From Gordonia hongkongensis (GTDB lineage: Bacteria; Actinomycetota; Actinomycetes; Mycobacteriales; Mycobacteriaceae), in contig NZ_CP095553.1 in assembly GCF_023078355.1 (NCBI RefSeq), forward strand, positions 1-64,000: a DNA stretch of 64,000 nucleotides. The letters are read 5' to 3'. The first letter of the stretch is position 1, and each line of letters begins with the position of its first letter. Shown here in pieces: positions 1 to 64,000 of this stretch. The position numbers were made by a program, and so were the translations under genes. The notes beneath the pieces are model-generated. The model was not told the DNA's origin and did no database searches. It worked only from the letters and a program-made list of their open reading frames with translations.

Positions 1-70
1 TCCGGGGCGCAAGCGCCCCGTCGGGGTACGGCGCGCAAGCGCGCCCGAAGGGGCGCCGCAAGCGGCGCCG
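1..70. repeat. three tandem GC-rich hairpins
   Basis: Three consecutive perfect inverted repeats lie head to tail: GGGGCGCAAGCGCCCC, then GGCGCGCAAGCGCGCC, then GGCGCCGCAAGCGGCGCC. All have the same GCAAGC apex. The stems differ in sequence but keep pairing, which points to a selected structure (RNA or extruded DNA). No gene is visible over it. The window edge cuts whatever lies to the left, so the function (terminator array, origin or partition site) cannot be assigned. Confidence 0.6.
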
Positions 71-554
71 TGGTGGCGTGCGTTTCGCTGTCCCGCTTCC
101 CATCGACCTACGGTCGATTGGTGGGAGTATGCTTGTGGTGCACTGTGTTTCATGTCGATAAGTCTAGCACGTTCAGACCGAGCAACGGTCCTCGACAGGG
201 TCCGTGCCGGCCTGCGGCCGACCCTCACCCGATCCCGCCCGACTGTCCTGGCGGACGCTCTCAATACCCATATGAAACATACTACCGCACAACAGAATTA
301 AAAACCATTGCCACACAACCGATTCCCTACGGGAATCTACGACTAGCGCGACTGTTCATTGCAGCTGCAACCAAAAAGGCCGGCGGATTTGCCCCGTCAC
401 GACAGCGGATCGCAGGTTTGCTATCGTCTACCGCGCGTGCTCTGACAGTTGCCACACCCAACGGGAGAACGCTCTCACAGGAAATGAGGGAGGGGGAACC
501 CCCGAAATGCACCCCTCCCTCACCCTTCCTGTTCGCCTCTGAGAGCCTGGAACC
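71..554. other. non-coding stretch with small hairpins
   Basis: I see no convincing gene here; the long open frame on the plus strand has no family-like features. Visible elements are two 7-bp stems with a TAC loop (ATCGACC/GGTCGAT near 103-119 and GATTCCC/GGGAATC near 321-337), and a stretch around 250-350 that is AT-rich for this DNA. The mixture of AT-rich sequence and short hairpins would suit an origin or a regulatory region, but no iterons were recognised. Confidence 0.4.
485..522. terminator. terminator-like hairpin
   Basis: Perfect 11-bp inverted repeat TGAGGGAGGGG / CCCCTCCCTCA with a 16-nt loop, downstream (on the minus strand) of the leftmost gene. There is no clear U tract, so it could act as a GC-type actinobacterial terminator or as an RNA stability element. 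Confidence 0.4.
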
Positions 555-605
555 CCGCCGTGGCGGGGTAGCCGAGTTGGGCGCTCACCTACCCCGCCAC
601 GGTGG
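555..605 (-). terminator. long hairpin after the 620-1144 gene
   Basis: A 17-bp inverted repeat (positions 555-571 and 589-605, one mismatch) sits 15 bp beyond the stop of the minus-strand gene ending at 620. The left arm can also fold on itself (ACCCCGCC/GGCGGGGT). Position and stability suit transcription termination of the operon. Confidence 0.5.
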
Positions 606-619
606 CACTCAGCAGGCGA

Positions 620-1144
620 CTAGACCCGGTCCCAATCGCTGATCGACGTCGATGTGAGCGAGAATGCGCCCTCGTTCAGCTTCTCCCGCACGGCGTCGTC
701 GTCGATGCGCTGCTCCAGGCAATAGCTGTCCTGCTCATTGCGGGGGACATCAGAGGCCAGCACTGACACCTGCACCGTCACGTCGACGGTGACCTCGAGG
801 TCGTCGACGCGGCCCTGCCAGCCGAATTGATCGCAGAACTGCTCGAATTGGCTGCACAGATCGTTGTCGTCGGCCCACTCGCACGCCGCCTCGTTGCGCG
901 CCCGGTCTTCCCTCGCCAGCGTCGACGCCTCCTCACGGGCGGTGTCCCGGTCCAGCTCGGCGCGCCGCAACTCTTCCCGCAGACGCTCGACCTCGGCCTC
1001 GACCCGGCGCACATCATCGGCGGGCACCCACGCCCCCGCGTCGGTGATCGGGTTCGGCAGATTCAGCACACCCTCACCGATCGACGGCCACACCTGCTCG
1101 GCAGCGTGCCCGTTGTGTCCGTGGCTGACTTCCATTGTCGTCAT
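620..1144 (-). CDS. hypothetical protein with coiled coil
   Basis: A 174-residue protein that I do not recognise. Residues ~45-85 are rich in Glu, Arg and Ala in a heptad-like pattern and probably form a coiled coil. The C-terminal half is acidic with a few cysteines. I chose ATG 1144 because GGAGGG lies 5-10 bp upstream and the start overlaps the stop of the preceding small gene (ATGA). The open frame extends further upstream, but that part reads as shadow sequence. Function unknown. Confidence 0.65.
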   Translation of the reverse strand: MTTMEVSHGHNGHAAEQVWPSIGEGVLNLPNPITDAGAWVPADDVRRVEAEVERLREELRRAELDRDTAREEASTLAREDRARNEAACEWADDNDLCSQFEQFCDQFGWQGRVDDLEVTVDVTVQVSVLASDVPRNEQDSYCLEQRIDDDAVREKLNEGAFSLTSTSISDWDRV

Positions 1145-1338
1145 GCGACTTTCCCTCCATGTGCCCCGGTGAGACCCTGATGTCTCGCCGGGTGGTCTGT
1201 GATGCTGTGCTGCCCGGTGATGTCGGCCAGCGTTAGGGCGGGGTGCCAGTGCCCGCACGGGGGCAGTACGGCGTCGTCCTGGTACGCCTCGGCGGGCCCG
1301 TCGAAACAGCAGTGCCCCGCGTGCGGGACCGTGCCCAC
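1141..1338 (-). CDS. small Cys/His-containing protein (putative)
   Basis: A short frame (65 residues from GTG 1338) ends in an ATGA overlap with the next gene, which suggests translational coupling. It contains HAGHCC and CGHWH motifs of the sort seen in small zinc-binding plasmid proteins. The start is uncertain: no strong ribosome binding site was found and the frame is open further upstream. It spans a copy of the leader hairpin motif, so the frame could also be incidental. Confidence 0.35.
   Translation of the reverse strand: MGTVPHAGHCCFDGPAEAYQDDAVLPPCGHWHPALTLADITGQHSITDHPARHQGLTGAHGGKVA
1171..1186 (-). promoter_or_regulatory. GAGAC-loop-GTCTC hairpin, short copy
   Basis: On the minus strand the sequence reads GAGACATCAGGGTCTC flanked by complementary CCGG/CCGG-type bases, 27 nt upstream of ATG 1144. 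It is the same stem and loop as in the intergenic cassettes further right, but lacks their upstream box and terminator. Confidence 0.6.
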
Positions 1339-1405
1339 CCGCCAGCACGCACACGCCGAAGGCGCGGCGTCAACGGCACGCGGAGCGGGCGCGGCAGGGC
1401 GGGCA

Positions 1406-1816
1406 TCACTGCACCCCCGCCGGGGTCTCGACACCGCCCAGACCGGTGATCGCGGCGGCGACGTCGGGAGCCTCGACCTCATCGGCGAACCACGCGGCCA
1501 GGCGCGCGACCTGCTCACCGTTGAGTGAGACGGTCTCCCCCGCGTCGGTGGACGACGCGAACACCACCGGCCCCCAGATCACCGGCTGCCCGTGCAGAAT
1601 CCCGTTGAGCACCGACGCCCACGCATTGACGGGCTGGGTGTAAGCGGCCTCATCATCGACCCACATATCGATGCCGCCGGGCAGGCGCACCACATCGACG
1701 TACCCGCCCACCCCGGCCTGCAACATGCTCAGCGTGTCGCCGCCCTCGGCGATCACCTGTGACACCGCGCCCTCAGTATCGATCCGCACACCCGACACAT
1801 CCGCAGTCCTCGTCAT
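1406..1816 (-). CDS. DUF3846-family protein
   Basis: 136 residues. The pattern of a leading LQ-x-x-VGGYVDVV segment, an aspartate-rich strand and a following N-x-W-A region matches DUF3846, a small family common on actinobacterial plasmids and phages and of unknown function. ATG 1816 has GAGAGGGG six bases upstream. An intergenic cassette precedes the gene. A second DUF3846-like gene is at 57,614. Confidence 0.65.
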   Translation of the reverse strand: MTRTADVSGVRIDTEGAVSQVIAEGGDTLSMLQAGVGGYVDVVRLPGGIDMWVDDEAAYTQPVNAWASVLNGILHGQPVIWGPVVFASSTDAGETVSLNGEQVARLAAWFADEVEAPDVAAAITGLGGVETPAGVQ

Positions 1817-1841
1817 GACGACCCCTCTCGGTTTAGGTGTC

Positions 1842-1960
1842 CGGCCCAGACCCTTATGTCTCACCGGAACTAACCCACACACTAACGGCACCCACCGACA
1901 ACAATCCAGCACCGCCACAACGCAATAGACCGGACCGACCTCATACCGGGGTCGGCCCGG
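1842..1960 (-). promoter_or_regulatory. intergenic cassette copy 1 (terminator-promoter-leader hairpin)
   Basis: Read on the minus strand: a GC-rich hairpin (1930-1940/1950-1960), then a conserved stretch containing GTTGTCGG and TTAGTGTGTGGGTTAGTTCC, then a hairpin with loop ATAAGG ending at ~1842. The layout is terminator of the upstream gene, probable promoter with a direct TTAGT repeat, and 5' leader structure for the DUF3846 gene. Confidence 0.65.
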
Positions 1961-2041
1961 TACAGCCGGTCGGGCCTGCCGGGACGGCGCGGCGCCTGGC
2001 ACCCCGATCGGTGGGTGCCGGCGCCCCGCTGGACCCCCGGT

Positions 2042-3181
2042 CTAGGCGGCCGCCGCCGTCTCGGCACCGGGCAACCGGACCGGCATCAACAGATGACGCA
2101 CCCGATCGAACTCGATGGTCATCGGCCGCGACGTCGGCGCGGTCGGCGACCACGTCAGCTCGACCTCGCCCGGGGCGCACGCCAGCAGCGACGCCAAATA
2201 CTCCGGGTTGTACCCGGCCACCACCCCGACCACGCGGTCGTCGACGTCGTGGGCGCCCACGTCGAAGGTGGTCGAGACCTGTCCGGTCTCGAGGTCGCCC
2301 GCCTCCACCCGCACACCGTCGGCCGACATCGTGACCCGCACCGAGAACACCGAGAGCTTCTTGAGCCGACGCGCGAGATCCGGCGCGGCGACCCGCGCAC
2401 GCATCCGGTCATCACCAGCACCCGGCAGCAGGTTGCGCCACCGCGGGAACTGGCAATCCAGCGCCCGCACCACGACGTCACTGTCACCGCCGCTGACGCG
2501 CACCTGCCCGCCGTCGACGTACACACTCACCGCGCCCTCGCGCTTGGCCACCCGTCCCGCCGCCACGGCGAGGACCTTCACCGGCACCAACACCGGCCCG
2601 TCCAGCGTTACGGGGGCGGCCGTGGCCAACTCCGTTGCCGCCAGCCGGAACCGGTCGGTCGTCGCCAGCGACACCACCCCGGCGTCGTCGGCGTCGATAT
2701 GCACACCGGTCAGCATCGGCAGCGTCACATCATCCCCGGCCGCCGGCGCCACCGCGGCCACCGCAGTGGCGAACACACCGGTATCGGCCACCAGCACCGC
2801 CGTCCCGCCGACCGTGGGCATCACCGGCACATCCTCACCCTTGGCGAACACCGCCACCGACGACCGCCCGTCGGGTCCGGCCACCACCAACCGGTCCCCG
2901 TCGCGCTCGAGCTCCACCACCCCGCGCCCCGCAGCTTTCACCGCGGCGGCGAGTTCGGGGAAGTCCACCGTGGTCGCCTCCAGACCTCCCTGCACCTGCG
3001 CGCGCACCACCACCCCGGCGTCGTAGTTGTAGTGGGTCAGCGTGCCCACCCCGCCGAGCGCGGCGATCGTCACCGTCCGCAACTGCGCCAACACACCGCG
3101 GCGCGCTGACAGTCCGGTCACCCGCTTCACATAGGCCAGATCCGCGGCCAACGAACGTCCATCCCACTGCGCAACAGTCAT
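2042..3181 (-). CDS. dnaN: DNA polymerase III beta sliding clamp, plasmid type
   Basis: 379 residues, close to the size of bacterial beta clamps. Features seen are the domain-2 signature (LTGVHIDADD...LATTDRFRLA), the repeated clamp-like strands and the C-terminal HLLMPVRL, equivalent to the conserved Y-L-I-M-P-M-R-L end. The clamp forms a ring on DNA and tethers polymerase. A second copy on an accessory replicon may serve plasmid replication or a plasmid polymerase. ATG 3181 is chosen over GTG 3184 because AGAGGA lies 7 bases upstream. The gene is preceded by an intergenic cassette and is monocistronic. Confidence 0.85.
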   Translation of the reverse strand: MTVAQWDGRSLAADLAYVKRVTGLSARRGVLAQLRTVTIAALGGVGTLTHYNYDAGVVVRAQVQGGLEATTVDFPELAAAVKAAGRGVVELERDGDRLVVAGPDGRSSVAVFAKGEDVPVMPTVGGTAVLVADTGVFATAVAAVAPAAGDDVTLPMLTGVHIDADDAGVVSLATTDRFRLAATELATAAPVTLDGPVLVPVKVLAVAAGRVAKREGAVSVYVDGGQVRVSGGDSDVVVRALDCQFPRWRNLLPGAGDDRMRARVAAPDLARRLKKLSVFSVRVTMSADGVRVEAGDLETGQVSTTFDVGAHDVDDRVVGVVAGYNPEYLASLLACAPGEVELTWSPTAPTSRPMTIEFDRVRHLLMPVRLPGAETAAAA

Positions 3182-3202
3182 CACACTGTCCTCTCAGGAA
3201 AT

Positions 3203-3321
3203 CCGGCGAGACCCTGATGTCTCACCGGAACTAACCCACACACTAACGGCACCCACCGACAACTTTCTAGCTGTCGCACAACGCAATACACCGGGCCGAC
3301 CTCATACCGGGGTCGGCCCGG
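3203..3321 (-). promoter_or_regulatory. intergenic cassette copy 2
   Basis: Same architecture as copy 1: perfect terminator stem CCGGGCCGACC/GGTCGGCCCGG (3291-3301/3311-3321), upstream box with TTAGTGTGTGGGTTAGTTCC, and leader hairpin at 3203-3228 (stem CCGGYGAGAC, loop ATCAGG on the minus strand). It lies directly before the sliding-clamp gene. Confidence 0.7.
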
Positions 3322-3343
3322 TATGAGCACTTGTCGACCTGCC

Positions 3344-3382
3344 ATTTTGGGGGAGGCGACAGAGTGTCACCTCCCCCAAAAT
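3344..3382 (-). terminator. terminator hairpin
   Basis: Perfect 13-bp inverted repeat ATTTTGGGGGAGG / CCTCCCCCAAAAT with a 13-nt loop, 16 bp beyond the stop of the gene ending at 3398. It is the probable end of the 3398-5370 operon, placed before a second hairpin in cassette copy 2. Confidence 0.65.
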
Positions 3383-3397
3383 CCGATCAAAGTCGCC

Positions 3398-3820
3398 CTA
3401 TCCGATGGGCGGCCACCCGGCGGGGACCTGGGCGCGTAGCGCCGAGTCGATCGCCGCGCGAACGTCGCCGCGATCAGCCCAATACTCACCATCGAGGTAG
3501 CGGAAGATCCGCCGTGGGCAGTTGCCGACAACCTCGAACATCACATCGTTGATCGCGTCCAGGTCGTTGTCGGCACCCAGATAGCAGCGCTCGCCGTCGG
3601 CCAACGCGAAGGTTTCGATCGCCGAGCACTCTTCGATGTCGACGTGGATCGCTACCCACCCGTTGCTGCACATCACCTCATACAGAGTGCGCAGCGCCGC
3701 CAACTCGGTATGGCGCTCAACGAGATTGCGCACCGTCAGATGCGACGACAGCGCCGCCCGCGCCCGCTCCCCTGTTTCGCTGAACACCACCGGAGTCGCC
3801 GCCTGCTGGTCGATGGTCAC
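3398..3820 (-). CDS. hypothetical protein
   Basis: 140 residues, no family recognised. The middle has an acidic hydrophobic pattern (HVDIEECSAIETFALADGE). GTG 3820 overlaps the stop of the upstream gene (GTGA), so it is the last of four coupled genes (5370 to 3398). Confidence 0.65.
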   Translation of the reverse strand: MTIDQQAATPVVFSETGERARAALSSHLTVRNLVERHTELAALRTLYEVMCSNGWVAIHVDIEECSAIETFALADGERCYLGADNDLDAINDVMFEVVGNCPRRIFRYLDGEYWADRGDVRAAIDSALRAQVPAGWPPIG

Positions 3821-4140
3821 TGCGACTCACCTGCCCGCGTCACCTGGTAGCCCAGCGCGTCGGCGAGCATCACCATCAGTTCCTCACCCGACGGCAACGG
3901 ATGCCCGGCCATGCGATTGGTGACCATGTCGCACACCGCATCGTCTTGCCCACACTGGCATTCGACGTTGGACGGGTAGGTGTCGTGGGTCGAATCCAAC
4001 GCGCAGCCGTCGATGGTCAGCGGGTCGATGACCCACCGGTCCTGCGAGGGGTGGCGCATCAGGTACACCGACACCGCTTCCTCGATGTAGTGCGCGCCCG
4101 GGTCCTCGCCGTCGCGGCGCGGGTACTTCGCATCAGCCAC
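3817..4140 (-). CDS. hypothetical protein
   Basis: 107 residues, acidic, with one CQC motif. GTG 4140 overlaps the end of the preceding gene by 8 bp and has GGGGTG just upstream; ATG 4133 is an alternative in another frame and was rejected. It is coupled to the next gene through GTGA. Confidence 0.6.
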   Translation of the reverse strand: MADAKYPRRDGEDPGAHYIEEAVSVYLMRHPSQDRWVIDPLTIDGCALDSTHDTYPSNVECQCGQDDAVCDMVTNRMAGHPLPSGEELMVMLADALGYQVTRAGESQ

Positions 4141-4813
4141 GACGCACCCCCTCAGCGGCGTCGCGCACCCGTTTGAGGTAGTCGACCTCGTCCATCTCCA
4201 GGGCCGTCAGGAGCCCGGTGTCGCACGCCTCCGACGCCGCGCTGATCTGCCCGGCCAACCGCCGATGATCGGCCAGCGCCTCACTGAGGCCCAGCCAGGC
4301 CCTGTCCTGGCCGTCGGCGTCGACCTCGGCGCTGTCGGTGGTCGCCAGGTCGACGGTCTGCCAGAAGTCGACCGCGTCGGTTGTGGTCCCGGAGTCGGTG
4401 AACGTCGGCACCCAGTGCGGAGCGACGCGGACCAGATGTGCGGCGACCCATTCGATGGTGTCGCTGGTCCACTCGGCCTGACCGCCGAGGGCGGTCATCA
4501 TCTGCGCGCACGCCAGCTGCGCGGCGCGGGCCGGGATCTGATCCGCGATCTCGCCCACGGTCACCACCGCTGGCGGGTCGTCAGGGTCGGTGATCACCGC
4601 CAGAGCGCTACGCGCCTCGGTGGGGGCCTCGGGGAACGCCTCGGCCTCGCGCTCGTAGGCAACGACCTCGCCGCCCTCGCTCCCCTCCTCGATGTTGTGG
4701 CCGGTGGCGACGTCCTGCGCGCGATCGGCATCGGCGGCGCGGACGCGGTAGCGGGTCGTGGTCGTCTCGGTGACCTCGACCGTGAAGACCGGCGCGATGT
4801 CGGGGGCGCTCAC
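4133..4813 (-). CDS. hypothetical protein
   Basis: 226 residues from GTG 4813, which overlaps the upstream stop (GTGA). The N-terminus (T-V-E-V-T-E-T-T-T-T-R-Y-R-V) forms a short beta segment like those of small DpnD/PcfM-like plasmid proteins; this resemblance is weak. The rest is helical and acidic. Function unknown. Confidence 0.6.
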   Translation of the reverse strand: MSAPDIAPVFTVEVTETTTTRYRVRAADADRAQDVATGHNIEEGSEGGEVVAYEREAEAFPEAPTEARSALAVITDPDDPPAVVTVGEIADQIPARAAQLACAQMMTALGGQAEWTSDTIEWVAAHLVRVAPHWVPTFTDSGTTTDAVDFWQTVDLATTDSAEVDADGQDRAWLGLSEALADHRRLAGQISAASEACDTGLLTALEMDEVDYLKRVRDAAEGVRRG

Positions 4814-5370
4814 GCGGCGGCCTCGCCGTCGGTGCTGGCGTAGACGCACGCGACCTCGACGCCGTGATGCTGTCCGCAGCACCCGGTGACCTCCAGGACC
4901 CGGTCAGGGCGGTTGATGTGGCGGCGCGCATAGGTTTCGGCCTCGTCCAGGGCGTCGGCGCTGATCGCCTCGTAATGGGCTCGCATGTCGGTGACGCCGT
5001 CGACCTCCGGCAGCCCTGCGGCATCCCACATCCGTGCATACAGCCCGAACCCGTCATGACTCAGCGGCGCCCGCAGGCTCGCTTCCCGCAGCCCCAAGCA
5101 CACCTCCACCGCCGTACCGGGGCGGGTGTCCTGCTCTTGGCCGACCCGATCGAGCAGTTCCCGGGCATAGGCCCGGTACACCGGTTCCACACTCAGCCGC
5201 TCCAGCAACTCGCCCGGCGGCCGGATCAGCGAGAACGAATGGAACAGCGCATCTGAGCGAGCTGGCCAGCGCCGCTGCGCCGCCGCGATCTCATCCTCTG
5301 CCCACTCGATCGAGGCAAACACATCCGCCAACGAATCACGGACCTCTGCGAACAACTCGGCAACATCCAT
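4810..5370 (-). CDS. hypothetical protein
   Basis: 186 residues, first gene of a four-gene operon running to 3398. It is largely helical, with CCGQHH near the C-terminus. ATG 5370 has GAAGGGG 10 bases upstream; GTG 5376 is possible. It follows cassette copy 3. Confidence 0.65.
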   Translation of the reverse strand: MDVAELFAEVRDSLADVFASIEWAEDEIAAAQRRWPARSDALFHSFSLIRPPGELLERLSVEPVYRAYARELLDRVGQEQDTRPGTAVEVCLGLREASLRAPLSHDGFGLYARMWDAAGLPEVDGVTDMRAHYEAISADALDEAETYARRHINRPDRVLEVTGCCGQHHGVEVACVYASTDGEAAA

Positions 5371-5401
5371 CGCCACAACACCCCTTCGGGAATCGCCCGG
5401 C

Positions 5402-5515
5402 GAGACCCTGATGTCTCATCGGAACTAACCCACACACTAGCCGCAGCCACCGACAACAAACCAGCACCGCCACAACGCAATACACCGGGCGGACCTCATA
5501 CCGGGGTCCGCCCGG
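5402..5515 (-). promoter_or_regulatory. intergenic cassette copy 3
   Basis: Leader hairpin at 5402-5417 (loop ATCAGG on the minus strand), upstream box, and terminator stem CCGGGCGGACC/GGTCCGCCCGG (5485-5495/5505-5515). Compared with copy 2, one C-G pair of the stem is replaced by G-C on both arms. This compensatory change supports a real hairpin. Confidence 0.7.
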
Positions 5516-5574
5516 TACGGCCCGGGCGCCGGCACCCTTTCGAGCGCCGGCGCCTCGGGGTCTGGGGCGGACGG

Positions 5575-6624
5575 TCAGGCGGGCAGGGCGGCGGCTACCG
5601 CGTCGACCTCGACCGGGACGCCGAGCAGTGCGAGCATGTCGGCGCTGGTGTCGAGCATCGACCGCAGCACGCTCGGATGCGCGCCTGCCCGCAGTGCCTC
5701 ATCCAGCAGCCGCGCCAACGCCCAATCCGGATCCGCGGCGAGCGCCTCATCTAATGCGATACCGCTCATCGCGCCCTCACCGGCGACGTAGTACAGGTGC
5801 GCGAGCATCGTCGCCGCACTCGCCCGTACCGTGCCGATGGAGTGGCGGGCGATGTGCTGCCACAGATTCGCCGCGGTGTGGCGGTGCGCGGTCGTACCCG
5901 CCAACGCCAGCAACGCATCGCGAATGTCGAGGTCGCACAACGCGCGCCCGACCGCGGCCGCCGTCGCACAGTCCACCGGGCCGTCCAACGCGCCCATCAC
6001 CGCTGCGACCGCAGCGACCGGATCGGTCTCGGTGTGACCGTGAGCGTCGAACCCATAGCCACCGCACGCGCAGCCGTCCGGACTGAGGTCGGCACCGACC
6101 CGGTCGCGGCTGGCGACCACCGTGCGGCCCTGCTCGACCGCGGCGCGGGTGGCCGTCGGCGAGGTGAACGGATCACCGAGCACCCCATCAGAGTCCGCGC
6201 CGTCGCGGGCCTCCTCTCCCCACACCGTGCACCACCGCTGGCCTTCGGCCATCGTCTCGACCACATAGCCCGCGTGCAGCCCGCCGCACCCGGCGAGGAT
6301 GTCGTGCATCCGGTGCGCGAACTCCCGGTGCGCGGCGTCGCCGCGGCGCAGCCGGTCATCCACGATCACCGCCGCCACCGTGGTCACGCCATAGCCGGCG
6401 GTGATCGCCGCCAGGTCCCGCAGCGTCGCAAACACCTGCTCGTGCGCGCTGCCATCCGCGCGCCGAGCGAAGTCGTAACGCATCGTCGCCACCACACGCT
6501 CACCGCCGTCGGCGAACGCCAGAATCACCAGCGAACGGTGCGGGACGAAACCCAGCAGGCCCGGCACCGCCGTCAGCACTGCCGCCACCGACTGCGGCAC
6601 TCGACTCGACACGCACTCACCCAT
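5575..6624 (-). CDS. DUF4192-family protein
   Basis: 349 residues. The N-terminal VAAVLTAVPGLLGFVPHRSL segment is the signature of DUF4192, an actinobacterial family of unknown function found on chromosomes and plasmids. A cysteine pair (CACGG) lies mid-protein and a helical repeat-like C-terminal half follows. ATG 6624 is preferred over GTG 6633 because GAGGGA lies nine bases upstream of it. Single-gene unit between cassette copies 3 and 4. Confidence 0.75.
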   Translation of the reverse strand: MGECVSSRVPQSVAAVLTAVPGLLGFVPHRSLVILAFADGGERVVATMRYDFARRADGSAHEQVFATLRDLAAITAGYGVTTVAAVIVDDRLRRGDAAHREFAHRMHDILAGCGGLHAGYVVETMAEGQRWCTVWGEEARDGADSDGVLGDPFTSPTATRAAVEQGRTVVASRDRVGADLSPDGCACGGYGFDAHGHTETDPVAAVAAVMGALDGPVDCATAAAVGRALCDLDIRDALLALAGTTAHRHTAANLWQHIARHSIGTVRASAATMLAHLYYVAGEGAMSGIALDEALAADPDWALARLLDEALRAGAHPSVLRSMLDTSADMLALLGVPVEVDAVAAALPA

Positions 6625-6652
6625 CGAAATCACTCCCTCGATTCGGCCCGGC

Positions 6653-6766
6653 GAGACCCTGATGTCTCATCGGAACTAACCCACACACTAGCCGCCGCCA
6701 CCGACAACAAACCAGCACCGCCACAACGCAATACACCGGGCGGACCTCATACCGGGGTCCGCCCGG
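6653..6766 (-). promoter_or_regulatory. intergenic cassette copy 4
   Basis: Nearly identical to copy 3: leader hairpin 6653-6668, box with TAGTGTGTGGGTTAGT, and terminator stem 6736-6746/6756-6766. It separates the DUF4192 gene from the gene ending at 6774. Confidence 0.7.
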
Positions 6767-6773
6767 CGTGCGA

Positions 6774-7271
6774 TCAGAGGTTCAGCGGCACGTCTCCTGC
6801 CGGGTCGTCGCGTTCCTCACCGCGCCGTAGGTCGATCACATCGGTGTGGACCACGCTGGTGTAGTCACGGCCCAACTGGCGCAGCGCGGTCACCAACGAC
6901 ACGTGGGCTTCCTGCGCAGTGTCGAACGCGATCGGCCACCCACCGTCCTCGGTGAACGCCGGCGCCCCGTCGATCACCGCGTAGTAGCCGTTGTCCCCGC
7001 ACTCGATCCAGCCACCCAGCCGCCCGATCGGGTTCCGCCTGGCCCAGTCCTGCGTCACCTGGCTGTACTGGCCCAGCTCGAGCTGCCACCCATGCCGTGC
7101 CGGGTGCGGCCGGATGCTCAACGCCCCGTAGTAGGCGCCGTCGATGACCAGATACACGTAGGTCTCGAAGCCGTCGAGGGCCAGGCGCAGCCTCTCATCG
7201 TCTTCGCCGTCGCTGGACAGTTCCAGAACGCCGTGTGCGGGCGTCCGTGGCTGTTGCGGTGTCGTCGTCAC
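6774..7271 (-). CDS. hypothetical protein
   Basis: 165 residues from GTG 7271 (AAAGGGG upstream). No family recognised; it reads as a compact beta-rich domain with several Trp and Tyr. Its stop abuts cassette copy 4. The open frame reaching to 8249 is read-through of unrelated sequence. Second gene after 7285-7782. Confidence 0.65.
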   Translation of the reverse strand: MTTTPQQPRTPAHGVLELSSDGEDDERLRLALDGFETYVYLVIDGAYYGALSIRPHPARHGWQLELGQYSQVTQDWARRNPIGRLGGWIECGDNGYYAVIDGAPAFTEDGGWPIAFDTAQEAHVSLVTALRQLGRDYTSVVHTDVIDLRRGEERDDPAGDVPLNL

Positions 7272-7284
7272 TTGCCTGCCCCTT

Positions 7285-7782
7285 TCAGCAGATCCGGAAT
7301 CCGCCGCAGGCGGCGAGGAACTCGGCGAACTCGGCCACGTTCTCGGCGCTGAACGGATAGCTCGCATCCATCGGTGGGTGGGTTCCGACGCCGTTGCACG
7401 CGTTGCATCCGCCCCGCCCGGTCTCGGGGTCACGCGGGCGGTCCAGACCCATCTGCACCCCGACCTCATCGGTGCGCACCCCGGTGCCCGCGCACCACCG
7501 GCAGGTTTCATCCGGCAACGCTGCCAAGCGGGCGGTGTGGGCCTGTTCGTACTCGGCCACCGCCCCCGCAGCCAGATCGGCACGCAACCGCCCCGCCAGC
7601 TCGATCGAGGTCTGCTCGTCGAGCCCGTCACCGTCGTTGGACTGCCAGTACTCACACCCCGCAGCCAGCTCGGGATACCGCTCGCACACGAACTCCGCCA
7701 ACGGCCGCCACCACCACACGTTGTTACGGAAGTACTCACCCACCGGCGCGCTCGGCGCCCGCCCAAACACATCCATCCCCAT
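7285..7782 (-). CDS. hypothetical protein with DnaJ-type CxxCxGxG motifs
   Basis: 165 residues. Two zinc-finger-like repeats, CRWCAGTG and CNACNGVG, resemble the DnaJ central domain; an N-terminal EYFRNNVWWWRPL segment is typical of a phage/plasmid family that I recognise only as conserved hypothetical. ATG 7782 has GAAGGAG six bases upstream. It follows a degenerate cassette copy. Confidence 0.65.
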   Translation of the reverse strand: MGMDVFGRAPSAPVGEYFRNNVWWWRPLAEFVCERYPELAAGCEYWQSNDGDGLDEQTSIELAGRLRADLAAGAVAEYEQAHTARLAALPDETCRWCAGTGVRTDEVGVQMGLDRPRDPETGRGGCNACNGVGTHPPMDASYPFSAENVAEFAEFLAACGGFRIC

Positions 7783-7811
7783 GCGGGACTCCTTCGGATC
7801 GAGGCTCCGTC

Positions 7812-7925
7812 GAGACCCTTATGTCTCACCGGAACTGATCCACACACTAACCCACACCACCGACAGCAAACCACCACCGTCACAACGTAATACGACGGTC
7901 TAACCTCATACCGGGGTCGCCCGGT
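7812..7925 (-). promoter_or_regulatory. intergenic cassette copy 5 (degenerate)
   Basis: The leader hairpin GAGACATAAGGGTCTC (7812-7827) and the upstream box are kept, but the terminator arms have diverged and no longer pair well. This is expected if no minus-strand gene lies upstream, since the next gene to the right is on the plus strand. Confidence 0.55.
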
Positions 7926-8013
7926 ACGGCCAGGCCCCTGGGATTCGCCGGCCCTCACAGGACCCACCAAAAGTCGCTGTCCCCACAACCGCCCGACCCG
8001 GCACAATGACCAG

Positions 8014-8466
8014 GTGGAACCACGTGCCCTCGTACGACTATTCAACCTCTCCGGAGCTGCCCGCATGCCCGTCATCGCTGAGGGTCTGCCCGCGATCGCC
8101 GAGCACGTCGCGGTCCTGACCGCCGACGCCGCGTTGCTGCGGGAGTCCGGCCGGCACCGGTCGGCCAAGGTGATCGAGCTTCTGGCTGATGAACAGGCGG
8201 GGTTGGCGATGATGCTGTTCGACGTCATCCGGGCCGGGAAGATCGCCAACGACAGGCTGGCAGCGCTACAGGGTCGGTTCTACGACCACCGGGCCCGAGC
8301 GATCTATGTTGCGGCGTATGAGGCCAGGCTGGATGACCTCGTCGAGGCGCAGCGATACGTCGACTTCTACCGCGACAGACGCTATCTCGACGGTCCGAAC
8401 GACGTCGACTGGATCTTCGCATTATCTGTAGTTAGAGAGAATATCGACGGTTTAGATGCGTGTTGA
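8014..8466 (+). CDS. AbiV-like HEPN protein
   Basis: 150 residues. The segment DAALLRESGRHRSAKVIELL followed by ADEQAGLAMML matches the AbiV HEPN family pattern (DA-LL-x-x-GR...A-x-x-LA-x-EE). AbiV proteins act in abortive infection against phage in lactococci; the role here is inferred. RFYDHRARA may supply the basic/His part of a HEPN motif, but a canonical RX4-6H is not clear. The start is GTG 8014. It lies directly before an XRE/ImmA unit, so a small defence cluster is plausible. Confidence 0.55.
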   Translation: MEPRALVRLFNLSGAARMPVIAEGLPAIAEHVAVLTADAALLRESGRHRSAKVIELLADEQAGLAMMLFDVIRAGKIANDRLAALQGRFYDHRARAIYVAAYEARLDDLVEAQRYVDFYRDRRYLDGPNDVDWIFALSVVRENIDGLDAC

Positions 8467-8475
8467 GCTGGGATT

Positions 8476-8507
8476 ATACCTATGTGGACATGTATCCTAT
8501 TAGGTAT
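8476..8507. promoter_or_regulatory. nested palindrome, probable operator
   Basis: ATACCTA (8476-8482) and TAGGTAT (8501-8507) form an inverted repeat around a second near-palindrome GGACATGTATCC. It lies ~80 bp before the unit that contains an XRE-type regulator and is a likely autoregulatory operator/promoter. Confidence 0.5.
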
Positions 8508-8584
8508 GCAGTTGTCAGAGAATCTTCCGACACACCGGCGTGGCGGCGTGACTGATGTAGCAAAGTGGGGGGAATATTTCCCGC

Positions 8585-9301
8585 ATGCCGCTACACGACA
8601 ACCCGCAAGAACTGATCGAGCAGTTGGTGGTGCAGCACTCGCAGGTGCTGTCCGAGCTGCACGGGGATCTGATCGCCCGTCTGGGCGAGGTCGACGACAG
8701 ATTCGTGGACCAGGACGACACCCCTCGACGAATCTCGGTCTCGGCCATATTGCTGGAGACTGTGCTGATGTCGCGGCGCCGTCGCCAGAGCGAGGAGTCG
8801 ACGCTGCAATGCAAGGGCAGCAACGGGTTCAGTATCTTGCTGTACGACGGACGGGGCACCGAGATACGAGTGCGGCGTCATCCGACGGGTCCGGACGGCG
8901 AGTTGCTGCCGCTGTCGACCTACCAGCCAGGCGGGATGCAGATGAGCTTCGACGACGAGCTGGGGGCGCCGATCGTCGACGAGTCGTTCGAGGGGCCTAT
9001 CGCCCCTTCGGGCTATCGATTGTATGTGTTGTGGTGGCCGGGAAGTCTGGCACTGGGTGGAGCGGTCCTGGCGGCGGGCGTGTTGACCAAGTACGACGAG
9101 ATTCTTTATGCGACAACACCGTTGCCTTCGCCGGTGATGGAAGAGCGGACGACGTCGACAGGCATGGCCGGTGCAGTCGCAGGGAGTGTGCCGACGATCG
9201 CAGCGGCGCTGACGACGCCACCTCGTCGCCGCCGGTCCGACGAGGATTTCGCCGACGTGTCGGGTGCCGACGAGCACACCGGTTCGGCGGATCCGTCGTA
9301 G
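8585..9301 (+). CDS. hypothetical partner of the ImmA/XRE gene
   Basis: 238 residues, beta-rich middle, disordered basic/acidic tail (PPRRRRSDEDF). No family recognised. ATG 8585 has GGGGGG 12 bases upstream, and that site lies in a small inverted repeat (GGGAATATTTCCC), so translation may be structure-sensitive. It ends 64 bp before the ImmA/IrrE-type gene and is probably co-transcribed with it. Confidence 0.6.
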   Translation: MPLHDNPQELIEQLVVQHSQVLSELHGDLIARLGEVDDRFVDQDDTPRRISVSAILLETVLMSRRRRQSEESTLQCKGSNGFSILLYDGRGTEIRVRRHPTGPDGELLPLSTYQPGGMQMSFDDELGAPIVDESFEGPIAPSGYRLYVLWWPGSLALGGAVLAAGVLTKYDEILYATTPLPSPVMEERTTSTGMAGAVAGSVPTIAAALTTPPRRRRSDEDFADVSGADEHTGSADPS

Positions 9302-9365
9302 GCATCGGGCAAGGTGGTAGGCGCACGAATGGCCCCCAAGCTGATGTTGTTGAATCGAGCGCACA

Positions 9366-10610
9366 ATGATCGAGATTTTTGGGGCCCGGGTACGGCAAGC
9401 GCGTGTGTTGCGGCGGTTAACGGCAACGTCGTTTGCCGACTTGATGGGCTGGACGAATGTTCGTCAGGCGAAGCTGGAGAAGTCGTCGGTGATGCTGTTC
9501 ACCGATGATGAGGTGGAGTCTATGGCGAGGATATTGCGTTTCCCGACAGCATTTTTCGGTTCTGAGCCGCGTACTCGGGTGGCGACATCGGATTTGTTGT
9601 TCAGGGCTCCGAAGTCGATGACGAAAAGCGAGCAGGAGTCTTTGGCTGTGTTCGCGTCGCTGACGGGCGACTTCCTCGAGGACCTGGACGCGCAGGCGAA
9701 GTTGCCGCCGGTGCGGCTGCCGTCGGTTGGTTCTCGCGGCGAGCAGATGCCGGTAGCGCTGGCCGCAGCTGCGGTACGCGATGTGATGGGCCTCGATCGC
9801 CACGAGGAGATCGATGACCTGATGTACGAAGTTGAGCGTATTGGCGCACCGATTGTTGTACGTCGACGCATGGCCGGCGAGTGGGAGAGCGACTTCGCGG
9901 CGACGTCCTCGCGCACCGAACGTCATCAGGGATACTCGACGTGGGTGGGTCAGCACCGGGATCGGCCGTTGCTGGTGTTGCGGGAATCGGAGTCGTGGGA
10001 ACGTACTCGGTTCACCGTCGCGCACGAGTTGGGACACCTGGTTCTGCACTCAGGACGCTCGTGTGACGTGGGTTCCGAGCAAGAGCAGGAAGCGAATCGT
10101 TTCGCTACGGAGTTTCTCGCGCCCCGGGAAGCGATCGCTGCGGAGTTACCGAAAGCGATGTCGCTGCTGAACCTCAAGCCGCTCAAGGACAAGTGGGGAT
10201 TGTCGCTGGGTGCGTTGATCCGTCACCTCAACGACACCGGGTTGATCGACTCGAAGCGGGCCGACATGCTCAACCGGCAGATGCGTACTCGGAAGAATCC
10301 GGCGACCGGGCATTCGTGGAGTATGACCGAGCCTGGGTGGGATGAGCGTGTCGTGGAGCGGCCGCGGCTAATCTCGAAGTGGGTGGAACGCTGCTACGGG
10401 ACGGTGTCGGTACCGATGCTCGCCGCACGCGACGCGAACGTGTTGGCTCCCGATGTGTTGGAGTGGTTGCTCGCGCTGCAGCGATCAGCGCCACCGTCAC
10501 GACCCGTGCACTCCAGGCAGTCGATGTTGGTTGCCGAACCGTATGATCCGGAGTTCACGCCTCTTGCCCCGATCACCGATCTGGATTTGTGGCGCGACCG
10601 CCATGCCTGA
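9366..10610 (+). CDS. XRE-family regulator with ImmA/IrrE metallopeptidase domain
   Basis: 414 residues. An N-terminal helix-turn-helix (~1-55) is followed by an IrrE/ImmA (DUF955) zinc-peptidase domain with HELGH (coded near 10,022) and a downstream Glu in the EQEANRFATEFLAP motif. Such proteins typically cleave a repressor in response to stress or mobile-element induction. The partner is probably the 8585 product or the repressor of the neighbouring element. A tail of ~120 residues is of unknown use. Confidence 0.8.
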   Translation: MIEIFGARVRQARVLRRLTATSFADLMGWTNVRQAKLEKSSVMLFTDDEVESMARILRFPTAFFGSEPRTRVATSDLLFRAPKSMTKSEQESLAVFASLTGDFLEDLDAQAKLPPVRLPSVGSRGEQMPVALAAAAVRDVMGLDRHEEIDDLMYEVERIGAPIVVRRRMAGEWESDFAATSSRTERHQGYSTWVGQHRDRPLLVLRESESWERTRFTVAHELGHLVLHSGRSCDVGSEQEQEANRFATEFLAPREAIAAELPKAMSLLNLKPLKDKWGLSLGALIRHLNDTGLIDSKRADMLNRQMRTRKNPATGHSWSMTEPGWDERVVERPRLISKWVERCYGTVSVPMLAARDANVLAPDVLEWLLALQRSAPPSRPVHSRQSMLVAEPYDPEFTPLAPITDLDLWRDRHA

Positions 10611-10625
10611 CAGTTCAGGGGTGTG

Positions 10626-11840
10626 ATGGCGGTGGCGAAGGTCCAGCGAATGGTGTTGCCGGACGGGAAGGTGTCCTACACCGTGGTCGGTTCGAATCGC
10701 CTCACGATCACCGAGGCCCGCGAGTATCTGCGGTTCCTCGTTGAGGCTGGCGCATCGCCGAACACAGTGAAAAGTTACGCCTACGGGCTGGCCGCGTGGT
10801 GGACGGTGCTCGATCACACCGGTCACAAGTTCGACGACTTTCCGACCACGTTGTTCGGTAGCTACCTGTCCTACCTGCGTACCGGTGATCTACCCGGAAC
10901 CACACGCATCGGCACACCCGATGAGTCGCGCGGGATGGCAGCGGCGTCACTGCAGCCCCGTGGTGCGGCGGTGTTGTCGATGTACAAGTACTTCGCCGAC
11001 GCCCACGACCTGCTCACCCCGTACCGTCGGCTGTTCTCCTCACATGCCCGTGCCGCCCGGCGTAATCCGTACGCAGGGTTCTTGACCGGTATCGGGCCGC
11101 GCCGACAACACGAGCAACCTATCTACCGGCGTAGGTCACCCAACCGCACGGAGACACCGGTGTTGTTGCCGCAGCAGGTGATAACGATCCTTGATTCGTG
11201 CTCGACCCAACAGTCCGGGACGTGGACAGGTAGCGCGGCCGGACTACGGGATCGTCTGTTCTTCGCGGTGTTAGCCGAGACGGGCATGCGGATGGGTGAG
11301 GCATTGAGTTTGCGCCATCACGACTTCCACATCAGTGGTGGTGGCACACCGTATGTGCAGATCGTCGACCGCGGCGACCATCCACATGGGATGCGTGCGA
11401 AGTCGGGTGGTCGTCGCATCTTCATCGGTGACGACCTCGTCGGGATCTACAGCGAGTTCGTGTGGCAACTCGTTGCGCAAGGCGCTGATGTGGTGGTCGA
11501 CGACCTGTCGACCCATTTCGTATTCGTCAACCTCGTGCGCGGTGAGAAGTATGCGGCGATGCGCCCGGAAACGGTGTACGACAAGGTCGATGCCATCAAG
11601 GCCACCCATTCGGACTTGCCCGCCGAGTGGACACCGCACTGGTTTCGCCACACCCACGCAACCGCATTGCTGCTCAGCGGCGCTCCGCCGCATGTGGTGA
11701 TGCGCAGGCTTGGCCACGCCGATGTGCAAACAACGCTGTCGATCTACGGGTGGGTGACCGAGGACGCAGAGATGCGGTCGGTCGGGCAGTGGAAGAGCTA
11801 TGTCGCCGGGTGGAAAGGCCTTCATGAGCAACATCAGTGA
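10626..11840 (+). CDS. tnpA: Tn554-type tyrosine recombinase TnpA
   Basis: 404 residues. An N-terminal SAM-like core-binding domain (TVKSYAYGLAAWW) precedes a catalytic domain with Arg in ETGMRMGEALSL, HWFRHTHAT (H-x-x-R region), LGHADVQTT and the nucleophile in LSIYGW. It overlaps tnpB by 17 bp, and tnpC follows tnpB, which is the order of Tn554-family transposons. ATG 10626 is preferred to GTG 10623. Confidence 0.85.
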   Translation: MAVAKVQRMVLPDGKVSYTVVGSNRLTITEAREYLRFLVEAGASPNTVKSYAYGLAAWWTVLDHTGHKFDDFPTTLFGSYLSYLRTGDLPGTTRIGTPDESRGMAAASLQPRGAAVLSMYKYFADAHDLLTPYRRLFSSHARAARRNPYAGFLTGIGPRRQHEQPIYRRRSPNRTETPVLLPQQVITILDSCSTQQSGTWTGSAAGLRDRLFFAVLAETGMRMGEALSLRHHDFHISGGGTPYVQIVDRGDHPHGMRAKSGGRRIFIGDDLVGIYSEFVWQLVAQGADVVVDDLSTHFVFVNLVRGEKYAAMRPETVYDKVDAIKATHSDLPAEWTPHWFRHTHATALLLSGAPPHVVMRRLGHADVQTTLSIYGWVTEDAEMRSVGQWKSYVAGWKGLHEQHQ

Positions 11841-14069
11841 CCGTCGCCGCGCAGCGACGTCACACCAGCCCTCTGCAGTCGAGATTTCCACGAACTGGAC
11901 GCGTGAATGGGCGCGGGTGCCCGAAGCCTGGCGCACGCTGATCATTCGGGTCGACGCCCGCGAGGACCTGGTCGCGTTGTTCGTACAGAACTACCGATTC
12001 CGCGGCCGCACCATCGATTTCACACCCACAGGTGTGCCCGAGCGCATTGTGCAGGAGGTGATGTGGTGGTTGTGGCTGTGCGGGCGGGAAGGTATCCGCA
12101 AGATTGAGCCGTCGACGTTGAAGTGGTGCTCACGCACTCTGACGACGGCGGTCGCCGGTTTCCGCCGCGACCACGGCCGTGATCCCGACAGCATCACCGA
12201 CATGGAGGTGGGTGCGCTGCTGCGGGTGGCGTTGAAGGGGTTCGAGCAGCGCAACGGACGGCTACCCTCGACCTACTCCCGCCGCAACATCACCTATCTG
12301 GTCGAGTCGATGCACCTCTATCTGTCGGTGCGGTGCACTGACAAATCGTGGTGGCAACACGACATCTGGGATTTACGCGCCGATGCCCGTATCCCCGTCC
12401 GCGAACATGAACCGTTCCACGACCACAATGTCGTGCTCAGCGACATCGAACCCGGATGGTTGAGAGAGGGCGTCAGATTCTGGTTGAGTACCTGCCTGAC
12501 CGGTGAACTGCTGCGATGGACATCGCTGAGTGATCGCGCCCGAGGGATGGCGCGGCACCTGGGTCCGTTCCTTACATCTAAGGCGATCACCAGTCCGGTG
12601 ATCAGCTCCGACCGGGCAGTGCTGCGTCAAACGTTCCGCGACTACACCGCCTACCTGGAGTCACAGGAGGGGCAATCGCGTCCGGGTAAACCGCTCACCC
12701 AAAACGCCATCGACAATGCGCGGTCACGCGCCCAGTCGTTCTATGCGTTCATGGCCGACAACGCCGAAGAGGCTGCCGCGGTGACCGGCGATCAACGGTG
12801 GGCGAAGTTGACAGACTCGCACACCCGCTTGTGGGGCCCTGCATTTCGTCCCGGACGGCGCAAGAACACACGAGAACTCACCTGGTACTCGACCGCAGAC
12901 CTGCAGCAGATGCTCAACTACCTCGATGTGCTGGCCGCAGATCTGGGTCACCCGGTCAGCATCACCCACCCCGACGGAACCATATCCCTGGTGGCCGGCC
13001 TCGGTGATCCGCAAGCGGCTCGTACGTGGCTGCTGCAGGCGCTGACAGGTCGCCGGGCCTCGGAGATCCTTATGCTCGATTTCGATCCTCTGGAGGCCAT
13101 TGCGGGCCAGAAACCCCCGACCCCGATGACCCCGACGCGTTCGTGGCGAAGCTGCGGTACCAGCAGACCAAAGTTGACGGCGTCCTACCGACCATCCTCG
13201 TCGAGCAAGCCGTCGTGAACGTGGTCACCGAGCAGCAAGACTGGTTGCGCGCCCGCTACCCCGATGTGGAGTCGAAGTATCTGTTCCTCGGGTTGCGTCA
13301 CCATAATCAGGGCCAACTGCCCCGCAGCTATCACTCCTACGGTGAGAAGCTGCGTCAACTCGACAAAATTCACGGCCTCGTCGACGCCGCCGGGCACCGG
13401 TTGCAATTCTCGCAAACACATCGGCTGCGCCACACCCGTGCCACCGAACTCCTCAACGACGGTGTACCCATTCACGTCGTACAGCGGTACCTCGGGCACG
13501 CCTCCCCGGAGATGACGCTGCGATACGCCGCCACCCTAGAAGCGACCGCCGAAGCAGAATTCCTCAAGCACAAGAAGATTGGCGCCTCGGGAGCAGACAT
13601 CGGGATCAGTCCGTCGGACATCTACGACATGACCCAGCTCTCGCAACGCACCGACCGCGTGCTGCCCAACGGAGTGTGCCTGCTGCCGCCGCTGAAATCC
13701 TGCGACAAGGGCAACGCATGCCTGACCTGCGGTCACTTCGCTACCGATGCAACCCATCTCGATGAACTCACCGATCAACGCCGCAAGACCCTCACCCTCA
13801 TCGACGTGCGTCGCCGCCAGTACCACGAACGCACCGGCCGCGAACTCACCGATGACAACGTGTGGATCCACGAACGTCGCCGCGAACTCGCCTCACTCGA
13901 CGCAATCATCAACCGTCTACACGCAGAGTCCGAACAGATAGTCGCCGGGGCCGGTACCGCTCAGCGCTTACCGCTGCTGCAGATCAAGACTCGCGGCAGC
14001 CATGAATCTGCCCTCCGCAAAGCCGACTCCAGCGAACCTAACGATCAGCGCGGCCAGGAGACAAAGTGA
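11824..14069 (+). pseudogene. tnpB: Tn554-type tyrosine recombinase TnpB, frame-disrupted
   Basis: The N-terminal frame runs from ATG 11824 to the catalytic Arg region (TGRRASEILML). It then breaks near 13,108-13,118 at a CCCCC run. The rest continues in the -1 frame with THRLRHTRATEL, YLGHASPEMTLRYA and the Cys cluster CDKGNACLTCGHF. Adding one base restores a 748-residue protein of usual family form. The break separates the first catalytic Arg from the H-x-x-R and Tyr. It is either a true mutation, a sequencing deletion or (least likely) programmed frameshifting. Confidence 0.8.
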
Positions 14070-14470
14070 GTCCAGCCGTGCCGCCACCACCAGGCGAGAA
14101 AGCTCGACTCGGTCTGGCCCGCTACCGCAAACACCGGTCGGCAGCCAAACGCCACGACATCGAGAAAGCGGTACGCGCCCTGCGCAAAGCAGGGGCCCCC
14201 ATCTCCGTGGCAGCCGTCGCTGAGAAGGCCAACGTCTCACGCAACACGATCTACAAGCACAAAGACATCCTCGCCACGATCGACCAGTACCGCACCCACC
14301 CGGTCAACACCAACGAAAGCAGTCCGTCCCCACGAGAATCATCGGTCGTGGCTGCTCTGCGTCGCAAACTTGCCGCCACGCAAGCAGAGAACGCTGCACT
14401 CAAAGCTGCAGTCGCAGAACGTGACACAACGATCGCGATCCTCTACGGCCAACTCGATCAACGCCAGTGA
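14066..14470 (+). CDS. tnpC: Tn554-type TnpC (DUF6262)
   Basis: 134 residues. The N-terminal KARLGLARYRKHRS...VSRNTIYKHK is a helix-turn-helix followed by a C-terminal coiled coil (AALRRKLAATQAENAALK), as in the accessory TnpC of Tn554-like elements, which affects orientation and efficiency of transposition. GTG 14066 overlaps the tnpB stop. Confidence 0.8.
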   Translation: MSPAVPPPPGEKARLGLARYRKHRSAAKRHDIEKAVRALRKAGAPISVAAVAEKANVSRNTIYKHKDILATIDQYRTHPVNTNESSPSPRESSVVAALRRKLAATQAENAALKAAVAERDTTIAILYGQLDQRQ

Positions 14471-14579
14471 AACCGCCATAGGCAGCGATCGCCGCCCCCT
14501 TCACCTAGCGCGGCACCATCATCGAAACCGGCCCAGATACCAGCTTGCCCACGCTCAGTCCGAAGGCCGGTAGTACAGC

Positions 14580-14918
14580 CTAGAAACGGATGTGCCGGAT
14601 ACCGACCCCAACACGACGCAGCTGGTATCGAGTCGCGCCCAGTCGAGAGTGCTCGAGCGGCAGGTTGAGGTCATGTGCGATCTGCTCGACCACTTCATCA
14701 ACACTCAGGCCATCTGTGGGCAGATGGGTCGCAAACCTGGAGTCCTGCAGAGCAGCAACGCAACGCTCTGCCTGCTGCATCGCCCACGTCTCATCAGCGC
14801 CGATCAATCGCCCGAGAACAGACGCTAGTCGAGACCTCAAGCGCCTATGAATCACCTCAACCGATGCGGTCAACGCGAAATGACGCACATCAATACCTTC
14901 GTCGCGCAGACCCCCAAC
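14580..14918 (-). pseudogene. TmrB-like NTPase, C-terminal half
   Basis: The minus strand codes for VRHFALTASVEVIHRRL...THLPTDGLSVDEVV, the C-terminal pattern of TmrB-type P-loop proteins. Upstream residues GGLRDEGID precede it. The 5' half of the gene is at 22,071-22,346; removing the composite element and one AAC copy joins them in frame (…FDEVV-GGLRDEGIDVRHF…). The gene is therefore interrupted, and its product is presumably inactive. Confidence 0.85.
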
Positions 14919-15779
14919 GGGCCTTGACCCCGGATCGTGGACACGATGTCATTTCGGTTATGCCGCTTCCGTGAGGGTAGCTGATCTCGCGGCCGCGTAG
15001 GTGTTCTCGTAGCTGTTCGGGGTGATCTGGCCGATCGCGGAGTGGCGTCGGCGCGTGTTGTATCGGTTCGTCCACCGGAACACGGCCCGGTGGGCGGTGG
15101 CTTGATCGGGGAACGCCGACGCGCCTTGGAGGAGCTCGCGTTTGAGCGCGGCGTTGAAGCTCTCGGCCAGCGAGTTGTCGGCGCTCGTGCCCACCGCGCC
15201 CATGGACTGGGTCACCTTGAGCTGCTCGCAGAGTGCTGCGTAGGCTTTCGACGCGTAGACCGAGCCGTGGTCGCTGTGGAACACTGCGCCGGCCAGCGAT
15301 CCGCGGTCGCGGTGCGCGCCGCGGAGAGCGCCTTCGACGAGTTCGGTGCGCATGTGGTCGGCGACCTGCCAGCCGGCGAGCTTGCGCGACCCGAGGTCGA
15401 TGCAGGTCGCCAGATACAGGTTGCTGCCGTCATCGATGGGGAGGTAGGTGATATCGCCGACATACCTGCGGTTCGGCTCCCCGGTGCTGAAGTCCCGCCC
15501 GATCAGGTCGGGGAACTTCCGTCCGGACTGGTCAGGGATCGTGGTCTTCACCCGGCGGCGCAGTCGGATCCGAGCTTGTCGACCCATTCCTTCAACGCAC
15601 CACGGGAGATCCCCAAATCGGCCGCGATCGCTTTCAGCGTCGCGCCCGGCGTGGACTCGTACAAATCCACCGCACGCTGCCGGAACTCGTCCGTGTAGTT
15701 CTTCCTTGCCATCCCTCAGATTCTCGCTTCCCCAGCATCGTGCTGGAATCAGCGTGTCCAAGATCAGGGGTCAAGCCCC
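14919..15779 (-). mobile_element. IS3-family copy with internal deletion (orfA start fused to orfB end)
   Basis: The 861-bp copy keeps both ends (right end 15779). orfA begins at ATG 15712 and stops matching near 15565. The C-terminal part of orfB follows (to the stop at 14958), with the DDE residues in GDITYLP, FHSDHGS and SLAESFNAALKREL. The orfB remnant lies in the -1 frame relative to orfA, as usual for IS3 fusions, but the helix-rich N-terminal part of orfB is missing. It probably cannot transpose by itself. Confidence 0.8.
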
Positions 15780-15926
15780 GGCGCATTCTGACATCTTGTT
15801 GGCACTGCATGTCAGCGACACTCATCAGCGGGCGTGCATACGATGGGATACGGCCAGCCGTCTTGGACACAAGCGCTTTCTAGGCCGATGGCCGCCCGAG
15901 ATCACCACCAACCCAAGGAGATCGAC

Positions 15927-17120
15927 ATGGCAAACGGCAATCGTGCAGTACTGTTCGACAGCCCGAAACACATGAAAGTCGAGGAACTCGACTTCCCCAA
16001 GTTGGAGATGCCGAATGGCAAGAAGGCGCCACATGGCGCCATCCTGAAGATGGTCGCGACGAACATTTGCGGCAGCGACCTACACATCTACCGTGGGTCC
16101 TTTCCCGTTCCCCAGGGCATGGTCATGGGACACGAGATGACCGGCGAGGTCGTCGAGGTCGGCCCGGACGTGGAGTTTCTGACCGAGGGCGATCTGGTCT
16201 CGGTACCGTTCAACGTTGCGTGCGGACGATGTCGAAACTGCCGCGCGCGTCGCACAGAGGTCTGCGAGACGACCAACGCAGATGTGAGTTGCGCCGCCTA
16301 CGGCTTCAATCTCGGAAACTGGGACGGCGGACAGGCCGAATATCTGTTCGTGCCGTACGCCGACTTCCAGCTCCTGCGCTTCCCCGACAAAGACCAGGCC
16401 ATGGAGAAGATCCGAGATCTCGCCTTGCTCTCGGACATTCTGCCGACCGCGTTTCACGGACTCATGGAAGCGGGCGCCAAACCAGGATCCACCGTCTATA
16501 TCGCCGGCGCTGGCCCCGTCGGGCGCTGCGGAGCCGCGGCGGCACGACTGCTCGGGGCCTCGTGCATCATCGTCGGCGACTACCATCAAGACCGGTTGGA
16601 CCTGGTCAAAAGCAACGGCTGCGAGACTATTGATCTCAGTCAAGACATCCCCCTCACCGATCAGATCGAGGCAATCCTCGGCGAGCCCATGGTCGATTGC
16701 GCCGTCGACTATGTCGGCACCGAAGCTCACGGTATCGGTGCTGACGCGCAGTCCATGGACCCCGCAAACGCGATCAATCAGGTTCTCGACGCCACCAGGG
16801 CCGGCGGAGCTACTGGCGTTATCGGCGTCTATGGACCCGACCCACTTGCCGCGTCGAAGGATGAGCAACAGGGCACCTATCCGATCGACTTCGGTAAGGC
16901 CTGGATCAAGTCGCCACGCGTGACGGCAGGGCAGGCACCGATCATGCACTACAACCGCGAACTGATGATGGCCATCCTCTGGGACCGCATGCCCTACCTC
17001 AGCGCAATGCTCAACACCCAGGTCATCAGCCTCGACGAGGCGCCCGCCGCCTACGAGACCTTCGACCAGGGCTCGCCGAACAAATTCATCATCGACCCCC
17101 ACGGGATGCTCTCAGCCTGA
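15927..17120 (+). CDS. fdhA: glutathione-independent formaldehyde dehydrogenase
   Basis: 397 residues, the usual length of the zinc- and NAD-dependent enzyme of Pseudomonas putida type, which oxidises formaldehyde to formate without glutathione and can dismutate aldehydes. Seen are catalytic-zinc ligands in TNICGSD and GHEMTGE, the structural-zinc CGRCRNCRARRTEVC cluster, and the nucleotide-binding GAGPVG. ATG 15927 has AAGGAG seven bases upstream. A strong hairpin follows the gene and an AraC regulator lies next. It is cargo of the composite element. Confidence 0.85.
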   Translation: MANGNRAVLFDSPKHMKVEELDFPKLEMPNGKKAPHGAILKMVATNICGSDLHIYRGSFPVPQGMVMGHEMTGEVVEVGPDVEFLTEGDLVSVPFNVACGRCRNCRARRTEVCETTNADVSCAAYGFNLGNWDGGQAEYLFVPYADFQLLRFPDKDQAMEKIRDLALLSDILPTAFHGLMEAGAKPGSTVYIAGAGPVGRCGAAAARLLGASCIIVGDYHQDRLDLVKSNGCETIDLSQDIPLTDQIEAILGEPMVDCAVDYVGTEAHGIGADAQSMDPANAINQVLDATRAGGATGVIGVYGPDPLAASKDEQQGTYPIDFGKAWIKSPRVTAGQAPIMHYNRELMMAILWDRMPYLSAMLNTQVISLDEAPAAYETFDQGSPNKFIIDPHGMLSA

Positions 17121-17144
17121 GCGCTACCAGCTACCTAGACGTGG

Positions 17145-17184
17145 TCGGCCCTGTGTCTGCACAGAAGCGCAGACACAGGGCCGA
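17145..17184. terminator. 16-bp perfect hairpin after fdhA
   Basis: TCGGCCCTGTGTCTGC and its exact complement GCAGACACAGGGCCGA are separated by an 8-nt loop. It lies 24 bp after the fdhA stop and 46 bp before the AraC gene. A transcription terminator is most likely; an AraC operator is possible. Confidence 0.7.
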
Positions 17185-17229
17185 TGGTTTACTAAAGCGA
17201 GAACCTAACCCACTGGCGGTGATCACGAG

Positions 17230-18204
17230 ATGGTCGATACACACGACATTGAACTCCCAGTGTTCGAACATTGGTCTACGGCCGACACCACCGACGACAC
17301 TATTGGCGACCGATGGGCGCAGATCCGTCGACACAGTTACACCGACGTCGCTACCGATCCCGTTCTTCCAGGCTTCTACGGCGACGTTGCTCTTGGCCGA
17401 TACACCAATTTCACGTTGTCGACCAAGCGCGCCAACGCCGAGGACGCCCGTCGCTCGGCAACCCGCATCGCGCGGGGACATGACGCCGATGAGTATCTCT
17501 TCGCAACGTTCCAGATCCGTGGTAGCTGCCTGATCGAGCAGGCCGACCACACCCACCTCGCCGCACCCGGATCGCTGTTCATCTACGACAGCTCCCTGCC
17601 GTTCCGCATGCGCGCCGATGGACCCTACGAGCAGGTGGTCGTCCAGGTGAGCGCCGATCGCGCCTTCGCACTGGCCGGCATGGACCGCACCACCGATATC
17701 CTCGCCACACCCATGGAGTGTTCTGGAGTTCTCTCCGCTGTGTCTGCATTCTTCACCCAACTGGCCCACTACCAGGCCGACGACCCCGTCGCAGCAGCCC
17801 GACTCGAACCGCACGCAGCCTCATTAGCCGTGTCTTTGCTACGGCTGACTAGCCCCCTACGCCCGCCGGCCGAGATACCCGCGCTCCTTCGTCGCGATCA
17901 AGTAATCGCCTACATTCATGCACACCTCACCGACCCCGACCTCGACGCCGACCGCATCGCCGATGCGGTGAGATTGTCCCGCAGAAGCCTCTACCGACTC
18001 TTTCACGACACCGACTACACGCTCATGGACTACCTGCGCAGGGCCCGCGTTGAAGCCGCACAGAACCTGCTCCGCAACCACCCCACAAAGTCTATTTCTC
18101 ACATCTCGCGGGAAGCGGGCTTCAACGACGAACGCTCGTTCTACCGCACCTTCCGAACCATCACAGGCATGACGCCGAACGACTACCGCGAACAGTTCCA
18201 TTAG
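17230..18204 (+). CDS. AraC-family transcriptional regulator
   Basis: 324 residues. An N-terminal cupin-like ligand-binding half of the AraC_binding_2 type (residues ~50-190) is followed by two helix-turn-helix motifs at the C-terminus (DADRIADAVRLSRRSLYRLF and ISHISREAGFNDERSFYRTF). It probably controls fdhA and/or the downstream redox genes in response to an aldehyde or alcohol; the inducer is not inferable from sequence. The start is ATG 17230. Confidence 0.85.
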   Translation: MVDTHDIELPVFEHWSTADTTDDTIGDRWAQIRRHSYTDVATDPVLPGFYGDVALGRYTNFTLSTKRANAEDARRSATRIARGHDADEYLFATFQIRGSCLIEQADHTHLAAPGSLFIYDSSLPFRMRADGPYEQVVVQVSADRAFALAGMDRTTDILATPMECSGVLSAVSAFFTQLAHYQADDPVAAARLEPHAASLAVSLLRLTSPLRPPAEIPALLRRDQVIAYIHAHLTDPDLDADRIADAVRLSRRSLYRLFHDTDYTLMDYLRRARVEAAQNLLRNHPTKSISHISREAGFNDERSFYRTFRTITGMTPNDYREQFH

Positions 18205-18866
18205 CCGCCCGGCCACGCAGTCGTCTCCCCCGCTCGCCTAACCGAACCAGCATGCACGCCGCCTGGTTTCCCGACGTGAGCGCGCCCCAAAGCGAGCTTG
18301 CATCAGGGTCGCGCCGACGGAATCCCGGGTGTTGACACCGGCTTTGGCCAAGGCGTGAGCGTGTCCCGTTTCAGTTACGGTGACACTGGACCGTAGCGGG
18401 ATCGTCCCCGTCAAGGCGCGGGTAGACCCATTCGATGCGAGTCATCTCGCTATCGGGGCTCACGCCGCGATGGGTGGCGCAGAAGAACTCGACAAACTGC
18501 GCTCGCGTCAGCTCCGGAAACCCTTCGGCGACGACATCGGAGGCCGTTGCTCGCCCTGGCCGCAATCGACGACGGCCTGCCGACAAGATCTCGTACCGCT
18601 GTGGCGATCGCGTCTCTACTTGGGGCATCGGTGGGGTTGCCCGCGTACCTGCTGCTGCGTGAGCGCGCCCAACCGCTGGGCGACGAGGGCGGGTGAGCCG
18701 AAGTCGAGCACATCGAGGGCGTCGGTGACTATCTTTCGTCTGTGGTCAGGCAGCTCGACGTATACCTATTTGCGGAGCTGCTCGACGACGCCACCTGTCG
18801 TCGCCGCGTAGTCATCGGCGTTGGCCCGCTCGTCGTCTGTGAACGCCTGCACATCTCCCGGCCCGG
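18205..18866. other. degenerate region inside the composite element
   Basis: No intact gene. It holds an ASCH-like gene fragment on the minus strand (18371-18628, possibly with a remnant of its 5' part to ~18740) and ends at the abrupt start of homology to an alcohol dehydrogenase. It looks like a junction of two former gene blocks. Confidence 0.5.
18371..18628 (-). pseudogene. ASCH-domain protein fragment
   Basis: 85 residues from a possible ATG 18628. The segment SDVVAEGFPELTRAQFVEFF followed by MTRIEWVYPRL matches the C-terminal half of ASCH domains (x-EGF-x-s...T-R-I-E-F). The N-terminal half with the usual G-x-K-T region is missing, so a remnant is likely. Confidence 0.45.
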
Positions 18867-19228
18867 CTTACGTATACGACCAGGTCAAGCAGCAGTTGCG
18901 GCTGCAGTCCGACCGGCCCACCGCCCTCCGAGAGGCGATCTACGCCTGCCGCAAAGGCGGCAGCCTCTTCATCCTCGGAGTCTTCGGCGGGTTCGTCGAC
19001 AAATTCCCGCTCTGTGCGATGGTGAACAAGAGCATGACCGTGCGCGGGGCCCAGCAGCACGGCCATCGCTACATCCCCCAGATCCTGCAGCACATCGCCG
19101 ACGGCGACCTCTCTACCGAGCACCTCGCCACCCACATGATGCCGCTGGACCAAGGACCCCACGGCTACGAGATGTTTAAGTACAAGCAGGACGGCTGCGT
19201 CCGGGCCGTCTTCCAACTCGACCGATGA
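18867..19228 (+). pseudogene. zinc-type alcohol dehydrogenase, C-terminal remnant
   Basis: Homology to FdhA-like zinc dehydrogenases begins abruptly at about YDQVKQQLRLQ and continues to the natural C-terminus (KYKQDGCVRAVFQ). The N-terminal catalytic-zinc domain and the start of the Rossmann domain are absent, so only the end of a ~390-residue enzyme remains. Confidence 0.75.
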
Positions 19229-19325
19229 CCCAAGCAGTAAGCCAGCACCGGTCGCGGACGCGCCGGCCCTTCGAGGATCTCAGCCCACGTCCCACCTCAG
19301 GACAACCAGAAGGAAGTGATCGCGG

Positions 19326-20159
19326 ATGCGACGGATAACGCTGCCGAGCGGGGAGTCCATCCCTGTGCTGGGCCAGGGCACCTGGGGCTGGGGTGAGGAC
19401 CCCGGCCGCCGCGGCGACGAGGTCGCCGCGCTGCACGCCGGCCTCGAGCTGGGCGTGACGCTGGTCGACACCGCCGAGATGTACGCTGACGGCGGCGCGG
19501 AGGAGGTGGTCGGTGAAGCATTGGCGGGTCGCCGCGACGAGGCATTCGTGGTCAGCAAGGTCCTTCCGTCCCACGCCTCCCGTTCCGGCACGATCGCGGC
19601 CTGCGAACGCAGCCTGAAACGCCTGGGCACCGATCGGATCGACCTCTACCTGCTGCACTGGCAGGGCAGGTACCCGCTGCAGGACACCGTCGCGGCCTTC
19701 CAACAGCTCGTCGAGGACGGGAAAATCCGATACTGGGGCGTCAGCAACTTCGACCACCGGGCCCTCGCCGACCTGCAGGACGTGCCGGGCAGCAGCGGGC
19801 TGGCCACGGATCAGGTGCTGTACAACCTGTCGCGGCGAGGACCGGAGTACGACCTCCTGCCGTGGTGCGCCGACCACCAGCTGCCGGTCATGGCGTATTC
19901 GCCGATCGAGCAGGGCCGCATCCTTCACGACACGACGCTGAACGACGTCGCGGCGCGTCACAGCGTCAGCGCCGCGGCGGCGGGCATCGCCTGGGTGCTG
20001 CGCCGCGACTCGCTCTGCACGATCCCCAAGGCGAGCAGCCCGCAGCACGTGCGAGACAACGCCACAGCACTGGACGTGGAGCTGACCCGCGAAGACCTGG
20101 ATGCTCTGGACCGTGCGTTCCCGCCCCCGAGCGGACCGCGACCACTAGAAATGCTGTGA
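19326..20159 (+). CDS. aldo/keto reductase
   Basis: 277 residues forming a complete TIM-barrel AKR. The catalytic tetrad is visible: Asp and Tyr in VDTAEMY, Lys in VVSKVL and His in YLLHWQG. The C-terminal IPKASSPQHVRDN is the NADP-binding loop. It reduces aldehydes or ketones with NADPH; the exact substrate is unknown. ATG 19326 is preceded by GAAGGAAG. It fits an aldehyde-detoxification cargo. Confidence 0.85.
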   Translation: MRRITLPSGESIPVLGQGTWGWGEDPGRRGDEVAALHAGLELGVTLVDTAEMYADGGAEEVVGEALAGRRDEAFVVSKVLPSHASRSGTIAACERSLKRLGTDRIDLYLLHWQGRYPLQDTVAAFQQLVEDGKIRYWGVSNFDHRALADLQDVPGSSGLATDQVLYNLSRRGPEYDLLPWCADHQLPVMAYSPIEQGRILHDTTLNDVAARHSVSAAAAGIAWVLRRDSLCTIPKASSPQHVRDNATALDVELTREDLDALDRAFPPPSGPRPLEML

Positions 20160-20255
20160 CCCTGACCAAGGGCGCAGCCCGGTCGGTCCGGGCAGCGCGG
20201 CAGCACCGTCGGTGAGGGTGGGAGTTGCCGGGCTTGAAAGGGGATGATTTCGCGG

Positions 20256-21428
20256 ATGTCAGAGAACTCTGAGCCGGGCAGCGAGGCCGACGCGCGGGAC
20301 AGCGGCAGCGGGTCGGTGGGCAACCTTGAGCTGTTCTTCGACCTGGTGTTCGTGTACGCCATGGCGCAGCTGACCGAGCTGGTGCGGGACGACGTTTCGT
20401 GGCGGGGTTTCGGTCATGGTGTGCTCGGCCTACTGGCGGTGTGGTGGGCCTGGGTCTGCTACACCTGGCTCACCAACACCTTCACCACGAATCGGGTGGT
20501 ATTTCGCTGCCTGGTCATCGCCGCCATGGCTGCGATGCTGCTGGCCGTAAGCGCACTCCCGACCGCGTTCAGCACCGGAGCCTTCGTCTTCGGGCTTGCC
20601 CTGCTCGCCATCCGCGTCATCCACCTGGTCTTGTTCGTCGTGGACGCCTCCCACGACGACGAACACCTCCGTGCAGGCCTCCTGCGGCTGGCCCCGAGCC
20701 TGCTCATCGCACCAGTCCTGATCGCCGTCGCCGCCGCCTTCCCAGCCCCCTACCGAGAGCTGCTCTGGATCGGCGCAGCCATCATCGACTTCGGCGGACC
20801 CCTGGTCGCCGGGGTCGAGGTTTTCCGGGTAATGCCCTCCTACTTCGTCGAGCGCCACGGCAACATCATCATCATCGCGCTCGGTGAAGCCGTCGTCGGG
20901 CTGGGCACCGGGGCCAGCGAGCACCTGCAGCAACCGGTCGTGCTCGCCGCCGCTGTCCTCGGAGTCCTGATCGCCGCCTCGTTGTGGTGGACCTACTTCG
21001 GTCTGACCGCCGGCGCCGAGCAACGCCTCAAAGACGCCGACGGGCCCGAACGCGCCCGACTGGCCCGCGACGCCTACAGCTACCTCCACCTTCCCCTGGT
21101 CGCCGGGGTCGCCTTCTTCGGCTTCGGCGCCAGCGTGGCGCTCGAGCACGTGTTCGACCCGTTACCGCTGCTGCCGGCCATCGCCCTCAGTGGCGGGGTG
21201 GGTCTGTTCTACGCCGCCGATGTCGCCTACCGATGGCGCGATCACCATCAGCTCGTGCCGGACCGCCTCCTCACGGCGGCCGCATCCCTGCTCATCATCC
21301 CGCCAGCACTGATCATGCCCGCATGGTCAGTGTTGACGGTTCTCACCGCGGTCGGCGCCCTGCGCCTGACGTGCGAACTCGTGCGACGGCCGCGGATCGG
21401 TCCCGCAGCCGCCGGCCAAGTCCACTGA
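20256..21428 (+). CDS. low temperature requirement protein A (LtrA) family membrane protein
   Basis: 390 residues with about ten hydrophobic segments. The N-terminal NLELFFDLVFVYAMAQLTELV is the LtrA signature. Family role is poorly known (named for cold growth in Listeria). ATG 20256 is chosen because AAAGGGG lies 12 bases upstream; ATG 20244 has no room for a ribosome binding site. Last cargo gene before the right IS remnant. Confidence 0.8.
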   Translation: MSENSEPGSEADARDSGSGSVGNLELFFDLVFVYAMAQLTELVRDDVSWRGFGHGVLGLLAVWWAWVCYTWLTNTFTTNRVVFRCLVIAAMAAMLLAVSALPTAFSTGAFVFGLALLAIRVIHLVLFVVDASHDDEHLRAGLLRLAPSLLIAPVLIAVAAAFPAPYRELLWIGAAIIDFGGPLVAGVEVFRVMPSYFVERHGNIIIIALGEAVVGLGTGASEHLQQPVVLAAAVLGVLIAASLWWTYFGLTAGAEQRLKDADGPERARLARDAYSYLHLPLVAGVAFFGFGASVALEHVFDPLPLLPAIALSGGVGLFYAADVAYRWRDHHQLVPDRLLTAAASLLIIPPALIMPAWSVLTVLTAVGALRLTCELVRRPRIGPAAAGQVH

Positions 21429-21523
21429 GGCCGGAACGCCTAGGGCGTGTCTGACAATGAATCCAGGGGTCGGCTGGCACCTTCGAAGACGTGTCCGCGG
21501 TCCCCACTCGCTGAAGCTCCGTG

Positions 21524-22070
21524 CCGCCAACCGGGCGTCGTCCGCGGCTCGCGCGGCCCGTCCCGGGGCTGCGGCCAGCCACGCGTAGAACGAGGACCGG
21601 GCGATCTCGATGACCTCACACAACCGCTTCACGCCGTAGGCGTCCTTGTGGTCCTCGACGAACTGGAAGCGGTTCACCAGTTCGTCTCCGCAGCGAAATA
21701 CTTCGCCGCCTGACGGAGGATGTCCCGCTCCGTCTCGAGCTTGACCTGCTCCGCTCTCGAGACCGCTAACTCGGCTTCCAACCGGATGATCCTCGCCGCC
21801 TGCGACTCCGACCGCACCGACACCGGCGGCGACACCGAACCGGCCGCAGCGGTCCCGGATCCGAGCTTGTCGACCCATTCCTTCAACGCACCACGGGAGA
21901 TCCCCAAATCGGCCGCGATCGCTTTCAGCGTCGCGCCCGGCGTGGACTCGTACAAATCCACCGCACGCTGCCGGAACTCGTCCGTGTAGTTCTTCCTTGC
22001 CATCCCTCAGATTCTCGCTTCCCCAGCATCGTGCTGGAATCAGCGTGTCCAAGATCAGGGGTCAAGCCCC
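21524..22070 (-). mobile_element. IS3-family remnant (complete orfA, truncated orfB)
   Basis: orfA is intact at 21674-22003. orfB begins with NRFQFVEDHKDAYGVKRL but loses homology after DDARLAAR near 21,524. The right end (22070) is kept; the left end is lost. Left boundary approximate. Confidence 0.75.
21674..22003 (-). CDS. IS3-family transposase OrfA
   Basis: 109 residues: helix-turn-helix (TLKAIAADLGISRGALKEWV) and a leucine-rich coiled coil (ARIIRLEAELAVSRAEQVKL), ending in RQAAKYFAAETNW. OrfA binds the IS ends and is fused to OrfB by -1 frameshifting; here orfB is truncated, so the product can only act as a regulator or help other copies. Confidence 0.85.
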   Translation of the reverse strand: MARKNYTDEFRQRAVDLYESTPGATLKAIAADLGISRGALKEWVDKLGSGTAAAGSVSPPVSVRSESQAARIIRLEAELAVSRAEQVKLETERDILRQAAKYFAAETNW

Positions 22071-22346
22071 AACAACCTCATCGAAATAGTTCGCATCGAC
22101 CAACGTCATGGGAACAATCACCGGGCTCGGGGCCTCGCGGACCGCCTGCGCAAGGGTGGCCACGATCCCAGAGCGCCACTGGGGGCGATCTTGAAAGTCG
22201 CCTCGGCTACTGGCTGGCAGCATCTTGTGGATCGCGAATCCTAGAAGCTCAGGATCGGCCACATGTGAAGCTGCGAGCCTACGGCTCAGTTCATGAGCAG
22301 TCTGTGTCTTACCGACTCCAAAAGCGCCATTGATCCAAATGAGCAT
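22071..22346 (-). pseudogene. TmrB-like NTPase, N-terminal half
   Basis: The first 92 residues of a TmrB-type protein from ATG 22346: P-loop GAFGVGKTQTA at residues ~7-17, then the conserved DFQDRPQWR. TmrB binds ATP and confers tunicamycin resistance in Bacillus. The gene is cut after FDEVV by the composite element. The C-terminal half lies at 14,580-14,918. Confidence 0.85.
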
Positions 22347-22554
22347 GCCCTGAAGGCTACCGAGATCGAAATGCGCCCGAGGCCCAGCACTTCGCAGCCA
22401 ACCTTGACTACATCACCTACCGCTCGCCGATCGAGCGCGGATCTGATGGCCGAACCGTCAACACAACGCAACGCAGGTGTTCACTCTTAGATTCAGATCG
22501 CCTCAATCACCTAAGACTGCACAGGAGAGGACGCTGAACGGTTACCCCAGATAA

Positions 22555-23019
22555 ATGTACAACGAACTTGACCACCACCGGGAATCGTCGCTCTACGTTG
22601 ATCTCGTCGCCGATAGTGAGAACCGTTTCGAGCTGCGCTGGCAGTCCCCTCGCCACTCGGTCTACGCCGAGACGACGTCCATGTCCCAGCGTCCCTCACG
22701 GGCGGTCACTCTTCTGCTCGCCCTCGACGCGATTGGCGTCACCTCACTCGCGGGGGTCGAAGCGACGAAGGCCGCCTGGACCAGTTGGTGGGAAGCGCGC
22801 GCCCTCGAGGAGACTCCGCGCGAGATCCGCTGGAAAGATGCCCGCGCGATCAACTCCGAGATCGTCACAGCGTTTCTGGACACCTCCACGGCACCCACCG
22901 AGCAGCACCGAGTGGCCGTCAACTACTGGCTCTTCCCCTTGACCACACTGGATTTCAAGGTGCGCGAGGTGACGGCCAACACCCTCATTGAGAAGCGGAA
23001 GAACCGCGCTTACGGATAA
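22555..23019 (+). CDS. hypothetical protein
   Basis: 154 residues, no family recognised; charged, with Trp-rich segments and no membrane segment. It has no clear ribosome binding site before ATG 22555. It ends 26 bp from the convergent CysH-like gene. The ~200 bp before it contain possible coding remnants but no start. Confidence 0.5.
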   Translation: MYNELDHHRESSLYVDLVADSENRFELRWQSPRHSVYAETTSMSQRPSRAVTLLLALDAIGVTSLAGVEATKAAWTSWWEARALEETPREIRWKDARAINSEIVTAFLDTSTAPTEQHRVAVNYWLFPLTTLDFKVREVTANTLIEKRKNRAYG

Positions 23020-23045
23020 CCACGCATGCGGGCCGCGTTGCGCGC

Positions 23046-23855
23046 TTATCGGTATTCGGCCAGCCTCGGCAGCACCTCGACAAGTCGGTGGTAGATGTCG
23101 GGCCAACCGGCGGCGAGGCGGGTGATGTGGCCGTTGTCCAGGCGGGAGGGGTCGATCATGGCGTTGACCCTGGCGGTGTGGGTATCGGCGCCGAGGGATG
23201 CGAGTGTGGCGTAGAGCGGGTTCGGCGGGATGTTGCGAGCGGCGCTGTACTGCCACACCTGTTCGGTGCTCCAGTTCCAGATAGGCCCGAAGCTGCTGGT
23301 GCCGTCGCCGCGGCGCACCATACCGCGAGGTACGTCGCCGCTGTGGCGGGCGGCCTGGGTGCGGTAGAGGTGGCGGCGGCCGGCGGATTCGTCGGCACGA
23401 ACACCCCACAGGTTGGCCGGCCCGAACACGGCATGCGCACGGGCAGCCGGCGCGGTGATCATTGCCTGGCGCATGTCCACATCGAGGTGCCGGGTCGGCG
23501 CGGTCGGATCGAGGTCGCCGGCCGCGATGAGCAGGGTGAGCAGATCGGGTTCGGTCGGCACCACGTGCAGATTCAGCTCCCACGCGGCGGCGAGAACGGC
23601 GAGGTAGGTGCGGGTTTCGGGGAAGTCCAGGCCGCAGTCGTAGAACACCACCGGCACCGCCGGGTCCACGCGGCGAGCCAGATCGACCACCACGGTGCTG
23701 TCCTTGCCACCCGACCAGGCCACCCACATCCCGCCGTGACGATCGCGATAGTCGGCGATCTGGGCTAGCACCGCGGCACCGTCGGAACGTCGGCCGCGGA
23801 CCGCCCGCAGCGCGGTGAGGTCCAATCCGGGGTCGAGACCATCGCCGCCGGACAT
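23046..23855 (-). CDS. CysH-like PP-loop protein (type IV-B CRISPR-associated)
   Basis: 269 residues with the ATP-pyrophosphatase P-loop SGGKDS at residues 48-53 and a PAPS-reductase-type Rossmann fold. The C-terminal ECGLH-type Cys motif of true PAPS reductases is absent, so sulfate assimilation is unlikely. CysH-like genes are known companions of type IV-B CRISPR-Cas loci, and csf genes lie 3.5-8 kb away on the same strand. It is the last gene of the operon 25860-23046. Function in type IV-B systems is not established; nucleotide activation or RNA/DNA modification is speculative. Confidence 0.8.
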   Translation of the reverse strand: MSGGDGLDPGLDLTALRAVRGRRSDGAAVLAQIADYRDRHGGMWVAWSGGKDSTVVVDLARRVDPAVPVVFYDCGLDFPETRTYLAVLAAAWELNLHVVPTEPDLLTLLIAAGDLDPTAPTRHLDVDMRQAMITAPAARAHAVFGPANLWGVRADESAGRRHLYRTQAARHSGDVPRGMVRRGDGTSSFGPIWNWSTEQVWQYSAARNIPPNPLYATLASLGADTHTARVNAMIDPSRLDNGHITRLAAGWPDIYHRLVEVLPRLAEYR

Positions 23856-23873
23856 CGGTACTGCGGCCCCCTG

Positions 23874-24101
23874 TTACCGCTTGCGGCGGCGGGAGGCGGC
23901 GGTGTTGATGTGCGGCACCTCAGGGGTTTCGTTGTCGGCGGCGGGGTCGCCGGGCTCGACCGAGCGGAAGCTGTTGATACCGAAGCGGATATCGTCGTGC
24001 ACGATCAGCACATCGTTCCACCGGCCACGCCCCAGCGGCTCGCCCTTCTTCTTTCGCGGTGGAATCGGGGGAAGATCTTTGGGTGGGCGGGTAGCAGACA
24101 T
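23874..24101 (-). CDS. small basic protein
   Basis: 75 residues with basic ends (PPRKKKGEP and SRRRKR), no family recognised. ATG 24101 has GGAG 8 bases upstream, overlapping the end of the preceding gene. It lies between the ADP-ribosyltransferase-like and CysH-like genes. Confidence 0.6.
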   Translation of the reverse strand: MSATRPPKDLPPIPPRKKKGEPLGRGRWNDVLIVHDDIRFGINSFRSVEPGDPAADNETPEVPHINTAASRRRKR

Positions 24102-24103
24102 GA

Positions 24104-25111
24104 TCAGGGCTCCTTGGTGTCTCGGGCCGCTGCACGCGCGGCGGCAGCAGCTCGACGGTCGGAAAACAGTCGACGGCCGGTGACCGGCGGCTGGTAGTCG
24201 GGATCGCGTGGGGTGTCGCGCAGCTGCACGACCAGGGCGGAGTCGTGACCTCCGGGGCGGGCATAGTCGGCGTGCTCGTCAATGCCGGCCACCCGCATCC
24301 CCAACCCGCGGGGAAGGATGTGGCTGGTGTCGTTGACACTGTCCGAGCGGCCCAGATACATGCCTCGGGATGTTTCGATCTCCAGGATCACCGTCGACGC
24401 ACCTGAGCCGCCGCCCTCGGCGCGGCGGCGGTCAGCCACCGCAGCAGCTTCGTGCAGGGTGTGAGTGGCCATCGTGTACTGGTCAAACGAGATCCGCGCC
24501 CCGGGCTGCAACGTGGCCGGCACATCACGACGACGGGTGACCGCGGTGTCGGTGGGCAGCTCGACGACCGCGTACACCACATGCCCACGGCCGCTGTCGC
24601 GTTCGTAGCTTTGGATCAGCCGGTCCAGGCGTTGCACCGAGCGGCGATCACGCTCGGGCAACTGTTGGGCGTCACCGGTCGCTGCACGCAGCGACGAGTT
24701 CAGATGCTTCCACCGCTGCGGATCACGGACCGCCCAACTCATCTCACGTATCTGGCTCTGCGGGGCGGTCTCATGGACGCGACGTTTGGCCGCAGAGCGG
24801 TCTTTGCGTTGCCGCGAGGACAGATCGCTGCGGAACTCCCCGCGAGCGGGCAGCTGCCGCCGTTTGCGGTCATCATCGACGCTCGAGGTGTCGCGGGGGA
24901 ACGCGCGATCACGATCGCGGGCCGCACGGTTGCGGGAGGTGTCGTCCTCGACGACCCGATCAGATAGGTCGGCGCCGATACGGGTCTGTTCCATCGCGTC
25001 GTAGAACTTCTCGGCCACCAGACCCGCGGACTTGATCGCCGCGTCGTCGACCGGCCCGGCCTCGAGGTCGATGACCCCGTGCCCGGTGTAGGCCGTCCGC
25101 GTGGAACTCAC
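24104..25111 (-). CDS. putative ADP-ribosyltransferase-fold protein
   Basis: 335 residues. The N-terminal ~150 residues are charged. The C-terminal half has the order of an ADP-ribosyltransferase domain: VVYAVVELP near the first strand, GARISFDQYTMATHT at the S-T-S position, and ILEIETSRGMYLGR with DTSHILPRGLGMRVAGI at the E-x-E/pGt position. The canonical Arg and Glu are not clear (His in place of Glu), so activity is doubtful. GTG 25111 follows the stop of the HTH gene by 6 bp. Confidence 0.45.
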   Translation of the reverse strand: MSSTRTAYTGHGVIDLEAGPVDDAAIKSAGLVAEKFYDAMEQTRIGADLSDRVVEDDTSRNRAARDRDRAFPRDTSSVDDDRKRRQLPARGEFRSDLSSRQRKDRSAAKRRVHETAPQSQIREMSWAVRDPQRWKHLNSSLRAATGDAQQLPERDRRSVQRLDRLIQSYERDSGRGHVVYAVVELPTDTAVTRRRDVPATLQPGARISFDQYTMATHTLHEAAAVADRRRAEGGGSGASTVILEIETSRGMYLGRSDSVNDTSHILPRGLGMRVAGIDEHADYARPGGHDSALVVQLRDTPRDPDYQPPVTGRRLFSDRRAAAAARAAARDTKEP

Positions 25112-25116
25112 GACAC

Positions 25117-25860
25117 TCAGCTTGGCAGAAACACCAGCCGCGCGCCGTCAACGCCGGCCGCGGCGCGCGCGGCGCACACCTGGTGGGTGGGCAACGGAAG
25201 CTGCTCGCGCGCCGGCCACTGGCGATCCATCTGCTCATCGGTGGCACACACCCACACGATCGGGTCGTCCGGATCGATGTCGGCGGCGAGTTCATCGATG
25301 TGTGCGCGCACCGCCGCGGCGATCTCGGCGATGTCGGCCAGCACCGACGCCGGCGCGGGACGGTCGCCGAACATCCAGTACTGCACGCCACGTTTGCGAA
25401 CATCGAACCAGCGCTGCATCTGCCCCAGGCCGATCCCGCAGGCTGCGGTCACGCACAGCAGCCACGCCTGGCGTTCGGTGCCGTCGACGTCGCGGCGCAC
25501 GACCGTCGCCGTCGGCACCGCCATCGCCGCACGGCCGGCGCACACCCGATGTACTCCTTCGAGGCGGATACGCCCATCGGTCTGCGCGACGACGACGTCG
25601 TTGCCGGCGAACGTGGTGATCGTCCCCGTGGTGGCGACGTCTTCGATCAGGCGGACCGTCTCCGCGGCCGCGGCCGCGGTGATCTCCTCGAGCAGCTCAT
25701 CAACGGTGTCGGGGACCGGCAGTCGTCCCGACTCCCATCCGGCAACGCTGCCCGCCGGCATACCGGCGAGCTGCTCGAGATCGGCTTCACGCAAACCCAC
25801 CGCCAGGCGGGCGCACCGCGCGTGTGCTGCATCAACTGTGCTCATCATTAGCGCCGTCAT
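25117..25860 (-). CDS. putative DNA-binding protein, first gene of the CysH-like operon
   Basis: 247 residues. Residues ~12-60 (AVGLREADLEQLAGMPAGS...WESGRLPVPDTV) form a XRE-like helix-turn-helix. The remainder is not recognised. ATG 25860 has AAAGGA seven bases upstream and a GAGAC-type leader hairpin 31-46 bases upstream. It probably regulates its operon. Confidence 0.6.
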   Translation of the reverse strand: MTALMMSTVDAAHARCARLAVGLREADLEQLAGMPAGSVAGWESGRLPVPDTVDELLEEITAAAAAETVRLIEDVATTGTITTFAGNDVVVAQTDGRIRLEGVHRVCAGRAAMAVPTATVVRRDVDGTERQAWLLCVTAACGIGLGQMQRWFDVRKRGVQYWMFGDRPAPASVLADIAEIAAAVRAHIDELAADIDPDDPIVWVCATDEQMDRQWPAREQLPLPTHQVCAARAAAGVDGARLVFLPS

Positions 25861-25890
25861 CGACGCGTCCTTTCAACTGTGCGTGGACCA

Positions 25891-25906
25891 GAGACCCTTG
25901 TGTCTC
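25891..25906 (-). promoter_or_regulatory. GAGAC-loop-GTCTC leader hairpin, CysH-operon copy
   Basis: Minus-strand GAGACACAAGGGTCTC: same stem as the cassettes at 1.8-7.8 kb with a variant loop (ACAAGG). The cassette box and terminator are absent here, so only the hairpin is shared. Confidence 0.6.
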
Positions 25907-25985
25907 ATCCATCTGCGGCTTCACTCTACGTCACCAGCCCTCGTCTCTTCGACTGTGAATCCGCGCCGGTCCTACCGAAGATCCA

Positions 25986-27101
25986 TCAGCGGTACCCGAG
26001 CGGGCCCAACGCCCTACGGTTTCTACGAATGTGGGCGTGGTGGTAGGTACGGGCTACCGCCACTTTCCAGAAGTCGGGAGGGACGCCCGTCGGCGGCTCG
26101 GGTACGGGTGGTTCTGGTTCCGTGGTTGGGCGGAGGTCCGGGTATCTGATCGGGTTGCGGAGGACGAGGTGCAACGATCGGGACTCGAGCCCTTGGTCAG
26201 TGACCACCCAATCATCATCGAGGCGTTCAATCATGCGCCCGGTGAACCACGGACTGGCATCTTTTCTCGTCGTAATAGCCTGTTCCAGAGCAGTTCTCAG
26301 GCTTCGAAACACTGTCGATGCCGAAACTATGGACACAGTGCTGTTCATACCTTCCCGAGTCAGCTCGGCAGCCAGCGCGTCTAGCATGCCGCTCGGGGTT
26401 TCATCTCGTTCCCACATCACCCCGGCCGACTTGTTGCCAGCCGACACAGTCATGTAGAAGACAGGCTCGGCATCGTCAAAGCCGAAGCCGGGCGGCTCAG
26501 ATGCTCGGGCGAAGTTTGACAGGTGAACTGTGATCCGTGGCGCGTCCACGTCGACGTCTTCGGTGAGTGGTGCGGTGATCTCGCGGTCTGCGACAGCGTT
26601 GAGATCGGCGGCCTCGCGCACAACGGACTCCAACACGTCCCAGCTCGGCCGCTCTCCCAACTCGGCGAGTATCTCGGCGCGTTGGGATTCCCGCCGATCG
26701 CGACGCTGTTTCAGCTGGTCGTCGATCTCGTCGAGGCGTTGAGCGAGGTGCGCGGCGTTCTCCCGGAGATCTCTGGTCCCCTCTTCGACAGCTGCCGTGG
26801 CACCCTCCGCCGCGGCAACACGAACGCGCTGGACGATCTTGCGTTCGATCCAAATCAGCACTCCCGCCAGCAGCACAGTCATGCCACCAGCAGCGACCGT
26901 GCTGGCCAAGATACCCTGCCACTCCCCGAACTTCTCACCGAACATCAGCGGTAACGCACACCCCGCTGTGGCGACACCCAGCCCAACCGTGAACACGACA
27001 ACGGCCCAGCCCCAACGCAATCGGTCAGCGGGCTCACCGTCACCCGCCGACGCCGGTCCACTCCTCGGTGGAACCGTGCCATCGTTCTCCGTCACGCGCA
27101 C
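25986..27101 (-). CDS. membrane protein with coiled coil, unknown function
   Basis: 371 residues. Two membrane segments (about 31-53 and 65-84) are followed by a coiled coil (~90-145) and a cytoplasmic domain of ~220 residues that I do not recognise. It lies between csf3 and the CysH-like operon on the same strand. It could be a membrane-tethered accessory of the locus, or unrelated cargo. Confidence 0.6.
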   Translation of the reverse strand: MRVTENDGTVPPRSGPASAGDGEPADRLRWGWAVVVFTVGLGVATAGCALPLMFGEKFGEWQGILASTVAAGGMTVLLAGVLIWIERKIVQRVRVAAAEGATAAVEEGTRDLRENAAHLAQRLDEIDDQLKQRRDRRESQRAEILAELGERPSWDVLESVVREAADLNAVADREITAPLTEDVDVDAPRITVHLSNFARASEPPGFGFDDAEPVFYMTVSAGNKSAGVMWERDETPSGMLDALAAELTREGMNSTVSIVSASTVFRSLRTALEQAITTRKDASPWFTGRMIERLDDDWVVTDQGLESRSLHLVLRNPIRYPDLRPTTEPEPPVPEPPTGVPPDFWKVAVARTYHHAHIRRNRRALGPLGYR

Positions 27102-27320
27102 CGCACCCTCTCTCTCAATGGTCCGAACAGAGTCTCACGAACCACCGACCAGGCCGCGCAGCGTGGCGGCAAGGGCGTGCACCGCAGAACACGGGGGCTC
27201 GGGACGTCAGGTGAGGTGCCTCCGAAGACTTCACCCCAAGGCCCCTGGGTCGCCAAAGCCCGGCGGGGACTTTGCACGTGGCCACAGCCAGCGGTGGCGA
27301 TTGCCACACGCCGCGATCAC

Positions 27321-28067
27321 TCACCACTGCGCCTCGTCGGGTGCGGGCAGATACGCGCCGATCGCGTGGCGGCTGGGGTGGGCGTACGGGGCGCGGACCG
27401 CGACCCGGGAACGGCCCCCGTGGGCGATGTCCGGGTGCTCGGCGACGCACTGTGCCGGGGTGCTGCGGCCCAGGACGCCGGGATGGTGTTCGTGGCCGGC
27501 CGACCAGACGTCGTCACCGGGTGCCGGTTCGATGGTCCATGAGCTGACGCGGCCTTCGCCGCTGGTGCGGTACTTACCGATCTCGGTGACCTCGGCGAGC
27601 AGCTCGGTGATCTTCTCGGGGTCGCCGACGGCCCGCCACGTCGCGGTCGCGGTGATCGTGGCGACGGCGGGAATCAGGCGTTTGCGGTAGTGCCCGCGCG
27701 TATCGGAGACGGTGGAGGGCACCGAGGGTGCGAGGCGTTGCAGATCAGCATGATCGGTGCGGCTCGACCTCATCCGCGGCTCCGGTTGTGCGGTGGCGGG
27801 CGCGGTGTGGGCGAAGGTGCACATCCAGTGCCACGGCTGGCCGAGATCGCAGCGGGCCAGGGGCAGCTCCAGGTCTTCCGGCACCGCGAGGGGGTCGTAG
27901 GTGAGGACCTCACCGCGGGCGGCGGCGGTGGCTTTGCGGCGGTGCCAGAGCACCGAGGCCAGAAGGCCGTCGAGGCTGATGCCCCACGGGGTGCCGAAGC
28001 ACACCCCGTGCGGCAGTTCGGCAGTCACTCGCAGCGGCATCCTCACGCTCTGACCCATGGCGGTCAC
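27321..28067 (-). CDS. csf3: type IV-B CRISPR-Cas Csf3 (Cas5-like)
   Basis: 248 residues (or ~239 from ATG 28040, MPLRVTAEL, which looks like the family start). A RAMP-type beginning (LRVTAELPHGVCF) is followed by ISLDGLLASVLW, the conserved L-D-x-L-L-A helix of Csf3, and a C-terminal HPSRHAIGAYLP. As Cas5-like subunit it would cap the 5' end of a guide RNA in the Csf complex. It is separated from csf2 by an inverted HEPN gene. The ~220 bp upstream have no clear promoter. Confidence 0.75.
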   Translation of the reverse strand: MTAMGQSVRMPLRVTAELPHGVCFGTPWGISLDGLLASVLWHRRKATAAARGEVLTYDPLAVPEDLELPLARCDLGQPWHWMCTFAHTAPATAQPEPRMRSSRTDHADLQRLAPSVPSTVSDTRGHYRKRLIPAVATITATATWRAVGDPEKITELLAEVTEIGKYRTSGEGRVSSWTIEPAPGDDVWSAGHEHHPGVLGRSTPAQCVAEHPDIAHGGRSRVAVRAPYAHPSRHAIGAYLPAPDEAQW

Positions 28068-28306
28068 GTGCTGAGGTGCTGCACACTGCGAGCGGGTAGA
28101 CGGTTGGCGAAGTGCAACTCCGGCCCGAGGGCGTTGCGGTCAATATGAATCCAAGTCCACATCCGCCCAGGATGCCAACGCCCGTGAGGCCAGTCGAGCA
28201 CACCACGAGCTGACCGGCCTCATCGTCGACCTACAGGACCAGATCAGTACCCGGATAGACTCCCCCGCAGCATGCTGGATATGTCTCTTTGCGAGGGGTT
28301 ACGAGA

Positions 28307-29677
28307 GTGATTGCGGTCGATGCCCAGATCCAAGAGGTATGGAACCCAGAAACCAGAACACTCGCCACCGAGGCGTGGCAGTGCTACAACAGCGGTGCTG
28401 TACGCGCGAGCATCACCATCACGTGGACAGCCGTGACCACCGATCTCATCGCCAAGATCGGGTCCCTGGCAGACGACGGCGACAGAGACGCCATCGATCT
28501 CCGAGAGGAGGAGATTGAGAAGGCTCAGGCCCACGGCCTAACCCCCCAGGGCACCATCGCAATGCAGAGGATCGAGAACAAGCTACTCGATAGTGCTCAA
28601 CTCCTAGAACTTATCGACAGCGTGGATAAACGTGCACTGGAACGCATCCGCGAAGACCGAAACCTGTGCGTGCACCCATCGCTTCGCGGTCTCAATGCGC
28701 CATACGAACCCCTGCCTGACGTAGCTCGCGCAAACCTCTCGGTTGCACTCGACGCACTACTCATTCACCCACCCACGCAGGGAAAGAAGATCCTCGACGT
28801 CTTCAAGGATTACACCTGTGATCCAGGATTCTCGACGTCTACTCCGACCCATATCCAGCGCCTGTTCTACGATCGTGTGCGTACCAACACCCGCCGCAAT
28901 ATTGCTACCCTCGCAGCCAAACATGCTGTTGGAGAACTAGATGTCGGCGGAAAGCTGCCTGTGAGCGCATACGCCGATCGATGTGCTCATGTCCTCGCCG
29001 CAATCGCGGAGCGCGATCGGGTACTTGTTCGCGAAGCGATGCAAAGGTGCCAAGATCGGTACCGCCGCTCCGACATAGAGACACAACGCCGAGCCCTCAG
29101 CAGACTCGGCGACAAGGACTACTTCTGGGCGATGCTCGACGCCTCTTTGACTGCACACGTCAGCACTTTGATCCCACAGGTCACCTACTCACCATGGGAC
29201 ACCCTCGAGCCGACCGCGATCGGTGTTCTTTCGCTCGTCGGCAACGCCCTTGCCCGCGGACAGATGAGCCAGCTGGAGCAGCGCTTCGAGTCGTTGAGCG
29301 AGCAGCACAAGGTCTTGGTCATGTCTGCCCGGCCATCGGCGTACTTCGTTCCTCACATCCTCGCTCTACTCCGGAGCGCCGCCAACTTCAGGGCAGGAGA
29401 GCGCGCCGGTGAGGTTCTTCAGATCCACTCGCAGTACCTGACTATCCCCGATCTGCAACAGGCACTTTCGGTTTGGGCCGCGAACGGAGAGTGTCGATTG
29501 GCAGTGGGCATGCCGCCGAGGAGTGTTTCACTGCTCGCGGAAACCGCCCACCTAGGATCAGGTCGAGTTCAGCTTTTCCGCACATTCCTGACTGACGTTC
29601 GCGCAGCGTGGGACCCTTTGGAGCCGGAGTTCTATCGATACAACGATCTCGAGGCGGCACTAACTAGGGCGCCGTGA
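28307..29677 (+). CDS. HEPN-domain protein inserted between csf2 and csf3
   Basis: 456 residues from GTG 28307 (GAGGGG eight bases upstream). The N-terminal ~125 residues resemble HEPN domains: CYNSGAVRASITITWTAV helix, then REDRNLCVHP with R118-x4-H123, the RNase-type HEPN motif. The remaining ~330 residues are helical and not recognised. It is opposite in strand to all csf genes, tail to tail with csf2 (30 bp) and divergent from csf3. The 150 bp before it contain a start-less coding-like stretch (near 28,150-28,250), perhaps a remnant of the insertion. Confidence 0.65.
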   Translation: MIAVDAQIQEVWNPETRTLATEAWQCYNSGAVRASITITWTAVTTDLIAKIGSLADDGDRDAIDLREEEIEKAQAHGLTPQGTIAMQRIENKLLDSAQLLELIDSVDKRALERIREDRNLCVHPSLRGLNAPYEPLPDVARANLSVALDALLIHPPTQGKKILDVFKDYTCDPGFSTSTPTHIQRLFYDRVRTNTRRNIATLAAKHAVGELDVGGKLPVSAYADRCAHVLAAIAERDRVLVREAMQRCQDRYRRSDIETQRRALSRLGDKDYFWAMLDASLTAHVSTLIPQVTYSPWDTLEPTAIGVLSLVGNALARGQMSQLEQRFESLSEQHKVLVMSARPSAYFVPHILALLRSAANFRAGERAGEVLQIHSQYLTIPDLQQALSVWAANGECRLAVGMPPRSVSLLAETAHLGSGRVQLFRTFLTDVRAAWDPLEPEFYRYNDLEAALTRAP

Positions 29678-29707
29678 TCATCGCGAACTCGCGCACCTCT
29701 CGCTCGT

Positions 29708-30565
29708 TCAGGTGAGCTGGTTGAGCGCAGCAAGTGCGTCGTCGCGGCCGGTGCGAACGACGCTGCGCCAGTCGGGGGTTACAGGCGCGCTAGCGCCAGA
29801 CTGAGTGATGGTGGCGGTGATGCGGCCGTGGCCGGCGCCGGTGCGGCCGCCAAGGTGGCCGTGGGTGGAGAAGTGCTCGAGGATGTCAGCCAGCAGCGCG
29901 TACTCAACCGGGCTGGCGTGGGTGAGGCGGATCTGTCCGGACAGGCGGGTGCCGGCGATGAGGGTTTCGGTGTCGAGGCGAATAGGGCTGTACCCCTCGC
30001 CGGCCTCGCCGTCGACGGTGGCAGCGGCGGATAGGTCGTTGCTGTGGCTGGTGGATTCCTGGCCAAGGATGGTATGCACCGACGCCGGTATCGCCACGCC
30101 ATCCGGGGGTGAGATGGGGAGTAAGTGCAGGGTGTCAGCGGTGACCGGAACGACCTTGGACACCACCAGTTTCCCGGACATGACTCGCGCGTTCGCCGCA
30201 CCACCGAACAGCCCGATCAGCGGCACCAGGGTCTTGAGTTCGCGTTCCTGTTCGGGGGTCATCTCGCGGGTTGATTTGCGCAGGAACCCGCCGTTACGCA
30301 GCAAGTGCGCGGCCGCGGGGGTCAGCTGGCCCTCGTAGTTGAGGACCTCGGCGAGGAGTGTTTCGCCGGTGCGGCGCAGGATGCCGCGCCAGGCGTTGCC
30401 GGAGATGATCGGCACCACCGCCACCTGTCCGGCCGGGGTCAGAACTTTCTCACGGCGGAACAGGCTCTCGATCGAGGCTGCGTTGCGGGTGTCGTCGCGG
30501 TGCACGATCGACGTCGTGGCGGTGATGTCGAGATCGAACACCGCACTGATCAACGGTTGCCCCAT
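29708..30565 (-). CDS. csf2: type IV-B CRISPR-Cas Csf2 (Cas7-like backbone)
   Basis: 285 residues. Cas7/RAMP features: SAVFDLDITATTSIVHRDD, GNAWRGILRRTGETLL, and the C-terminal glycine-rich LGGRTGAGHGRI. Csf2 forms the filament that holds guide RNA in type IV complexes. ATG 30565 overlaps the cas11 stop (TGATG). The longer open frame upstream is cas11 read in another frame. Confidence 0.85.
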   Translation of the reverse strand: MGQPLISAVFDLDITATTSIVHRDDTRNAASIESLFRREKVLTPAGQVAVVPIISGNAWRGILRRTGETLLAEVLNYEGQLTPAAAHLLRNGGFLRKSTREMTPEQERELKTLVPLIGLFGGAANARVMSGKLVVSKVVPVTADTLHLLPISPPDGVAIPASVHTILGQESTSHSNDLSAAATVDGEAGEGYSPIRLDTETLIAGTRLSGQIRLTHASPVEYALLADILEHFSTHGHLGGRTGAGHGRITATITQSGASAPVTPDWRSVVRTGRDDALAALNQLT

Positions 30566-31011
30566 CAGCCCTCCCCCGCCTGTGCGGATTCGGCGGCTGC
30601 GCGGCGGTTGTCGGCGACGGTTTCGGTGATGATCCGGACCCGCAGGATCAGGGCGGGTAGCTGGTCGCGGAGCAGGTTGAGCACCGGCGCCGACGGCTCG
30701 GTAAGTAGCTGGGCGACCTCGAGGCGCCGCGCCCGGTCGGTGACCGTGATGGGGAGGGCTTGGGCCAACAGGGACCACCAGGTGGCCAGGCTGTCGGCGC
30801 GGTAGGTCGCCGCCCGTACGCGGGCCGGGAGCAGCTCGTCCCAGTAGCGGTGACGGTGATCGCCGATCCAGGAGTCCCAATCCAGGTCGTAGTGCACCAG
30901 CAGCAACAACCGTTCGGCGCAGATCGCGGCCGGGTCGGTCAGCGCCGGCAGTTCCGGGACCGCGGCCCGCCATCGCATGGTCGGCGTCGACCCCTCGTCG
31001 GTCGTGCTCAC
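30565..31011 (-). CDS. cas11: type IV-B small subunit (Cas11-like)
   Basis: 148 residues, almost wholly helical, with the size and position (between csf1 and csf2) of the Cas11-like subunit of type IV-B complexes. GTG 31011 overlaps the csf1 stop (GTGA). Assigned mainly on context; sequence is too diverged for motif recognition. Confidence 0.7.
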   Translation of the reverse strand: MSTTDEGSTPTMRWRAAVPELPALTDPAAICAERLLLLVHYDLDWDSWIGDHRHRYWDELLPARVRAATYRADSLATWWSLLAQALPITVTDRARRLEVAQLLTEPSAPVLNLLRDQLPALILRVRIITETVADNRRAAAESAQAGEG

Positions 31012-31785
31012 CCGGCCCGCCTCGCCGTCGCGGCCGGACCGACTGGTGTGGACAGGGCGATCGCGGCGTCCCACCACGCCCCAGGGTGGGTGCGCCACAC
31101 CGTCAGAGCGTCCCAGGCGGTGAGCAGCTGGGGCCACTGGTCAGCCGGCAGGGCGCGTATCAGCGTCATCGGCGGGGTGGGGTCGGTGAGCATGGCCGCA
31201 CGCACCCCGGGCAGGGTGCGTAGCCATCGCAGAGCGGTCAACAACGCCACCGCGACATCATCCCACCGGATGGCCGTGTCGTCGGTGCAGACATGCCCCC
31301 ACCGTGCGGTCGGGAGGATGTGGCGGCGACCACGGACCGGCACCACCGCCATCCGGTCGACCGGTAGCGGGCCGGCGGCCAGCAACTCCCCCAGCTCGGT
31401 GCGCTCAACGACGGTGCGAGCGGGGCAATGCTGATCGACAAGGTAGACGCTGCGGCGCAGTTCGGCTGTGCTGTAGGCCCATCCGCACGCCGCGCACAAC
31501 CAGTCCCCCGCCATACACCCAGGATTCGGCGTCGGTGAACTTGCGGGAGACCACCGACAGCGCGGCCACCAGCGGTAGGTCGGTGGCCCCGCAGCAACAG
31601 CACCACTCCCCCTGCTCGGGTAGATCGGCCGTGGGTGGGTTCGGCCGGCCGGCGGCGGTCCAGGCCGTGAACGCAGGAGACCCGGCAGCCGAGCGGGTCT
31701 GGGACCTCCTCGGCTGCCGGGCCTGTCGGGAACGCGATACTGCGGGCGAACCTGATATGTGAGAAGTGCTGGTAAGCCTACCCAT
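31008..31785 (-). CDS. csf1: type IV-B CRISPR-Cas Csf1 (Cas8-like large subunit), frame-disrupted
   Basis: The 5' frame from ATG 31785 has CCCCG (first zinc half) and runs to SWVYGG. A GGGGG run near 31,510 then shifts the frame, and the 3' frame continues with DWLCAACGWAYSTAELRR (second zinc half) to 31,008. Removing one G gives a 258-residue Csf1 with the paired CxxC zinc finger seen in the family. The start overlaps the upstream stop by 8 bp and has no good ribosome binding site. Either an assembly error or a real lesion. Confidence 0.75.
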
Positions 31786-32197
31786 TCAGATGTCGAGAGG
31801 ATGTCTTGACGTCAAGAATTTCGTCGCCGTCGATGTCGACGTCGCTGCCATCGTCGTGGAGGGCGATCAGACGCACGGTGGTGGTGCGTTCGGTGAGGGT
31901 GAATGCCTCGGTCTCGCCGTAGACACCGTGGTGGCGGGCGGTGATGCGCACGAATCCCGCACCCGTGGCGGTGTCGGTGAGCGTGTGGATCGCGGTGACG
32001 TGAGCAGGCTCGGGGCCGTCGAGGAGGATGTCCCCGACGGTCAGTTCCTCGGCGCGCCGCTCGAGCGCAGCGGGAAGTGGCGCCTGCTGCCCGCCGACGG
32101 TCATCGGTGATCCTGCCAACGCCGTGTCCGGCGTAGCCGCTGGCTTGTTGTGGGTGAGGTCTCTACTCGCAACCGCACGTGGCCCGATGCTATCCAT
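31778..32197 (-). CDS. hypothetical protein upstream of csf1
   Basis: 139 residues from ATG 32197. The C-terminal ~95 residues (TVGDILLDGPEPAHVTAIH onward) look like a small beta domain. It overlaps both neighbours by 8 bp, so it links the membrane-protein genes to csf1 in one transcript. Confidence 0.6.
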   Translation of the reverse strand: MDSIGPRAVASRDLTHNKPAATPDTALAGSPMTVGGQQAPLPAALERRAEELTVGDILLDGPEPAHVTAIHTLTDTATGAGFVRITARHHGVYGETEAFTLTERTTTVRLIALHDDGSDVDIDGDEILDVKTSSRHLNG

Positions 32198-32903
32198 TAG
32201 CGTTGCCACGCTTGGGGCGTCGGTACTGATCGACCAGCGTCGCCGGTAGATAGCCGGTGGCATCGACAGTGCGGTAGTCCAGCCGCCCACTCATGGCCCG
32301 GTTCTCCGCGGGGCCACTGTGCGGGCCGTGCCAGATGGTCGCCGCGATGACCGTGGCCATCGCCAGCCACGGCGCCGTCGCAGCGAACTGGAAGACCACC
32401 TCGGCAGACATCGCAGTGTGCGAGACACTTCCTTCCGCCCCAGCCGTACGTAGATCGGCGAATCCGCCCGACAGCCACCGGGTAACGGCGGGAACACCGT
32501 GAGCCGACGCCACCACCGACAGTCCGGTACCAGCCCCAGCCACCCCGACGGCGGCCACCCCGATCGGTCTCGGACACTGCCCGCGCACGGTCTCGATCAG
32601 CCACACCACCGCATACGACGCCGTGGTCGTGGCCACCGCCAACAGCACACCCAACACCAGCAGCGCGGCAACAAGGTTGCCGATCGCGATCAGCACCGGC
32701 CCGACGGGCGGGGCACCGATCTGGGTCAGTGCATAGAGCCCCACCATCAATATCGCCGCGCACACCGCTCCGTGAAGTGCCGCAATACCCCAGTGCCGAA
32801 TCCACCGGAGCCGCACCTGCGTGTGGACAGGCTCATCAACGTCGTGGTCGGCAAGGCGAAACCACCACGAGCGCGGACCCCATGCGGCGGTGGCGGGGGT
32901 CAC
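32190..32903 (-). CDS. membrane protein
   Basis: 237 residues with about four hydrophobic segments (clear ones near 45-65, 75-100 and 120-140). No family recognised. GTG 32903 overlaps the upstream stop (GTGA). It may belong to the conjugation region. Confidence 0.65.
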   Translation of the reverse strand: MTPATAAWGPRSWWFRLADHDVDEPVHTQVRLRWIRHWGIAALHGAVCAAILMVGLYALTQIGAPPVGPVLIAIGNLVAALLVLGVLLAVATTTASYAVVWLIETVRGQCPRPIGVAAVGVAGAGTGLSVVASAHGVPAVTRWLSGGFADLRTAGAEGSVSHTAMSAEVVFQFAATAPWLAMATVIAATIWHGPHSGPAENRAMSGRLDYRTVDATGYLPATLVDQYRRPKRGNANG

Positions 32904-33352
32904 CGTGCAGCTCCGACGGCTGCGTATTGCGTGTCTGTGGTGCTGTCGCAGTGAACCATCCATCGATGCGACAAAGTCACCGTGGCGTCGGGAGCGTCGT
33001 CGAACCGCACATCGAACAGATACTCGGTCAGCTCCTCGACACAGCTGGACAGAGCATGTCCGCCTGTCTGTTGGCGGCGGTAGTCGTATTCCGGGTCGGT
33101 GAGTGTGCGTCGCATGACCACGACCTCGGCGCGATCGTTGACCACCACACCGGTACGACCGGCCCACTCAGGCGGGATGGGGTTGTTGTCCGGATCGCGG
33201 CTGGGCACGACGAAACAGTCCGCGTTCTTCCAGGACCGGATGGCCACAAACACCTGCGCGGGCTCAAAGTTGCCGATGGCTGCACTTAGCCCGGTAAGGA
33301 CGCCACAGACATCAGTGACCGGTTCAGATCGACCAGTGCGGTTGTGCCGCAT
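32900..33352 (-). CDS. hypothetical protein
   Basis: 150 residues from ATG 33352 with AAGGAAGGA upstream. Soluble, no family recognised. Followed by the membrane protein through a GTGA overlap. Confidence 0.6.
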   Translation of the reverse strand: MRHNRTGRSEPVTDVCGVLTGLSAAIGNFEPAQVFVAIRSWKNADCFVVPSRDPDNNPIPPEWAGRTGVVVNDRAEVVVMRRTLTDPEYDYRRQQTGGHALSSCVEELTEYLFDVRFDDAPDATVTLSHRWMVHCDSTTDTQYAAVGAAR

Positions 33353-33371
33353 CGCCGTTCCTTCCTTTGGC

Positions 33372-34079
33372 TTATCGATGTGTCTGCCAGGTATGTGCCG
33401 GCGAGCCCGGTTGGACGTGAGTGCGCTGGTTAAGGGTGCGTAGCGTGCGATCGGACCCAACCAGTCCGATGCCGGTGCTGGTGGCGATCGCCGCCACCAG
33501 CACCACCACGAGGGGGGCTATCGCGTGCTGCCACAACGGTTCCCCAGTGGCGGTGTACACCGTGGCCATCGCGACGCCGGTGAGTAGCACCACCATCCAC
33601 CGGTAGTAGGTGCGCGGTGGTTCGACGGTGGCCATCAGCCCCAGGAGCAGGCCGGCCGCGGTGGCGACCCCGGCCACTGACCAGCCGATCGCTTCACCCA
33701 CAGGTAGCGGGAGACGGGACCAGGCGCTGGTGGGTTCGATCTGGGCGAGTACGGAGTTGGCGCAGTACACCGCGAGCCAGACGGTCAGTGCGACCGCTAC
33801 AGCGGTGACCGCGACCCCGGCGGCGAAACTGCCCGGGTGTCCGACAAACAAGCCCAGCCGCGCTGGTTCCGGCTCGATGCGGTAGTCGTCGCGGGGTGGG
33901 TCTGGGGTGAGCCACGGCGGGGTCGGCGCCGCAGTTGGCTGGTGCGGTTCAGGCTGAGTGAACTCGGCGGTAGGTGTCGGGCCGCGGCTGTAGGACACGG
34001 TGGCGGGTTCGGGTTCGGGTGCAGCGGAGTAGGCGATCGGTCGGGCGTCGGAGGGGTCGGGGCGGGGCGTGTTGGTCAT
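33372..34079 (-). CDS. proline-rich membrane protein
   Basis: 235 residues. The first ~90 are Pro/Glu-rich and disordered, followed by four hydrophobic segments between ~100 and ~205. ATG 34079 overlaps the small gene upstream (ATGA). Probable component of the transfer apparatus, not assignable to a VirB subunit. Confidence 0.65.
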   Translation of the reverse strand: MTNTPRPDPSDARPIAYSAAPEPEPATVSYSRGPTPTAEFTQPEPHQPTAAPTPPWLTPDPPRDDYRIEPEPARLGLFVGHPGSFAAGVAVTAVAVALTVWLAVYCANSVLAQIEPTSAWSRLPLPVGEAIGWSVAGVATAAGLLLGLMATVEPPRTYYRWMVVLLTGVAMATVYTATGEPLWQHAIAPLVVVLVAAIATSTGIGLVGSDRTLRTLNQRTHVQPGSPAHTWQTHR

Positions 34080-34246
34080 GACTGGTACATCTCGGCGAGG
34101 GTGAGGATGCGGTCGGTGTTGTCCGGATCGGCGATGTCGATTCCTGCGTCCTCGAGTTCGCGAGCCAAGCCGCCGAGGTCGACTTCGTGGCCGTCGGGTA
34201 GGTCGAGTAGCTCGGCCAGCACGTTGCGGGCGGTTGTGGCAGTCAT
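34076..34246 (-). CDS. small acidic protein, paralogue of 36701-36895
   Basis: 56 residues. The pattern T-A-R-x-V-L-A-E-L-L-D...EVDLGGLARELEDAGIDIADP followed by ILTLAE aligns end to end with the product at 36701-36895. Both are helical and acidic, and both are followed by membrane or secreted genes. Function unknown; a chaperone or regulator for envelope proteins is possible. Confidence 0.65.
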   Translation of the reverse strand: MTATTARNVLAELLDLPDGHEVDLGGLARELEDAGIDIADPDNTDRILTLAEMYQS

Positions 34247-34303
34247 GGCGTTCGCCTTCCAGAAGGTCGTCGGGTGGGATGCATTGGGGGTCCGAGGGCC
34301 GAG

Positions 34304-34407
34304 GCTCGGGTGGCTCCCGCTTCGCGTCCTGTGCGGTGCACAGCCGGTGCGGTTGGGGGCCGGGCCCGCGCTGTCGTCGTCCAGGACGGCGCGGGAGCCA
34401 CCCGAGC
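34304..34407. repeat. 17-bp inverted repeat with 70-nt interior
   Basis: GCTCGGGTGGCTCCCGC (34304-34320) is exactly complementary to 34391-34407. It lies in the 230-bp gap before the small gene at 34,246 and could form a long leader stem or terminate the preceding gene (stop at 34481). Confidence 0.55.
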
Positions 34408-34480
34408 TTCCTCGTCTCCGTTCCGCGTTGACCTAGTTGGGGGCCAGACCATGTCACGGACCGGAGGGGTCTCTATGGGG

Positions 34481-34786
34481 TTATGCCGACCAGGGGCTGA
34501 TGGCCCACCATTGGCCGTTGCCGGCGCGGTAGCAGGTTCCGAACCGGGGGCCGAACTTCTTGGCGCCGAAGCTGGTCAACCGGTTGGCGGTCGGCGCACA
34601 TTGTGCGGCGCTGTCGTGGGGTCCGATGCCGAATGCGCGGTGGCCGTCGACGGTGCCGATCGGGGTCACCGCGGCCGTCGCCGGGGCGGCGATGGCCGTG
34701 CCGAGTCCGGTGGCGATCGAGGCGGCGAGCAGCGCTGCGGTCGCAGTGCGGCGCAGGCCGCGGTTGTGGGCGGTTGTGGTGGTCAT
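34481..34786 (-). CDS. small secreted protein
   Basis: 101 residues with a clear Sec signal peptide (basic start, hydrophobic ~18-33, Ala-x-Ala near 38). The mature part has two Cys (CAPTAN and GTCYRAG) that may form a disulfide. ATG 34786 has AGGAG upstream. Confidence 0.7.
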   Translation of the reverse strand: MTTTTAHNRGLRRTATAALLAASIATGLGTAIAAPATAAVTPIGTVDGHRAFGIGPHDSAAQCAPTANRLTSFGAKKFGPRFGTCYRAGNGQWWAISPWSA

Positions 34787-34845
34787 GGCGCTCTCCTGTG
34801 GTTTGTTCGGTCTTGTGCTGGCTGCGCCCTGGTGAGCGCCCGACG

Positions 34846-35238
34846 TCACCACGCCGCCACTGCCTCGCAGCGGCGGACCCGATGACGAAGAATTGCCTGC
34901 GCAGCGACGAGCGCGGTGCACAGGATCACGATCGTGAGGTACAGCGCCCAGGACACCGATGCGACGGCGTTGACCCATGACGCGAGGGTCAGAAACCACA
35001 CGGCGGCGGGACGTAGCAGCGCGAGAAGCGGCTTGTTTCCGAATGCTGCCGCCGCTATCAGCGCAGCAACGGCCATCACGACACCAGAGATCATCAGCGC
35101 GGCGAGGCTCTGCCACGGTTCGGCGAAGCTCACCGCACCGAATCCGAAAAGACCTCCTACGGAGACGATTACGAACAGTGCAGACCGCAGCCAGGAGCGC
35201 AGGGCGTCGAGGTCCTGAGTATGGGGAGTAGTGATCAT
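34846..35238 (-). CDS. small membrane protein
   Basis: 130 residues, four predicted membrane segments, no family recognised. ATG 35238 has AGGAG upstream. It lies between secreted proteins. Confidence 0.65.
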   Translation of the reverse strand: MITTPHTQDLDALRSWLRSALFVIVSVGGLFGFGAVSFAEPWQSLAALMISGVVMAVAALIAAAAFGNKPLLALLRPAAVWFLTLASWVNAVASVSWALYLTIVILCTALVAAQAILRHRVRRCEAVAAW

Positions 35239-35255
35239 CAGCTCTCCTGCGGTGG

Positions 35256-36008
35256 TCAGCAGTGTCGTTGGGCAGTGCCCTGATCGGCGGTGGTGATGGG
35301 CAGCTGGTAGTTCACGGCGACCCGGAGATAGGTAGCGATGTAGGTGCATACGTAGTCAGGGTTGGGTGGTAGCCATTCGGCGATGGGTTTGGAGCCTTTG
35401 GCGCTGTTGGCCGAGCCGTCGGCGGCCAACAGGTTGCTGGGGTCGTTGGCGAAGCTGACCCGCTTGGCCAGTGGCCAGTTGTGGGCGCCGGCATGCCAGG
35501 CTGCCTCGAGCGGGAACACGTGGTCGATCTCGATGTCGCTGCTGGTGGTGCCTTTGCGGAACTGGAGGACCGCGCCGGTGTAGGGGTCGGGGTCCAGGAC
35601 GCCGGAGAGGACTGTGCAGCCGCGGGTTTTCGGGTCGAGCTGCACGTGCGTGAGCTGTGACCTGAGGATGTCGTTGCGTGTGTCGCATCCGTTGTGCGAC
35701 AACGCCGCATCCGAGTCGTCGGTCCAGGCCGGGCCGAACACGCACCCTTTGCCTTTGCGGCATGACCGCTGGTAGCCGGGTTCTTCGTTCATCGTGGGAA
35801 CTACTGAGGCAGTGCGCAGGAGCGCCTGGATGTGAGCGGCGTCGACTGGGTCCGTGGTCGGGGGTGGGATGTCGGCAGATGCCGGGGACAGGACTGACAA
35901 GTAGCGGGTGATCGCGTCGGTGGGGTTGTGCGGGTCGATGAATCCGGTTCCCATTCCGAGGCCAAGAACTACGGCGACGGCGATCGCTAGGCGTATCAGG
36001 CGGCGCAT
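35256..36008 (-). CDS. secreted HNH-family nuclease (DUF1524/GmrSD-like)
   Basis: 250 residues with an N-terminal signal/anchor. The conserved series CDTRNDIL, CTVLSGVLDPDPYTG, IEIDHVFPLEAAWHAGA, FANDPSNLLAADGSAN and AEWLPPN defines the actinobacterial secreted HNH/DUF1524 group; DH in IDHVFP and the N in NLL are the likely metal-binding residues. Its place in a conjugation region suggests processing of extracellular DNA. ATG 36008 overlaps the upstream stop. Confidence 0.8.
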   Translation of the reverse strand: MRRLIRLAIAVAVVLGLGMGTGFIDPHNPTDAITRYLSVLSPASADIPPPTTDPVDAAHIQALLRTASVVPTMNEEPGYQRSCRKGKGCVFGPAWTDDSDAALSHNGCDTRNDILRSQLTHVQLDPKTRGCTVLSGVLDPDPYTGAVLQFRKGTTSSDIEIDHVFPLEAAWHAGAHNWPLAKRVSFANDPSNLLAADGSANSAKGSKPIAEWLPPNPDYVCTYIATYLRVAVNYQLPITTADQGTAQRHC

Positions 36009-36676
36009 CAGTTGCCCGGGGCTGGTTCGGTGGACGTTGACGGATTGGCGGGCGTGCGGTCGGTGAGCTTGCCGTCGACCTGTTTACCGGCGGTTACGTG
36101 GACGGTGACCTTGTCAGCGGTGGGGCCGGTTTCGCTGTTCGTGCCGGTTGCCACGATTCCGAGTTGGGTGAGGGTGTAGTCACCTTCGGGTACCGCGAGC
36201 ACGATGGGCTCTTTGCCGGTGATCAGATCGAAGGTGGTGCCGATCGGCAGTCGCACGCTCGCCGGTTGCGGCGCGGGAGTTGCTGCCTCCGAGGGATTGT
36301 CGGTGCGTGTCGAAGGTTCGACTGCTGATGTCGGCGGCGTGGTGGTCGTCGGACTGGGATCGGTCGTGGCACTGGGGGTCGTGGTAGTCGTGTTGTTGAC
36401 GCGTTCGAACTGGATCACCGAGTTCTCCACCGGTGTCCCGTCGGTGGTGACGTGGCTGATGGTGAGCACGCCGATCTTGTCGGTGGGTCCGTCGCCGGGA
36501 GCACTCGGGGCGTCGTCGGCACGCGCCAGACCGATTCCGGTGCCGACAATCAGGACGGCGAACACCAGGGCCACAATTGCGACGGCGAGTGTGCCTCGTC
36601 GGCCCTGGGGCTGCGTGGTGCGTCCGGGCGCGGACGTGGGGTCTGCGCCGGGGATGGTGCTGTGAAGAGAGGTCAT
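36008..36676 (-). CDS. membrane-anchored protein with Thr/Pro-rich stalk
   Basis: 222 residues: a cytoplasmic lead of ~28, one membrane segment (~29-51), then a small beta domain interrupted by a Thr/Pro/Ser-rich linker. The C-terminal strands (FDLITGKEPIVLAVPEGDYTL) look like a carboxypeptidase-regulatory or SpaA-like fold. Function unknown. Confidence 0.65.
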   Translation of the reverse strand: MTSLHSTIPGADPTSAPGRTTQPQGRRGTLAVAIVALVFAVLIVGTGIGLARADDAPSAPGDGPTDKIGVLTISHVTTDGTPVENSVIQFERVNNTTTTTPSATTDPSPTTTTPPTSAVEPSTRTDNPSEAATPAPQPASVRLPIGTTFDLITGKEPIVLAVPEGDYTLTQLGIVATGTNSETGPTADKVTVHVTAGKQVDGKLTDRTPANPSTSTEPAPGN

Positions 36677-36700
36677 GGCTGAGGGTCCTCCGGGTGACGT

Positions 36701-36895
36701 TCAGGCGATCCGGGCGCTGGTGAGGCCTGTGTAGGTGTGGGCTTCGGCGGCGGTGAGGATGAGGTGCTCGTTGGCTGGATCGCTGGGATCGATACCGGTG
36801 TCGGCGAGTTCGCGGGCCAAGCTGGTGAGGTCGACCTCGTCGTCGGGTCCGACATCGAGGATGTCGGCGAGCACCAGTTCTGCGGTGGTGGCCAT
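36701..36895 (-). CDS. small acidic protein, paralogue of 34076-34246
   Basis: 64 residues from ATG 36895 (GGAGG upstream). EVDLTSLARELADTGIDPSDP and ILTAAE match the 56-residue protein at 34,076. An open frame extends further upstream but without a start that fits. Confidence 0.65.
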   Translation of the reverse strand: MATTAELVLADILDVGPDDEVDLTSLARELADTGIDPSDPANEHLILTAAEAHTYTGLTSARIA

Positions 36896-36932
36896 AGCGG
36901 AAACCTCCAGTTCGGGTCGGCGACGAAGCGGT

Positions 36933-37199
36933 TCAGTTGCGGTGCTTGAAAGCGTTGGGGTTGTTGGGTGCATGGATGGGCTCGCAGCGCGCACCGAAGA
37001 CGTAGCCGGGGTGCCAGCCGCCGCCGGAGATGTACTGAGTGCCGGGATGGCACGGGACTCGGGGCGGGTTGAGCGCGTGAGCGTCCGCAGACGGGTGGGG
37101 GGCGCTGACGAGCGTCAGGACGGCGGCGATTCCGGCGAACAACAGGGTTGCGGCCAGGCGCCGACCGGGATTAGGCGTGTGACGGCTGTTGGTGCTCAT
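36933..37199 (-). CDS. small secreted protein
   Basis: 88 residues with a signal peptide (hydrophobic ~15-33). The mature part has two Cys (VPCHPG and ARCEP) in a short Gly/His/Pro-rich domain. It overlaps the stop of the cutinase-family gene by 4 bp. Confidence 0.65.
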   Translation of the reverse strand: MSTNSRHTPNPGRRLAATLLFAGIAAVLTLVSAPHPSADAHALNPPRVPCHPGTQYISGGGWHPGYVFGARCEPIHAPNNPNAFKHRN

Positions 37200-39219
37200 A
37201 CGCTGGTCCCTCCGACGACGGTGGCGATCCGCTGGTTGATCCAGTCAGCGAGCCATTGGGTGGCACTGCGGCCGTGCTTGTCGACGGTGAGGTTGCCGTA
37301 GCTGACGTGGGACTGTGAGCCGAAAAACGCTGCGGCGTCGAGCCCTTGGGAGACCAGCTTCGTCAGGTCGCTGGCGTTGCTGGAGGTGGCCAGCTCGGTC
37401 AGCGATCCGGCGAGGCCGGCGAGGTTCTTGGTCTGGGCGCCCTGGATCAAAGTGGCGGTCTGTGACGACACCTCGGTGGGCTGACCGAGGAGTTGGGGGT
37501 CGGTTTTGGCCGCGGTGCCGGTGAGCATGCCGCTGGCTACCGATGCGATGTCGAGGCCGATCGGGATGAGTCCTGCCAGCGCGGTCGGGTTTTTGAGCGC
37601 GGCCCAGGCGACTTCCTGTGCTTGGCCGATGTCGTTGGCCAGGCGGACGATGTCGACGTTGCCGATGATCGAGAGCACCATCGCGGCGATCTGGGTGTAG
37701 CCGTACGGGTCGGGGATCATGGCCAGGACTTGCGAGGCGGCTTTGAAGTCGATCTGGGCGGCCATGGCCACCAGAGGCCGGAACAGGTTGTTGAGTTCGC
37801 CTGCGATGCGGTGGCTTCCGTCGATGTCTGCGGCGGCGATCCGCGCGGGCAGGGCCTGCAAGTTGGCGATGATCTTGGGCAGGTTGGCAGCCATGCCGCC
37901 GACGCCGCTGGCGACGTTGGTGAGCTGGTCGACGAGGACTTGGGGTTGCAGCACGGCGAGGACGTTGCTGGCGGTAGTCAGGGTGTCAGCGGGGGTGGCG
38001 GCGACTGGTGCGATCTGGTTGGACAGGCCTTTGGCGGTGGAGGTCAGTTGCTGGGCCTCGGGAGTGTTCGCCGGGAGCGATGAGGTGCTGAGCTGGCCGG
38101 CGGTCTGTGCGAGCTGACGTGCTGTGCCCACGGCTTGGGAGAGATCGGCCTTGTTGACCGCGCCGAGCACGGTGGACGCTGCGTGCTCGGGTGAGTTTGC
38201 GGGTGCTGATCCGAGCCGCTGGGCCAGTCCAGGATCTCCGGCAACCGACGTAGCGATATCGACGAGCGGGGAGAGGGTGTCGACGAGGGTCGATGCCGTC
38301 TGGGCCAGCTGGTTGGGGTTGACCGAACCGTCGGCCGGGGTGGCTGCGCTGGTGAGGTCGGCATGCGTGGTGCTGATGCCGCCCAGAGCTTCCGAATCGA
38401 GGTTGCTGGTCAGCGATGTTGCCAGCTCGTCGGCGGTACCAGGCCCGCTTGTGGTCGAGTCGGGGGTGGGGCCGGTGGGGGTGGCCCCACTCTGGCTGAG
38501 GATGGTCCCGAGGCTGGCCAGTAGGCCGTCGCGTTTGGCGTCGACACCGCAGTACAGGTCTGCACTGCGGCCGGGGCCGGCGGGGGCGCAAATGGTGGCC
38601 ACTTTTCCTGCCAGGGCGCCCATCCCCTGTTGGCGGGGCCCGGCGATGCCGGTGGTGCCCACCGGCTGCGGTCCCACACCGACCTCGCCGGCTGTGCCCC
38701 GCTTCGGATCGGCGAGCAGCGCTACGGCCAGGACCTGATCTGGCTCGAGGGGGCCCTTGCCGTTACCGATATTGCTGGCCACGTCACCGGCGACGTCGGC
38801 ACCCTGGGAGAAGCCGCCGAACGCGACCTTGATTGCCCGGCAGGCGGCCGTGATTTTCGACAGCTGAGTATTGAGTGCGCGCACACCGTCGGCCTTCGAC
38901 GCACCATAAGTCGTTGTACGGAACGCATCCGCGGTGTAGGGGGTGTAGATGATCTGGACTGCCGCACCGTATTTCGCCGCGATGGGGTCGGTGATCTGCT
39001 TGAGCATCCCGTCGCTTGATGCGGACTGGCGGTGGGTGTGGTCTCCCAGGTGCCCGGCACCATCACCACTGCCACCTTCGGGCAGCTCGGCGCCGCCGAG
39101 GATGCCGCGGGCATGAGGAAGGTCGCGAACACAGCGATGACGAGGCTGAGGCACGCGGCAGGAACGCCCACTGCTGTCGCCCGGCTTAGCCGGCGTCGTG
39201 ACCCCTTCGCGACGGTCAT
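37196..39219 (-). CDS. cutinase-family secreted protein with long C-terminal region, frame-disrupted
   Basis: From ATG 39219 (strong GGAGGGGG site) the first frame gives a signal peptide (~1-43) and VAVVMVPGTWETT. Near 39,010 a GGG run shifts the frame, and the second frame continues with MLKQITDPIAAKYG and the Ser nucleophile motif GGFSQGAD (~residue 139). Restoring one base gives 674 residues, about 430 longer than a simple cutinase. The extra part is Ala-rich and helical, ending in SHVSYG. It probably cleaves ester bonds of envelope lipids during mating-pair formation. Confidence 0.75.
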
Positions 39220-39239
39220 CTCACTGCCCCCTCCGCGGC

Positions 39240-39340
39240 TACGCGAACATACAAGCCATTTATCAAGAACAAATATATGCACAATCGTACTACGGGGCTC
39301 CCCCAATAGACGTGCGGTTTACCTGGCTACGGGCGTGTCA
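39240..39340 (-). promoter_or_regulatory. AT-rich promoter region
   Basis: A distinctly AT-rich stretch (for example ATATATTTGTTCTTGATAAA on the minus strand) lies between the gene at 39,374 and the cutinase-family start. It is the probable promoter of the 39219-36701 group. Exact -35 and -10 boxes are ambiguous. Confidence 0.45.
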
Positions 39341-39373
39341 CCGCATGGGCGGCGACCGGCTCCCTCCTGCGTG

Positions 39374-40741
39374 TTACGCAGGCGGAGCAAGGGACGCCAG
39401 GAGTTCGCGCATCCCTTCGGGGACTGTGTAGGTGGCAGCCACCACCGGATAGTGCAGCTCGGGGAGAGCGTCTGGTCGCGGATGGCTCTCAAACGCCGTC
39501 GTCGCCGCGGTTTGAAGTGTCACCACGTAGCCAATCGGGTTGGGCTCGACCGACCATCGTGGGGCGGGCCGATCCGGCTCGTCGAGAGGGTCGAACCCGA
39601 AGCGCTCAACGCGTTGTGCACGCGACTGCCGAGCGGCCGCGCGGTTGAGAGACTCCCAGGCGGTGTCTCTCGCGGAGAAGATGCTGTAACCGGCTGCCAC
39701 CGCGCCCGCGGCGGCCAGCGCAAGCCAGGCCGGACCTAGCAGGGCCGCGACAACGAGCCCCACCAGGGTGGTGACCACCGCGGTATCACGCAAATATCGC
39801 AGCACTGTATGGCGGCGTGTGCGGGGTATCCAGATGCCCGTGTCGTGCGCGGCGCGTTCCTCGGCAGTGATGGTGTCGTCGAGGAGTTCCTGCCAACGCT
39901 GATGCCAGCGTTCGTCGACGTCGGCGATCCAGGTGGTGATCGTGAAAGCGCGTGTGACCCAGTCGGTGAAGAACTGGCCGTCGCTGGTCTGCCGCCAGAT
40001 CGCGAACGCCTGCCGGTCGTGTTTGAGCGAGTCGTGGGCGTAGTCCTGGGCGAGTTGGCGTTGCTGGTGCCAATGCGCGAGCTGCGCATCGAGATACTGC
40101 GCCGCGGGCGCATCGTTGATAGCGGTGGCCTCGCGGAGTTGGCTGGACAGGTCATCGATGTGGCGGCCGTACTGCTCGTAGTCGACGTCGAGACGTTGCT
40201 GCTCGCGGCGATAGAGCCAGATCTCCTCGGCCATGGTCACGTAGTCGTAGTCCGGGGTGAGCTCTGCTGCCGAGGAGTCGGTTGCCGATGCCTCTGGTGC
40301 GTCGGAATCGGCCTTCGAATAGTGCGTGGTGACTTGGGTGACCGCGCGCAGCGCGTTGGGCAGGTCGGTATCTGTCCGCAGCAGTGTTGCGGTCGCGTTG
40401 GCCGGCGCGGGGTATTGGGCGGTGTCGGGAGACAGTTCGCTGCTTTCGTAGTCGCCTAGGGGCATCACGGTGGTGACGATGTCGTCGAGAGTGGCGGCGA
40501 GGTCGCCACAGCGGGGGCATTCGGCGGGAAATCGTTGATCGCGCAGGATCGCCCAGTGCTGATCGCACAGAAGGTAGTCGATGTTGGTGCCGGCACAGCA
40601 GTCCCGCACGGTGATGCCGTAGCTCACGGTGCGAGGTTGGGCGATGGAGTACAGAACGCACCAGTCGCAGGTCAGTTCGGTGTCCTCGCTCATCGCGGGT
40701 GCCTCTCGTGTGTGGTCATGGTCGTTGTCGTCGGCGGTCAT
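39374..40741 (-). CDS. membrane protein with zinc-ribbon-like start
   Basis: 455 residues. CDWC, CCAG, CDQH and CPRC in the first 95 residues suggest a zinc-binding domain. A charged helical middle follows, then two membrane segments near 335-370 (VVTTLVGLVVAALLGPAWLA) and a ~90-residue tail. The start overlaps the VirB8-like stop upstream (ATGA). Unknown transfer component. Confidence 0.65.
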   Translation of the reverse strand: MTADDNDHDHTREAPAMSEDTELTCDWCVLYSIAQPRTVSYGITVRDCCAGTNIDYLLCDQHWAILRDQRFPAECPRCGDLAATLDDIVTTVMPLGDYESSELSPDTAQYPAPANATATLLRTDTDLPNALRAVTQVTTHYSKADSDAPEASATDSSAAELTPDYDYVTMAEEIWLYRREQQRLDVDYEQYGRHIDDLSSQLREATAINDAPAAQYLDAQLAHWHQQRQLAQDYAHDSLKHDRQAFAIWRQTSDGQFFTDWVTRAFTITTWIADVDERWHQRWQELLDDTITAEERAAHDTGIWIPRTRRHTVLRYLRDTAVVTTLVGLVVAALLGPAWLALAAAGAVAAGYSIFSARDTAWESLNRAAARQSRAQRVERFGFDPLDEPDRPAPRWSVEPNPIGYVVTLQTAATTAFESHPRPDALPELHYPVVAATYTVPEGMRELLASLAPPA

Positions 40742-41370
40742 TGCTGGACTGAGAGTCTAGTGATGCGCCAGGCACCGGTGGTGTCTTTGCTGACGGTGGT
40801 GTACACCGCGAACGGGCTCGGCGGGCGCCCGGCCGGACGGCCTGCGGGGTCGGTCACCTGGTGGGTGATGGTGACGATGCGCGACACCGCGGTTGGCGTG
40901 TCGGGATTGTCGTTGCTGGCGGGGATCGACACGATCGGTGTCACGGTGGCGCGGTCGTTCGTCCACTGGCGCCATTGGGCTCCGGTGATCGGGGCCAGGG
41001 AAGCGAATCCGGCGTCGATACCGGCGGGCCCGAGCAGTGGTTCGGCGCGGCGGGCGGCAGCGAGTTGTGTGGCGTCCTCGCCGGGTCGGTAGGTGAACAG
41101 CGCTTCGAGTCCGGTGCGCATGACCGCGATTGGGTCGGCCGGGTCGACGTCGGTGAACGGTTCGGCGAATCGCGGTGGAGCCGAGGCGGTGCCGCTGGCG
41201 TCAGTGCGTGGGTCCTGTCCTGGTGCGATGGTGACCGGTGAGGACGCGGCCGGGGGCTGAGTGTCCGGGGTTGTCGGGTCGTCGGTGAAGGCGCCAGCAA
41301 GAACTAGTACAGCGGCGATCAACGCGACGGCGCCGACGATGGTGGCTGCGATGGCCAGTGGTCGTTTCAT
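40738..41370 (-). CDS. VirB8/TcpC-like single-pass membrane protein
   Basis: 210 residues: membrane anchor (~5-28), Pro-rich spacer, and an NTF2-like domain (PFTDVDPADPIAVMRTGLEA to the end, with VYTTVSKDTTGAWRITRL as last strands). VirB8-like proteins scaffold the secretion channel. ATG 41370 is used; the frame is open to 41385. Confidence 0.6.
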   Translation of the reverse strand: MKRPLAIAATIVGAVALIAAVLVLAGAFTDDPTTPDTQPPAASSPVTIAPGQDPRTDASGTASAPPRFAEPFTDVDPADPIAVMRTGLEALFTYRPGEDATQLAAARRAEPLLGPAGIDAGFASLAPITGAQWRQWTNDRATVTPIVSIPASNDNPDTPTAVSRIVTITHQVTDPAGRPAGRPPSPFAVYTTVSKDTTGAWRITRLSVQQ

Positions 41371-41408
41371 GTGGAAGGCCCCCAAGGCTTTCGGTTGTGT
41401 TGTGCGGG

Positions 41409-43091
41409 TTAGTGGTAGCGGCGGAAGGTGATGGGTTTGGAGAAACCGTTGTGGATGTTGTCGATACGGACCTTGGTGCCTGACTGAGGGGCGTTGACCA
41501 TTTTCCCTCCACCCATGTAGATCCCGACGTGCGTGGCGACGCCCTCGCCGCCGAAGAAGACCAGATCGCCAGGCTCGGCGTGTGCCTCGTCTGGTACCGG
41601 GATGCCTCCGGTCGACTGCGGTTGGGAGGTGCGGGCGATGGTCTTGCCGGTCGCTTTGTGCACCGCGTAGCGGGCCAGCGCCGAGCAGTCCCAGCCGGGA
41701 ATCGCGTAGTCCTGGTGCGCATCGCCGGCGCCACCGTCATCACTGATTCCCTTGGTGGGTCCATTGAGGTCGCCACCACCCCAGGAGTAGCGGATACCCA
41801 TCTGAGAGGCAGCAGCGGCGACGATGTTGGGTCCGGCCGGTCCTCCGGGTCGGAATCCCTCGATGTCGGCACTGCCGGGTACCGGTGCTTGTGGGAGGCA
41901 CGCCCCGCCGCCGGGGGCTGTGTTGCCGTTGCCGGGAGCGGCGGTGCCGCTGGGGTTGGTGCCGGTGGTGGCCCAGGCGGCGGGATTGATGGCGTGGCCG
42001 CCGTCGAAGTCGCGGTGCCCGCCATCCCACACCTCGAAATGCAGGTGCGCACCGGTGGATTGGCCGTTGTTTCCGACTTTGCCGATGAGCTGCCCGGCGG
42101 TGACTTTCTGCCCCTTTTTGACGAGGACGCCATCGGGATACATGTGGCCGTAGACGGTAGCGAACAGTTTGCCGTCGATCTGATGGTTGAGAACGATCCA
42201 CTGCCCGAACCCGCTGGCGGGGCCGGCGTCGACGACCGTGCCGTCAGCGACGGAGTAGAACGGCGTGTTGACCGGAGCGGCCAGGTCGATCCCCTGGTGC
42301 TGTTCGCCGCCGCGCGGACCGAACGGTGACGACACCTGGTAGGTACCGTCTTTCATCGGCTTGACCTGAGTGCCCGGCGACGCGCTCTGTTCCGGAACCG
42401 CCGCAGCTGCATCGCTACCGACGGTCTCCACATAGTCGGTGACCTGCGAGTTGTCGGACAGCGCGGCAACGATCTTGGTTGCCTGCCCCATGTATTCCCG
42501 AGAGGCCTCAGCGCCGGTGGAGTTGCCCTGTACCTCGTGGCCTGCTTGGGCGGGGTCCATGCCCTGCCAGTTGGGCAGTTTGAGTAGGGCGTTGAGGAAC
42601 CTGTCGGTGGCGATCGCCGGGTTCATCAGCTCTTGCGGGGTGCCCCATCCCCACTGCGGTTGCTGCTGGAGGTAGCCGATCGACCTGCCGTTGTAGCCCA
42701 CGCCGTCGTTGGGTAGCGACATCGACTCGGGCTCAGCAGGATTGGACAGGTTCCTCAGACCGGATTCGTCGAGTCCGACCGCGATGACGATGATCGCTGC
42801 TTTGGCCGGCAGTTTTCGGGCCGCGACCCTGCCGACCGCGGTCGCGGCGATCCGCGTCTGCTGCGGGTTGAGGCCGGCGATCTGTGCCCCACCCGGAGCC
42901 AACTCAAGTGTCGGGATCGGCCCACAGGCGCCGCCGCTGCCGCCGACCATCATCACCAGCATCAATGGCGGCAGTAGGAACACGACCGGCACGACAGCGA
43001 GCAGCCACAACCACCACCGACGCTTCCCCGGAGCGTCGGGGGCGGGTGGGCGTGTTGGCGTGGGCGGTGCAGGCGCGGTGGTGACTGTCAC
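41409..43091 (-). CDS. T4SS peptidoglycan hydrolase with M23 and NlpC/P60 domains
   Basis: 560 residues. A membrane anchor (~27-50) is followed by a lysozyme/transglycosylase-like part (GLNPQQTRIAATAVGR to ~220), an M23 endopeptidase domain (HQGIDLAAP and HLHFEVW zinc ligands) and a C-terminal NlpC/P60 domain (catalytic Cys in WDCSALARY, His in THVGIYMGGG). It opens the cell wall for the conjugation channel. GTG 43091. Confidence 0.9.
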   Translation of the reverse strand: MTVTTAPAPPTPTRPPAPDAPGKRRWWLWLLAVVPVVFLLPPLMLVMMVGGSGGACGPIPTLELAPGGAQIAGLNPQQTRIAATAVGRVAARKLPAKAAIIVIAVGLDESGLRNLSNPAEPESMSLPNDGVGYNGRSIGYLQQQPQWGWGTPQELMNPAIATDRFLNALLKLPNWQGMDPAQAGHEVQGNSTGAEASREYMGQATKIVAALSDNSQVTDYVETVGSDAAAAVPEQSASPGTQVKPMKDGTYQVSSPFGPRGGEQHQGIDLAAPVNTPFYSVADGTVVDAGPASGFGQWIVLNHQIDGKLFATVYGHMYPDGVLVKKGQKVTAGQLIGKVGNNGQSTGAHLHFEVWDGGHRDFDGGHAINPAAWATTGTNPSGTAAPGNGNTAPGGGACLPQAPVPGSADIEGFRPGGPAGPNIVAAAASQMGIRYSWGGGDLNGPTKGISDDGGAGDAHQDYAIPGWDCSALARYAVHKATGKTIARTSQPQSTGGIPVPDEAHAEPGDLVFFGGEGVATHVGIYMGGGKMVNAPQSGTKVRIDNIHNGFSKPITFRRYH

Positions 43092-43103
43092 GGCCGCCCT
43101 CGC

Positions 43104-45326
43104 TCAGCGAACGCTGGTGGGTTGTGGCCCACCAACCTGGCCACCGGCTCGACGGGCGGCATCGCGCGCCGGCGACGCCGGCCGAGGTGCCGGCGGAGTC
43201 GGTGCAGGCGGCGCCGGCGTCCGCCGTGGGGACGGAGAACCCGCTGCGCGGGGCGTGGGCACCCAGACTTGCGTGCCATCAGCCGATGTTCGCGGACGGA
43301 AGCTGCGGTTGTCCTCGGCTAGCGAGCGAACGCGGTCGGTGGCCGAACGAGCGTCGGAGGGCCGAGTAGCCGCAGAGACTGCGCCGCGGGCGGAGGCGAT
43401 CGGCGGAGCGCTCGTACCGGTAGGGGTGAGCGGGCGGTTCTGGATGTCGCGAACCTTGGTGACGGTCTCATACAGCGCCTGTGAGCGTCGGCGGGTGTCG
43501 TCGGGGCTCGACGCTGCACTACCCCCTCCTGTGCCCATGGGGACAGGAGCAGGACCCGACGACGCTGCAGGGGCGTCGGTGGCAGGAACATCGTCGGCGG
43601 TGCGCGCACCTGATGTGGACTCGCCCAACTTGGCGGCCACGGCCGCCGCGGTTTGAGTGGCGGCGTACTCGGCGCCGATCTTGGCTGCCGTCGCCGCGAC
43701 AGCCGACGCTCCGCCGGTGCCGACAGCGGCCACGGCCTGCCCGCCGCCGGAGACCACCTTGCCGACAGTGCCCCCGACCTTTCTGGCGGTGTTGTAGCCG
43801 TGCTTGACGGCCTGGGCGCGGGCCAGCATCTCGTGCGCCGACGGTGCGGTCTTCTGTTTCACGGCCACCGGCGATGCGCCCGGTCGCCGCGACATGATCT
43901 CGGTGAGTCGGTCGGACCACTTGTTCAATCCGAGCATGCCTTTGCGGAACATCACCAGAGCAATGAGGATCAGGACGTCGGCGATGAGCACGGTGGCCAT
44001 CAGCTGGACGTCGTCTTTGTCGAACACCGAGGTGATGATGATGCAGTAGGCGCAGGTGAAGATGACCGCGAAACACACCTGGAGCAACGCCATAGCGACA
44101 TCGGCCAGCGATCGCATCAGTTGGGTACGGAACATCGGTGCGATGCCGAGCAGTCCGCCTGGGATCAGCTTCACTCCGTTCCACAACGCCACCACGGTCG
44201 CCAGCACCACCCGTCCGGCGAGGTAGAGCGCGAACAGGAAGACCAGACCTGCCGCGGGTATCAAAAACATTGAGGCAATGGCCTGTTCGGGTCCGGGGTT
44301 CTCGGCGTAGTCCTTCATTTGTTCGCCCCCGGGGCATTTGCCGACCGCGTCGCGGACGCGGGCTTTGGCGTCGTCGCCGCCGGGCAGCACGCTGTCGACT
44401 GCGCCGCCGACCAGGGGGATGTCTTCGACGCTGTCGCGGATCTCCCCGAGGGTCGAGCGCTCGGGGGGCTTTTTCAGGTAGGCCTCGTCGAAGGCTTTGA
44501 CACACGCGGCGGCGCCGTCTTGTTTCGAGGTGTCCAGGACGCGACCGAAGTTGAGTAGTTGAGTGGGCTGGCGAATGAATGTGTCGGTGAGTTGTCCTGT
44601 GAGATCGTCGATTTGGGCGTCAGGGTTTCCGTTGGTGTTTCCGTCGTTGCCGATGCCGGTGGCTACCTCGAGTGAGTAGTCCTTGGCCTTGGAGATCAGT
44701 CCGTCGTCTCCGGCGAGGGTGGCGACCGGGTTGGCCAGGAACCCCAGCACGCCGGCGGCGATGATCAGCGACATCAGCAGCTCGTAGAGGCCGGTGGCAT
44801 AGCGTCCGCGAAAGAGCCACAGCGCCACCGCAAGACCGGCCAGAGTGAGCATCAGCGGCCGCATGTGCAGTTGCCCGGTCAGCGAGGTGACCGCGTCTGC
44901 GATGTCGGAGATGGGGCTGGTCACGATGTCGAGCCATTTGAACGACAGAGCCTGCTTGATGAACCAGATCGCGATCATCACCACGCCGCGGTAGGCGTTG
45001 TACTCCAGGTTGATGATCCAGGCCCACACCGCCTTGATGGGGCTGGTGGCTCCACCTTCGTCGATCGAGAGGTAGTAGTCGGCGGAGTTAATGCCGTGGG
45101 AATCCTTGATGTTCATCCAGCCGAACAGATTGCGTAGAGTGCTGCTCGCAGCGCCGTCGGCCGCCTCGGCGGTCGGTGCGAGGACCAACATGATCGCACC
45201 GACCAGATGCCACACGGCGACCAGAATCAGCAGGCGCCGCGCCCACGGCCGCGACCACACCCATCGGGCCGCGCCGCGCACCGGGCGCGGCCATTCGAGG
45301 CGGATACCGGGAAGCTGCGGGTGCAT
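43104..45326 (-). CDS. VirB6/TrbL-like polytopic membrane protein
   Basis: 740 residues: signal or first membrane segment (~30-55), further membrane segments (~110-130, 155-215 and a cluster at ~345-470), then a long Ala/Pro/Ser-rich cytoplasmic tail. Order and topology match VirB6-like inner-membrane channel proteins of actinobacterial T4SSs. It overlaps the VirB4-like stop by one base (TGATG). Confidence 0.75.
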   Translation of the reverse strand: MHPQLPGIRLEWPRPVRGAARWVWSRPWARRLLILVAVWHLVGAIMLVLAPTAEAADGAASSTLRNLFGWMNIKDSHGINSADYYLSIDEGGATSPIKAVWAWIINLEYNAYRGVVMIAIWFIKQALSFKWLDIVTSPISDIADAVTSLTGQLHMRPLMLTLAGLAVALWLFRGRYATGLYELLMSLIIAAGVLGFLANPVATLAGDDGLISKAKDYSLEVATGIGNDGNTNGNPDAQIDDLTGQLTDTFIRQPTQLLNFGRVLDTSKQDGAAACVKAFDEAYLKKPPERSTLGEIRDSVEDIPLVGGAVDSVLPGGDDAKARVRDAVGKCPGGEQMKDYAENPGPEQAIASMFLIPAAGLVFLFALYLAGRVVLATVVALWNGVKLIPGGLLGIAPMFRTQLMRSLADVAMALLQVCFAVIFTCAYCIIITSVFDKDDVQLMATVLIADVLILIALVMFRKGMLGLNKWSDRLTEIMSRRPGASPVAVKQKTAPSAHEMLARAQAVKHGYNTARKVGGTVGKVVSGGGQAVAAVGTGGASAVAATAAKIGAEYAATQTAAAVAAKLGESTSGARTADDVPATDAPAASSGPAPVPMGTGGGSAASSPDDTRRRSQALYETVTKVRDIQNRPLTPTGTSAPPIASARGAVSAATRPSDARSATDRVRSLAEDNRSFRPRTSADGTQVWVPTPRAAGSPSPRRTPAPPAPTPPAPRPASPARDAARRAGGQVGGPQPTSVR

Positions 45327-47917
45327 CAGAGCACCTCGGGGGTCAGGGTCTTCGTGGTCGTCTGCGTCTTCTTCTGCGGGGTGGTGGTCGAGCTGGCGGT
45401 TTGGCGGTCGGTACGGAACGAGCGCAGGACTTTGATACGGCCCACGGCGCCAGAGGCATCGCGCATGTAGCCTTCGCCGCGGCGTTCTGGCTTGACGTAG
45501 GGCTTGTCGGTGGCGTGCCGTGCTGGACGGGTGATCGGAGCGGTGTTGGTGGTGTATTCCTCCAGGACGTCTTCGGCGTCGGGGTCCAGCCCAACCCAGT
45601 CCAGGGCTTTGCGGGCGAGAGTTTTGTCAGTGTGACGCATTGCGACGCGGGTCTTGAGTAGGCCGCGCAGTTCCTGACTGCCGAATTCGCAGTCCTGATC
45701 GCCGAGGATCGCTGCGGCCTTTTCTTTGCGGCCGCGTTTGACGACTTCGGTGATGATCTCCAGACCGTCGGCGCCGGAAAGGATGTGAGCGACCTCGTCG
45801 GTAACCAGCGCCGACATCTGGGCGGGGTCGGCGTACATGATGCCTTGCGACAGTTTGGCGATGTGGGTGTAGATGACGTGGCCGTACTGCTTTTCCGGGG
45901 TCAGGTTGTCGAACAGGTGCTCTTTTTCCATCTGCTCCCGGGAAGGCAGTGAGACGTCCTGGGTGCGGAACACGATCGCGGGTGCGTCGATCGGCAGCGG
46001 CGGCAGGGTCTCGTCGAACAGGGCACGGGCGTAGGTCTTGCGGGAATGGACCTCCAGGGCGCGGCCTACCTCGAGCGCGCCGTCGAGGGCGCATTCGCCC
46101 GAGAGCAGGTGTTTGACCATTCCGCCGGTACCGAGGTAGGGGTGGCGGGCGCGGTAGCTCTCCGAAAGAACCTCGGACAGCAAGGTTGCGCGCGAGTCTT
46201 GCACCCGCAGTCGCAGCAGTGCGCGCAGGATGGTCTCGGTCTGTTCAGCACCTTTGGCCCCGCCGAAGATGAGCAACGGATCGAGGCTGTAGCCCGCGTC
46301 GACCATGTCGACGACGACCGCATGCGCCACTGAACTGGCCCAGCGGGCGTACTCCCCTGAGGCCGACTGGTCGATCACCAGGACCTGTCCGCCGCGATCG
46401 ACGATCTGGCCGGCGACGAGCTTGATGAACTCAGACTTGCCGGCGCCGAGTTCACCGGTGACGCCGACCGAGTTCGACACGTCACGTTCGGTCAGCGCCG
46501 AGACGTCGTAGTGCACCGCACTGGGGACGTGAGTGGTGATGCACAGCGCCAGCAGCGGCCCGCTCGGATCGCCCAGGGAGGCCGCGACGACGGGAACGAA
46601 CGCGCCGAATTTGCCGCTGGTGGTGATCTGGGTGAACTCGGCGAGCACCCGGGGCGCCGGCGCGCCGGGCACCATCGCCCACCACAGGTCCTCTTGGTAT
46701 CCCAACGGCTGGGCGAGGCGGAACTGCTGGCTGGCGAACTCGGTGGCCAGCGCGGTTGCCGCGGCCTGGGCAGCCGCCGCGGTGGTGCCGGAGGTGGCGA
46801 AGATCGCTGTCCAGCCGACCTCGATCTCATTCTTGTCTGATTCGAGCAGGGTGGAGTACTCGGCGAGCGCTTCGGCAGCGACGTCGAGGACACTGCGGCC
46901 GGTGGAGAGTTCCCCTTCGCGCTGGTGGAACTGGTCATTGAGCTGTTTGAGCGCTTTGCGGTTGCGACGCAGCACATCTCCCCCGGCGCGGGTGACGATC
47001 CGCAGGGCGAAATCGACGTCGACCGGGATCTTGGCGTCCGGGCGCGCCGGGTCCTCGACGGTGATGGATTCGGCCAGGGTGAAGAACTCCGAACCGGGAA
47101 AGTGGGTGCCGCCGGCGGGAGTGTCGGTGATGACCGACAGCGTCTGATAGGACGGCGGGGGCGGGTCGACCTCCCACGGGGTGTCGATCTTGAGCACGGT
47201 GGTGAACCTCGATGGTTTGGACTTCCCGCCCGAGTCAGCTCGGTCACTCAGGGCGCCCTCGTCGAGCCGAGCAGCCGTCAACGCGCCGGCTGTTTTCGAT
47301 TCAGGAGTGTCGGCGGCCACCGGAACATCGGGATCGACGAACAGGCCGCGTCGCAGCATGTGATTCCACAACCACACCGCTTGCGCCGGGGTGGTCGGGA
47401 CGGGGTTGAAGACCGCGGGAATGCTCGCCGCGATCCGGCGGGCCTGCTCGCGGCGAGCCAGCAGCTCCTCGGCCGGCACTCGGGAGTGCGGCAGCCCCAG
47501 GATTTCCGTGGCCGAATGCCAGATGGCGCGCCCGGCAGTCGCGGCCTTCTCTTTCACCGAGGTGCCCGTCAGTGGCACCGAGAGCCAGTACACGCGGGTG
47601 CCGGGGCGGAACTGGCCGATACTGCCCAGGGTGGCTTCGCATTCGGACAGCCATGCCTCGTGTTCGTCGAGGTCGACCCCGTCGAGCATGCGTTGCACGA
47701 TCAGTTCCGGGGTCTCATCGGCGGTGAGTCCCAGCAGGATCGCCTCGCCGGGTAGGGCGCGCGCCAGCATCGTGTGGGCGTTGCGGACCCCTTCCTTGTC
47801 AGCCAGGCGCCGGTAGCGATATGGCAGGCCTTCGAGGAGGTAGTCGGCCCATACCGTGCCGTCGCGGGTGAAGCGCAGGTTGCCGGTGAGGGCGTAGGTC
47901 GGTTGACGCTGCACCAC
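45326..47917 (-). CDS. VirB4-like conjugation ATPase
   Basis: 863 residues from GTG 47917 (AAGGAG eight bases upstream). Walker A GELGAGKS is coded near 46,440-46,470 after a long N-terminal domain; a Walker B-type hydrophobic strand (VLVIDQSAS) follows. VirB4 energises pilus assembly and DNA transfer. Position between VirB6-like and TcpE-like genes supports this. Confidence 0.85.
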   Translation of the reverse strand: MVQRQPTYALTGNLRFTRDGTVWADYLLEGLPYRYRRLADKEGVRNAHTMLARALPGEAILLGLTADETPELIVQRMLDGVDLDEHEAWLSECEATLGSIGQFRPGTRVYWLSVPLTGTSVKEKAATAGRAIWHSATEILGLPHSRVPAEELLARREQARRIAASIPAVFNPVPTTPAQAVWLWNHMLRRGLFVDPDVPVAADTPESKTAGALTAARLDEGALSDRADSGGKSKPSRFTTVLKIDTPWEVDPPPPSYQTLSVITDTPAGGTHFPGSEFFTLAESITVEDPARPDAKIPVDVDFALRIVTRAGGDVLRRNRKALKQLNDQFHQREGELSTGRSVLDVAAEALAEYSTLLESDKNEIEVGWTAIFATSGTTAAAAQAAATALATEFASQQFRLAQPLGYQEDLWWAMVPGAPAPRVLAEFTQITTSGKFGAFVPVVAASLGDPSGPLLALCITTHVPSAVHYDVSALTERDVSNSVGVTGELGAGKSEFIKLVAGQIVDRGGQVLVIDQSASGEYARWASSVAHAVVVDMVDAGYSLDPLLIFGGAKGAEQTETILRALLRLRVQDSRATLLSEVLSESYRARHPYLGTGGMVKHLLSGECALDGALEVGRALEVHSRKTYARALFDETLPPLPIDAPAIVFRTQDVSLPSREQMEKEHLFDNLTPEKQYGHVIYTHIAKLSQGIMYADPAQMSALVTDEVAHILSGADGLEIITEVVKRGRKEKAAAILGDQDCEFGSQELRGLLKTRVAMRHTDKTLARKALDWVGLDPDAEDVLEEYTTNTAPITRPARHATDKPYVKPERRGEGYMRDASGAVGRIKVLRSFRTDRQTASSTTTPQKKTQTTTKTLTPEVL

Positions 47918-47940
47918 AACGCCACTCCTTTCGGTCTGGT

Positions 47941-48417
47941 CTATCGAGTCGTCGTGTGGGGATGGGGTGTGGGCGGGGTGGGCCAGATGTAGGCCGCGGC
48001 CGGCACCACATGTGGGCGGCCGCGCTTTCGGCGGATCGCCGCGGTCGGCGACAGTGACGCGCGGTCGGCAGTCGTTCGGGTCTCCGCCTCCGCGCTGAGG
48101 GCGCGCGCGGCCCCTGCTGCAACCGACAAGGGGCTCCGCCCACCCGGGCGGATGCGGCCGAGGAGTACCACCGTGCCGACGACCACGGTGACCACCAGCA
48201 CGATCGACCACTGCAAGCCCAGCTGGCTCCACCACACGCCGCGGGTCAGATACAGCCCGACCAGGGCTCCTGCACCGCCGACGAACTGGGTCAGCGTGTA
48301 GGGGCCACCGGCGATGCGTTTGCCGTCCGGGGTCTTACCGATCAGCTGCGGGAACTTGCGCGCCGCGGTGAAGTTGCGGATGACCTCAGCGGGTTGCTGC
48401 TGCTGTGGGTTGGTCAT
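47941..48417 (-). CDS. TcpE/PrgI-like membrane protein
   Basis: 158 residues. RIAGGPYTLTQFVGG followed by two adjacent membrane segments (~45-90) is the layout of TcpE/PrgI-type proteins (VirB3 equivalents) that precede VirB4 in Gram-positive systems. The C-terminal third is disordered. Confidence 0.6.
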   Translation of the reverse strand: MTNPQQQQPAEVIRNFTAARKFPQLIGKTPDGKRIAGGPYTLTQFVGGAGALVGLYLTRGVWWSQLGLQWSIVLVVTVVVGTVVLLGRIRPGGRSPLSVAAGAARALSAEAETRTTADRASLSPTAAIRRKRGRPHVVPAAAYIWPTPPTPHPHTTTR

Positions 48418-48469
48418 ACCTGCCACGCATCCGGGAAGGAGATCGCGTCGCTGTGGTGGTGGACGCAGG

Positions 48470-48898
48470 TCATAGCCGCGCTCCGTCGACGACGACGTCG
48501 GTGACCGTGCGATGTGCCGTCGGCGCGACTCCTGGCTGAACCAGCGGCGTACTGCGCGCCAAGACCACCACCGGGTGCTCCCCGCTGGTGTCGAGCCGCA
48601 CGGTCGTCGCTGCCAGCTCGGGTGCAGGTGCCAGTTGGCCTGAGGAGTTTTCGACGGTCTCGCCGGTCTTCTCCGACAGGAAGTCCATGTTGTTGAGTCC
48701 CCAGAGGATCGCGGCGCCGCCGACAACCGCGACGATTCCCGCGACCAAGCCGCCCCGGACGAATTCCTTGAGGACCATGTAGACGGCGAAGCCGCCGCCG
48801 ACGGTCAGCAACGCTTTGATGACGTCGCCGGTGAGGTTGTTGAAGGTGTCGATGAGCCCGTCGGCCAGAACGATCTGGGTGGCTGTCTCGGTGATCAT
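48470..48898 (-). CDS. VirB2/TcpD-like small membrane protein
   Basis: 142 residues; two membrane segments (~27-47 and 50-68) with a short loop, then an extracytoplasmic tail. Location beside VirB3/VirB4 equivalents suggests a pilin-like or channel subunit. AAGGA upstream of ATG 48898. Confidence 0.55.
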   Translation of the reverse strand: MITETATQIVLADGLIDTFNNLTGDVIKALLTVGGGFAVYMVLKEFVRGGLVAGIVAVVGGAAILWGLNNMDFLSEKTGETVENSSGQLAPAPELAATTVRLDTSGEHPVVVLARSTPLVQPGVAPTAHRTVTDVVVDGARL

Positions 48899-48952
48899 GA
48901 GGAGTCCTTTCGCATGTGGAGTGGTCGGTGATGGGTTGATGGGGCAAGGGGG

Positions 48953-50374
48953 TTATCGAGGTCCCAGATCGATGCCGCCGGGGCCGAGTAGTGATCCACC
49001 ACCGCAGCCGGATGACGGTGTTGAGGTGGGGGCAGAGGTGGAGCCGCGCGGGCTGCTCGGCTCGCTGGTCACTGTGGGCAGGACGTCGTCAGAGCCCGCC
49101 TCGTCATCACCGCCACCGCGGCCGGAGTCAGAGGTTGGTTCGCTGCTGGCGGGAGCAGAAGTCTCCGCGCCGGTCGGAGTGTCGGCGTTCTCGTCCTCCT
49201 CGCCGGCCAGCGAGGACGCGACGTCTGATCCGTTGACGCCGGCCGCCGGGGCGGGATCGAGTGCGCTGACTTCCCAGCGGCCCGCGCGTGCAGCCATCGT
49301 CAGGGCATAGGCCCCAGTGAGTGCATCTGTGGAGCTGGCGGTCCCGGGTGGTTGTTGGGAGATGGTGAGCAGCAGTCGTGCTCGTTGGCCATCAGCCGGG
49401 GTCTCAGCAGAGTCCCCGAGGGACTTCTGCGTGCGGGCTCCGATGACGGAGATGGAGGCGTACGGGGCCGGGGTGATCGCACCGAGGTTGGTTCCAGGGC
49501 TGGTGAAGCGGGTGACGTCGCCGTCACCGGTGAGCATGGCTGAGAGGAATCCTTGTGCGGCGGTGACGATCGCGGCGTTAGAGCTGAGCTGGTTGGAGTA
49601 GTCGAGGTTGACTGTCAGGCCGGTGGAGGGTGCCGGTACAGCGGCGGGCATCGCCATCGCGCGCACCCCTTTGTCTGACACCACCACTGGCACCTGGAAG
49701 TAGCGGCGGGTTGCGGTGTCAGCGCCGGCGGGGGTGACTTCGGCGGACACGGTCACCGCGTAGGTGTCGGCGCCGTCGACCCCAGACACTTCACGCACTC
49801 CGGCGATGTGGGTGTCGGCGGACTCGTAGAGCGCTTGCGCCGGCAGCGCGCCGGTCCCGGCATCCACGTCGACGAAGCGTTGCAGCGATCCCTCGTCACC
49901 GCGGTGGGTGGTCAGCCAGGCCGAGACGAACTGCTGGGCGAGGTCACTGGCTGCGAACTGGGCGGTGTTATCGACCGCTGACACAGCAGGCGGCGCCACT
50001 ACTTCTGGGGCCGCTGATGATCCGCCGCTGAGGTACAACGCGATAGGTCCTGACACCAGCGCCGCGATCACCGCCGCCCGCGCGGCGTGGGTCATCAGCC
50101 GTTGTGTGCTGGTGCCGTTAGCGCGAGCAATGAACTCCTCGTCCTCAGGACTGTGATCCGCCGAACTGGCGGCCTGGGCATCGGAGCCTTCGTGACGGCG
50201 CAGTATCCGGGGGACACTGAGCTGGCCGCGTAGCCGCGCTAACCGCTCCCCCCGCGACAGTGCGGTGTCGTCGTCGTGGAGGTCGCTATCGACCGGGTCC
50301 TGATCGAGCGCAGGGGCGGGGAATTCAAAGACTCCACGCAGGTCACCCTCGGGGCGTTGCTCCGTCGATGTCAC
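48953..50374 (-). CDS. TcpC/VirB8-like transfer protein
   Basis: 473 residues: cytoplasmic ~95, membrane segment (~98-118), two NTF2-like domains (DLAQQFVSAWLTTHRGD... and IVTAAQGFLSAMLTGDGDV...) and a Ser/Gly-rich tail. Tandem NTF2 domains are typical of TcpC of Gram-positive conjugation. GTG 50374. A GAGAC-type leader motif lies 7-20 bp upstream. Confidence 0.75.
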   Translation of the reverse strand: MTSTEQRPEGDLRGVFEFPAPALDQDPVDSDLHDDDTALSRGERLARLRGQLSVPRILRRHEGSDAQAASSADHSPEDEEFIARANGTSTQRLMTHAARAAVIAALVSGPIALYLSGGSSAAPEVVAPPAVSAVDNTAQFAASDLAQQFVSAWLTTHRGDEGSLQRFVDVDAGTGALPAQALYESADTHIAGVREVSGVDGADTYAVTVSAEVTPAGADTATRRYFQVPVVVSDKGVRAMAMPAAVPAPSTGLTVNLDYSNQLSSNAAIVTAAQGFLSAMLTGDGDVTRFTSPGTNLGAITPAPYASISVIGARTQKSLGDSAETPADGQRARLLLTISQQPPGTASSTDALTGAYALTMAARAGRWEVSALDPAPAAGVNGSDVASSLAGEEDENADTPTGAETSAPASSEPTSDSGRGGGDDEAGSDDVLPTVTSEPSSPRGSTSAPTSTPSSGCGGGSLLGPGGIDLGPR

Positions 50375-50380
50375 CAGCTT

Positions 50381-50394
50381 GACCCTTTCGTCTC
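50381..50394 (-). promoter_or_regulatory. GAGAC-type leader motif, transfer-gene copy
   Basis: Minus-strand GAGACGAAAGGGTC, a shortened version of the leader hairpin (loop GAAAGG) immediately before GTG 50374. It contains AAAGGG, so here the motif itself may supply the ribosome binding site. Confidence 0.45.
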
Positions 50395-50760
50395 ACACGA
50401 TCCGTCCAATCGCGTCGCGTCGTGCACTTATTTGTGGAGTCTACTCACGTTGGTTACTCGTCGCGAAGGGTTTGGGTGGCGTGTTGCGTGCAGGTGAGCG
50501 CCCGTCACGTCTGGCACCGGCAGGATCGAAGGCGCATCACACGGCATTCCACAGGACCTTCTGCTGCGGGGATGTCGCAGCGGCGGCGCCCAGTATGCAG
50601 AGACACGGCGACAAGCGAGCGCACCCTGGGGGCAGGCCCTACCCAGCAACACCTGGCATGCGATGCCGACACTAGGACAGATCGCTACGCCCGTGAGTAG
50701 GCTTGCCTCAACAATTTTCGAGGTCTGACGCGGCTTGCGGGGCACTCCCCCTTCGGGGGC

Positions 50761-50804
50761 AGAGCGGCGGCTACGGGTCGCTCGCGACCCTACGCCGCCG
50801 CTCT
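50761..50804. repeat. 44-bp two-tier palindrome
   Basis: Outer arms AGAGCGGCGG/CCGCCGCTCT enclose inner arms GGGTCGC/GCGACCC with small bulges (CTAC/TACG). It can form a cruciform or a bidirectional terminator; it also fits nic-proximal inverted repeats of origins of transfer. Confidence 0.6.
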
Positions 50805-51026
50805 GACGTCTGGGAAACATCTCGCAGCGCGTCGGCGTGTCGGAGACGGTCAGCCCGGGCCATGTCGCACACCCGACCCGCAAGCGAAGGCGGGAACCAG
50901 GGCGTCCATCTCCAGCCGCCAAGGGAGACGCAAACACGCCGAATGTGCAGTTATTTGTGTGTTGTGTTTGCCTGATGTGGTTAGCTTGATTGCAATGTCG
51001 GAGTATTCGAATGATGGGTTGTAGCG

Positions 51027-53327
51027 ATGGGAAGTTCGGGGTCCTCTGATCCGGCTGCTCGGTTCGTGCAGCAGGTGGTCGATGACATCGGTGGCGCATT
51101 GACGCACCGCGCCCAGCGGCCTCGTCAGAGCGGCACTGATGGTGTCGGAGTTCGTCTGCCTTCGTTTGTGCCGGTCAGTCCGGCGATAGCTGCCGTCACC
51201 GTGTTGGCCGTCGAAGCTGATCCGCTCGGTGACTGGCTCCTGAACACCGCGGGTGATCTACCTGTGACGGCACAGGTGGTGTCGGTGCTCGACCAGCTGT
51301 CGGGATGGCAGGCAGCCGCGGTCACTGCCACCGTGGGGGCGGTCGCAGTAGATGGGCTGCGCTGGTATGCGTTTCGGCATCGTCGTGCGATCACCAACAT
51401 GGTTGCTTCGACCACCCATCTGACTCCTAAACGGGTACGGGTTCGACATCCAGCGGGTATCACCGCGCCGCGACGAGTGATCGTGTCGTTCACCGACGGG
51501 TCGGTCATCAGCGATCGGCGGTACAGCGAACTTGTCGATGCGCTGACCAAGTACGCCAACCGGTACCGCGGTGACTCGCTGGCCCGCCGGTTGCTGCGGG
51601 CGCGGGTGTGGCAGATGCAGGTCGAGTGGCAGGCCGGTAGCGCCCGATTGGTGATCACCCGTGACGACCCGCAATCGCAGACCGCAGGGATGAGCCCGAT
51701 CGTGCAGCGGCTGACTGAAATTCTCGACGAGAAGTTCCCGCTTCCCGAGGCCCGGATCACCCATATCGACCGCGACGAGAGCGGGACCGAGATCGGGTTC
51801 ACGATCTCCTACAAGACCACCCTGTCAGCGGCCTTCCCGGGATTGCAGCAGAAGCTGCGAGAGTCGCTGGTCGCCAGTCTGCCCCGGCACGTCACCGAGG
51901 ACGGGGCGTGGAACTGGTTCGTGGCGGTCATCCCCGAGGAGAACCAGCTCACCATCCGGCTGGCCAAGCCTCTGCCCAGCGGCGTGCGGCACCTGCCGCT
52001 GAGTATCAGTGACTACCGGGAGATGAACGACAAGCAGCTCTACGACATCCCGTATGCCACCGCGGCTGACGGGGTGCTGGCGACCTGGAACATCCACAAG
52101 TCCTCGTCTCGCGGTCACGTGCTCGCGGCAGGCCGAACCGGTGGCGGTAAGACCTCGCTGATCCGGACCCTGATCACCGAAGCGATCGCGCGTGGAGTGC
52201 CGGTGGCCGGCGCGGTGGATGTGAAGATGCTCGAACTCGATGGCTTCGATCAGTACCCGGGTGTGGCGTCGGTGATCTATCACGTCCGCCAGATCGTCGA
52301 GTTCATCAACGCCGTGCACGCGGAGATGGTGGCACGCCGGGAGTTTCTGCACCGTCTGCGTATCCCTGACGAGAACCTGCCGCCGTTCATCGTCGTGCTC
52401 GATGAGTTCTTCGTGATGAGTGCGTTCCTGCGGCGCGCGGCGGCCTACAAGGGCGACAAGGACGACCCTGACGACGAGCAGGCCGTGTTGGCGCGGTTCG
52501 TCAAGAACTCCAATCCGCTGGGCAAGATCGGTGAGATTCTCGCGCTCATCCGAAGCTTGCAGGGCCGCATCATCCTGGGAGTGCAACGCCCTGACGCCAC
52601 CAATTTCGGTGAAGACGCTACCTCGGTGCGCGACAACTTCGGCACCCGCATCTCGCTGTCGAGCCTGTCGCAGCAGGGCGCGGAGATGATGTGGGGTGAT
52701 GCCCACGTGGGACGCGACGTCGACGCCAGTGTGCCCGGGCGCGCCACCGTCGCCGACGCCGAAGGCCGACCGATGCACGCACAGGTGCACTGGACGCCCA
52801 ACCCCGACATGCACCCCAACCGGTGGAACCGCCTGGACTCCGAGGACCAGGAGATCGTGACCGCGCTGCGCGAGGCCGCCATCGCAGGGGCCCAGTTGCA
52901 GAACTTCGTGCCCGAAGTGCGTGAGCACCTACAGAAGGTCGGCGGGTTGATCCGCACTCCCGGCGATGGGCCGATCATGGCGTGCTTCTCCTCAGAGATG
53001 CGCACCTTCCTCACCGAGCAGCGCGAGGCAACCCCCGAACCGCCGGCACCGATCGCCGGCCTCGACCCGACCACCGCCGGAGACGACGGCGTCTACGCCG
53101 CCGACCTGACCGAGGGCATGCGGGTGCACGTCGACGACGACGGAACCGTAGCCACAGTCGTCGCGGTTACCCGGGTCGGCAAGAAGCTCGTGCGCGCGAA
53201 GCTGCGCGACGACGCCAATCCGCGCGTCACCCTCAACGCCGAGTTCGCACCCGACGAAGTCGTCCTCACCGCCGAGCCGGGCGAGGCCGACGCCATCGAT
53301 CTCGACAAAACCAGTTCTGTCGCTTAA
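51027..53327 (+). CDS. FtsK/SpoIIIE-type conjugative coupling ATPase (TcpA/TraB-like)
   Basis: 766 residues. Two hydrophobic segments lie near the N-terminus (~47-65 and ~92-112); an FtsK domain has Walker A GRTGGGKT at residue ~369 and Walker B FIVVLDEF. It recruits plasmid DNA to the channel. The C-terminal ~80 residues (YAADLTEGMRVHVDDDGTVATV onward) form an extra beta domain. ATG 51027. Confidence 0.85.
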   Translation: MGSSGSSDPAARFVQQVVDDIGGALTHRAQRPRQSGTDGVGVRLPSFVPVSPAIAAVTVLAVEADPLGDWLLNTAGDLPVTAQVVSVLDQLSGWQAAAVTATVGAVAVDGLRWYAFRHRRAITNMVASTTHLTPKRVRVRHPAGITAPRRVIVSFTDGSVISDRRYSELVDALTKYANRYRGDSLARRLLRARVWQMQVEWQAGSARLVITRDDPQSQTAGMSPIVQRLTEILDEKFPLPEARITHIDRDESGTEIGFTISYKTTLSAAFPGLQQKLRESLVASLPRHVTEDGAWNWFVAVIPEENQLTIRLAKPLPSGVRHLPLSISDYREMNDKQLYDIPYATAADGVLATWNIHKSSSRGHVLAAGRTGGGKTSLIRTLITEAIARGVPVAGAVDVKMLELDGFDQYPGVASVIYHVRQIVEFINAVHAEMVARREFLHRLRIPDENLPPFIVVLDEFFVMSAFLRRAAAYKGDKDDPDDEQAVLARFVKNSNPLGKIGEILALIRSLQGRIILGVQRPDATNFGEDATSVRDNFGTRISLSSLSQQGAEMMWGDAHVGRDVDASVPGRATVADAEGRPMHAQVHWTPNPDMHPNRWNRLDSEDQEIVTALREAAIAGAQLQNFVPEVREHLQKVGGLIRTPGDGPIMACFSSEMRTFLTEQREATPEPPAPIAGLDPTTAGDDGVYAADLTEGMRVHVDDDGTVATVVAVTRVGKKLVRAKLRDDANPRVTLNAEFAPDEVVLTAEPGEADAIDLDKTSSVA

Positions 53328-53356
53328 CCCACCACCGAAGAGAGGACACCTCTGTC

Positions 53357-53754
53357 ATGGGCATCCTGCGTTCCATCCTCACCCCCGCTCCCGACGAAGT
53401 GGCTGCCGTGCGCACCGCGCTCGACGCCAAAGCCACCAGCGAGCCCGTCGTGCGGGAACAGCGCGCCACACTGTCCAAGCCGGTCCCGACCTGGGCCGCG
53501 CGTATTGACGAAAAACGGAGATCTCACACGCCAGCCTCAACGAACTCGAGGCCGCGATCACCGAACGGTTGCAGCTGCTGGAGACCTACCCTGCCGGACC
53601 GCGGCGAGACAAGGCCATCGAGCGGCATCGCCAAGCCGCCGCCCAGATCGACGCATGGCGCCAAGAGCTACCCGCCGACGTCGGCACCGAGACCCCAAGG
53701 GACACCAGCGAGCACGGCGTCAATCACCACGAGCACGCCCTGTCGGCCATCTGA
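53357..53754 (+). CDS. small protein after the coupling gene, frame-disrupted
   Basis: ATG 53357 (AGAGGA upstream) gives GILRSILTPAPDEVAAVR and runs to ARIDEK. An AAAAA run near 53,512 shifts the frame, and EISHASLNELEAAITERLQL continues to the stop at 53,754. With one added base the product is 132 residues, helical, no family recognised. Confidence 0.6.
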
Positions 53755-53801
53755 TCGGCCCCGCCCGACTGACCCCTCGACCTTGATCTGAGGTTTCTCC
53801 G

Positions 53802-54974
53802 ATGAGTGCATCCACTGTCGACAACGCAGTGGTGGTCACAATCACCTCGGCCACCACCGCCACCACCACTGACGGCATCCAGTTCAGCGCTATCAGCGGC
53901 GCCGAGCTCCAGGAACAGATCCTCGACTACGCCCACCACCTCGCGGCGAGCGACGATCAGCCGGTCCTGCTCGAGCTACGCAATCCTGCAACCGGGCGCG
54001 GCGATGTCATCGAGATGACGCCCGACGGCACATGGCACCCCGCCCACGCCGCCGCCCCAGAACCCGAGCATCCCGAGGCCGCTCAGGTGGAGCCCAGCGC
54101 TCCCCCGCCGGTCGAGATGCACGAGCACCCAATCGCTGACGATGGCGGGCACACCGGCGGCCAGATCGTCGCACCTGCCGCTGCGCCGGACGTGCCCCCT
54201 GTTGTCGATGAGCAGCTGGCCCAGCCTGCCGCTGATGAGGCCGCGAGCCAGCCCGGCCCCGTTGAGGCAGCAGTCGAGCAGGACAGCCCCTGGCGCGGGG
54301 TCACCCCCGGTCACGTCAGCCCGAACGCGCGACCCCGCTCGACACCGACCGCCGAACGTCGCAGTCGAGGCCCCCACGTGCCACCACCAGCTGGTGGTCG
54401 TCTGCGTACCGTCTGGCGGCGCCACCGCACGCCGCTGCTGGTGATTGGTCTGATCACCCTGGTCGCCCTGGTCGGTATCGGGGTCGGCGCCGGGCGGCTC
54501 ATCGGCGCCGCCGGCGGCGACACCACACCTCTCGACCCGGCCACCGCACTAGCTCCACCCGTCGCCACCGCCGACCCGACCTCTGATGAAGTCGAATGTC
54601 CCTCCCGCACAACCGGCGCGCTCACCACCGGCCGTGACCCGGGGAACCAGACGAGTGGGCCGAACGCGATCAAAGCGTTCAACTACGGCTACTACAAGTG
54701 GCGCAGCGGAAACGCTGCTCGCGCGGTGGTGTCGTCGAACGCCAAGGTCGGCACCGCCATCACGTTGCAGAGCTACATCGACGTGCTCGACCCCAATATG
54801 CGCTACTGCCTTGCCATCACCGAAAAGCGCACTGGCCCCCGCAACACCACCGTGTACGAGGTCGTACACACCATCATCCCGGCGGCCGGCGGTGAGCGTC
54901 AGACGTTCCGCCAGGACGTCACCACCACTGTGATCGGCGGCAAGCACTGGGTCTCCGAGATCGACGACAAGTAG
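53802..54974 (+). CDS. membrane-anchored protein with DUF8176-like extracellular domain
   Basis: 390 residues: cytoplasmic Pro/Ala-rich half, one membrane segment (~211-236) and an extracellular domain with VECPS, SGPNAIKAFNYGYYKWRSG and YCLAITEKR, matching a conserved actinobacterial C-terminal domain of unknown function. Probably part of the transfer machinery. Confidence 0.65.
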   Translation: MSASTVDNAVVVTITSATTATTTDGIQFSAISGAELQEQILDYAHHLAASDDQPVLLELRNPATGRGDVIEMTPDGTWHPAHAAAPEPEHPEAAQVEPSAPPPVEMHEHPIADDGGHTGGQIVAPAAAPDVPPVVDEQLAQPAADEAASQPGPVEAAVEQDSPWRGVTPGHVSPNARPRSTPTAERRSRGPHVPPPAGGRLRTVWRRHRTPLLVIGLITLVALVGIGVGAGRLIGAAGGDTTPLDPATALAPPVATADPTSDEVECPSRTTGALTTGRDPGNQTSGPNAIKAFNYGYYKWRSGNAARAVVSSNAKVGTAITLQSYIDVLDPNMRYCLAITEKRTGPRNTTVYEVVHTIIPAAGGERQTFRQDVTTTVIGGKHWVSEIDDK

Positions 54975-55053
54975 AAGTTCCCCGACTTCGGCCCTCAACC
55001 GATTCTCCTCACTCCCACAACACCATTCATCACCACCGAAAGGCGCTTCTGAC

Positions 55054-56439
55054 ATGTACATCACCTCGCCGGTTCCCACCGGACGTCCGGGCGGCGACGC
55101 ATTGACACCTCCTCGGGCCGTGCGACGAGGGCGGGCTGCTGTCTCCGCGCCGTCGCCGGCACTCATGCGTAAGGTCATCGCGGCGGTCCTTGTCGGCGGC
55201 ACGATGACCGGAGCGGTACTCACCACGTCCCCTGCGTGGGCCATCAAGCAGGGCGGAGCCGACCCCGACAGCTCGACCAGCCAAGGTCCGAGCCAAGGTG
55301 GCGCTGATCCAGGCCAGCCCGATCCAGGCAGCGACAGCACCCCTCCGCCACAGGCGCCGCCGACCTACAACCCGGGGCCGGGTGTGATCCCTGCACCGCC
55401 GCAGGAAGCGCCGTATCAGCCCTACGTCGAGCCGCAGGTCTACAACGAGCCGACCTATGACCAGGCCTACAACCCCGCTCCGCCGCGGGCCTACACCCTG
55501 CCGCGCCCGGTCGCCCCGGTCCGCCCGATCGCCCCACCGCCGAAGACGCTGCGTGTCGGCAACTTCGTCATCGAGGAAGACCAGCTCAAGCGTGACGCGC
55601 CGTGGCTGACCGACGGTCAGCGCAACTCGATCAACGCCTGGTCGGCCTACGGCGAAGCCAAGATCGCCCAGGGCCTCATCAGCGTGGGTGTGCCCGAAGA
55701 CGAAGCCTCCCGCCAGGCCGCGTCCACCATCATCGGTGTCGCGCTCGGCGGCACCGCCGGTGCGGCGGCCGCGGGTATCCCGGCCGCGGTCGTCGGCGGC
55801 ATCGGTGGTGCGCTCATCGGTGCCGGTGTGGGTGCCGCAGTCGGCTCGTTCCCCGCGCCCGGGCCCCAGACCCCGGGCGCGATCGCCGCGGGCGCCGGCA
55901 TCGGTGCCGCAGCAGGTGCTGCGCTGCTCGGTGTTCCCGCAGCGATCGCCGGTGGTGTGGCCGGTGGTGTCGCCGGTGGCGCGATCGCTCACGCCCTCGG
56001 TGCCGGTGACCCCGGCGCCCGTCCGGACCGCCCCCGGCTCCCGGGCGAGCCCGAACCGGTGCGTCCGCAGCCGCCCAAGCCGCAGCAGCAGGTCGTGATC
56101 GACAACCCCGGCGCCAACCAGTACGAGGTGCACCTGCCCGCCGACCAGGCCGCCAAAGCCGGTCTGCCGGCCGTGCACTACCAGGTCAACATGCGCGGAG
56201 ATGTCAACGCGCAGGTCAACGTCGGCGGCCGCAACCTCGAAGCCAACTGGAGCGGTGAGCAGGCCCGCGCACCGTACGCCGCGCTCGGTGCGGCGAAGGA
56301 CCAGGCCGAAAAGACGGTCAACCAGTGGACCCGCCAGGCCAGCGACCAGCTCAAGCAAGTCGTGCCCGGCATCGACGTCGACTGGCCCCAGGAGAAGAAG
56401 CAGCCGGCCAACCCCGGCCCCAGACACGCCCGCCGGTAA
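55054..56439 (+). CDS. secreted glycine-zipper protein (insoluble-domain type)
   Basis: 461 residues. Signal peptide with cleavage near AWA-IKQ (~62), Pro/Tyr-rich spacer, and a long Gly/Ala region (~225-320) with repeated G-x-x-x-G motifs able to insert in membranes or aggregate. A C-terminal beta domain follows. Similar proteins occur on Gordonia/Rhodococcus plasmids. It may form a pore or attach to the mycolate layer. Confidence 0.65.
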   Translation: MYITSPVPTGRPGGDALTPPRAVRRGRAAVSAPSPALMRKVIAAVLVGGTMTGAVLTTSPAWAIKQGGADPDSSTSQGPSQGGADPGQPDPGSDSTPPPQAPPTYNPGPGVIPAPPQEAPYQPYVEPQVYNEPTYDQAYNPAPPRAYTLPRPVAPVRPIAPPPKTLRVGNFVIEEDQLKRDAPWLTDGQRNSINAWSAYGEAKIAQGLISVGVPEDEASRQAASTIIGVALGGTAGAAAAGIPAAVVGGIGGALIGAGVGAAVGSFPAPGPQTPGAIAAGAGIGAAAGAALLGVPAAIAGGVAGGVAGGAIAHALGAGDPGARPDRPRLPGEPEPVRPQPPKPQQQVVIDNPGANQYEVHLPADQAAKAGLPAVHYQVNMRGDVNAQVNVGGRNLEANWSGEQARAPYAALGAAKDQAEKTVNQWTRQASDQLKQVVPGIDVDWPQEKKQPANPGPRHARR

Positions 56440-56545
56440 CGAGGGGTGCGGGCGCAGCATGCCGGGACGGGCCACTCATGGTGGCCTGTCCCGGCATCTA
56501 TCCCCGTTCACCGTCCTCTCCGCGTGCACCCACAGGAGGCCTGAC

Positions 56546-56725
56546 GTGTTCACCCACAACCTCACGACCTACCAGGACCGGCGCCTGGGCATGCAGTACC
56601 GGGCAACGGTCTACCTCGACGGTCAGTGGTGGATGGAGTGGACCGGCGGCCTCGACTACGTCACCGACCATCTCGCCGCCGCGGTCCGCGATCCTGCGCC
56701 AGCTCGCGAGAACCGCGATTTCTGA
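56546..56725 (+). CDS. small hypothetical protein
   Basis: 59 residues from GTG 56546 with a near-perfect AGGAGG site. It reads as a compact beta hairpin domain (QYRATVYLDGQWWMEW). Function unknown. Confidence 0.6.
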   Translation: MFTHNLTTYQDRRLGMQYRATVYLDGQWWMEWTGGLDYVTDHLAAAVRDPAPARENRDF

Positions 56726-56759
56726 TCACTTTGACTCGATTGAAAGGACCGCTCCGACA

Positions 56760-57251
56760 ATGATCACCGGCCACACTTCAACATTCCGTACCCAAACATT
56801 GCTGACGGCCGTGCTGTTACTGAGCGTGCTGGCCACTGCACTGGCCATCGGGGCGGGTGCCGCGACCGCCCGCCCGACCGAAGCGCCGCGGCTGTCGGCC
56901 TACGGTGATGAGATCTGGACCTTCGGCAACCACGCGAACTGCCGCGGCACGATCCACGTCAGCGCCAAGACCGATCCCCGCCAGCCCGGGAAGCTGTTCG
57001 TCACCTACCGCCCCGGACGATTCACCGGCGACGGCCCAGGCTGGGCCCGCAACCCGGTCTGCACCACCCGTGTCTTCGCCAACTGGACCATTCCCGCCCG
57101 CTACCACTGGAGCGCACCGGTCAGCGCCGGCCCCCGCGGCGGCAAACCCGTCACGCAGGTCCTGCGCACCGGAGCAGGGCTGCACGGCATCGGTTTCGCC
57201 ACCCCCGCGGTCCCGCAGAAGCCCGTCCAGTACACGCTGTTCGTCTCGTAG
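56760..57251 (+). CDS. secreted protein
   Basis: 163 residues with signal peptide (~12-37). The mature part has two Cys (ANCRGT and PVCTTR) and a Trp-rich beta pattern; no family recognised. ATG 56760, GAAAGGA upstream. Confidence 0.65.
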   Translation: MITGHTSTFRTQTLLTAVLLLSVLATALAIGAGAATARPTEAPRLSAYGDEIWTFGNHANCRGTIHVSAKTDPRQPGKLFVTYRPGRFTGDGPGWARNPVCTTRVFANWTIPARYHWSAPVSAGPRGGKPVTQVLRTGAGLHGIGFATPAVPQKPVQYTLFVS

Positions 57252-57324
57252 TACACATCAACGGACACAACAGGTTCGGCCGGAGAAAGCACCGTACCCA
57301 TGATCAGATTTCTCAGAACCTCGT

Positions 57325-57561
57325 TCAGCGTGGGCGAAGATCAGTGCGGGCGCCGCGGCCGAGCCTGTTGTGGATCCAGTAGTCGACCGTCTCAGCCTTC
57401 CAGCCCCGGTTTCGTCCGACCAGCGCGTCAGGGTCGGGCAGGAGTCCTTTGCGCAAGTAACTCTTCATGGTCGCCACGGACAGCCCTGCGCGATCGGCAA
57501 ATTCCGACAGCGACAGGTAGCGGTACACGTCTAGAAACAATACCTCCTTTAGGCTACACAT
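57325..57561 (-). CDS. excisionase/AlpA-like helix-turn-helix protein
   Basis: Up to 78 residues. YLSLSEFADRAGLSVATMKS followed by YLRKGLLPDPDALVGRNRGW is a MerR/excisionase-type winged HTH. Start uncertain: ATG 57561, TTG 57540 or GTG 57528; the AAGGAGG site is best placed for GTG 57528, though 14 bases away. Divergent from 57,614 over a perfect inverted repeat, so autoregulation is likely. Confidence 0.65.
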   Translation of the reverse strand: MCSLKEVLFLDVYRYLSLSEFADRAGLSVATMKSYLRKGLLPDPDALVGRNRGWKAETVDYWIHNRLGRGARTDLRPR

Positions 57562-57584
57562 TGACCCCTAAAGGAGGTATTGTT
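57536..57584. promoter_or_regulatory. 18-bp perfect inverted repeat carrying AGGAGG on both strands
   Basis: AACAATACCTCCTTTAGG and its exact complement flank a 13-bp spacer between divergent genes. Each arm contains a Shine-Dalgarno-like AGGAGG. A symmetrical operator bound by the 57,325 HTH product is the simplest reading. Confidence 0.65.
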
Positions 57585-57613
57585 CGGCTGCGGGTCAACA
57601 GAGGGGAATGACG

Positions 57614-57988
57614 ATGAAGGCCTTAGTTCTCACTGATCGCGGTGACGCCGAGTACGTCGAGTTGCCATCTTCTGATCCCGAGCAGGCGTTGCGGGAAGTC
57701 GTTGGCGGGCCGCTCAATCCGCTGCCCCTCACCCACCTCGCGGATCACCTGGACCTGTGGACACTGTTCGAACCCCTATCCAGGGTGACTGTCGGTGGAA
57801 TCGGTTACAACGATGTGGCCTCCCAGATCGCCACGGCCGGAGTCGGCACACCGCGGGCGGTGATCGGTACCGCGGTTCTCACCGCGCACACCGACTCGGG
57901 CATCCTCGCCGCGCTCTCTCCACACGACTGCGCCGCCCTGGACCGCATCATCGCCGAGATCTACACCGGCTACCGCACCGCCGGATAA
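57614..57988 (+). CDS. DUF3846-like protein
   Basis: 124 residues. MKALVLTDRGDAEYVELPSS and LREVVGGPLNPLPL resemble the DUF3846 core. ATG 57614 is chosen because AGGGGA lies seven bases upstream; ATG 57608 is too close to it. First gene of the run to 60,233. Confidence 0.55.
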   Translation: MKALVLTDRGDAEYVELPSSDPEQALREVVGGPLNPLPLTHLADHLDLWTLFEPLSRVTVGGIGYNDVASQIATAGVGTPRAVIGTAVLTAHTDSGILAALSPHDCAALDRIIAEIYTGYRTAG

Positions 57989-58010
57989 CCCCCACCTCGA
58001 GGACGAGCTG

Positions 58011-58637
58011 ATGAGCATTCACCCCGCACACCCCGCCGGCGACCCGGCCACCTGGACGGTGGCCCAGCTCGCCGAGCACCCAGCTGTGCGCACCACCTTC
58101 ACCGTCATCGGGCATTTGAACCCGCGGGTGTTCGAGTCGATCGAGTTCTCCCTGGCCTGCGACGAGATCGCCGCTGTCAATCAGATCCCCGCGCCCTGCG
58201 GGCTTTTCGCCGCGGCGATCCGCCACCTGGCGGCCACCGCCGCGCGAGAGGTCGATTCCAGCGAGCTCGATGTCGACGCGCACCCCAGCGAAGACGATTT
58301 CGAGTACGTGCCGACCGCACGGGCCGAGCTGCGCATGCTCATCGCCCAACACCAGCGGCGCGTCCTGGCATCCAATCGCGACGTCGACGCCGAACAGCGC
58401 ACCGTGCACGCCGCGGTCGCCCGCCACCTCAACTACTGCGATCCCCGCAACTACGGCGGCGTCGACGGGCTACCCGACGTCGAGGTCCGCGACCTCATCG
58501 CCGCCTCGATCAACCAGCAGATCCGCGCCACCGCCCACCCCGCGATCCGTGGGCACCTGTACGGCGCGCGCCTGCTGCTGACCGGCGCCGTCGCGCCCAC
58601 ACTCGTCGTCCTCGACCCGCAGGAGGCCGTGCAGTGA
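58011..58637 (+). CDS. hypothetical protein
   Basis: 208 residues, mostly helical, no family recognised. Gene spacing of 22 bp suggests co-transcription with 57,614. Confidence 0.6.
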   Translation: MSIHPAHPAGDPATWTVAQLAEHPAVRTTFTVIGHLNPRVFESIEFSLACDEIAAVNQIPAPCGLFAAAIRHLAATAAREVDSSELDVDAHPSEDDFEYVPTARAELRMLIAQHQRRVLASNRDVDAEQRTVHAAVARHLNYCDPRNYGGVDGLPDVEVRDLIAASINQQIRATAHPAIRGHLYGARLLLTGAVAPTLVVLDPQEAVQ

Positions 58638-58670
58638 CCACTCCGACCGGTGACTCCTAGGGAGGACACC

Positions 58671-58850
58671 ATGAGCATGACCCTGACCGCCACTGCGCCT
58701 ACCCAACTGGGCGTCGATTGTGACTGTGACTGCCACCGCGAGGACCGACACTGTGAACGCTGTTGCCTCGACCCCGACGCCGGGTTCTGCGAGGACTGCG
58801 CCTACTACCTTGAGCTGAGCCGCCACAGCCGCACGGTGCGGGGGCGGTGA
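58671..58850 (+). CDS. small cysteine-rich protein
   Basis: 59 residues. CDCDCH, HCERCC and CEDC motifs (nine Cys) suggest two zinc sites. ATG 58671 with GGAGG six to seven bases upstream. It is the first of three consecutive small zinc-type genes. Confidence 0.65.
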   Translation: MSMTLTATAPTQLGVDCDCDCHREDRHCERCCLDPDAGFCEDCAYYLELSRHSRTVRGR

Positions 58851-58856
58851 TCGACG

Positions 58857-59255
58857 GTGACCCAGTTGAGCCTGAACCTGCGCGCCCACGACTTACCGCC
58901 ACGCTGGGACGGTGACCCGGTCGACTGGTCACCCTGGCAACCGATGCCCGCGGTGACCCTCTGTCCGCCACCACGCACACAGGGATGCGGCAATTGTGGT
59001 TCGGCGACCAGGCCGTTCACCTGCTACGGCACCCGCACCATCGCCTACGGCCCCAACGTCATCCCCATCGGCCGGGGCCGTCTGCGCGACCGCCACATTC
59101 ACGCCCGGCTGGTCGTGCACCGCTGCCCGGACTGCCTCCACGACACCGTCTTCGACCCCCGCACCGGCCAATGGTGGGACCTCGACGACAGCGACTACCA
59201 AGACGCCGGCTCCTGGGAACCGACCACAGGCCCCGGCACCCACCACGAGGAGTGA
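58857..59255 (+). CDS. putative zinc-binding protein
   Basis: 132 residues from GTG 58857. CGNCG and CPDC pairs separated by ~55 residues could form a zinc ribbon. No family recognised. Confidence 0.6.
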   Translation: MTQLSLNLRAHDLPPRWDGDPVDWSPWQPMPAVTLCPPPRTQGCGNCGSATRPFTCYGTRTIAYGPNVIPIGRGRLRDRHIHARLVVHRCPDCLHDTVFDPRTGQWWDLDDSDYQDAGSWEPTTGPGTHHEE

Positions 59256-59262
59256 CTTGACC

Positions 59263-59493
59263 ATGCCCGGTGCCTACTGCCGCTACTGCGACCACCGATG
59301 CTTCGTCGACCGTGTCCTGCCCGACACCGGTCGACGTCTGCACATGGCCACCTGCCCGGCCGGGAAAGCCTATGACCGCAGCGTGTCTGGCTTCGACGCC
59401 GACACCGCGATCAATCCGGCGGCGATCAGTGACGACGATCCGCAGGCGGCGGCCACCGCCTCCCGACCGGCAGCCGTCAGGAGTGCTCGGTGA
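59263..59493 (+). CDS. small zinc-finger-like protein
   Basis: 76 residues. CRYCDHRC plus HMATC form a likely zinc site; the tail is disordered. GAGGAG upstream of ATG 59263, GTGA overlap with the next gene. Confidence 0.6.
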   Translation: MPGAYCRYCDHRCFVDRVLPDTGRRLHMATCPAGKAYDRSVSGFDADTAINPAAISDDDPQAAATASRPAAVRSAR

Positions 59494-60233
59494 CTGCCAG
59501 GCTGTCAGCCGATGAGCGAGACCTGCTGCGCGAGTGGGTCCACGTCATCGCCCCGGTCATCGCCAACCCGGGCGAGGAGTGCCGTCGTCTACGCGAGTCG
59601 CGCAGAAGCGGGGGAGGGTTCGGCCGCAACTACGAGGTGACCGGTCAACGGTTCACCGGCACCTGGGCGCACTACGAGGTGACCGACCGATTCACCACCG
59701 GCCTCCACGCCGGACAACCCTCACGCCTTCGGTTCGAACCACCACACCGCGAAGTGTCGATCACCCTGACGCGCCTGCGCCGGTGGGCCGACGCACTGCC
59801 CGCCGAGCTGCGTGAGCGCGCACAACATGCCTGGGCCACCCGCAGCCGCAACCTGACCGCCCTCACCTCGATCGCGCTGGAAGCCATCGACCTGCACGCT
59901 CAGACCGAACTCGAGGACGCCCGCGGCGAATGGTTCACTACCCTGCCCTGCACCCAACCGCCGGCACTCTCACCGCACTGCGCTGACGCCGGTCACGTGG
60001 GCTGCTGGCATGGCCACGCTCGGCCGAGCTACGTCAGCGTGCGTCACGCCGCCGCGCGCCGCCAGCACGGCCCCCGCGGATACGTCGCCACCTTCCGGCC
60101 AGGGTGGTCGCGCTACACCGAGACCACCTCGGCTCGCATCGTTGTTCCCGCTGACCACTACACGTGCGAATGCAGTTGCCACACCGACGGATACGCCGGA
60201 CAACAGCTCGACCTTTTCGTTGAGATGCGTTGA
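59490..60233 (+). CDS. hypothetical protein
   Basis: 247 residues from GTG 59490. Helical middle and a Cys/His-rich C-terminal part (HCADAGHVGCWHGH and CECSCH). No family recognised. It ends the 57,614-60,233 run. Confidence 0.6.
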   Translation: MTARLSADERDLLREWVHVIAPVIANPGEECRRLRESRRSGGGFGRNYEVTGQRFTGTWAHYEVTDRFTTGLHAGQPSRLRFEPPHREVSITLTRLRRWADALPAELRERAQHAWATRSRNLTALTSIALEAIDLHAQTELEDARGEWFTTLPCTQPPALSPHCADAGHVGCWHGHARPSYVSVRHAAARRQHGPRGYVATFRPGWSRYTETTSARIVVPADHYTCECSCHTDGYAGQQLDLFVEMR

Positions 60234-60366
60234 CGTAAGCCAACCTCACACTCGCTGCCGCATCTGACGTCGGTGGCGCTGCTCACTCCTTCAACAAGCT
60301 CATTGCACAGTTTCGGAACGGACGGTGATGCACTGCGCATCGGGACGTGTCTTATATCGTTCGCAT

Positions 60367-60813
60367 ATGTCCACTGGCGGTTTGGAAGACTTTGAGCCGG
60401 CACGACTGAAGCTGCTCCGCGAACGGTCGGGATTGACCCGCGCTGATATCGCTGTGCGGTGCCAAGTGACGCTCGGCACCGCCCGTAGTTGGGAGGTCGG
60501 CCGCAGCGTGCCCTCCGAGGTCAATGCGCTGCGTCTAGCTGAGGCTCTCAGCATTCATCCCGCTGACCTGACGAACACCCCACGTAACCAGCCCACGCTG
60601 CGCCAGCTGCGGCAATGGCGGGGCCTGCGGGGCGAGGATGCCGCCAACAACGCCGGAATCGGCACCACCCCGTTGTACAACGCTGAAACCTACATCTCCC
60701 CCATTCCCGAACACATCCGCTCAGCGCTCGCCGAAGCGTATGGCGTCACGGAGAACCAGATCACCGCGGCGTGGAAGCGCGGACGCAAGCTACGGTTCGG
60801 CGACGTCGAGTGA
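60367..60813 (+). CDS. XRE-family transcriptional regulator
   Basis: 148 residues with an HTH at ~10-60 (LLRERSGLTRADIAVRCQVT...WEVG) and a second, weaker HTH-like half (~75-140). A TATATCG box lies ~12 bases before ATG 60367 and no ribosome binding site is seen, so the transcript may be leaderless. Confidence 0.75.
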   Translation: MSTGGLEDFEPARLKLLRERSGLTRADIAVRCQVTLGTARSWEVGRSVPSEVNALRLAEALSIHPADLTNTPRNQPTLRQLRQWRGLRGEDAANNAGIGTTPLYNAETYISPIPEHIRSALAEAYGVTENQITAAWKRGRKLRFGDVE

Positions 60814-60880
60814 GGCGCGCTGGTTCGGGGAACGGCGACGTCGTCGCCGTGGAACGATCCTGTTGTTGCACCATAGAGGC

Positions 60881-61576
60881 ATGACTTCTTCGTCGATCCC
60901 TGTCTCCGAGTACACAGCCGGGGGCCACGTCACTCCTGATCAGAACCCGTTAGTGCGTCAGATAGCTGGCGGCCGGATCATCAAAATGTCGGTGGGCGGC
61001 GCAGACAACAACGTGTACCTGCTGCAATGCGCAGCTACGGGAAAGGCGTTGCTGATTGATGCCGCCAATGACGCCGAGCGAATCGTCGAGCTGGTACGCC
61101 AGGAGTGTCCCGCCGGACTGGAGCTTGTAGCAACCACTCATGAGCACATCGACCACTGGTGGGCGTTGCCGGACGTCGTCAAAGCGCTCTCCTGTGCGAC
61201 GGCTGCGTCGAGAGCTGCGGCCTCCGAGCTGCCGGTCACTCCCGATCGCACAGTTGCCTCAGGTGACACCATACGAATTGGCGAGTTGCCCCCTGTAACA
61301 GTGATCGAGGCGCGCGGTCATACGCCCGGCTCCATCATCTTGGCTTTCACCGACGCGTCGGGGCAGAGTCACCTCTTCACCGGCGATTCGTTGTTCCCTG
61401 GGGGCCTCGGTAAGACCGCCGACGCTGCGGCTTTCGCGAGTCTCTTTGCCGACGTCACCACGCAGGTATTCGATCGATATCCCGACAACGCGATTGTCTA
61501 CCCCGGCCATGGTGACGACACCACTCTTGGTGACGAGCGACCTCACCTCGAGGACTGGCGGTCCCGAGGATGGTGA
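60881..61576 (+). CDS. metallo-beta-lactamase-fold hydrolase
   Basis: 231 residues. Metal ligands in THEHIDHWW (H-x-H-x-D-H), GHTPGS, TGDSLF and YPGHGD give the glyoxalase II-like pattern. The substrate is unknown. It overlaps the methyltransferase gene by 7 bp, so the two are co-translated. ATG 60881 may be leaderless. Confidence 0.8.
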   Translation: MTSSSIPVSEYTAGGHVTPDQNPLVRQIAGGRIIKMSVGGADNNVYLLQCAATGKALLIDAANDAERIVELVRQECPAGLELVATTHEHIDHWWALPDVVKALSCATAASRAAASELPVTPDRTVASGDTIRIGELPPVTVIEARGHTPGSIILAFTDASGQSHLFTGDSLFPGGLGKTADAAAFASLFADVTTQVFDRYPDNAIVYPGHGDDTTLGDERPHLEDWRSRGW

Positions 61577-62436
61577 ACGCTGCGGGGTCGGCCGCTGGTG
61601 ACTGGACAGAGGGCATCAGCGCAACGGCAGTGCTGACCGCCAAGATGCGCGCCCTGGAGCTCGAGTCCGAGAATCCACTCGTAACTGATCTCGCCGCGGC
61701 GCACCTGGTGGCCGCGTCAGGTCTTGAGATGGGCGCAGTAAGCCTCTCTGAAATGACTGGTCAACGGCTCTTTGAGTCGAACGTCGTGCGTACTTGGTGG
61801 CTCGATGAACAGATCGGGAGCGTGTTGTACAGCGCCGTCCAGCCTCGTCAGGTGGTCATCTTGGCTGCTGGTCTCGACAGTCGTGTGACTCGACTTTCAT
61901 TCCCCGCGGGCACCACAGTCTTCGAGATCGATCTCCCACAGATTTCCATGTTCAAATCGACGGTCTTCGCCGAGGAACCATCGATCGAGCTTGCCGCGAC
62001 CTGGCGGCAGGTCACCGCTTCAATCACTGAACCCGGCTGGTCTGACCAACTTGTCAAGGCCGGCTTCGATCGAGCGGAACCGACGATCTGGGTAGCTGAG
62101 GGCATTCTGTTCTACCTCAGCGATGCCGAGACTTCCTCGGTCCTCTCTACCGTCAGCGGATTGAGCGCGTCGGGCAGCACACTCTTGGTGGCCCACTTCG
62201 GGCCAGGATCGAGATCAGATGCACAGACCCGCGAGATGAACTCAACAGCAACACAATCGGGGTATGGCTTTCAATCCGTCGTCGAAGACCCAGCGAGCTG
62301 GCTTGGCGACTACGGATGGACAACCGACGCTACGACCATCGCGCGAGTAGCTGAGAGTTTGGGCCGCAGCATCGATTACGGAGAGCCGGAGCGCGCTGGC
62401 GCTGAGGTCACCTGGCTCATCCGAGCCGACCGGTGA
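61570..62436 (+). CDS. class I SAM-dependent methyltransferase (LCM/Mycobacterium type)
   Basis: 288 residues. RTWWLDEQIG and ILAAGLDSRVTRL (SAM-binding loop) plus WVAEGILFYLS are the signature of the leucine-carboxymethyltransferase-like family expanded in mycobacteria. Substrate unknown; pairing with the hydrolase suggests modification of a small metabolite. Confidence 0.8.
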   Translation: MVNAAGSAAGDWTEGISATAVLTAKMRALELESENPLVTDLAAAHLVAASGLEMGAVSLSEMTGQRLFESNVVRTWWLDEQIGSVLYSAVQPRQVVILAAGLDSRVTRLSFPAGTTVFEIDLPQISMFKSTVFAEEPSIELAATWRQVTASITEPGWSDQLVKAGFDRAEPTIWVAEGILFYLSDAETSSVLSTVSGLSASGSTLLVAHFGPGSRSDAQTREMNSTATQSGYGFQSVVEDPASWLGDYGWTTDATTIARVAESLGRSIDYGEPERAGAEVTWLIRADR

Positions 62437-62443
62437 GGTCTAC

Positions 62444-63400
62444 TCACACCCGCGTGGCGTCAGCGATGTCGCTCAGTTCCACCTGCAAGTTGTAAGCCGT
62501 CAGAGGGTCTTTGGCTGCTCTCCAGAGGTGAAGTCGGTTGCTACTCGGGATCGCGACTCCTGGAAGGGCGAATTGTGGATTTGAGTGTCGCGCGCGCTCC
62601 CACTGCGCAGCCGAGCGACGCAGTGTGCGATACCGGCGATACCGGCGTGGAAGTTGGTTCACCGGATAAACCAGCAAGGTCGCTCCAGCCGACACGACGA
62701 TGAGAAGTACCAAGGCGAGTGATATCGATGGTGCGTGATCGAGGTACCAGTTGCGGGTGTTGCCATCGGAGGCGTTCTCGACGATGAGATTGAGCATCTT
62801 GTTGCCGATGTAGAGGGCTGCCGAAGCTGCGGTGGCGGCCCAACCGAGCAGTGTGAGGCCGAACGGGCCTGTCAGCGGAACGATGGTCAAGGCATTGAGG
62901 GCCAGAACCAGGTTGACGACCGCTGCTGTGGCGATGACACCGAGGAAGATGCTCCAGTACGCCCAGGTCGACATGGACCACGGTTGGGGAATGCCGTCGG
63001 TGATGTAGGAAGTCGGCCCGCTTCGTGGAATCGGTGACCACAAGAACGTGGCCACCATCGCGACGATAATTGCCAACTCCGCCAGCAACCCGCGTCGCCA
63101 GGACGGCTGGTAGCCGGTGAGGCTGAGCATGAACACCACGGCCGGCACAGACACCAAGGCTCCCAACGTCATACCCACCAGGGTCATGAGATTGTGCTGC
63201 CCAGTGAGGGCATAGAGCACCGTTTCGCCGAAGCTGTCGGCGATTTCGGGTGTGCGAGCAAGCTTCGCAAGGGCGATGAGCGCAGCCACCTGGGTGAATG
63301 CCCACCAGCTTGGCGAAGCGTTCGGCGGGACATTGCACATGCGGTAGAGGACCAGCAGCAGCAGAGAACCGCACAACGCGATCGTGACGACGAGTGCCAT
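62444..63400 (-). CDS. MAB_1171c-like membrane protein
   Basis: 318 residues with about seven membrane segments and a ~75-residue cytoplasmic tail (LPRRYRRYRTLRRSAAQWERA). It resembles the MAB_1171c family, usually linked to an ImmA/IrrE and an XRE gene. It starts 4 bp after the ImmA/IrrE-type gene. Confidence 0.65.
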   Translation of the reverse strand: MALVVTIALCGSLLLLVLYRMCNVPPNASPSWWAFTQVAALIALAKLARTPEIADSFGETVLYALTGQHNLMTLVGMTLGALVSVPAVVFMLSLTGYQPSWRRGLLAELAIIVAMVATFLWSPIPRSGPTSYITDGIPQPWSMSTWAYWSIFLGVIATAAVVNLVLALNALTIVPLTGPFGLTLLGWAATAASAALYIGNKMLNLIVENASDGNTRNWYLDHAPSISLALVLLIVVSAGATLLVYPVNQLPRRYRRYRTLRRSAAQWERARHSNPQFALPGVAIPSSNRLHLWRAAKDPLTAYNLQVELSDIADATRV

Positions 63401-63403
63401 CGT

Positions 63404-63961
63404 CTACTGCCAGCCGAAGACCCGGGAGGCCTGAACAAGCATCCTGCGTTGGGTGGGCGTGGCGTGGTCAGGGACAAGCACGTCCCGGTATTGATCCGCT
63501 TTGGAGATGAGCAGCCGGGCAAACCATTCAGCCTGTTGCTCGAACGGGTGCTCGTAGTTGCATCTGGCCAGCGGTGAGCACTGCATTGATGCGACGTGCA
63601 ATTTGAGGACTTCCCTGGGGACGCGCGGAAAGATCTCTTTGAGATAGTCGGCACGCTCGTCGTCGGTCAGGGTATGAGCCAGCAGGATGTGCCCCAGCTC
63701 GTGCGAAATTGAGATCTCGCGCTGGACGTCGGTCAGCTGGTCGCGGATATAGACATAGTCGGCGTGAGGCTTCGGGAACCAGGCGGCCGAACAGTGCTTG
63801 GCCAGATCATCAGGCAGGCGGCGCAGAGCGATCGGCCTCCCTCGGCTCAGAGAGACCTTCGCTACCAGCGACTCGATGGTCCAGGGACGGAAGAATGGCA
63901 GCGATTCGACAACGTCGTACGCGGCGCGGTAATTGGGATCGTCACGAAGCGAGGTCACCAA
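63404..63961 (-). CDS. ImmA/IrrE-family metallopeptidase
   Basis: 185 residues, single-domain IrrE type: HELGHILLAH and a distal Glu in FEQQAEWFARLL. It is expected to cleave an XRE repressor, probably encoded just beyond the window end. GTG 63961 is used; only 39 bp of upstream sequence are visible. Confidence 0.75.
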   Translation of the reverse strand: MVTSLRDDPNYRAAYDVVESLPFFRPWTIESLVAKVSLSRGRPIALRRLPDDLAKHCSAAWFPKPHADYVYIRDQLTDVQREISISHELGHILLAHTLTDDERADYLKEIFPRVPREVLKLHVASMQCSPLARCNYEHPFEQQAEWFARLLISKADQYRDVLVPDHATPTQRRMLVQASRVFGWQ

Positions 63962-64000
63962 GACTGTCCATCGCCTCCGGAGATAGTGGCTTGCTAGAAG

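Follow-up and report, generated by a model that had tools for sequence, protein, structure and literature searches.

A candidate sixth core protein and a small structured RNA element of the array-less type IV-B CRISPR-Cas cassettes of actinobacterial plasmids

The type IV-B locus of a Gordonia hongkongensis plasmid

The window analysed here is a 64,000 nt stretch of the 113,582 bp plasmid contig NZ_CP095553.1 of G. hongkongensis. The features discussed below are:

23046..23855, minus strand: cysH-like gene, a hallmark of subtype IV-B (Pfam PAPS_reduct, 7.7e-23)
23874..24101, minus strand: gene for a 75 aa protein, directly downstream of h335 (short ORF in aligned loci)
24104..25111, minus strand: h335, encoding an ART-fold protein, candidate sixth core protein of actinobacterial type IV-B
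25117..25860, minus strand: first gene in the cysH operon, encoding a 247 aa protein whose HTH matches are weak
27321..28067, minus strand: csf3 (Cas5; PADLOC typeIV_Cas5, E 1.4e-96)
28289..29677, plus strand: HEPN defence-type gene, PD-T7-3/'Dandelion'-like, 462 aa, in reverse orientation between csf2 and csf3
29708..30565, minus strand: csf2 (Cas7; PADLOC typeIV_Cas7, E 7e-81; PDB 7jhy Csf2, 2.4e-65; alignment A1)
30565..31011, minus strand: cas11 small subunit (PADLOC typeIV_Cas11, 2e-57 for the ORF 30565-31137; start inferred from homology)
31008..31680, minus strand: csf1 (Cas8-like large subunit) in two frames (PADLOC typeIV_Cas8, 1.9e-58 and 1.4e-12)
31678..31767, minus strand: structured non-coding element upstream of csf1, a conserved 39 nt block followed by a 16 bp hairpin at about 31678-31724
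31775..31780, minus strand: -10-like hexamer TAGGCT, 7 nt before the RNA element

Judged by its sequence, the locus is a type IV-B CRISPR-Cas system without an array. The Csf3, Csf2, Cas11 and Csf1 profiles all find matches (E values from 1e-96 to 2e-57), the window Csf2 matches the solved type IV-B Csf2 (PDB 7jhy, E 2.4e-65), and the genes characteristic of type IV-B are all in the locus, namely csf2, csf1, csf3, a cas11-type small subunit and a cysH-like gene. An earlier, sequence-only reading had proposed an array-less, plasmid-borne type IV-B system and had staked this on the csf2 and csf3 products resembling their families; with both profiles strongly matched, it survives. The Csf2/Cas7 profile match (E 7e-81) covers only residues 142-421 of the ORF 29708-30973, hence csf2 starts near 30565 and the longer ORF is only in part a gene. 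The proposed order csf1-cas11-csf2-csf3 on one strand is borne out by the four profile matches; however, csf1 is split and a plus strand gene separates csf2 from csf3. Overlooked in that reading were these two features, namely the split of csf1 and the insertion, which is a HEPN gene, as well as cysH, the ART-fold gene and the RNA element.

An array search over the whole plasmid contig detected no CRISPR-like repeats, in agreement with the absence of regularly spaced repeats noted earlier. A DinG helicase at the locus would point to type IV-A; as previously stated, there is none, since a search of the genome for the DinG-type Helicase_C_2 domain gave a single match, on the other contig. The description of the plasmid as conjugative is less secure: T4SS-type matches are present (AAA_10, TcpC, NlpC/P60 and FtsK/SpoIIIE), but TrwC, the one relaxase family searched for, has no match in the genome, and three related Gordonia plasmids are typed as non-mobilizable.

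The product of the gene between csf2 and csf3 is matched by PADLOC PD-T7-3 (E 3.9e-20) and by PDB entries 9wxf ('Dandelion', 1.7e-10) and 9wx2 ('Dandelion-hepn', 3e-9). It is similar in length to PD-T7-3/Dandelion (9wxf) and shares the N-terminal HEPN domain with an RX4H motif. The motif of the window gene, at residue 124, is RNLCVH; that of the copy on the Swx-4 plasmid, an 82% identical gene in the equivalent csf2/csf3 slot, is RNMCVH. However, the match to 9wxf is confined to residues 5-172, and the window gene sits within a CRISPR operon. The cargo proteins of other Gordonia slots have no PADLOC matches and few Pfam matches.

The cysH operon and its ART-fold protein

The cysH product resembles CysH-like ATP pyrophosphatases and PAPS reductases, including DndC, in retaining the PP-loop motif SGGKDS (36 of 37 aligned homologues), with DndC profile matches being weak. 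It differs from these families in that 35 of the 37 have no cysteine within the last 60 alignment columns, which agrees with the description of CasCysH in excerpts of PMC8175902. The 247 aa protein encoded by the first gene of the operon has matches to Pfam Aca2_YdiL (0.0049) and HTH_31 (0.0097), both below the curated cut-offs, and its homologues, present at 15 of 53 loci, are confined to Gordonia and mycobacteria. A short ORF follows h335 in 11 hand-picked aligned loci, the sequence of which is poorly conserved.

The modelled structure of h335 has the ART fold, that of the ADP-ribosyltransferase superfamily. The protein had been judged ART-like by eye beforehand, and the later fold comparison agreed: no non-ART fold is found among the best 50 rows, which come from a second look at the Foldseek ranking. 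Identity to mono-ADP-ribosyltransferases of the C3/VIP2/iota type is 8-15% within these rows, and unlike such enzymes h335 has an additional N-terminal region before residue 82. R-S-E (or H-Y-E) is the catalytic signature of ADP-ribosyltransferases. In an 80-row alignment of h335, H177, Y180, D210, E244 and H264 are invariant and R-S-E is not among the invariant columns; unlike the C3/VIP2/iota type, h335 lacks an invariant arginine in its first core strand, as well as an invariant glutamate before LPRG. The protein is probably not a canonical ADP-ribosyltransferase.

Three distantly related IV-B plasmids have only six plasmid genes in common. Comparison with distant relatives suggests that two parts of the cassette have been overlooked, one a protein with the shape of an ADP-ribosylating enzyme and the other a small RNA with a fold of its own; the actinobacterial IV-B cassette appears to comprise six proteins, Csf1, Cas11, Csf2, Csf3, CysH and the ART-fold protein. 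Among plasmid records, 56 of the 58 with h335 fall within the best 60 of 67 csf2 records, as do 58 of the best 60 of 72 cysH records. Across 397 Mycobacteriales genomes, csf2 is found in six, h335 in seven and both in five (Fisher p 1.6e-9, uncorrected for relatedness). The genes of the cassette are inherited together. The centres of h335 and cysH lie less than 1.9 kb apart in 16 of the 26 locus rows with csf2, cysH and h335, some of these rows being near-copies, and about 60 kb apart on R. fascians pFiD188. No h335 was found in seven IV-B loci on viral contigs, nor was it seen in four of the best 60 of 67 csf2 plasmids.

A structured RNA element beside csf1 or h335

The element upstream of csf1 in the window has an RNA fold z score of -6.46, and scores range from -3.6 to -6.5 in eight sequences hand-picked from 16. 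Its 39 nt block recurs in six distinct Gordonia IV-B loci and has no codon-like pattern when read in the csf1 frame. Ahead of the element, a TANNNT hexamer lies at 7 nt in all six Gordonia loci examined and at 6-8 nt in all ten mycobacterial loci examined; the test accepted spacings of 5-8 nt, and random positions in those loci pass it at 0.6%. In the outer stem of the mycobacterial RNA, 93.6% of alignment cells are paired. Changes on both sides affect 7 cells, against 2.4 in shuffles (0/500), and 4 pairs, against 1.8 (13/500), with further pair types at the level of shuffles (170/500). In Rhodococcus the RNA differs and is longer, its profile matching only some loci of the genus, and it shows weak covariation (3 cells against 1.0, 14/500; 2 pairs against 1.0, 97/500). 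The promoter-like and structural signature of the element is present in Gordonia and mycobacteria, and weaker in Rhodococcus.

In three genera, elements of this kind lie near csf1 or h335; plasmid pRHL2 of Rhodococcus jostii RHA1 (L081) has one. For both RNA models, the genomes with strong matches are ones that supplied model rows; three of 59 Gordonia genomes have such matches to the element, all three having supplied rows, and these are the three of the 59 that carry both csf2 and the ART-fold gene. Weak R1 matches in eight of 397 genomes (below 29 bits) and two R2 matches in Gordonia (22.5 bits) were taken as chance. At the thresholds used, three profiles detected no element in Micrococcales and viral IV-B loci, bar chance-level matches, and Rfam at gathering thresholds gave no match on the plasmid or in the loci of five relatives. 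The longest match of the Gordonia block to the rest of its own plasmid is 11 nt, equal to that of shuffles.

A hairpin upstream of csf1 was rejected as a universal feature, because many of the 53 loci that have a csf1 start do not rise above shuffle level (six of 59 had no start to use; 12 simple shuffles were made per locus); several loci of Gordonia, mycobacteria and Micrococcales do show it clearly. A crRNA-like reading of the mycobacterial RNA, with a 5' handle, spacer and 3' hairpin, is weakened by the pairing of the 5' end with the 3' end in three of four mycobacterial folds, a pattern unlike that of a guide.

Possible roles and comparison with known systems

According to the mechanism proposed here, the structured element would accompany csf1 or the ART-fold gene in the actinobacterial cassette, and its own -10 promoter would drive a stable RNA of about 90 nt, which may be the native RNA of the Csf2-Cas11 filament or the part that nucleates it. 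CysH, with its ATP pyrophosphatase motif, would have the ART-fold protein as its partner, and the two together would modify or switch the RNA-protein complex in a nucleotide-dependent way, to the benefit of the plasmid. This whole proposal, a six-protein cassette with its own RNA for the Csf filament and a CysH/ART-fold modification or switch, is put forward tentatively, as somewhat less than an even bet. The sequence-only reading had supposed that the complex either binds non-CRISPR RNA or borrows guides from the host. The former is possible, and a candidate RNA is now at hand. Borrowing is disfavoured: no match to Cas1, Cse1 or Cas6e, the one Cas6 family searched for, was found in the 5.41 Mb host genome, the array search covering the plasmid, and csf2 gave the genome's only RAMP-family match, so borrowed guides are unlikely.

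The element might instead be a cis-acting leader, either an attenuator or a sensor of ligand or protein, which in Gordonia would control the csf operon and in mycobacteria the operon of h335 and cysH, and which would not be bound by the complex. This has close to an even chance of being correct, given that the element lies directly upstream and on the same strand of csf1 in Gordonia and of h335 in mycobacteria and Rhodococcus, that a T-run follows the hairpin in several mycobacterial copies and that the sequences differ between clades. A strict leader of one operon would track that operon; however, the element is beside h335 with csf1 3.5 kb off in L007, and beside csf1 with h335 about 8 kb off in L008. 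Excerpts of PMC7937560 describe heterogeneous RNA of about 55-60 nt on the IV-B complex made in E. coli, which counts against a dedicated native RNA and favours an unspecific RNA-binding filament, or RNA sponge, shielding the plasmid from RNA-guided defence with no need of an RNA of its own, an idea discussed in excerpts of PMC8175902 and compatible with a plasmid lacking an array. The expression plasmid for that E. coli RNA-seq is described, in the same excerpts of PMC7937560, as carrying the IV-B Cas proteins with a type I-E Cas6 and array; these do not mention the element, and the experiment may therefore not exclude it. A sponge nevertheless seems improbable, as it leaves the conserved cysH and h335 unexplained and the lack of Cas1, Cse1, Cas6e or other RAMP matches in the host, in a search confined to these CRISPR genes, gives no sign of a CRISPR system needing neutralisation.

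Two further explanations concern the genes rather than the RNA. The ART-fold gene and its small neighbour could be a pair in their own right, for plasmid stability or resembling a toxin-antitoxin system, with only a plasmid family in common with IV-B, as might fit the small ORF after h335 in aligned loci, the 6-8 kb between h335 and csf2 in three Micrococcales loci and the two of 397 genomes with h335 but not csf2 (G339, on a 7.3 kb contig, and a fragment in G445, on a 21.5 kb contig). There is little likelihood of this, since h335 records overlap those of csf2 about as tightly as the best 60 of 72 cysH records do, and h335 is kept beside cysH and csf1 on a Rhodococcus plasmid that is linear and lacks annotated T4SS genes. 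Positions 4-61 of the csf1 profile map to the ORF 31405-31785 (N part) and positions 58-214 to the ORF 31008-31514 (C part) in another frame, csf1 being one open frame in three close relatives (L004, L005 and L006). Because of this split the window copy may be inactive, and a decaying locus, in which selection acts only on the cargo HEPN gene, is conceivable if rather doubtful: other Gordonia copies are also broken (csf2 is in two frames in L029, and G005 has a remnant with two stops), but the remaining cassette genes of the window are open, its RNA element is present and the split in this assembly may be an error at one site.

In a bolder form of the proposed mechanism, actinobacterial type IV-B systems would not be CRISPR remnants devoid of RNA: a promoter of their own, next to csf1 or the ART-fold gene, would yield a fixed RNA without any array, the Csf complex would take this RNA up, and the CysH and ART-fold pair would use nucleotides to modify the RNA or its target. 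This is unlikely, but if true it would add a third route, alongside arrays and borrowed guides, by which class 1 complexes are programmed. The RNA source and the role of CysH in IV-B are stated as unknown in excerpts of a 2021 review (PMC8175902), and a table excerpted from a 2024 review (PMC11127173) lists IV-B with heterogeneous RNA and otherwise as 'unknown'; should the ART-fold protein prove to be a core partner and the element the native RNA, defined genes would put both questions within reach of a test. The ART-fold protein and small RNA may help to reveal what array-less CRISPR-like gene sets do.

The closest known system is the type IV-B of Mycobacterium sp. JS623, solved by cryo-EM (PDB 7JHY; excerpts of PMC7937560). 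Unlike that system, the window has a split csf1 and a HEPN gene between csf2 and csf3, and in its Gordonia host no further CRISPR system was detected, JS623 having a type I-E system by the same partial source. The ART-fold gene and RNA element go unmentioned for JS623 in these excerpts of PMC7937560, which state the cysH association for the subtype. Common to both are the same four complex genes, in an array-less operon borne on a plasmid.

Type IV-B genes on a Gordonia plasmid

The genome consists of two contigs (5.41 Mb), and the window makes up the first 64 kb of one of them, which is 113,582 bp long in full (G000:C2). Among the matches listed, the closest csf2 sequences are found on plasmids of Gordonia sp. 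SMJS1, Gordonia sp. Swx-4 and Gordonia terrae (pPAE01), at 83-84% identity; hence the contig was taken to be a Gordonia plasmid. No TrwC relaxase match was found in the genome. The window features discussed here are:

23046-23855, cysH
24104-25111, minus strand, h335 (335-aa protein gene)
31678-31767, minus strand, putative RNA element
41409-43091, M23 plus NlpC/P60, T4SS-type
45326-48235, AAA_10 ATPase, T4SS-type
48953-50374, TcpC, T4SS-type
51027-53327, FtsK/SpoIIIE, T4SS-type

The sequence-only reading had proposed csf1, cas11, csf2 and csf3 in order on one strand. All four type IV complex proteins were matched by PADLOC profiles, and Csf2 also matches a solved IV-B Csf2 structure. However, csf1 is split over two frames in the window rather than forming one gene; it is a single frame in three close relatives (L004, L005 and L006), and the split may be either a mutation or an assembly error. 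The four genes are all present, but a 462-aa gene in reverse orientation separates csf2 from csf3. The absence of an array and of a local DinG helicase was borne out: array-like repeats were not found anywhere on the 113,582-bp plasmid, and the only DinG-type match in the genome sits on the other contig. Cas1, Cse1 and Cas6e had no match across the genome, where csf2 is the sole RAMP match. An excerpt of the review PMC8175902 names cysH as a hallmark of subtype IV-B; of 37 homologues aligned, 36 carry the CysH PP-loop SGGKDS and 35 lack any cysteine over the final 60 columns.

The 462-aa product, which has an 82% identical copy in the same gap of Swx-4, matches PD-T7-3 as well as two PDB entries, 'Dandelion' and 'Dandelion-hepn', and contains an RX4H motif. 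The gap holds two small genes, different from this one, in SMJS1, an acyltransferase region in pPAE01, a 169-aa ORF in OPL2 (records L023 and L028, one locus), and 4.9 kb including a 755-aa ORF in G012. The csf2-csf3 distance exceeds 200 bp in all six distinct Gordonia loci having both genes on one contig, versus four (L008, L014, L060 and L061) of 40 other locus rows, which include near-copies. In Gordonia, these varied inserts and wide gaps make the junction look like a cargo slot. One Actinomycetota MAG has a DNA cytosine methyltransferase gene at L052 6579-8672, with cas11 on one side and csf2 on the other. Decaying Gordonia copies were also seen: in G. paraffinivorans NBRC 108238 csf2 is broken into two frames (L029 9377-10912), and a csf2 remnant with two stops is found at G005:C75:4730-5086.

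Co-inheritance of h335 with the type IV-B genes

Upstream of cysH is a tight operon of genes encoding 247, 335 and 75 aa, the second being h335, with a predicted ART fold. Every plasmid ORF of at least 70 aa was compared by tblastn (E <=1e-6, ORF coverage of 35% or more) with three IV-B plasmids that belong to other groups and that we picked from 60 listed: Xylanimonas pXCEL01 (minus its first 639 bases), Mycolicibacterium aubagnense NZ_CP122997 and Rhodococcus pseudokoreensis NZ_CP070616. Common to all three are six genes, csf1, cas11, csf2, csf3, cysH and h335, which makes h335 a candidate sixth core gene. The Rhodococcus plasmid is linear and without annotated T4SS genes, so a shared conjugation backbone does not account for this sharing.

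An IrrE-type peptidase gene and a tyrosine-recombinase cluster (window 9366-14470) have counterparts in the M. aubagnense plasmid and not in the Swx-4 plasmid. An RNB-domain ribonuclease gene (plasmid contig 76271-78238; L001 12271-14238) has counterparts in both, adjoining in M. aubagnense cysH and the gene occupying the place of the 247-aa gene.

Across 72,556 plasmid records (tblastn, E <=1e-5), csf2 had matches in 67, h335 in 58 and cysH in 72, the cysH tally including Sinorhizobium and Shinella; the h335 records are all listed, those of csf2 and cysH up to 60 each. The 60 listed csf2 records contain 56 of the 58 h335 records and 58 of the 60 listed cysH records; four lack h335. In 397 Mycobacteriales genomes, csf2 was found in six (one weak, 24.5 bits) and h335 in seven (one a fragment), with both in five (Fisher p 1.6e-9, kinship ignored). 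Five of 59 Gordonia genomes have csf2, two broken and one spread over two contigs; the three with h335 each also have csf2. By locus, h335 was found in 29 of 53, a set in which several are truncated at contig ends or nearly duplicate each other, and in none of seven viral-contig IV-B loci.

RNA elements beside csf1 and h335

Mycobacterial loci have a conserved block and a hairpin next to h335 and csf1, combining promoter-like and structural signatures. The block starts ACGAAAC, with a TANNNT hexamer 6-8 nt before it (10 distinct loci). In the 11-bp outer stem, 93.6% of cells are paired, the figure for shuffles being 88.4 (0/500). Changes on both sides affect 7 cells versus 2.4 in shuffles (0/500) and 4 pairs versus 1.8 (13/500); further pair types were not above shuffles (170/500). 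The Gordonia block, ACTTCTCACATATCAGG..., differs from the mycobacterial one; in all six distinct loci it starts 7 nt after TAGNNT and lies directly 5' of csf1, followed by a hairpin of variable stem sequence. The hexamer test (5-8 nt) is passed by 0.6% of random positions. Read in the csf1 frame, the Gordonia block does not resemble codons: among 5520 overlapping coding windows, none had a lower score. In the window, inspection by eye showed no in-frame ATG, GTG or TTG from the hairpin up to the conserved csf1 domain. Fold z-scores were -3.6 to -6.5 in eight sequences that we chose out of 16.

BLAST with one mycobacterial copy reached six plasmid records, all among the listed csf2 records, which include 11 of mycobacterial type; of the five missed, L008 and L065 were found by models. 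The mycobacterial model, R1, matched 13 mycobacterial sources over its full length at 53-104 bits; ten of them were used in model building and three are copies of those. In the 397 genomes it had one strong match (in G277, the source of model row L053) and weak ones (<29 bits) in eight others. The sequence-only Gordonia model, R2, matched strongly in three of 59 Gordonia genomes, namely the one containing the window and the two that supplied model rows L025 and L028, with two further matches at 22.5 bits in others. As the strong matches lie in model-row genomes, these scans show absence elsewhere rather than independent finds. Used as a BLAST query, the Gordonia copy hit the three Gordonia plasmids and gave two short matches with E 0.1; it matched two places in CP049837.1. 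Rfam gave no match at gathering thresholds in the plasmid or in five relatives' loci.

Rhodococcus-type loci have a different element upstream of h335, about 165 nt long with three main helices and weak covariation, carried by L009, L037 (a record titled Lysobacteraceae MAG), L040, L064, L081 and L082. A sequence profile found weaker matches in L046, L054 and L055 and none in the remaining Rhodococcus loci scanned; BLAST with one copy returned three plasmid records, including the query's own. In three of six distinct Micrococcales/Geodermatophilales IV-B loci scanned, csf1 and h335 are each preceded by an octamer, CACCTTCC:

L012, 1124 and 7620
L013, 2889 and 7604
L076, 90 and 12070

Composition predicts 0.6-0.9 copies per locus, and L013 has four more. 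The octamer is possibly a shared promoter or operator.

Possible roles and reported complexes

The RNA element may be transcribed and then loaded by Csf2-Cas11, with CysH (using ATP) and the ART-fold protein acting on the complex; that the element is instead a cis leader is about as likely. A native RNA or ART-fold partner of type IV-B was not found in the listed titles and abstract openings, a scope outside which lie most subscription papers and all preprints. Comparison was made with excerpts of PMC8175902, PMC11127173, PMC11656645, PMC10333696 and PMC7937560. The excerpt of PMC7937560 makes no mention of the RNA element seen here, and reports that an IV-B complex made in E. coli bound heterogeneous RNA.
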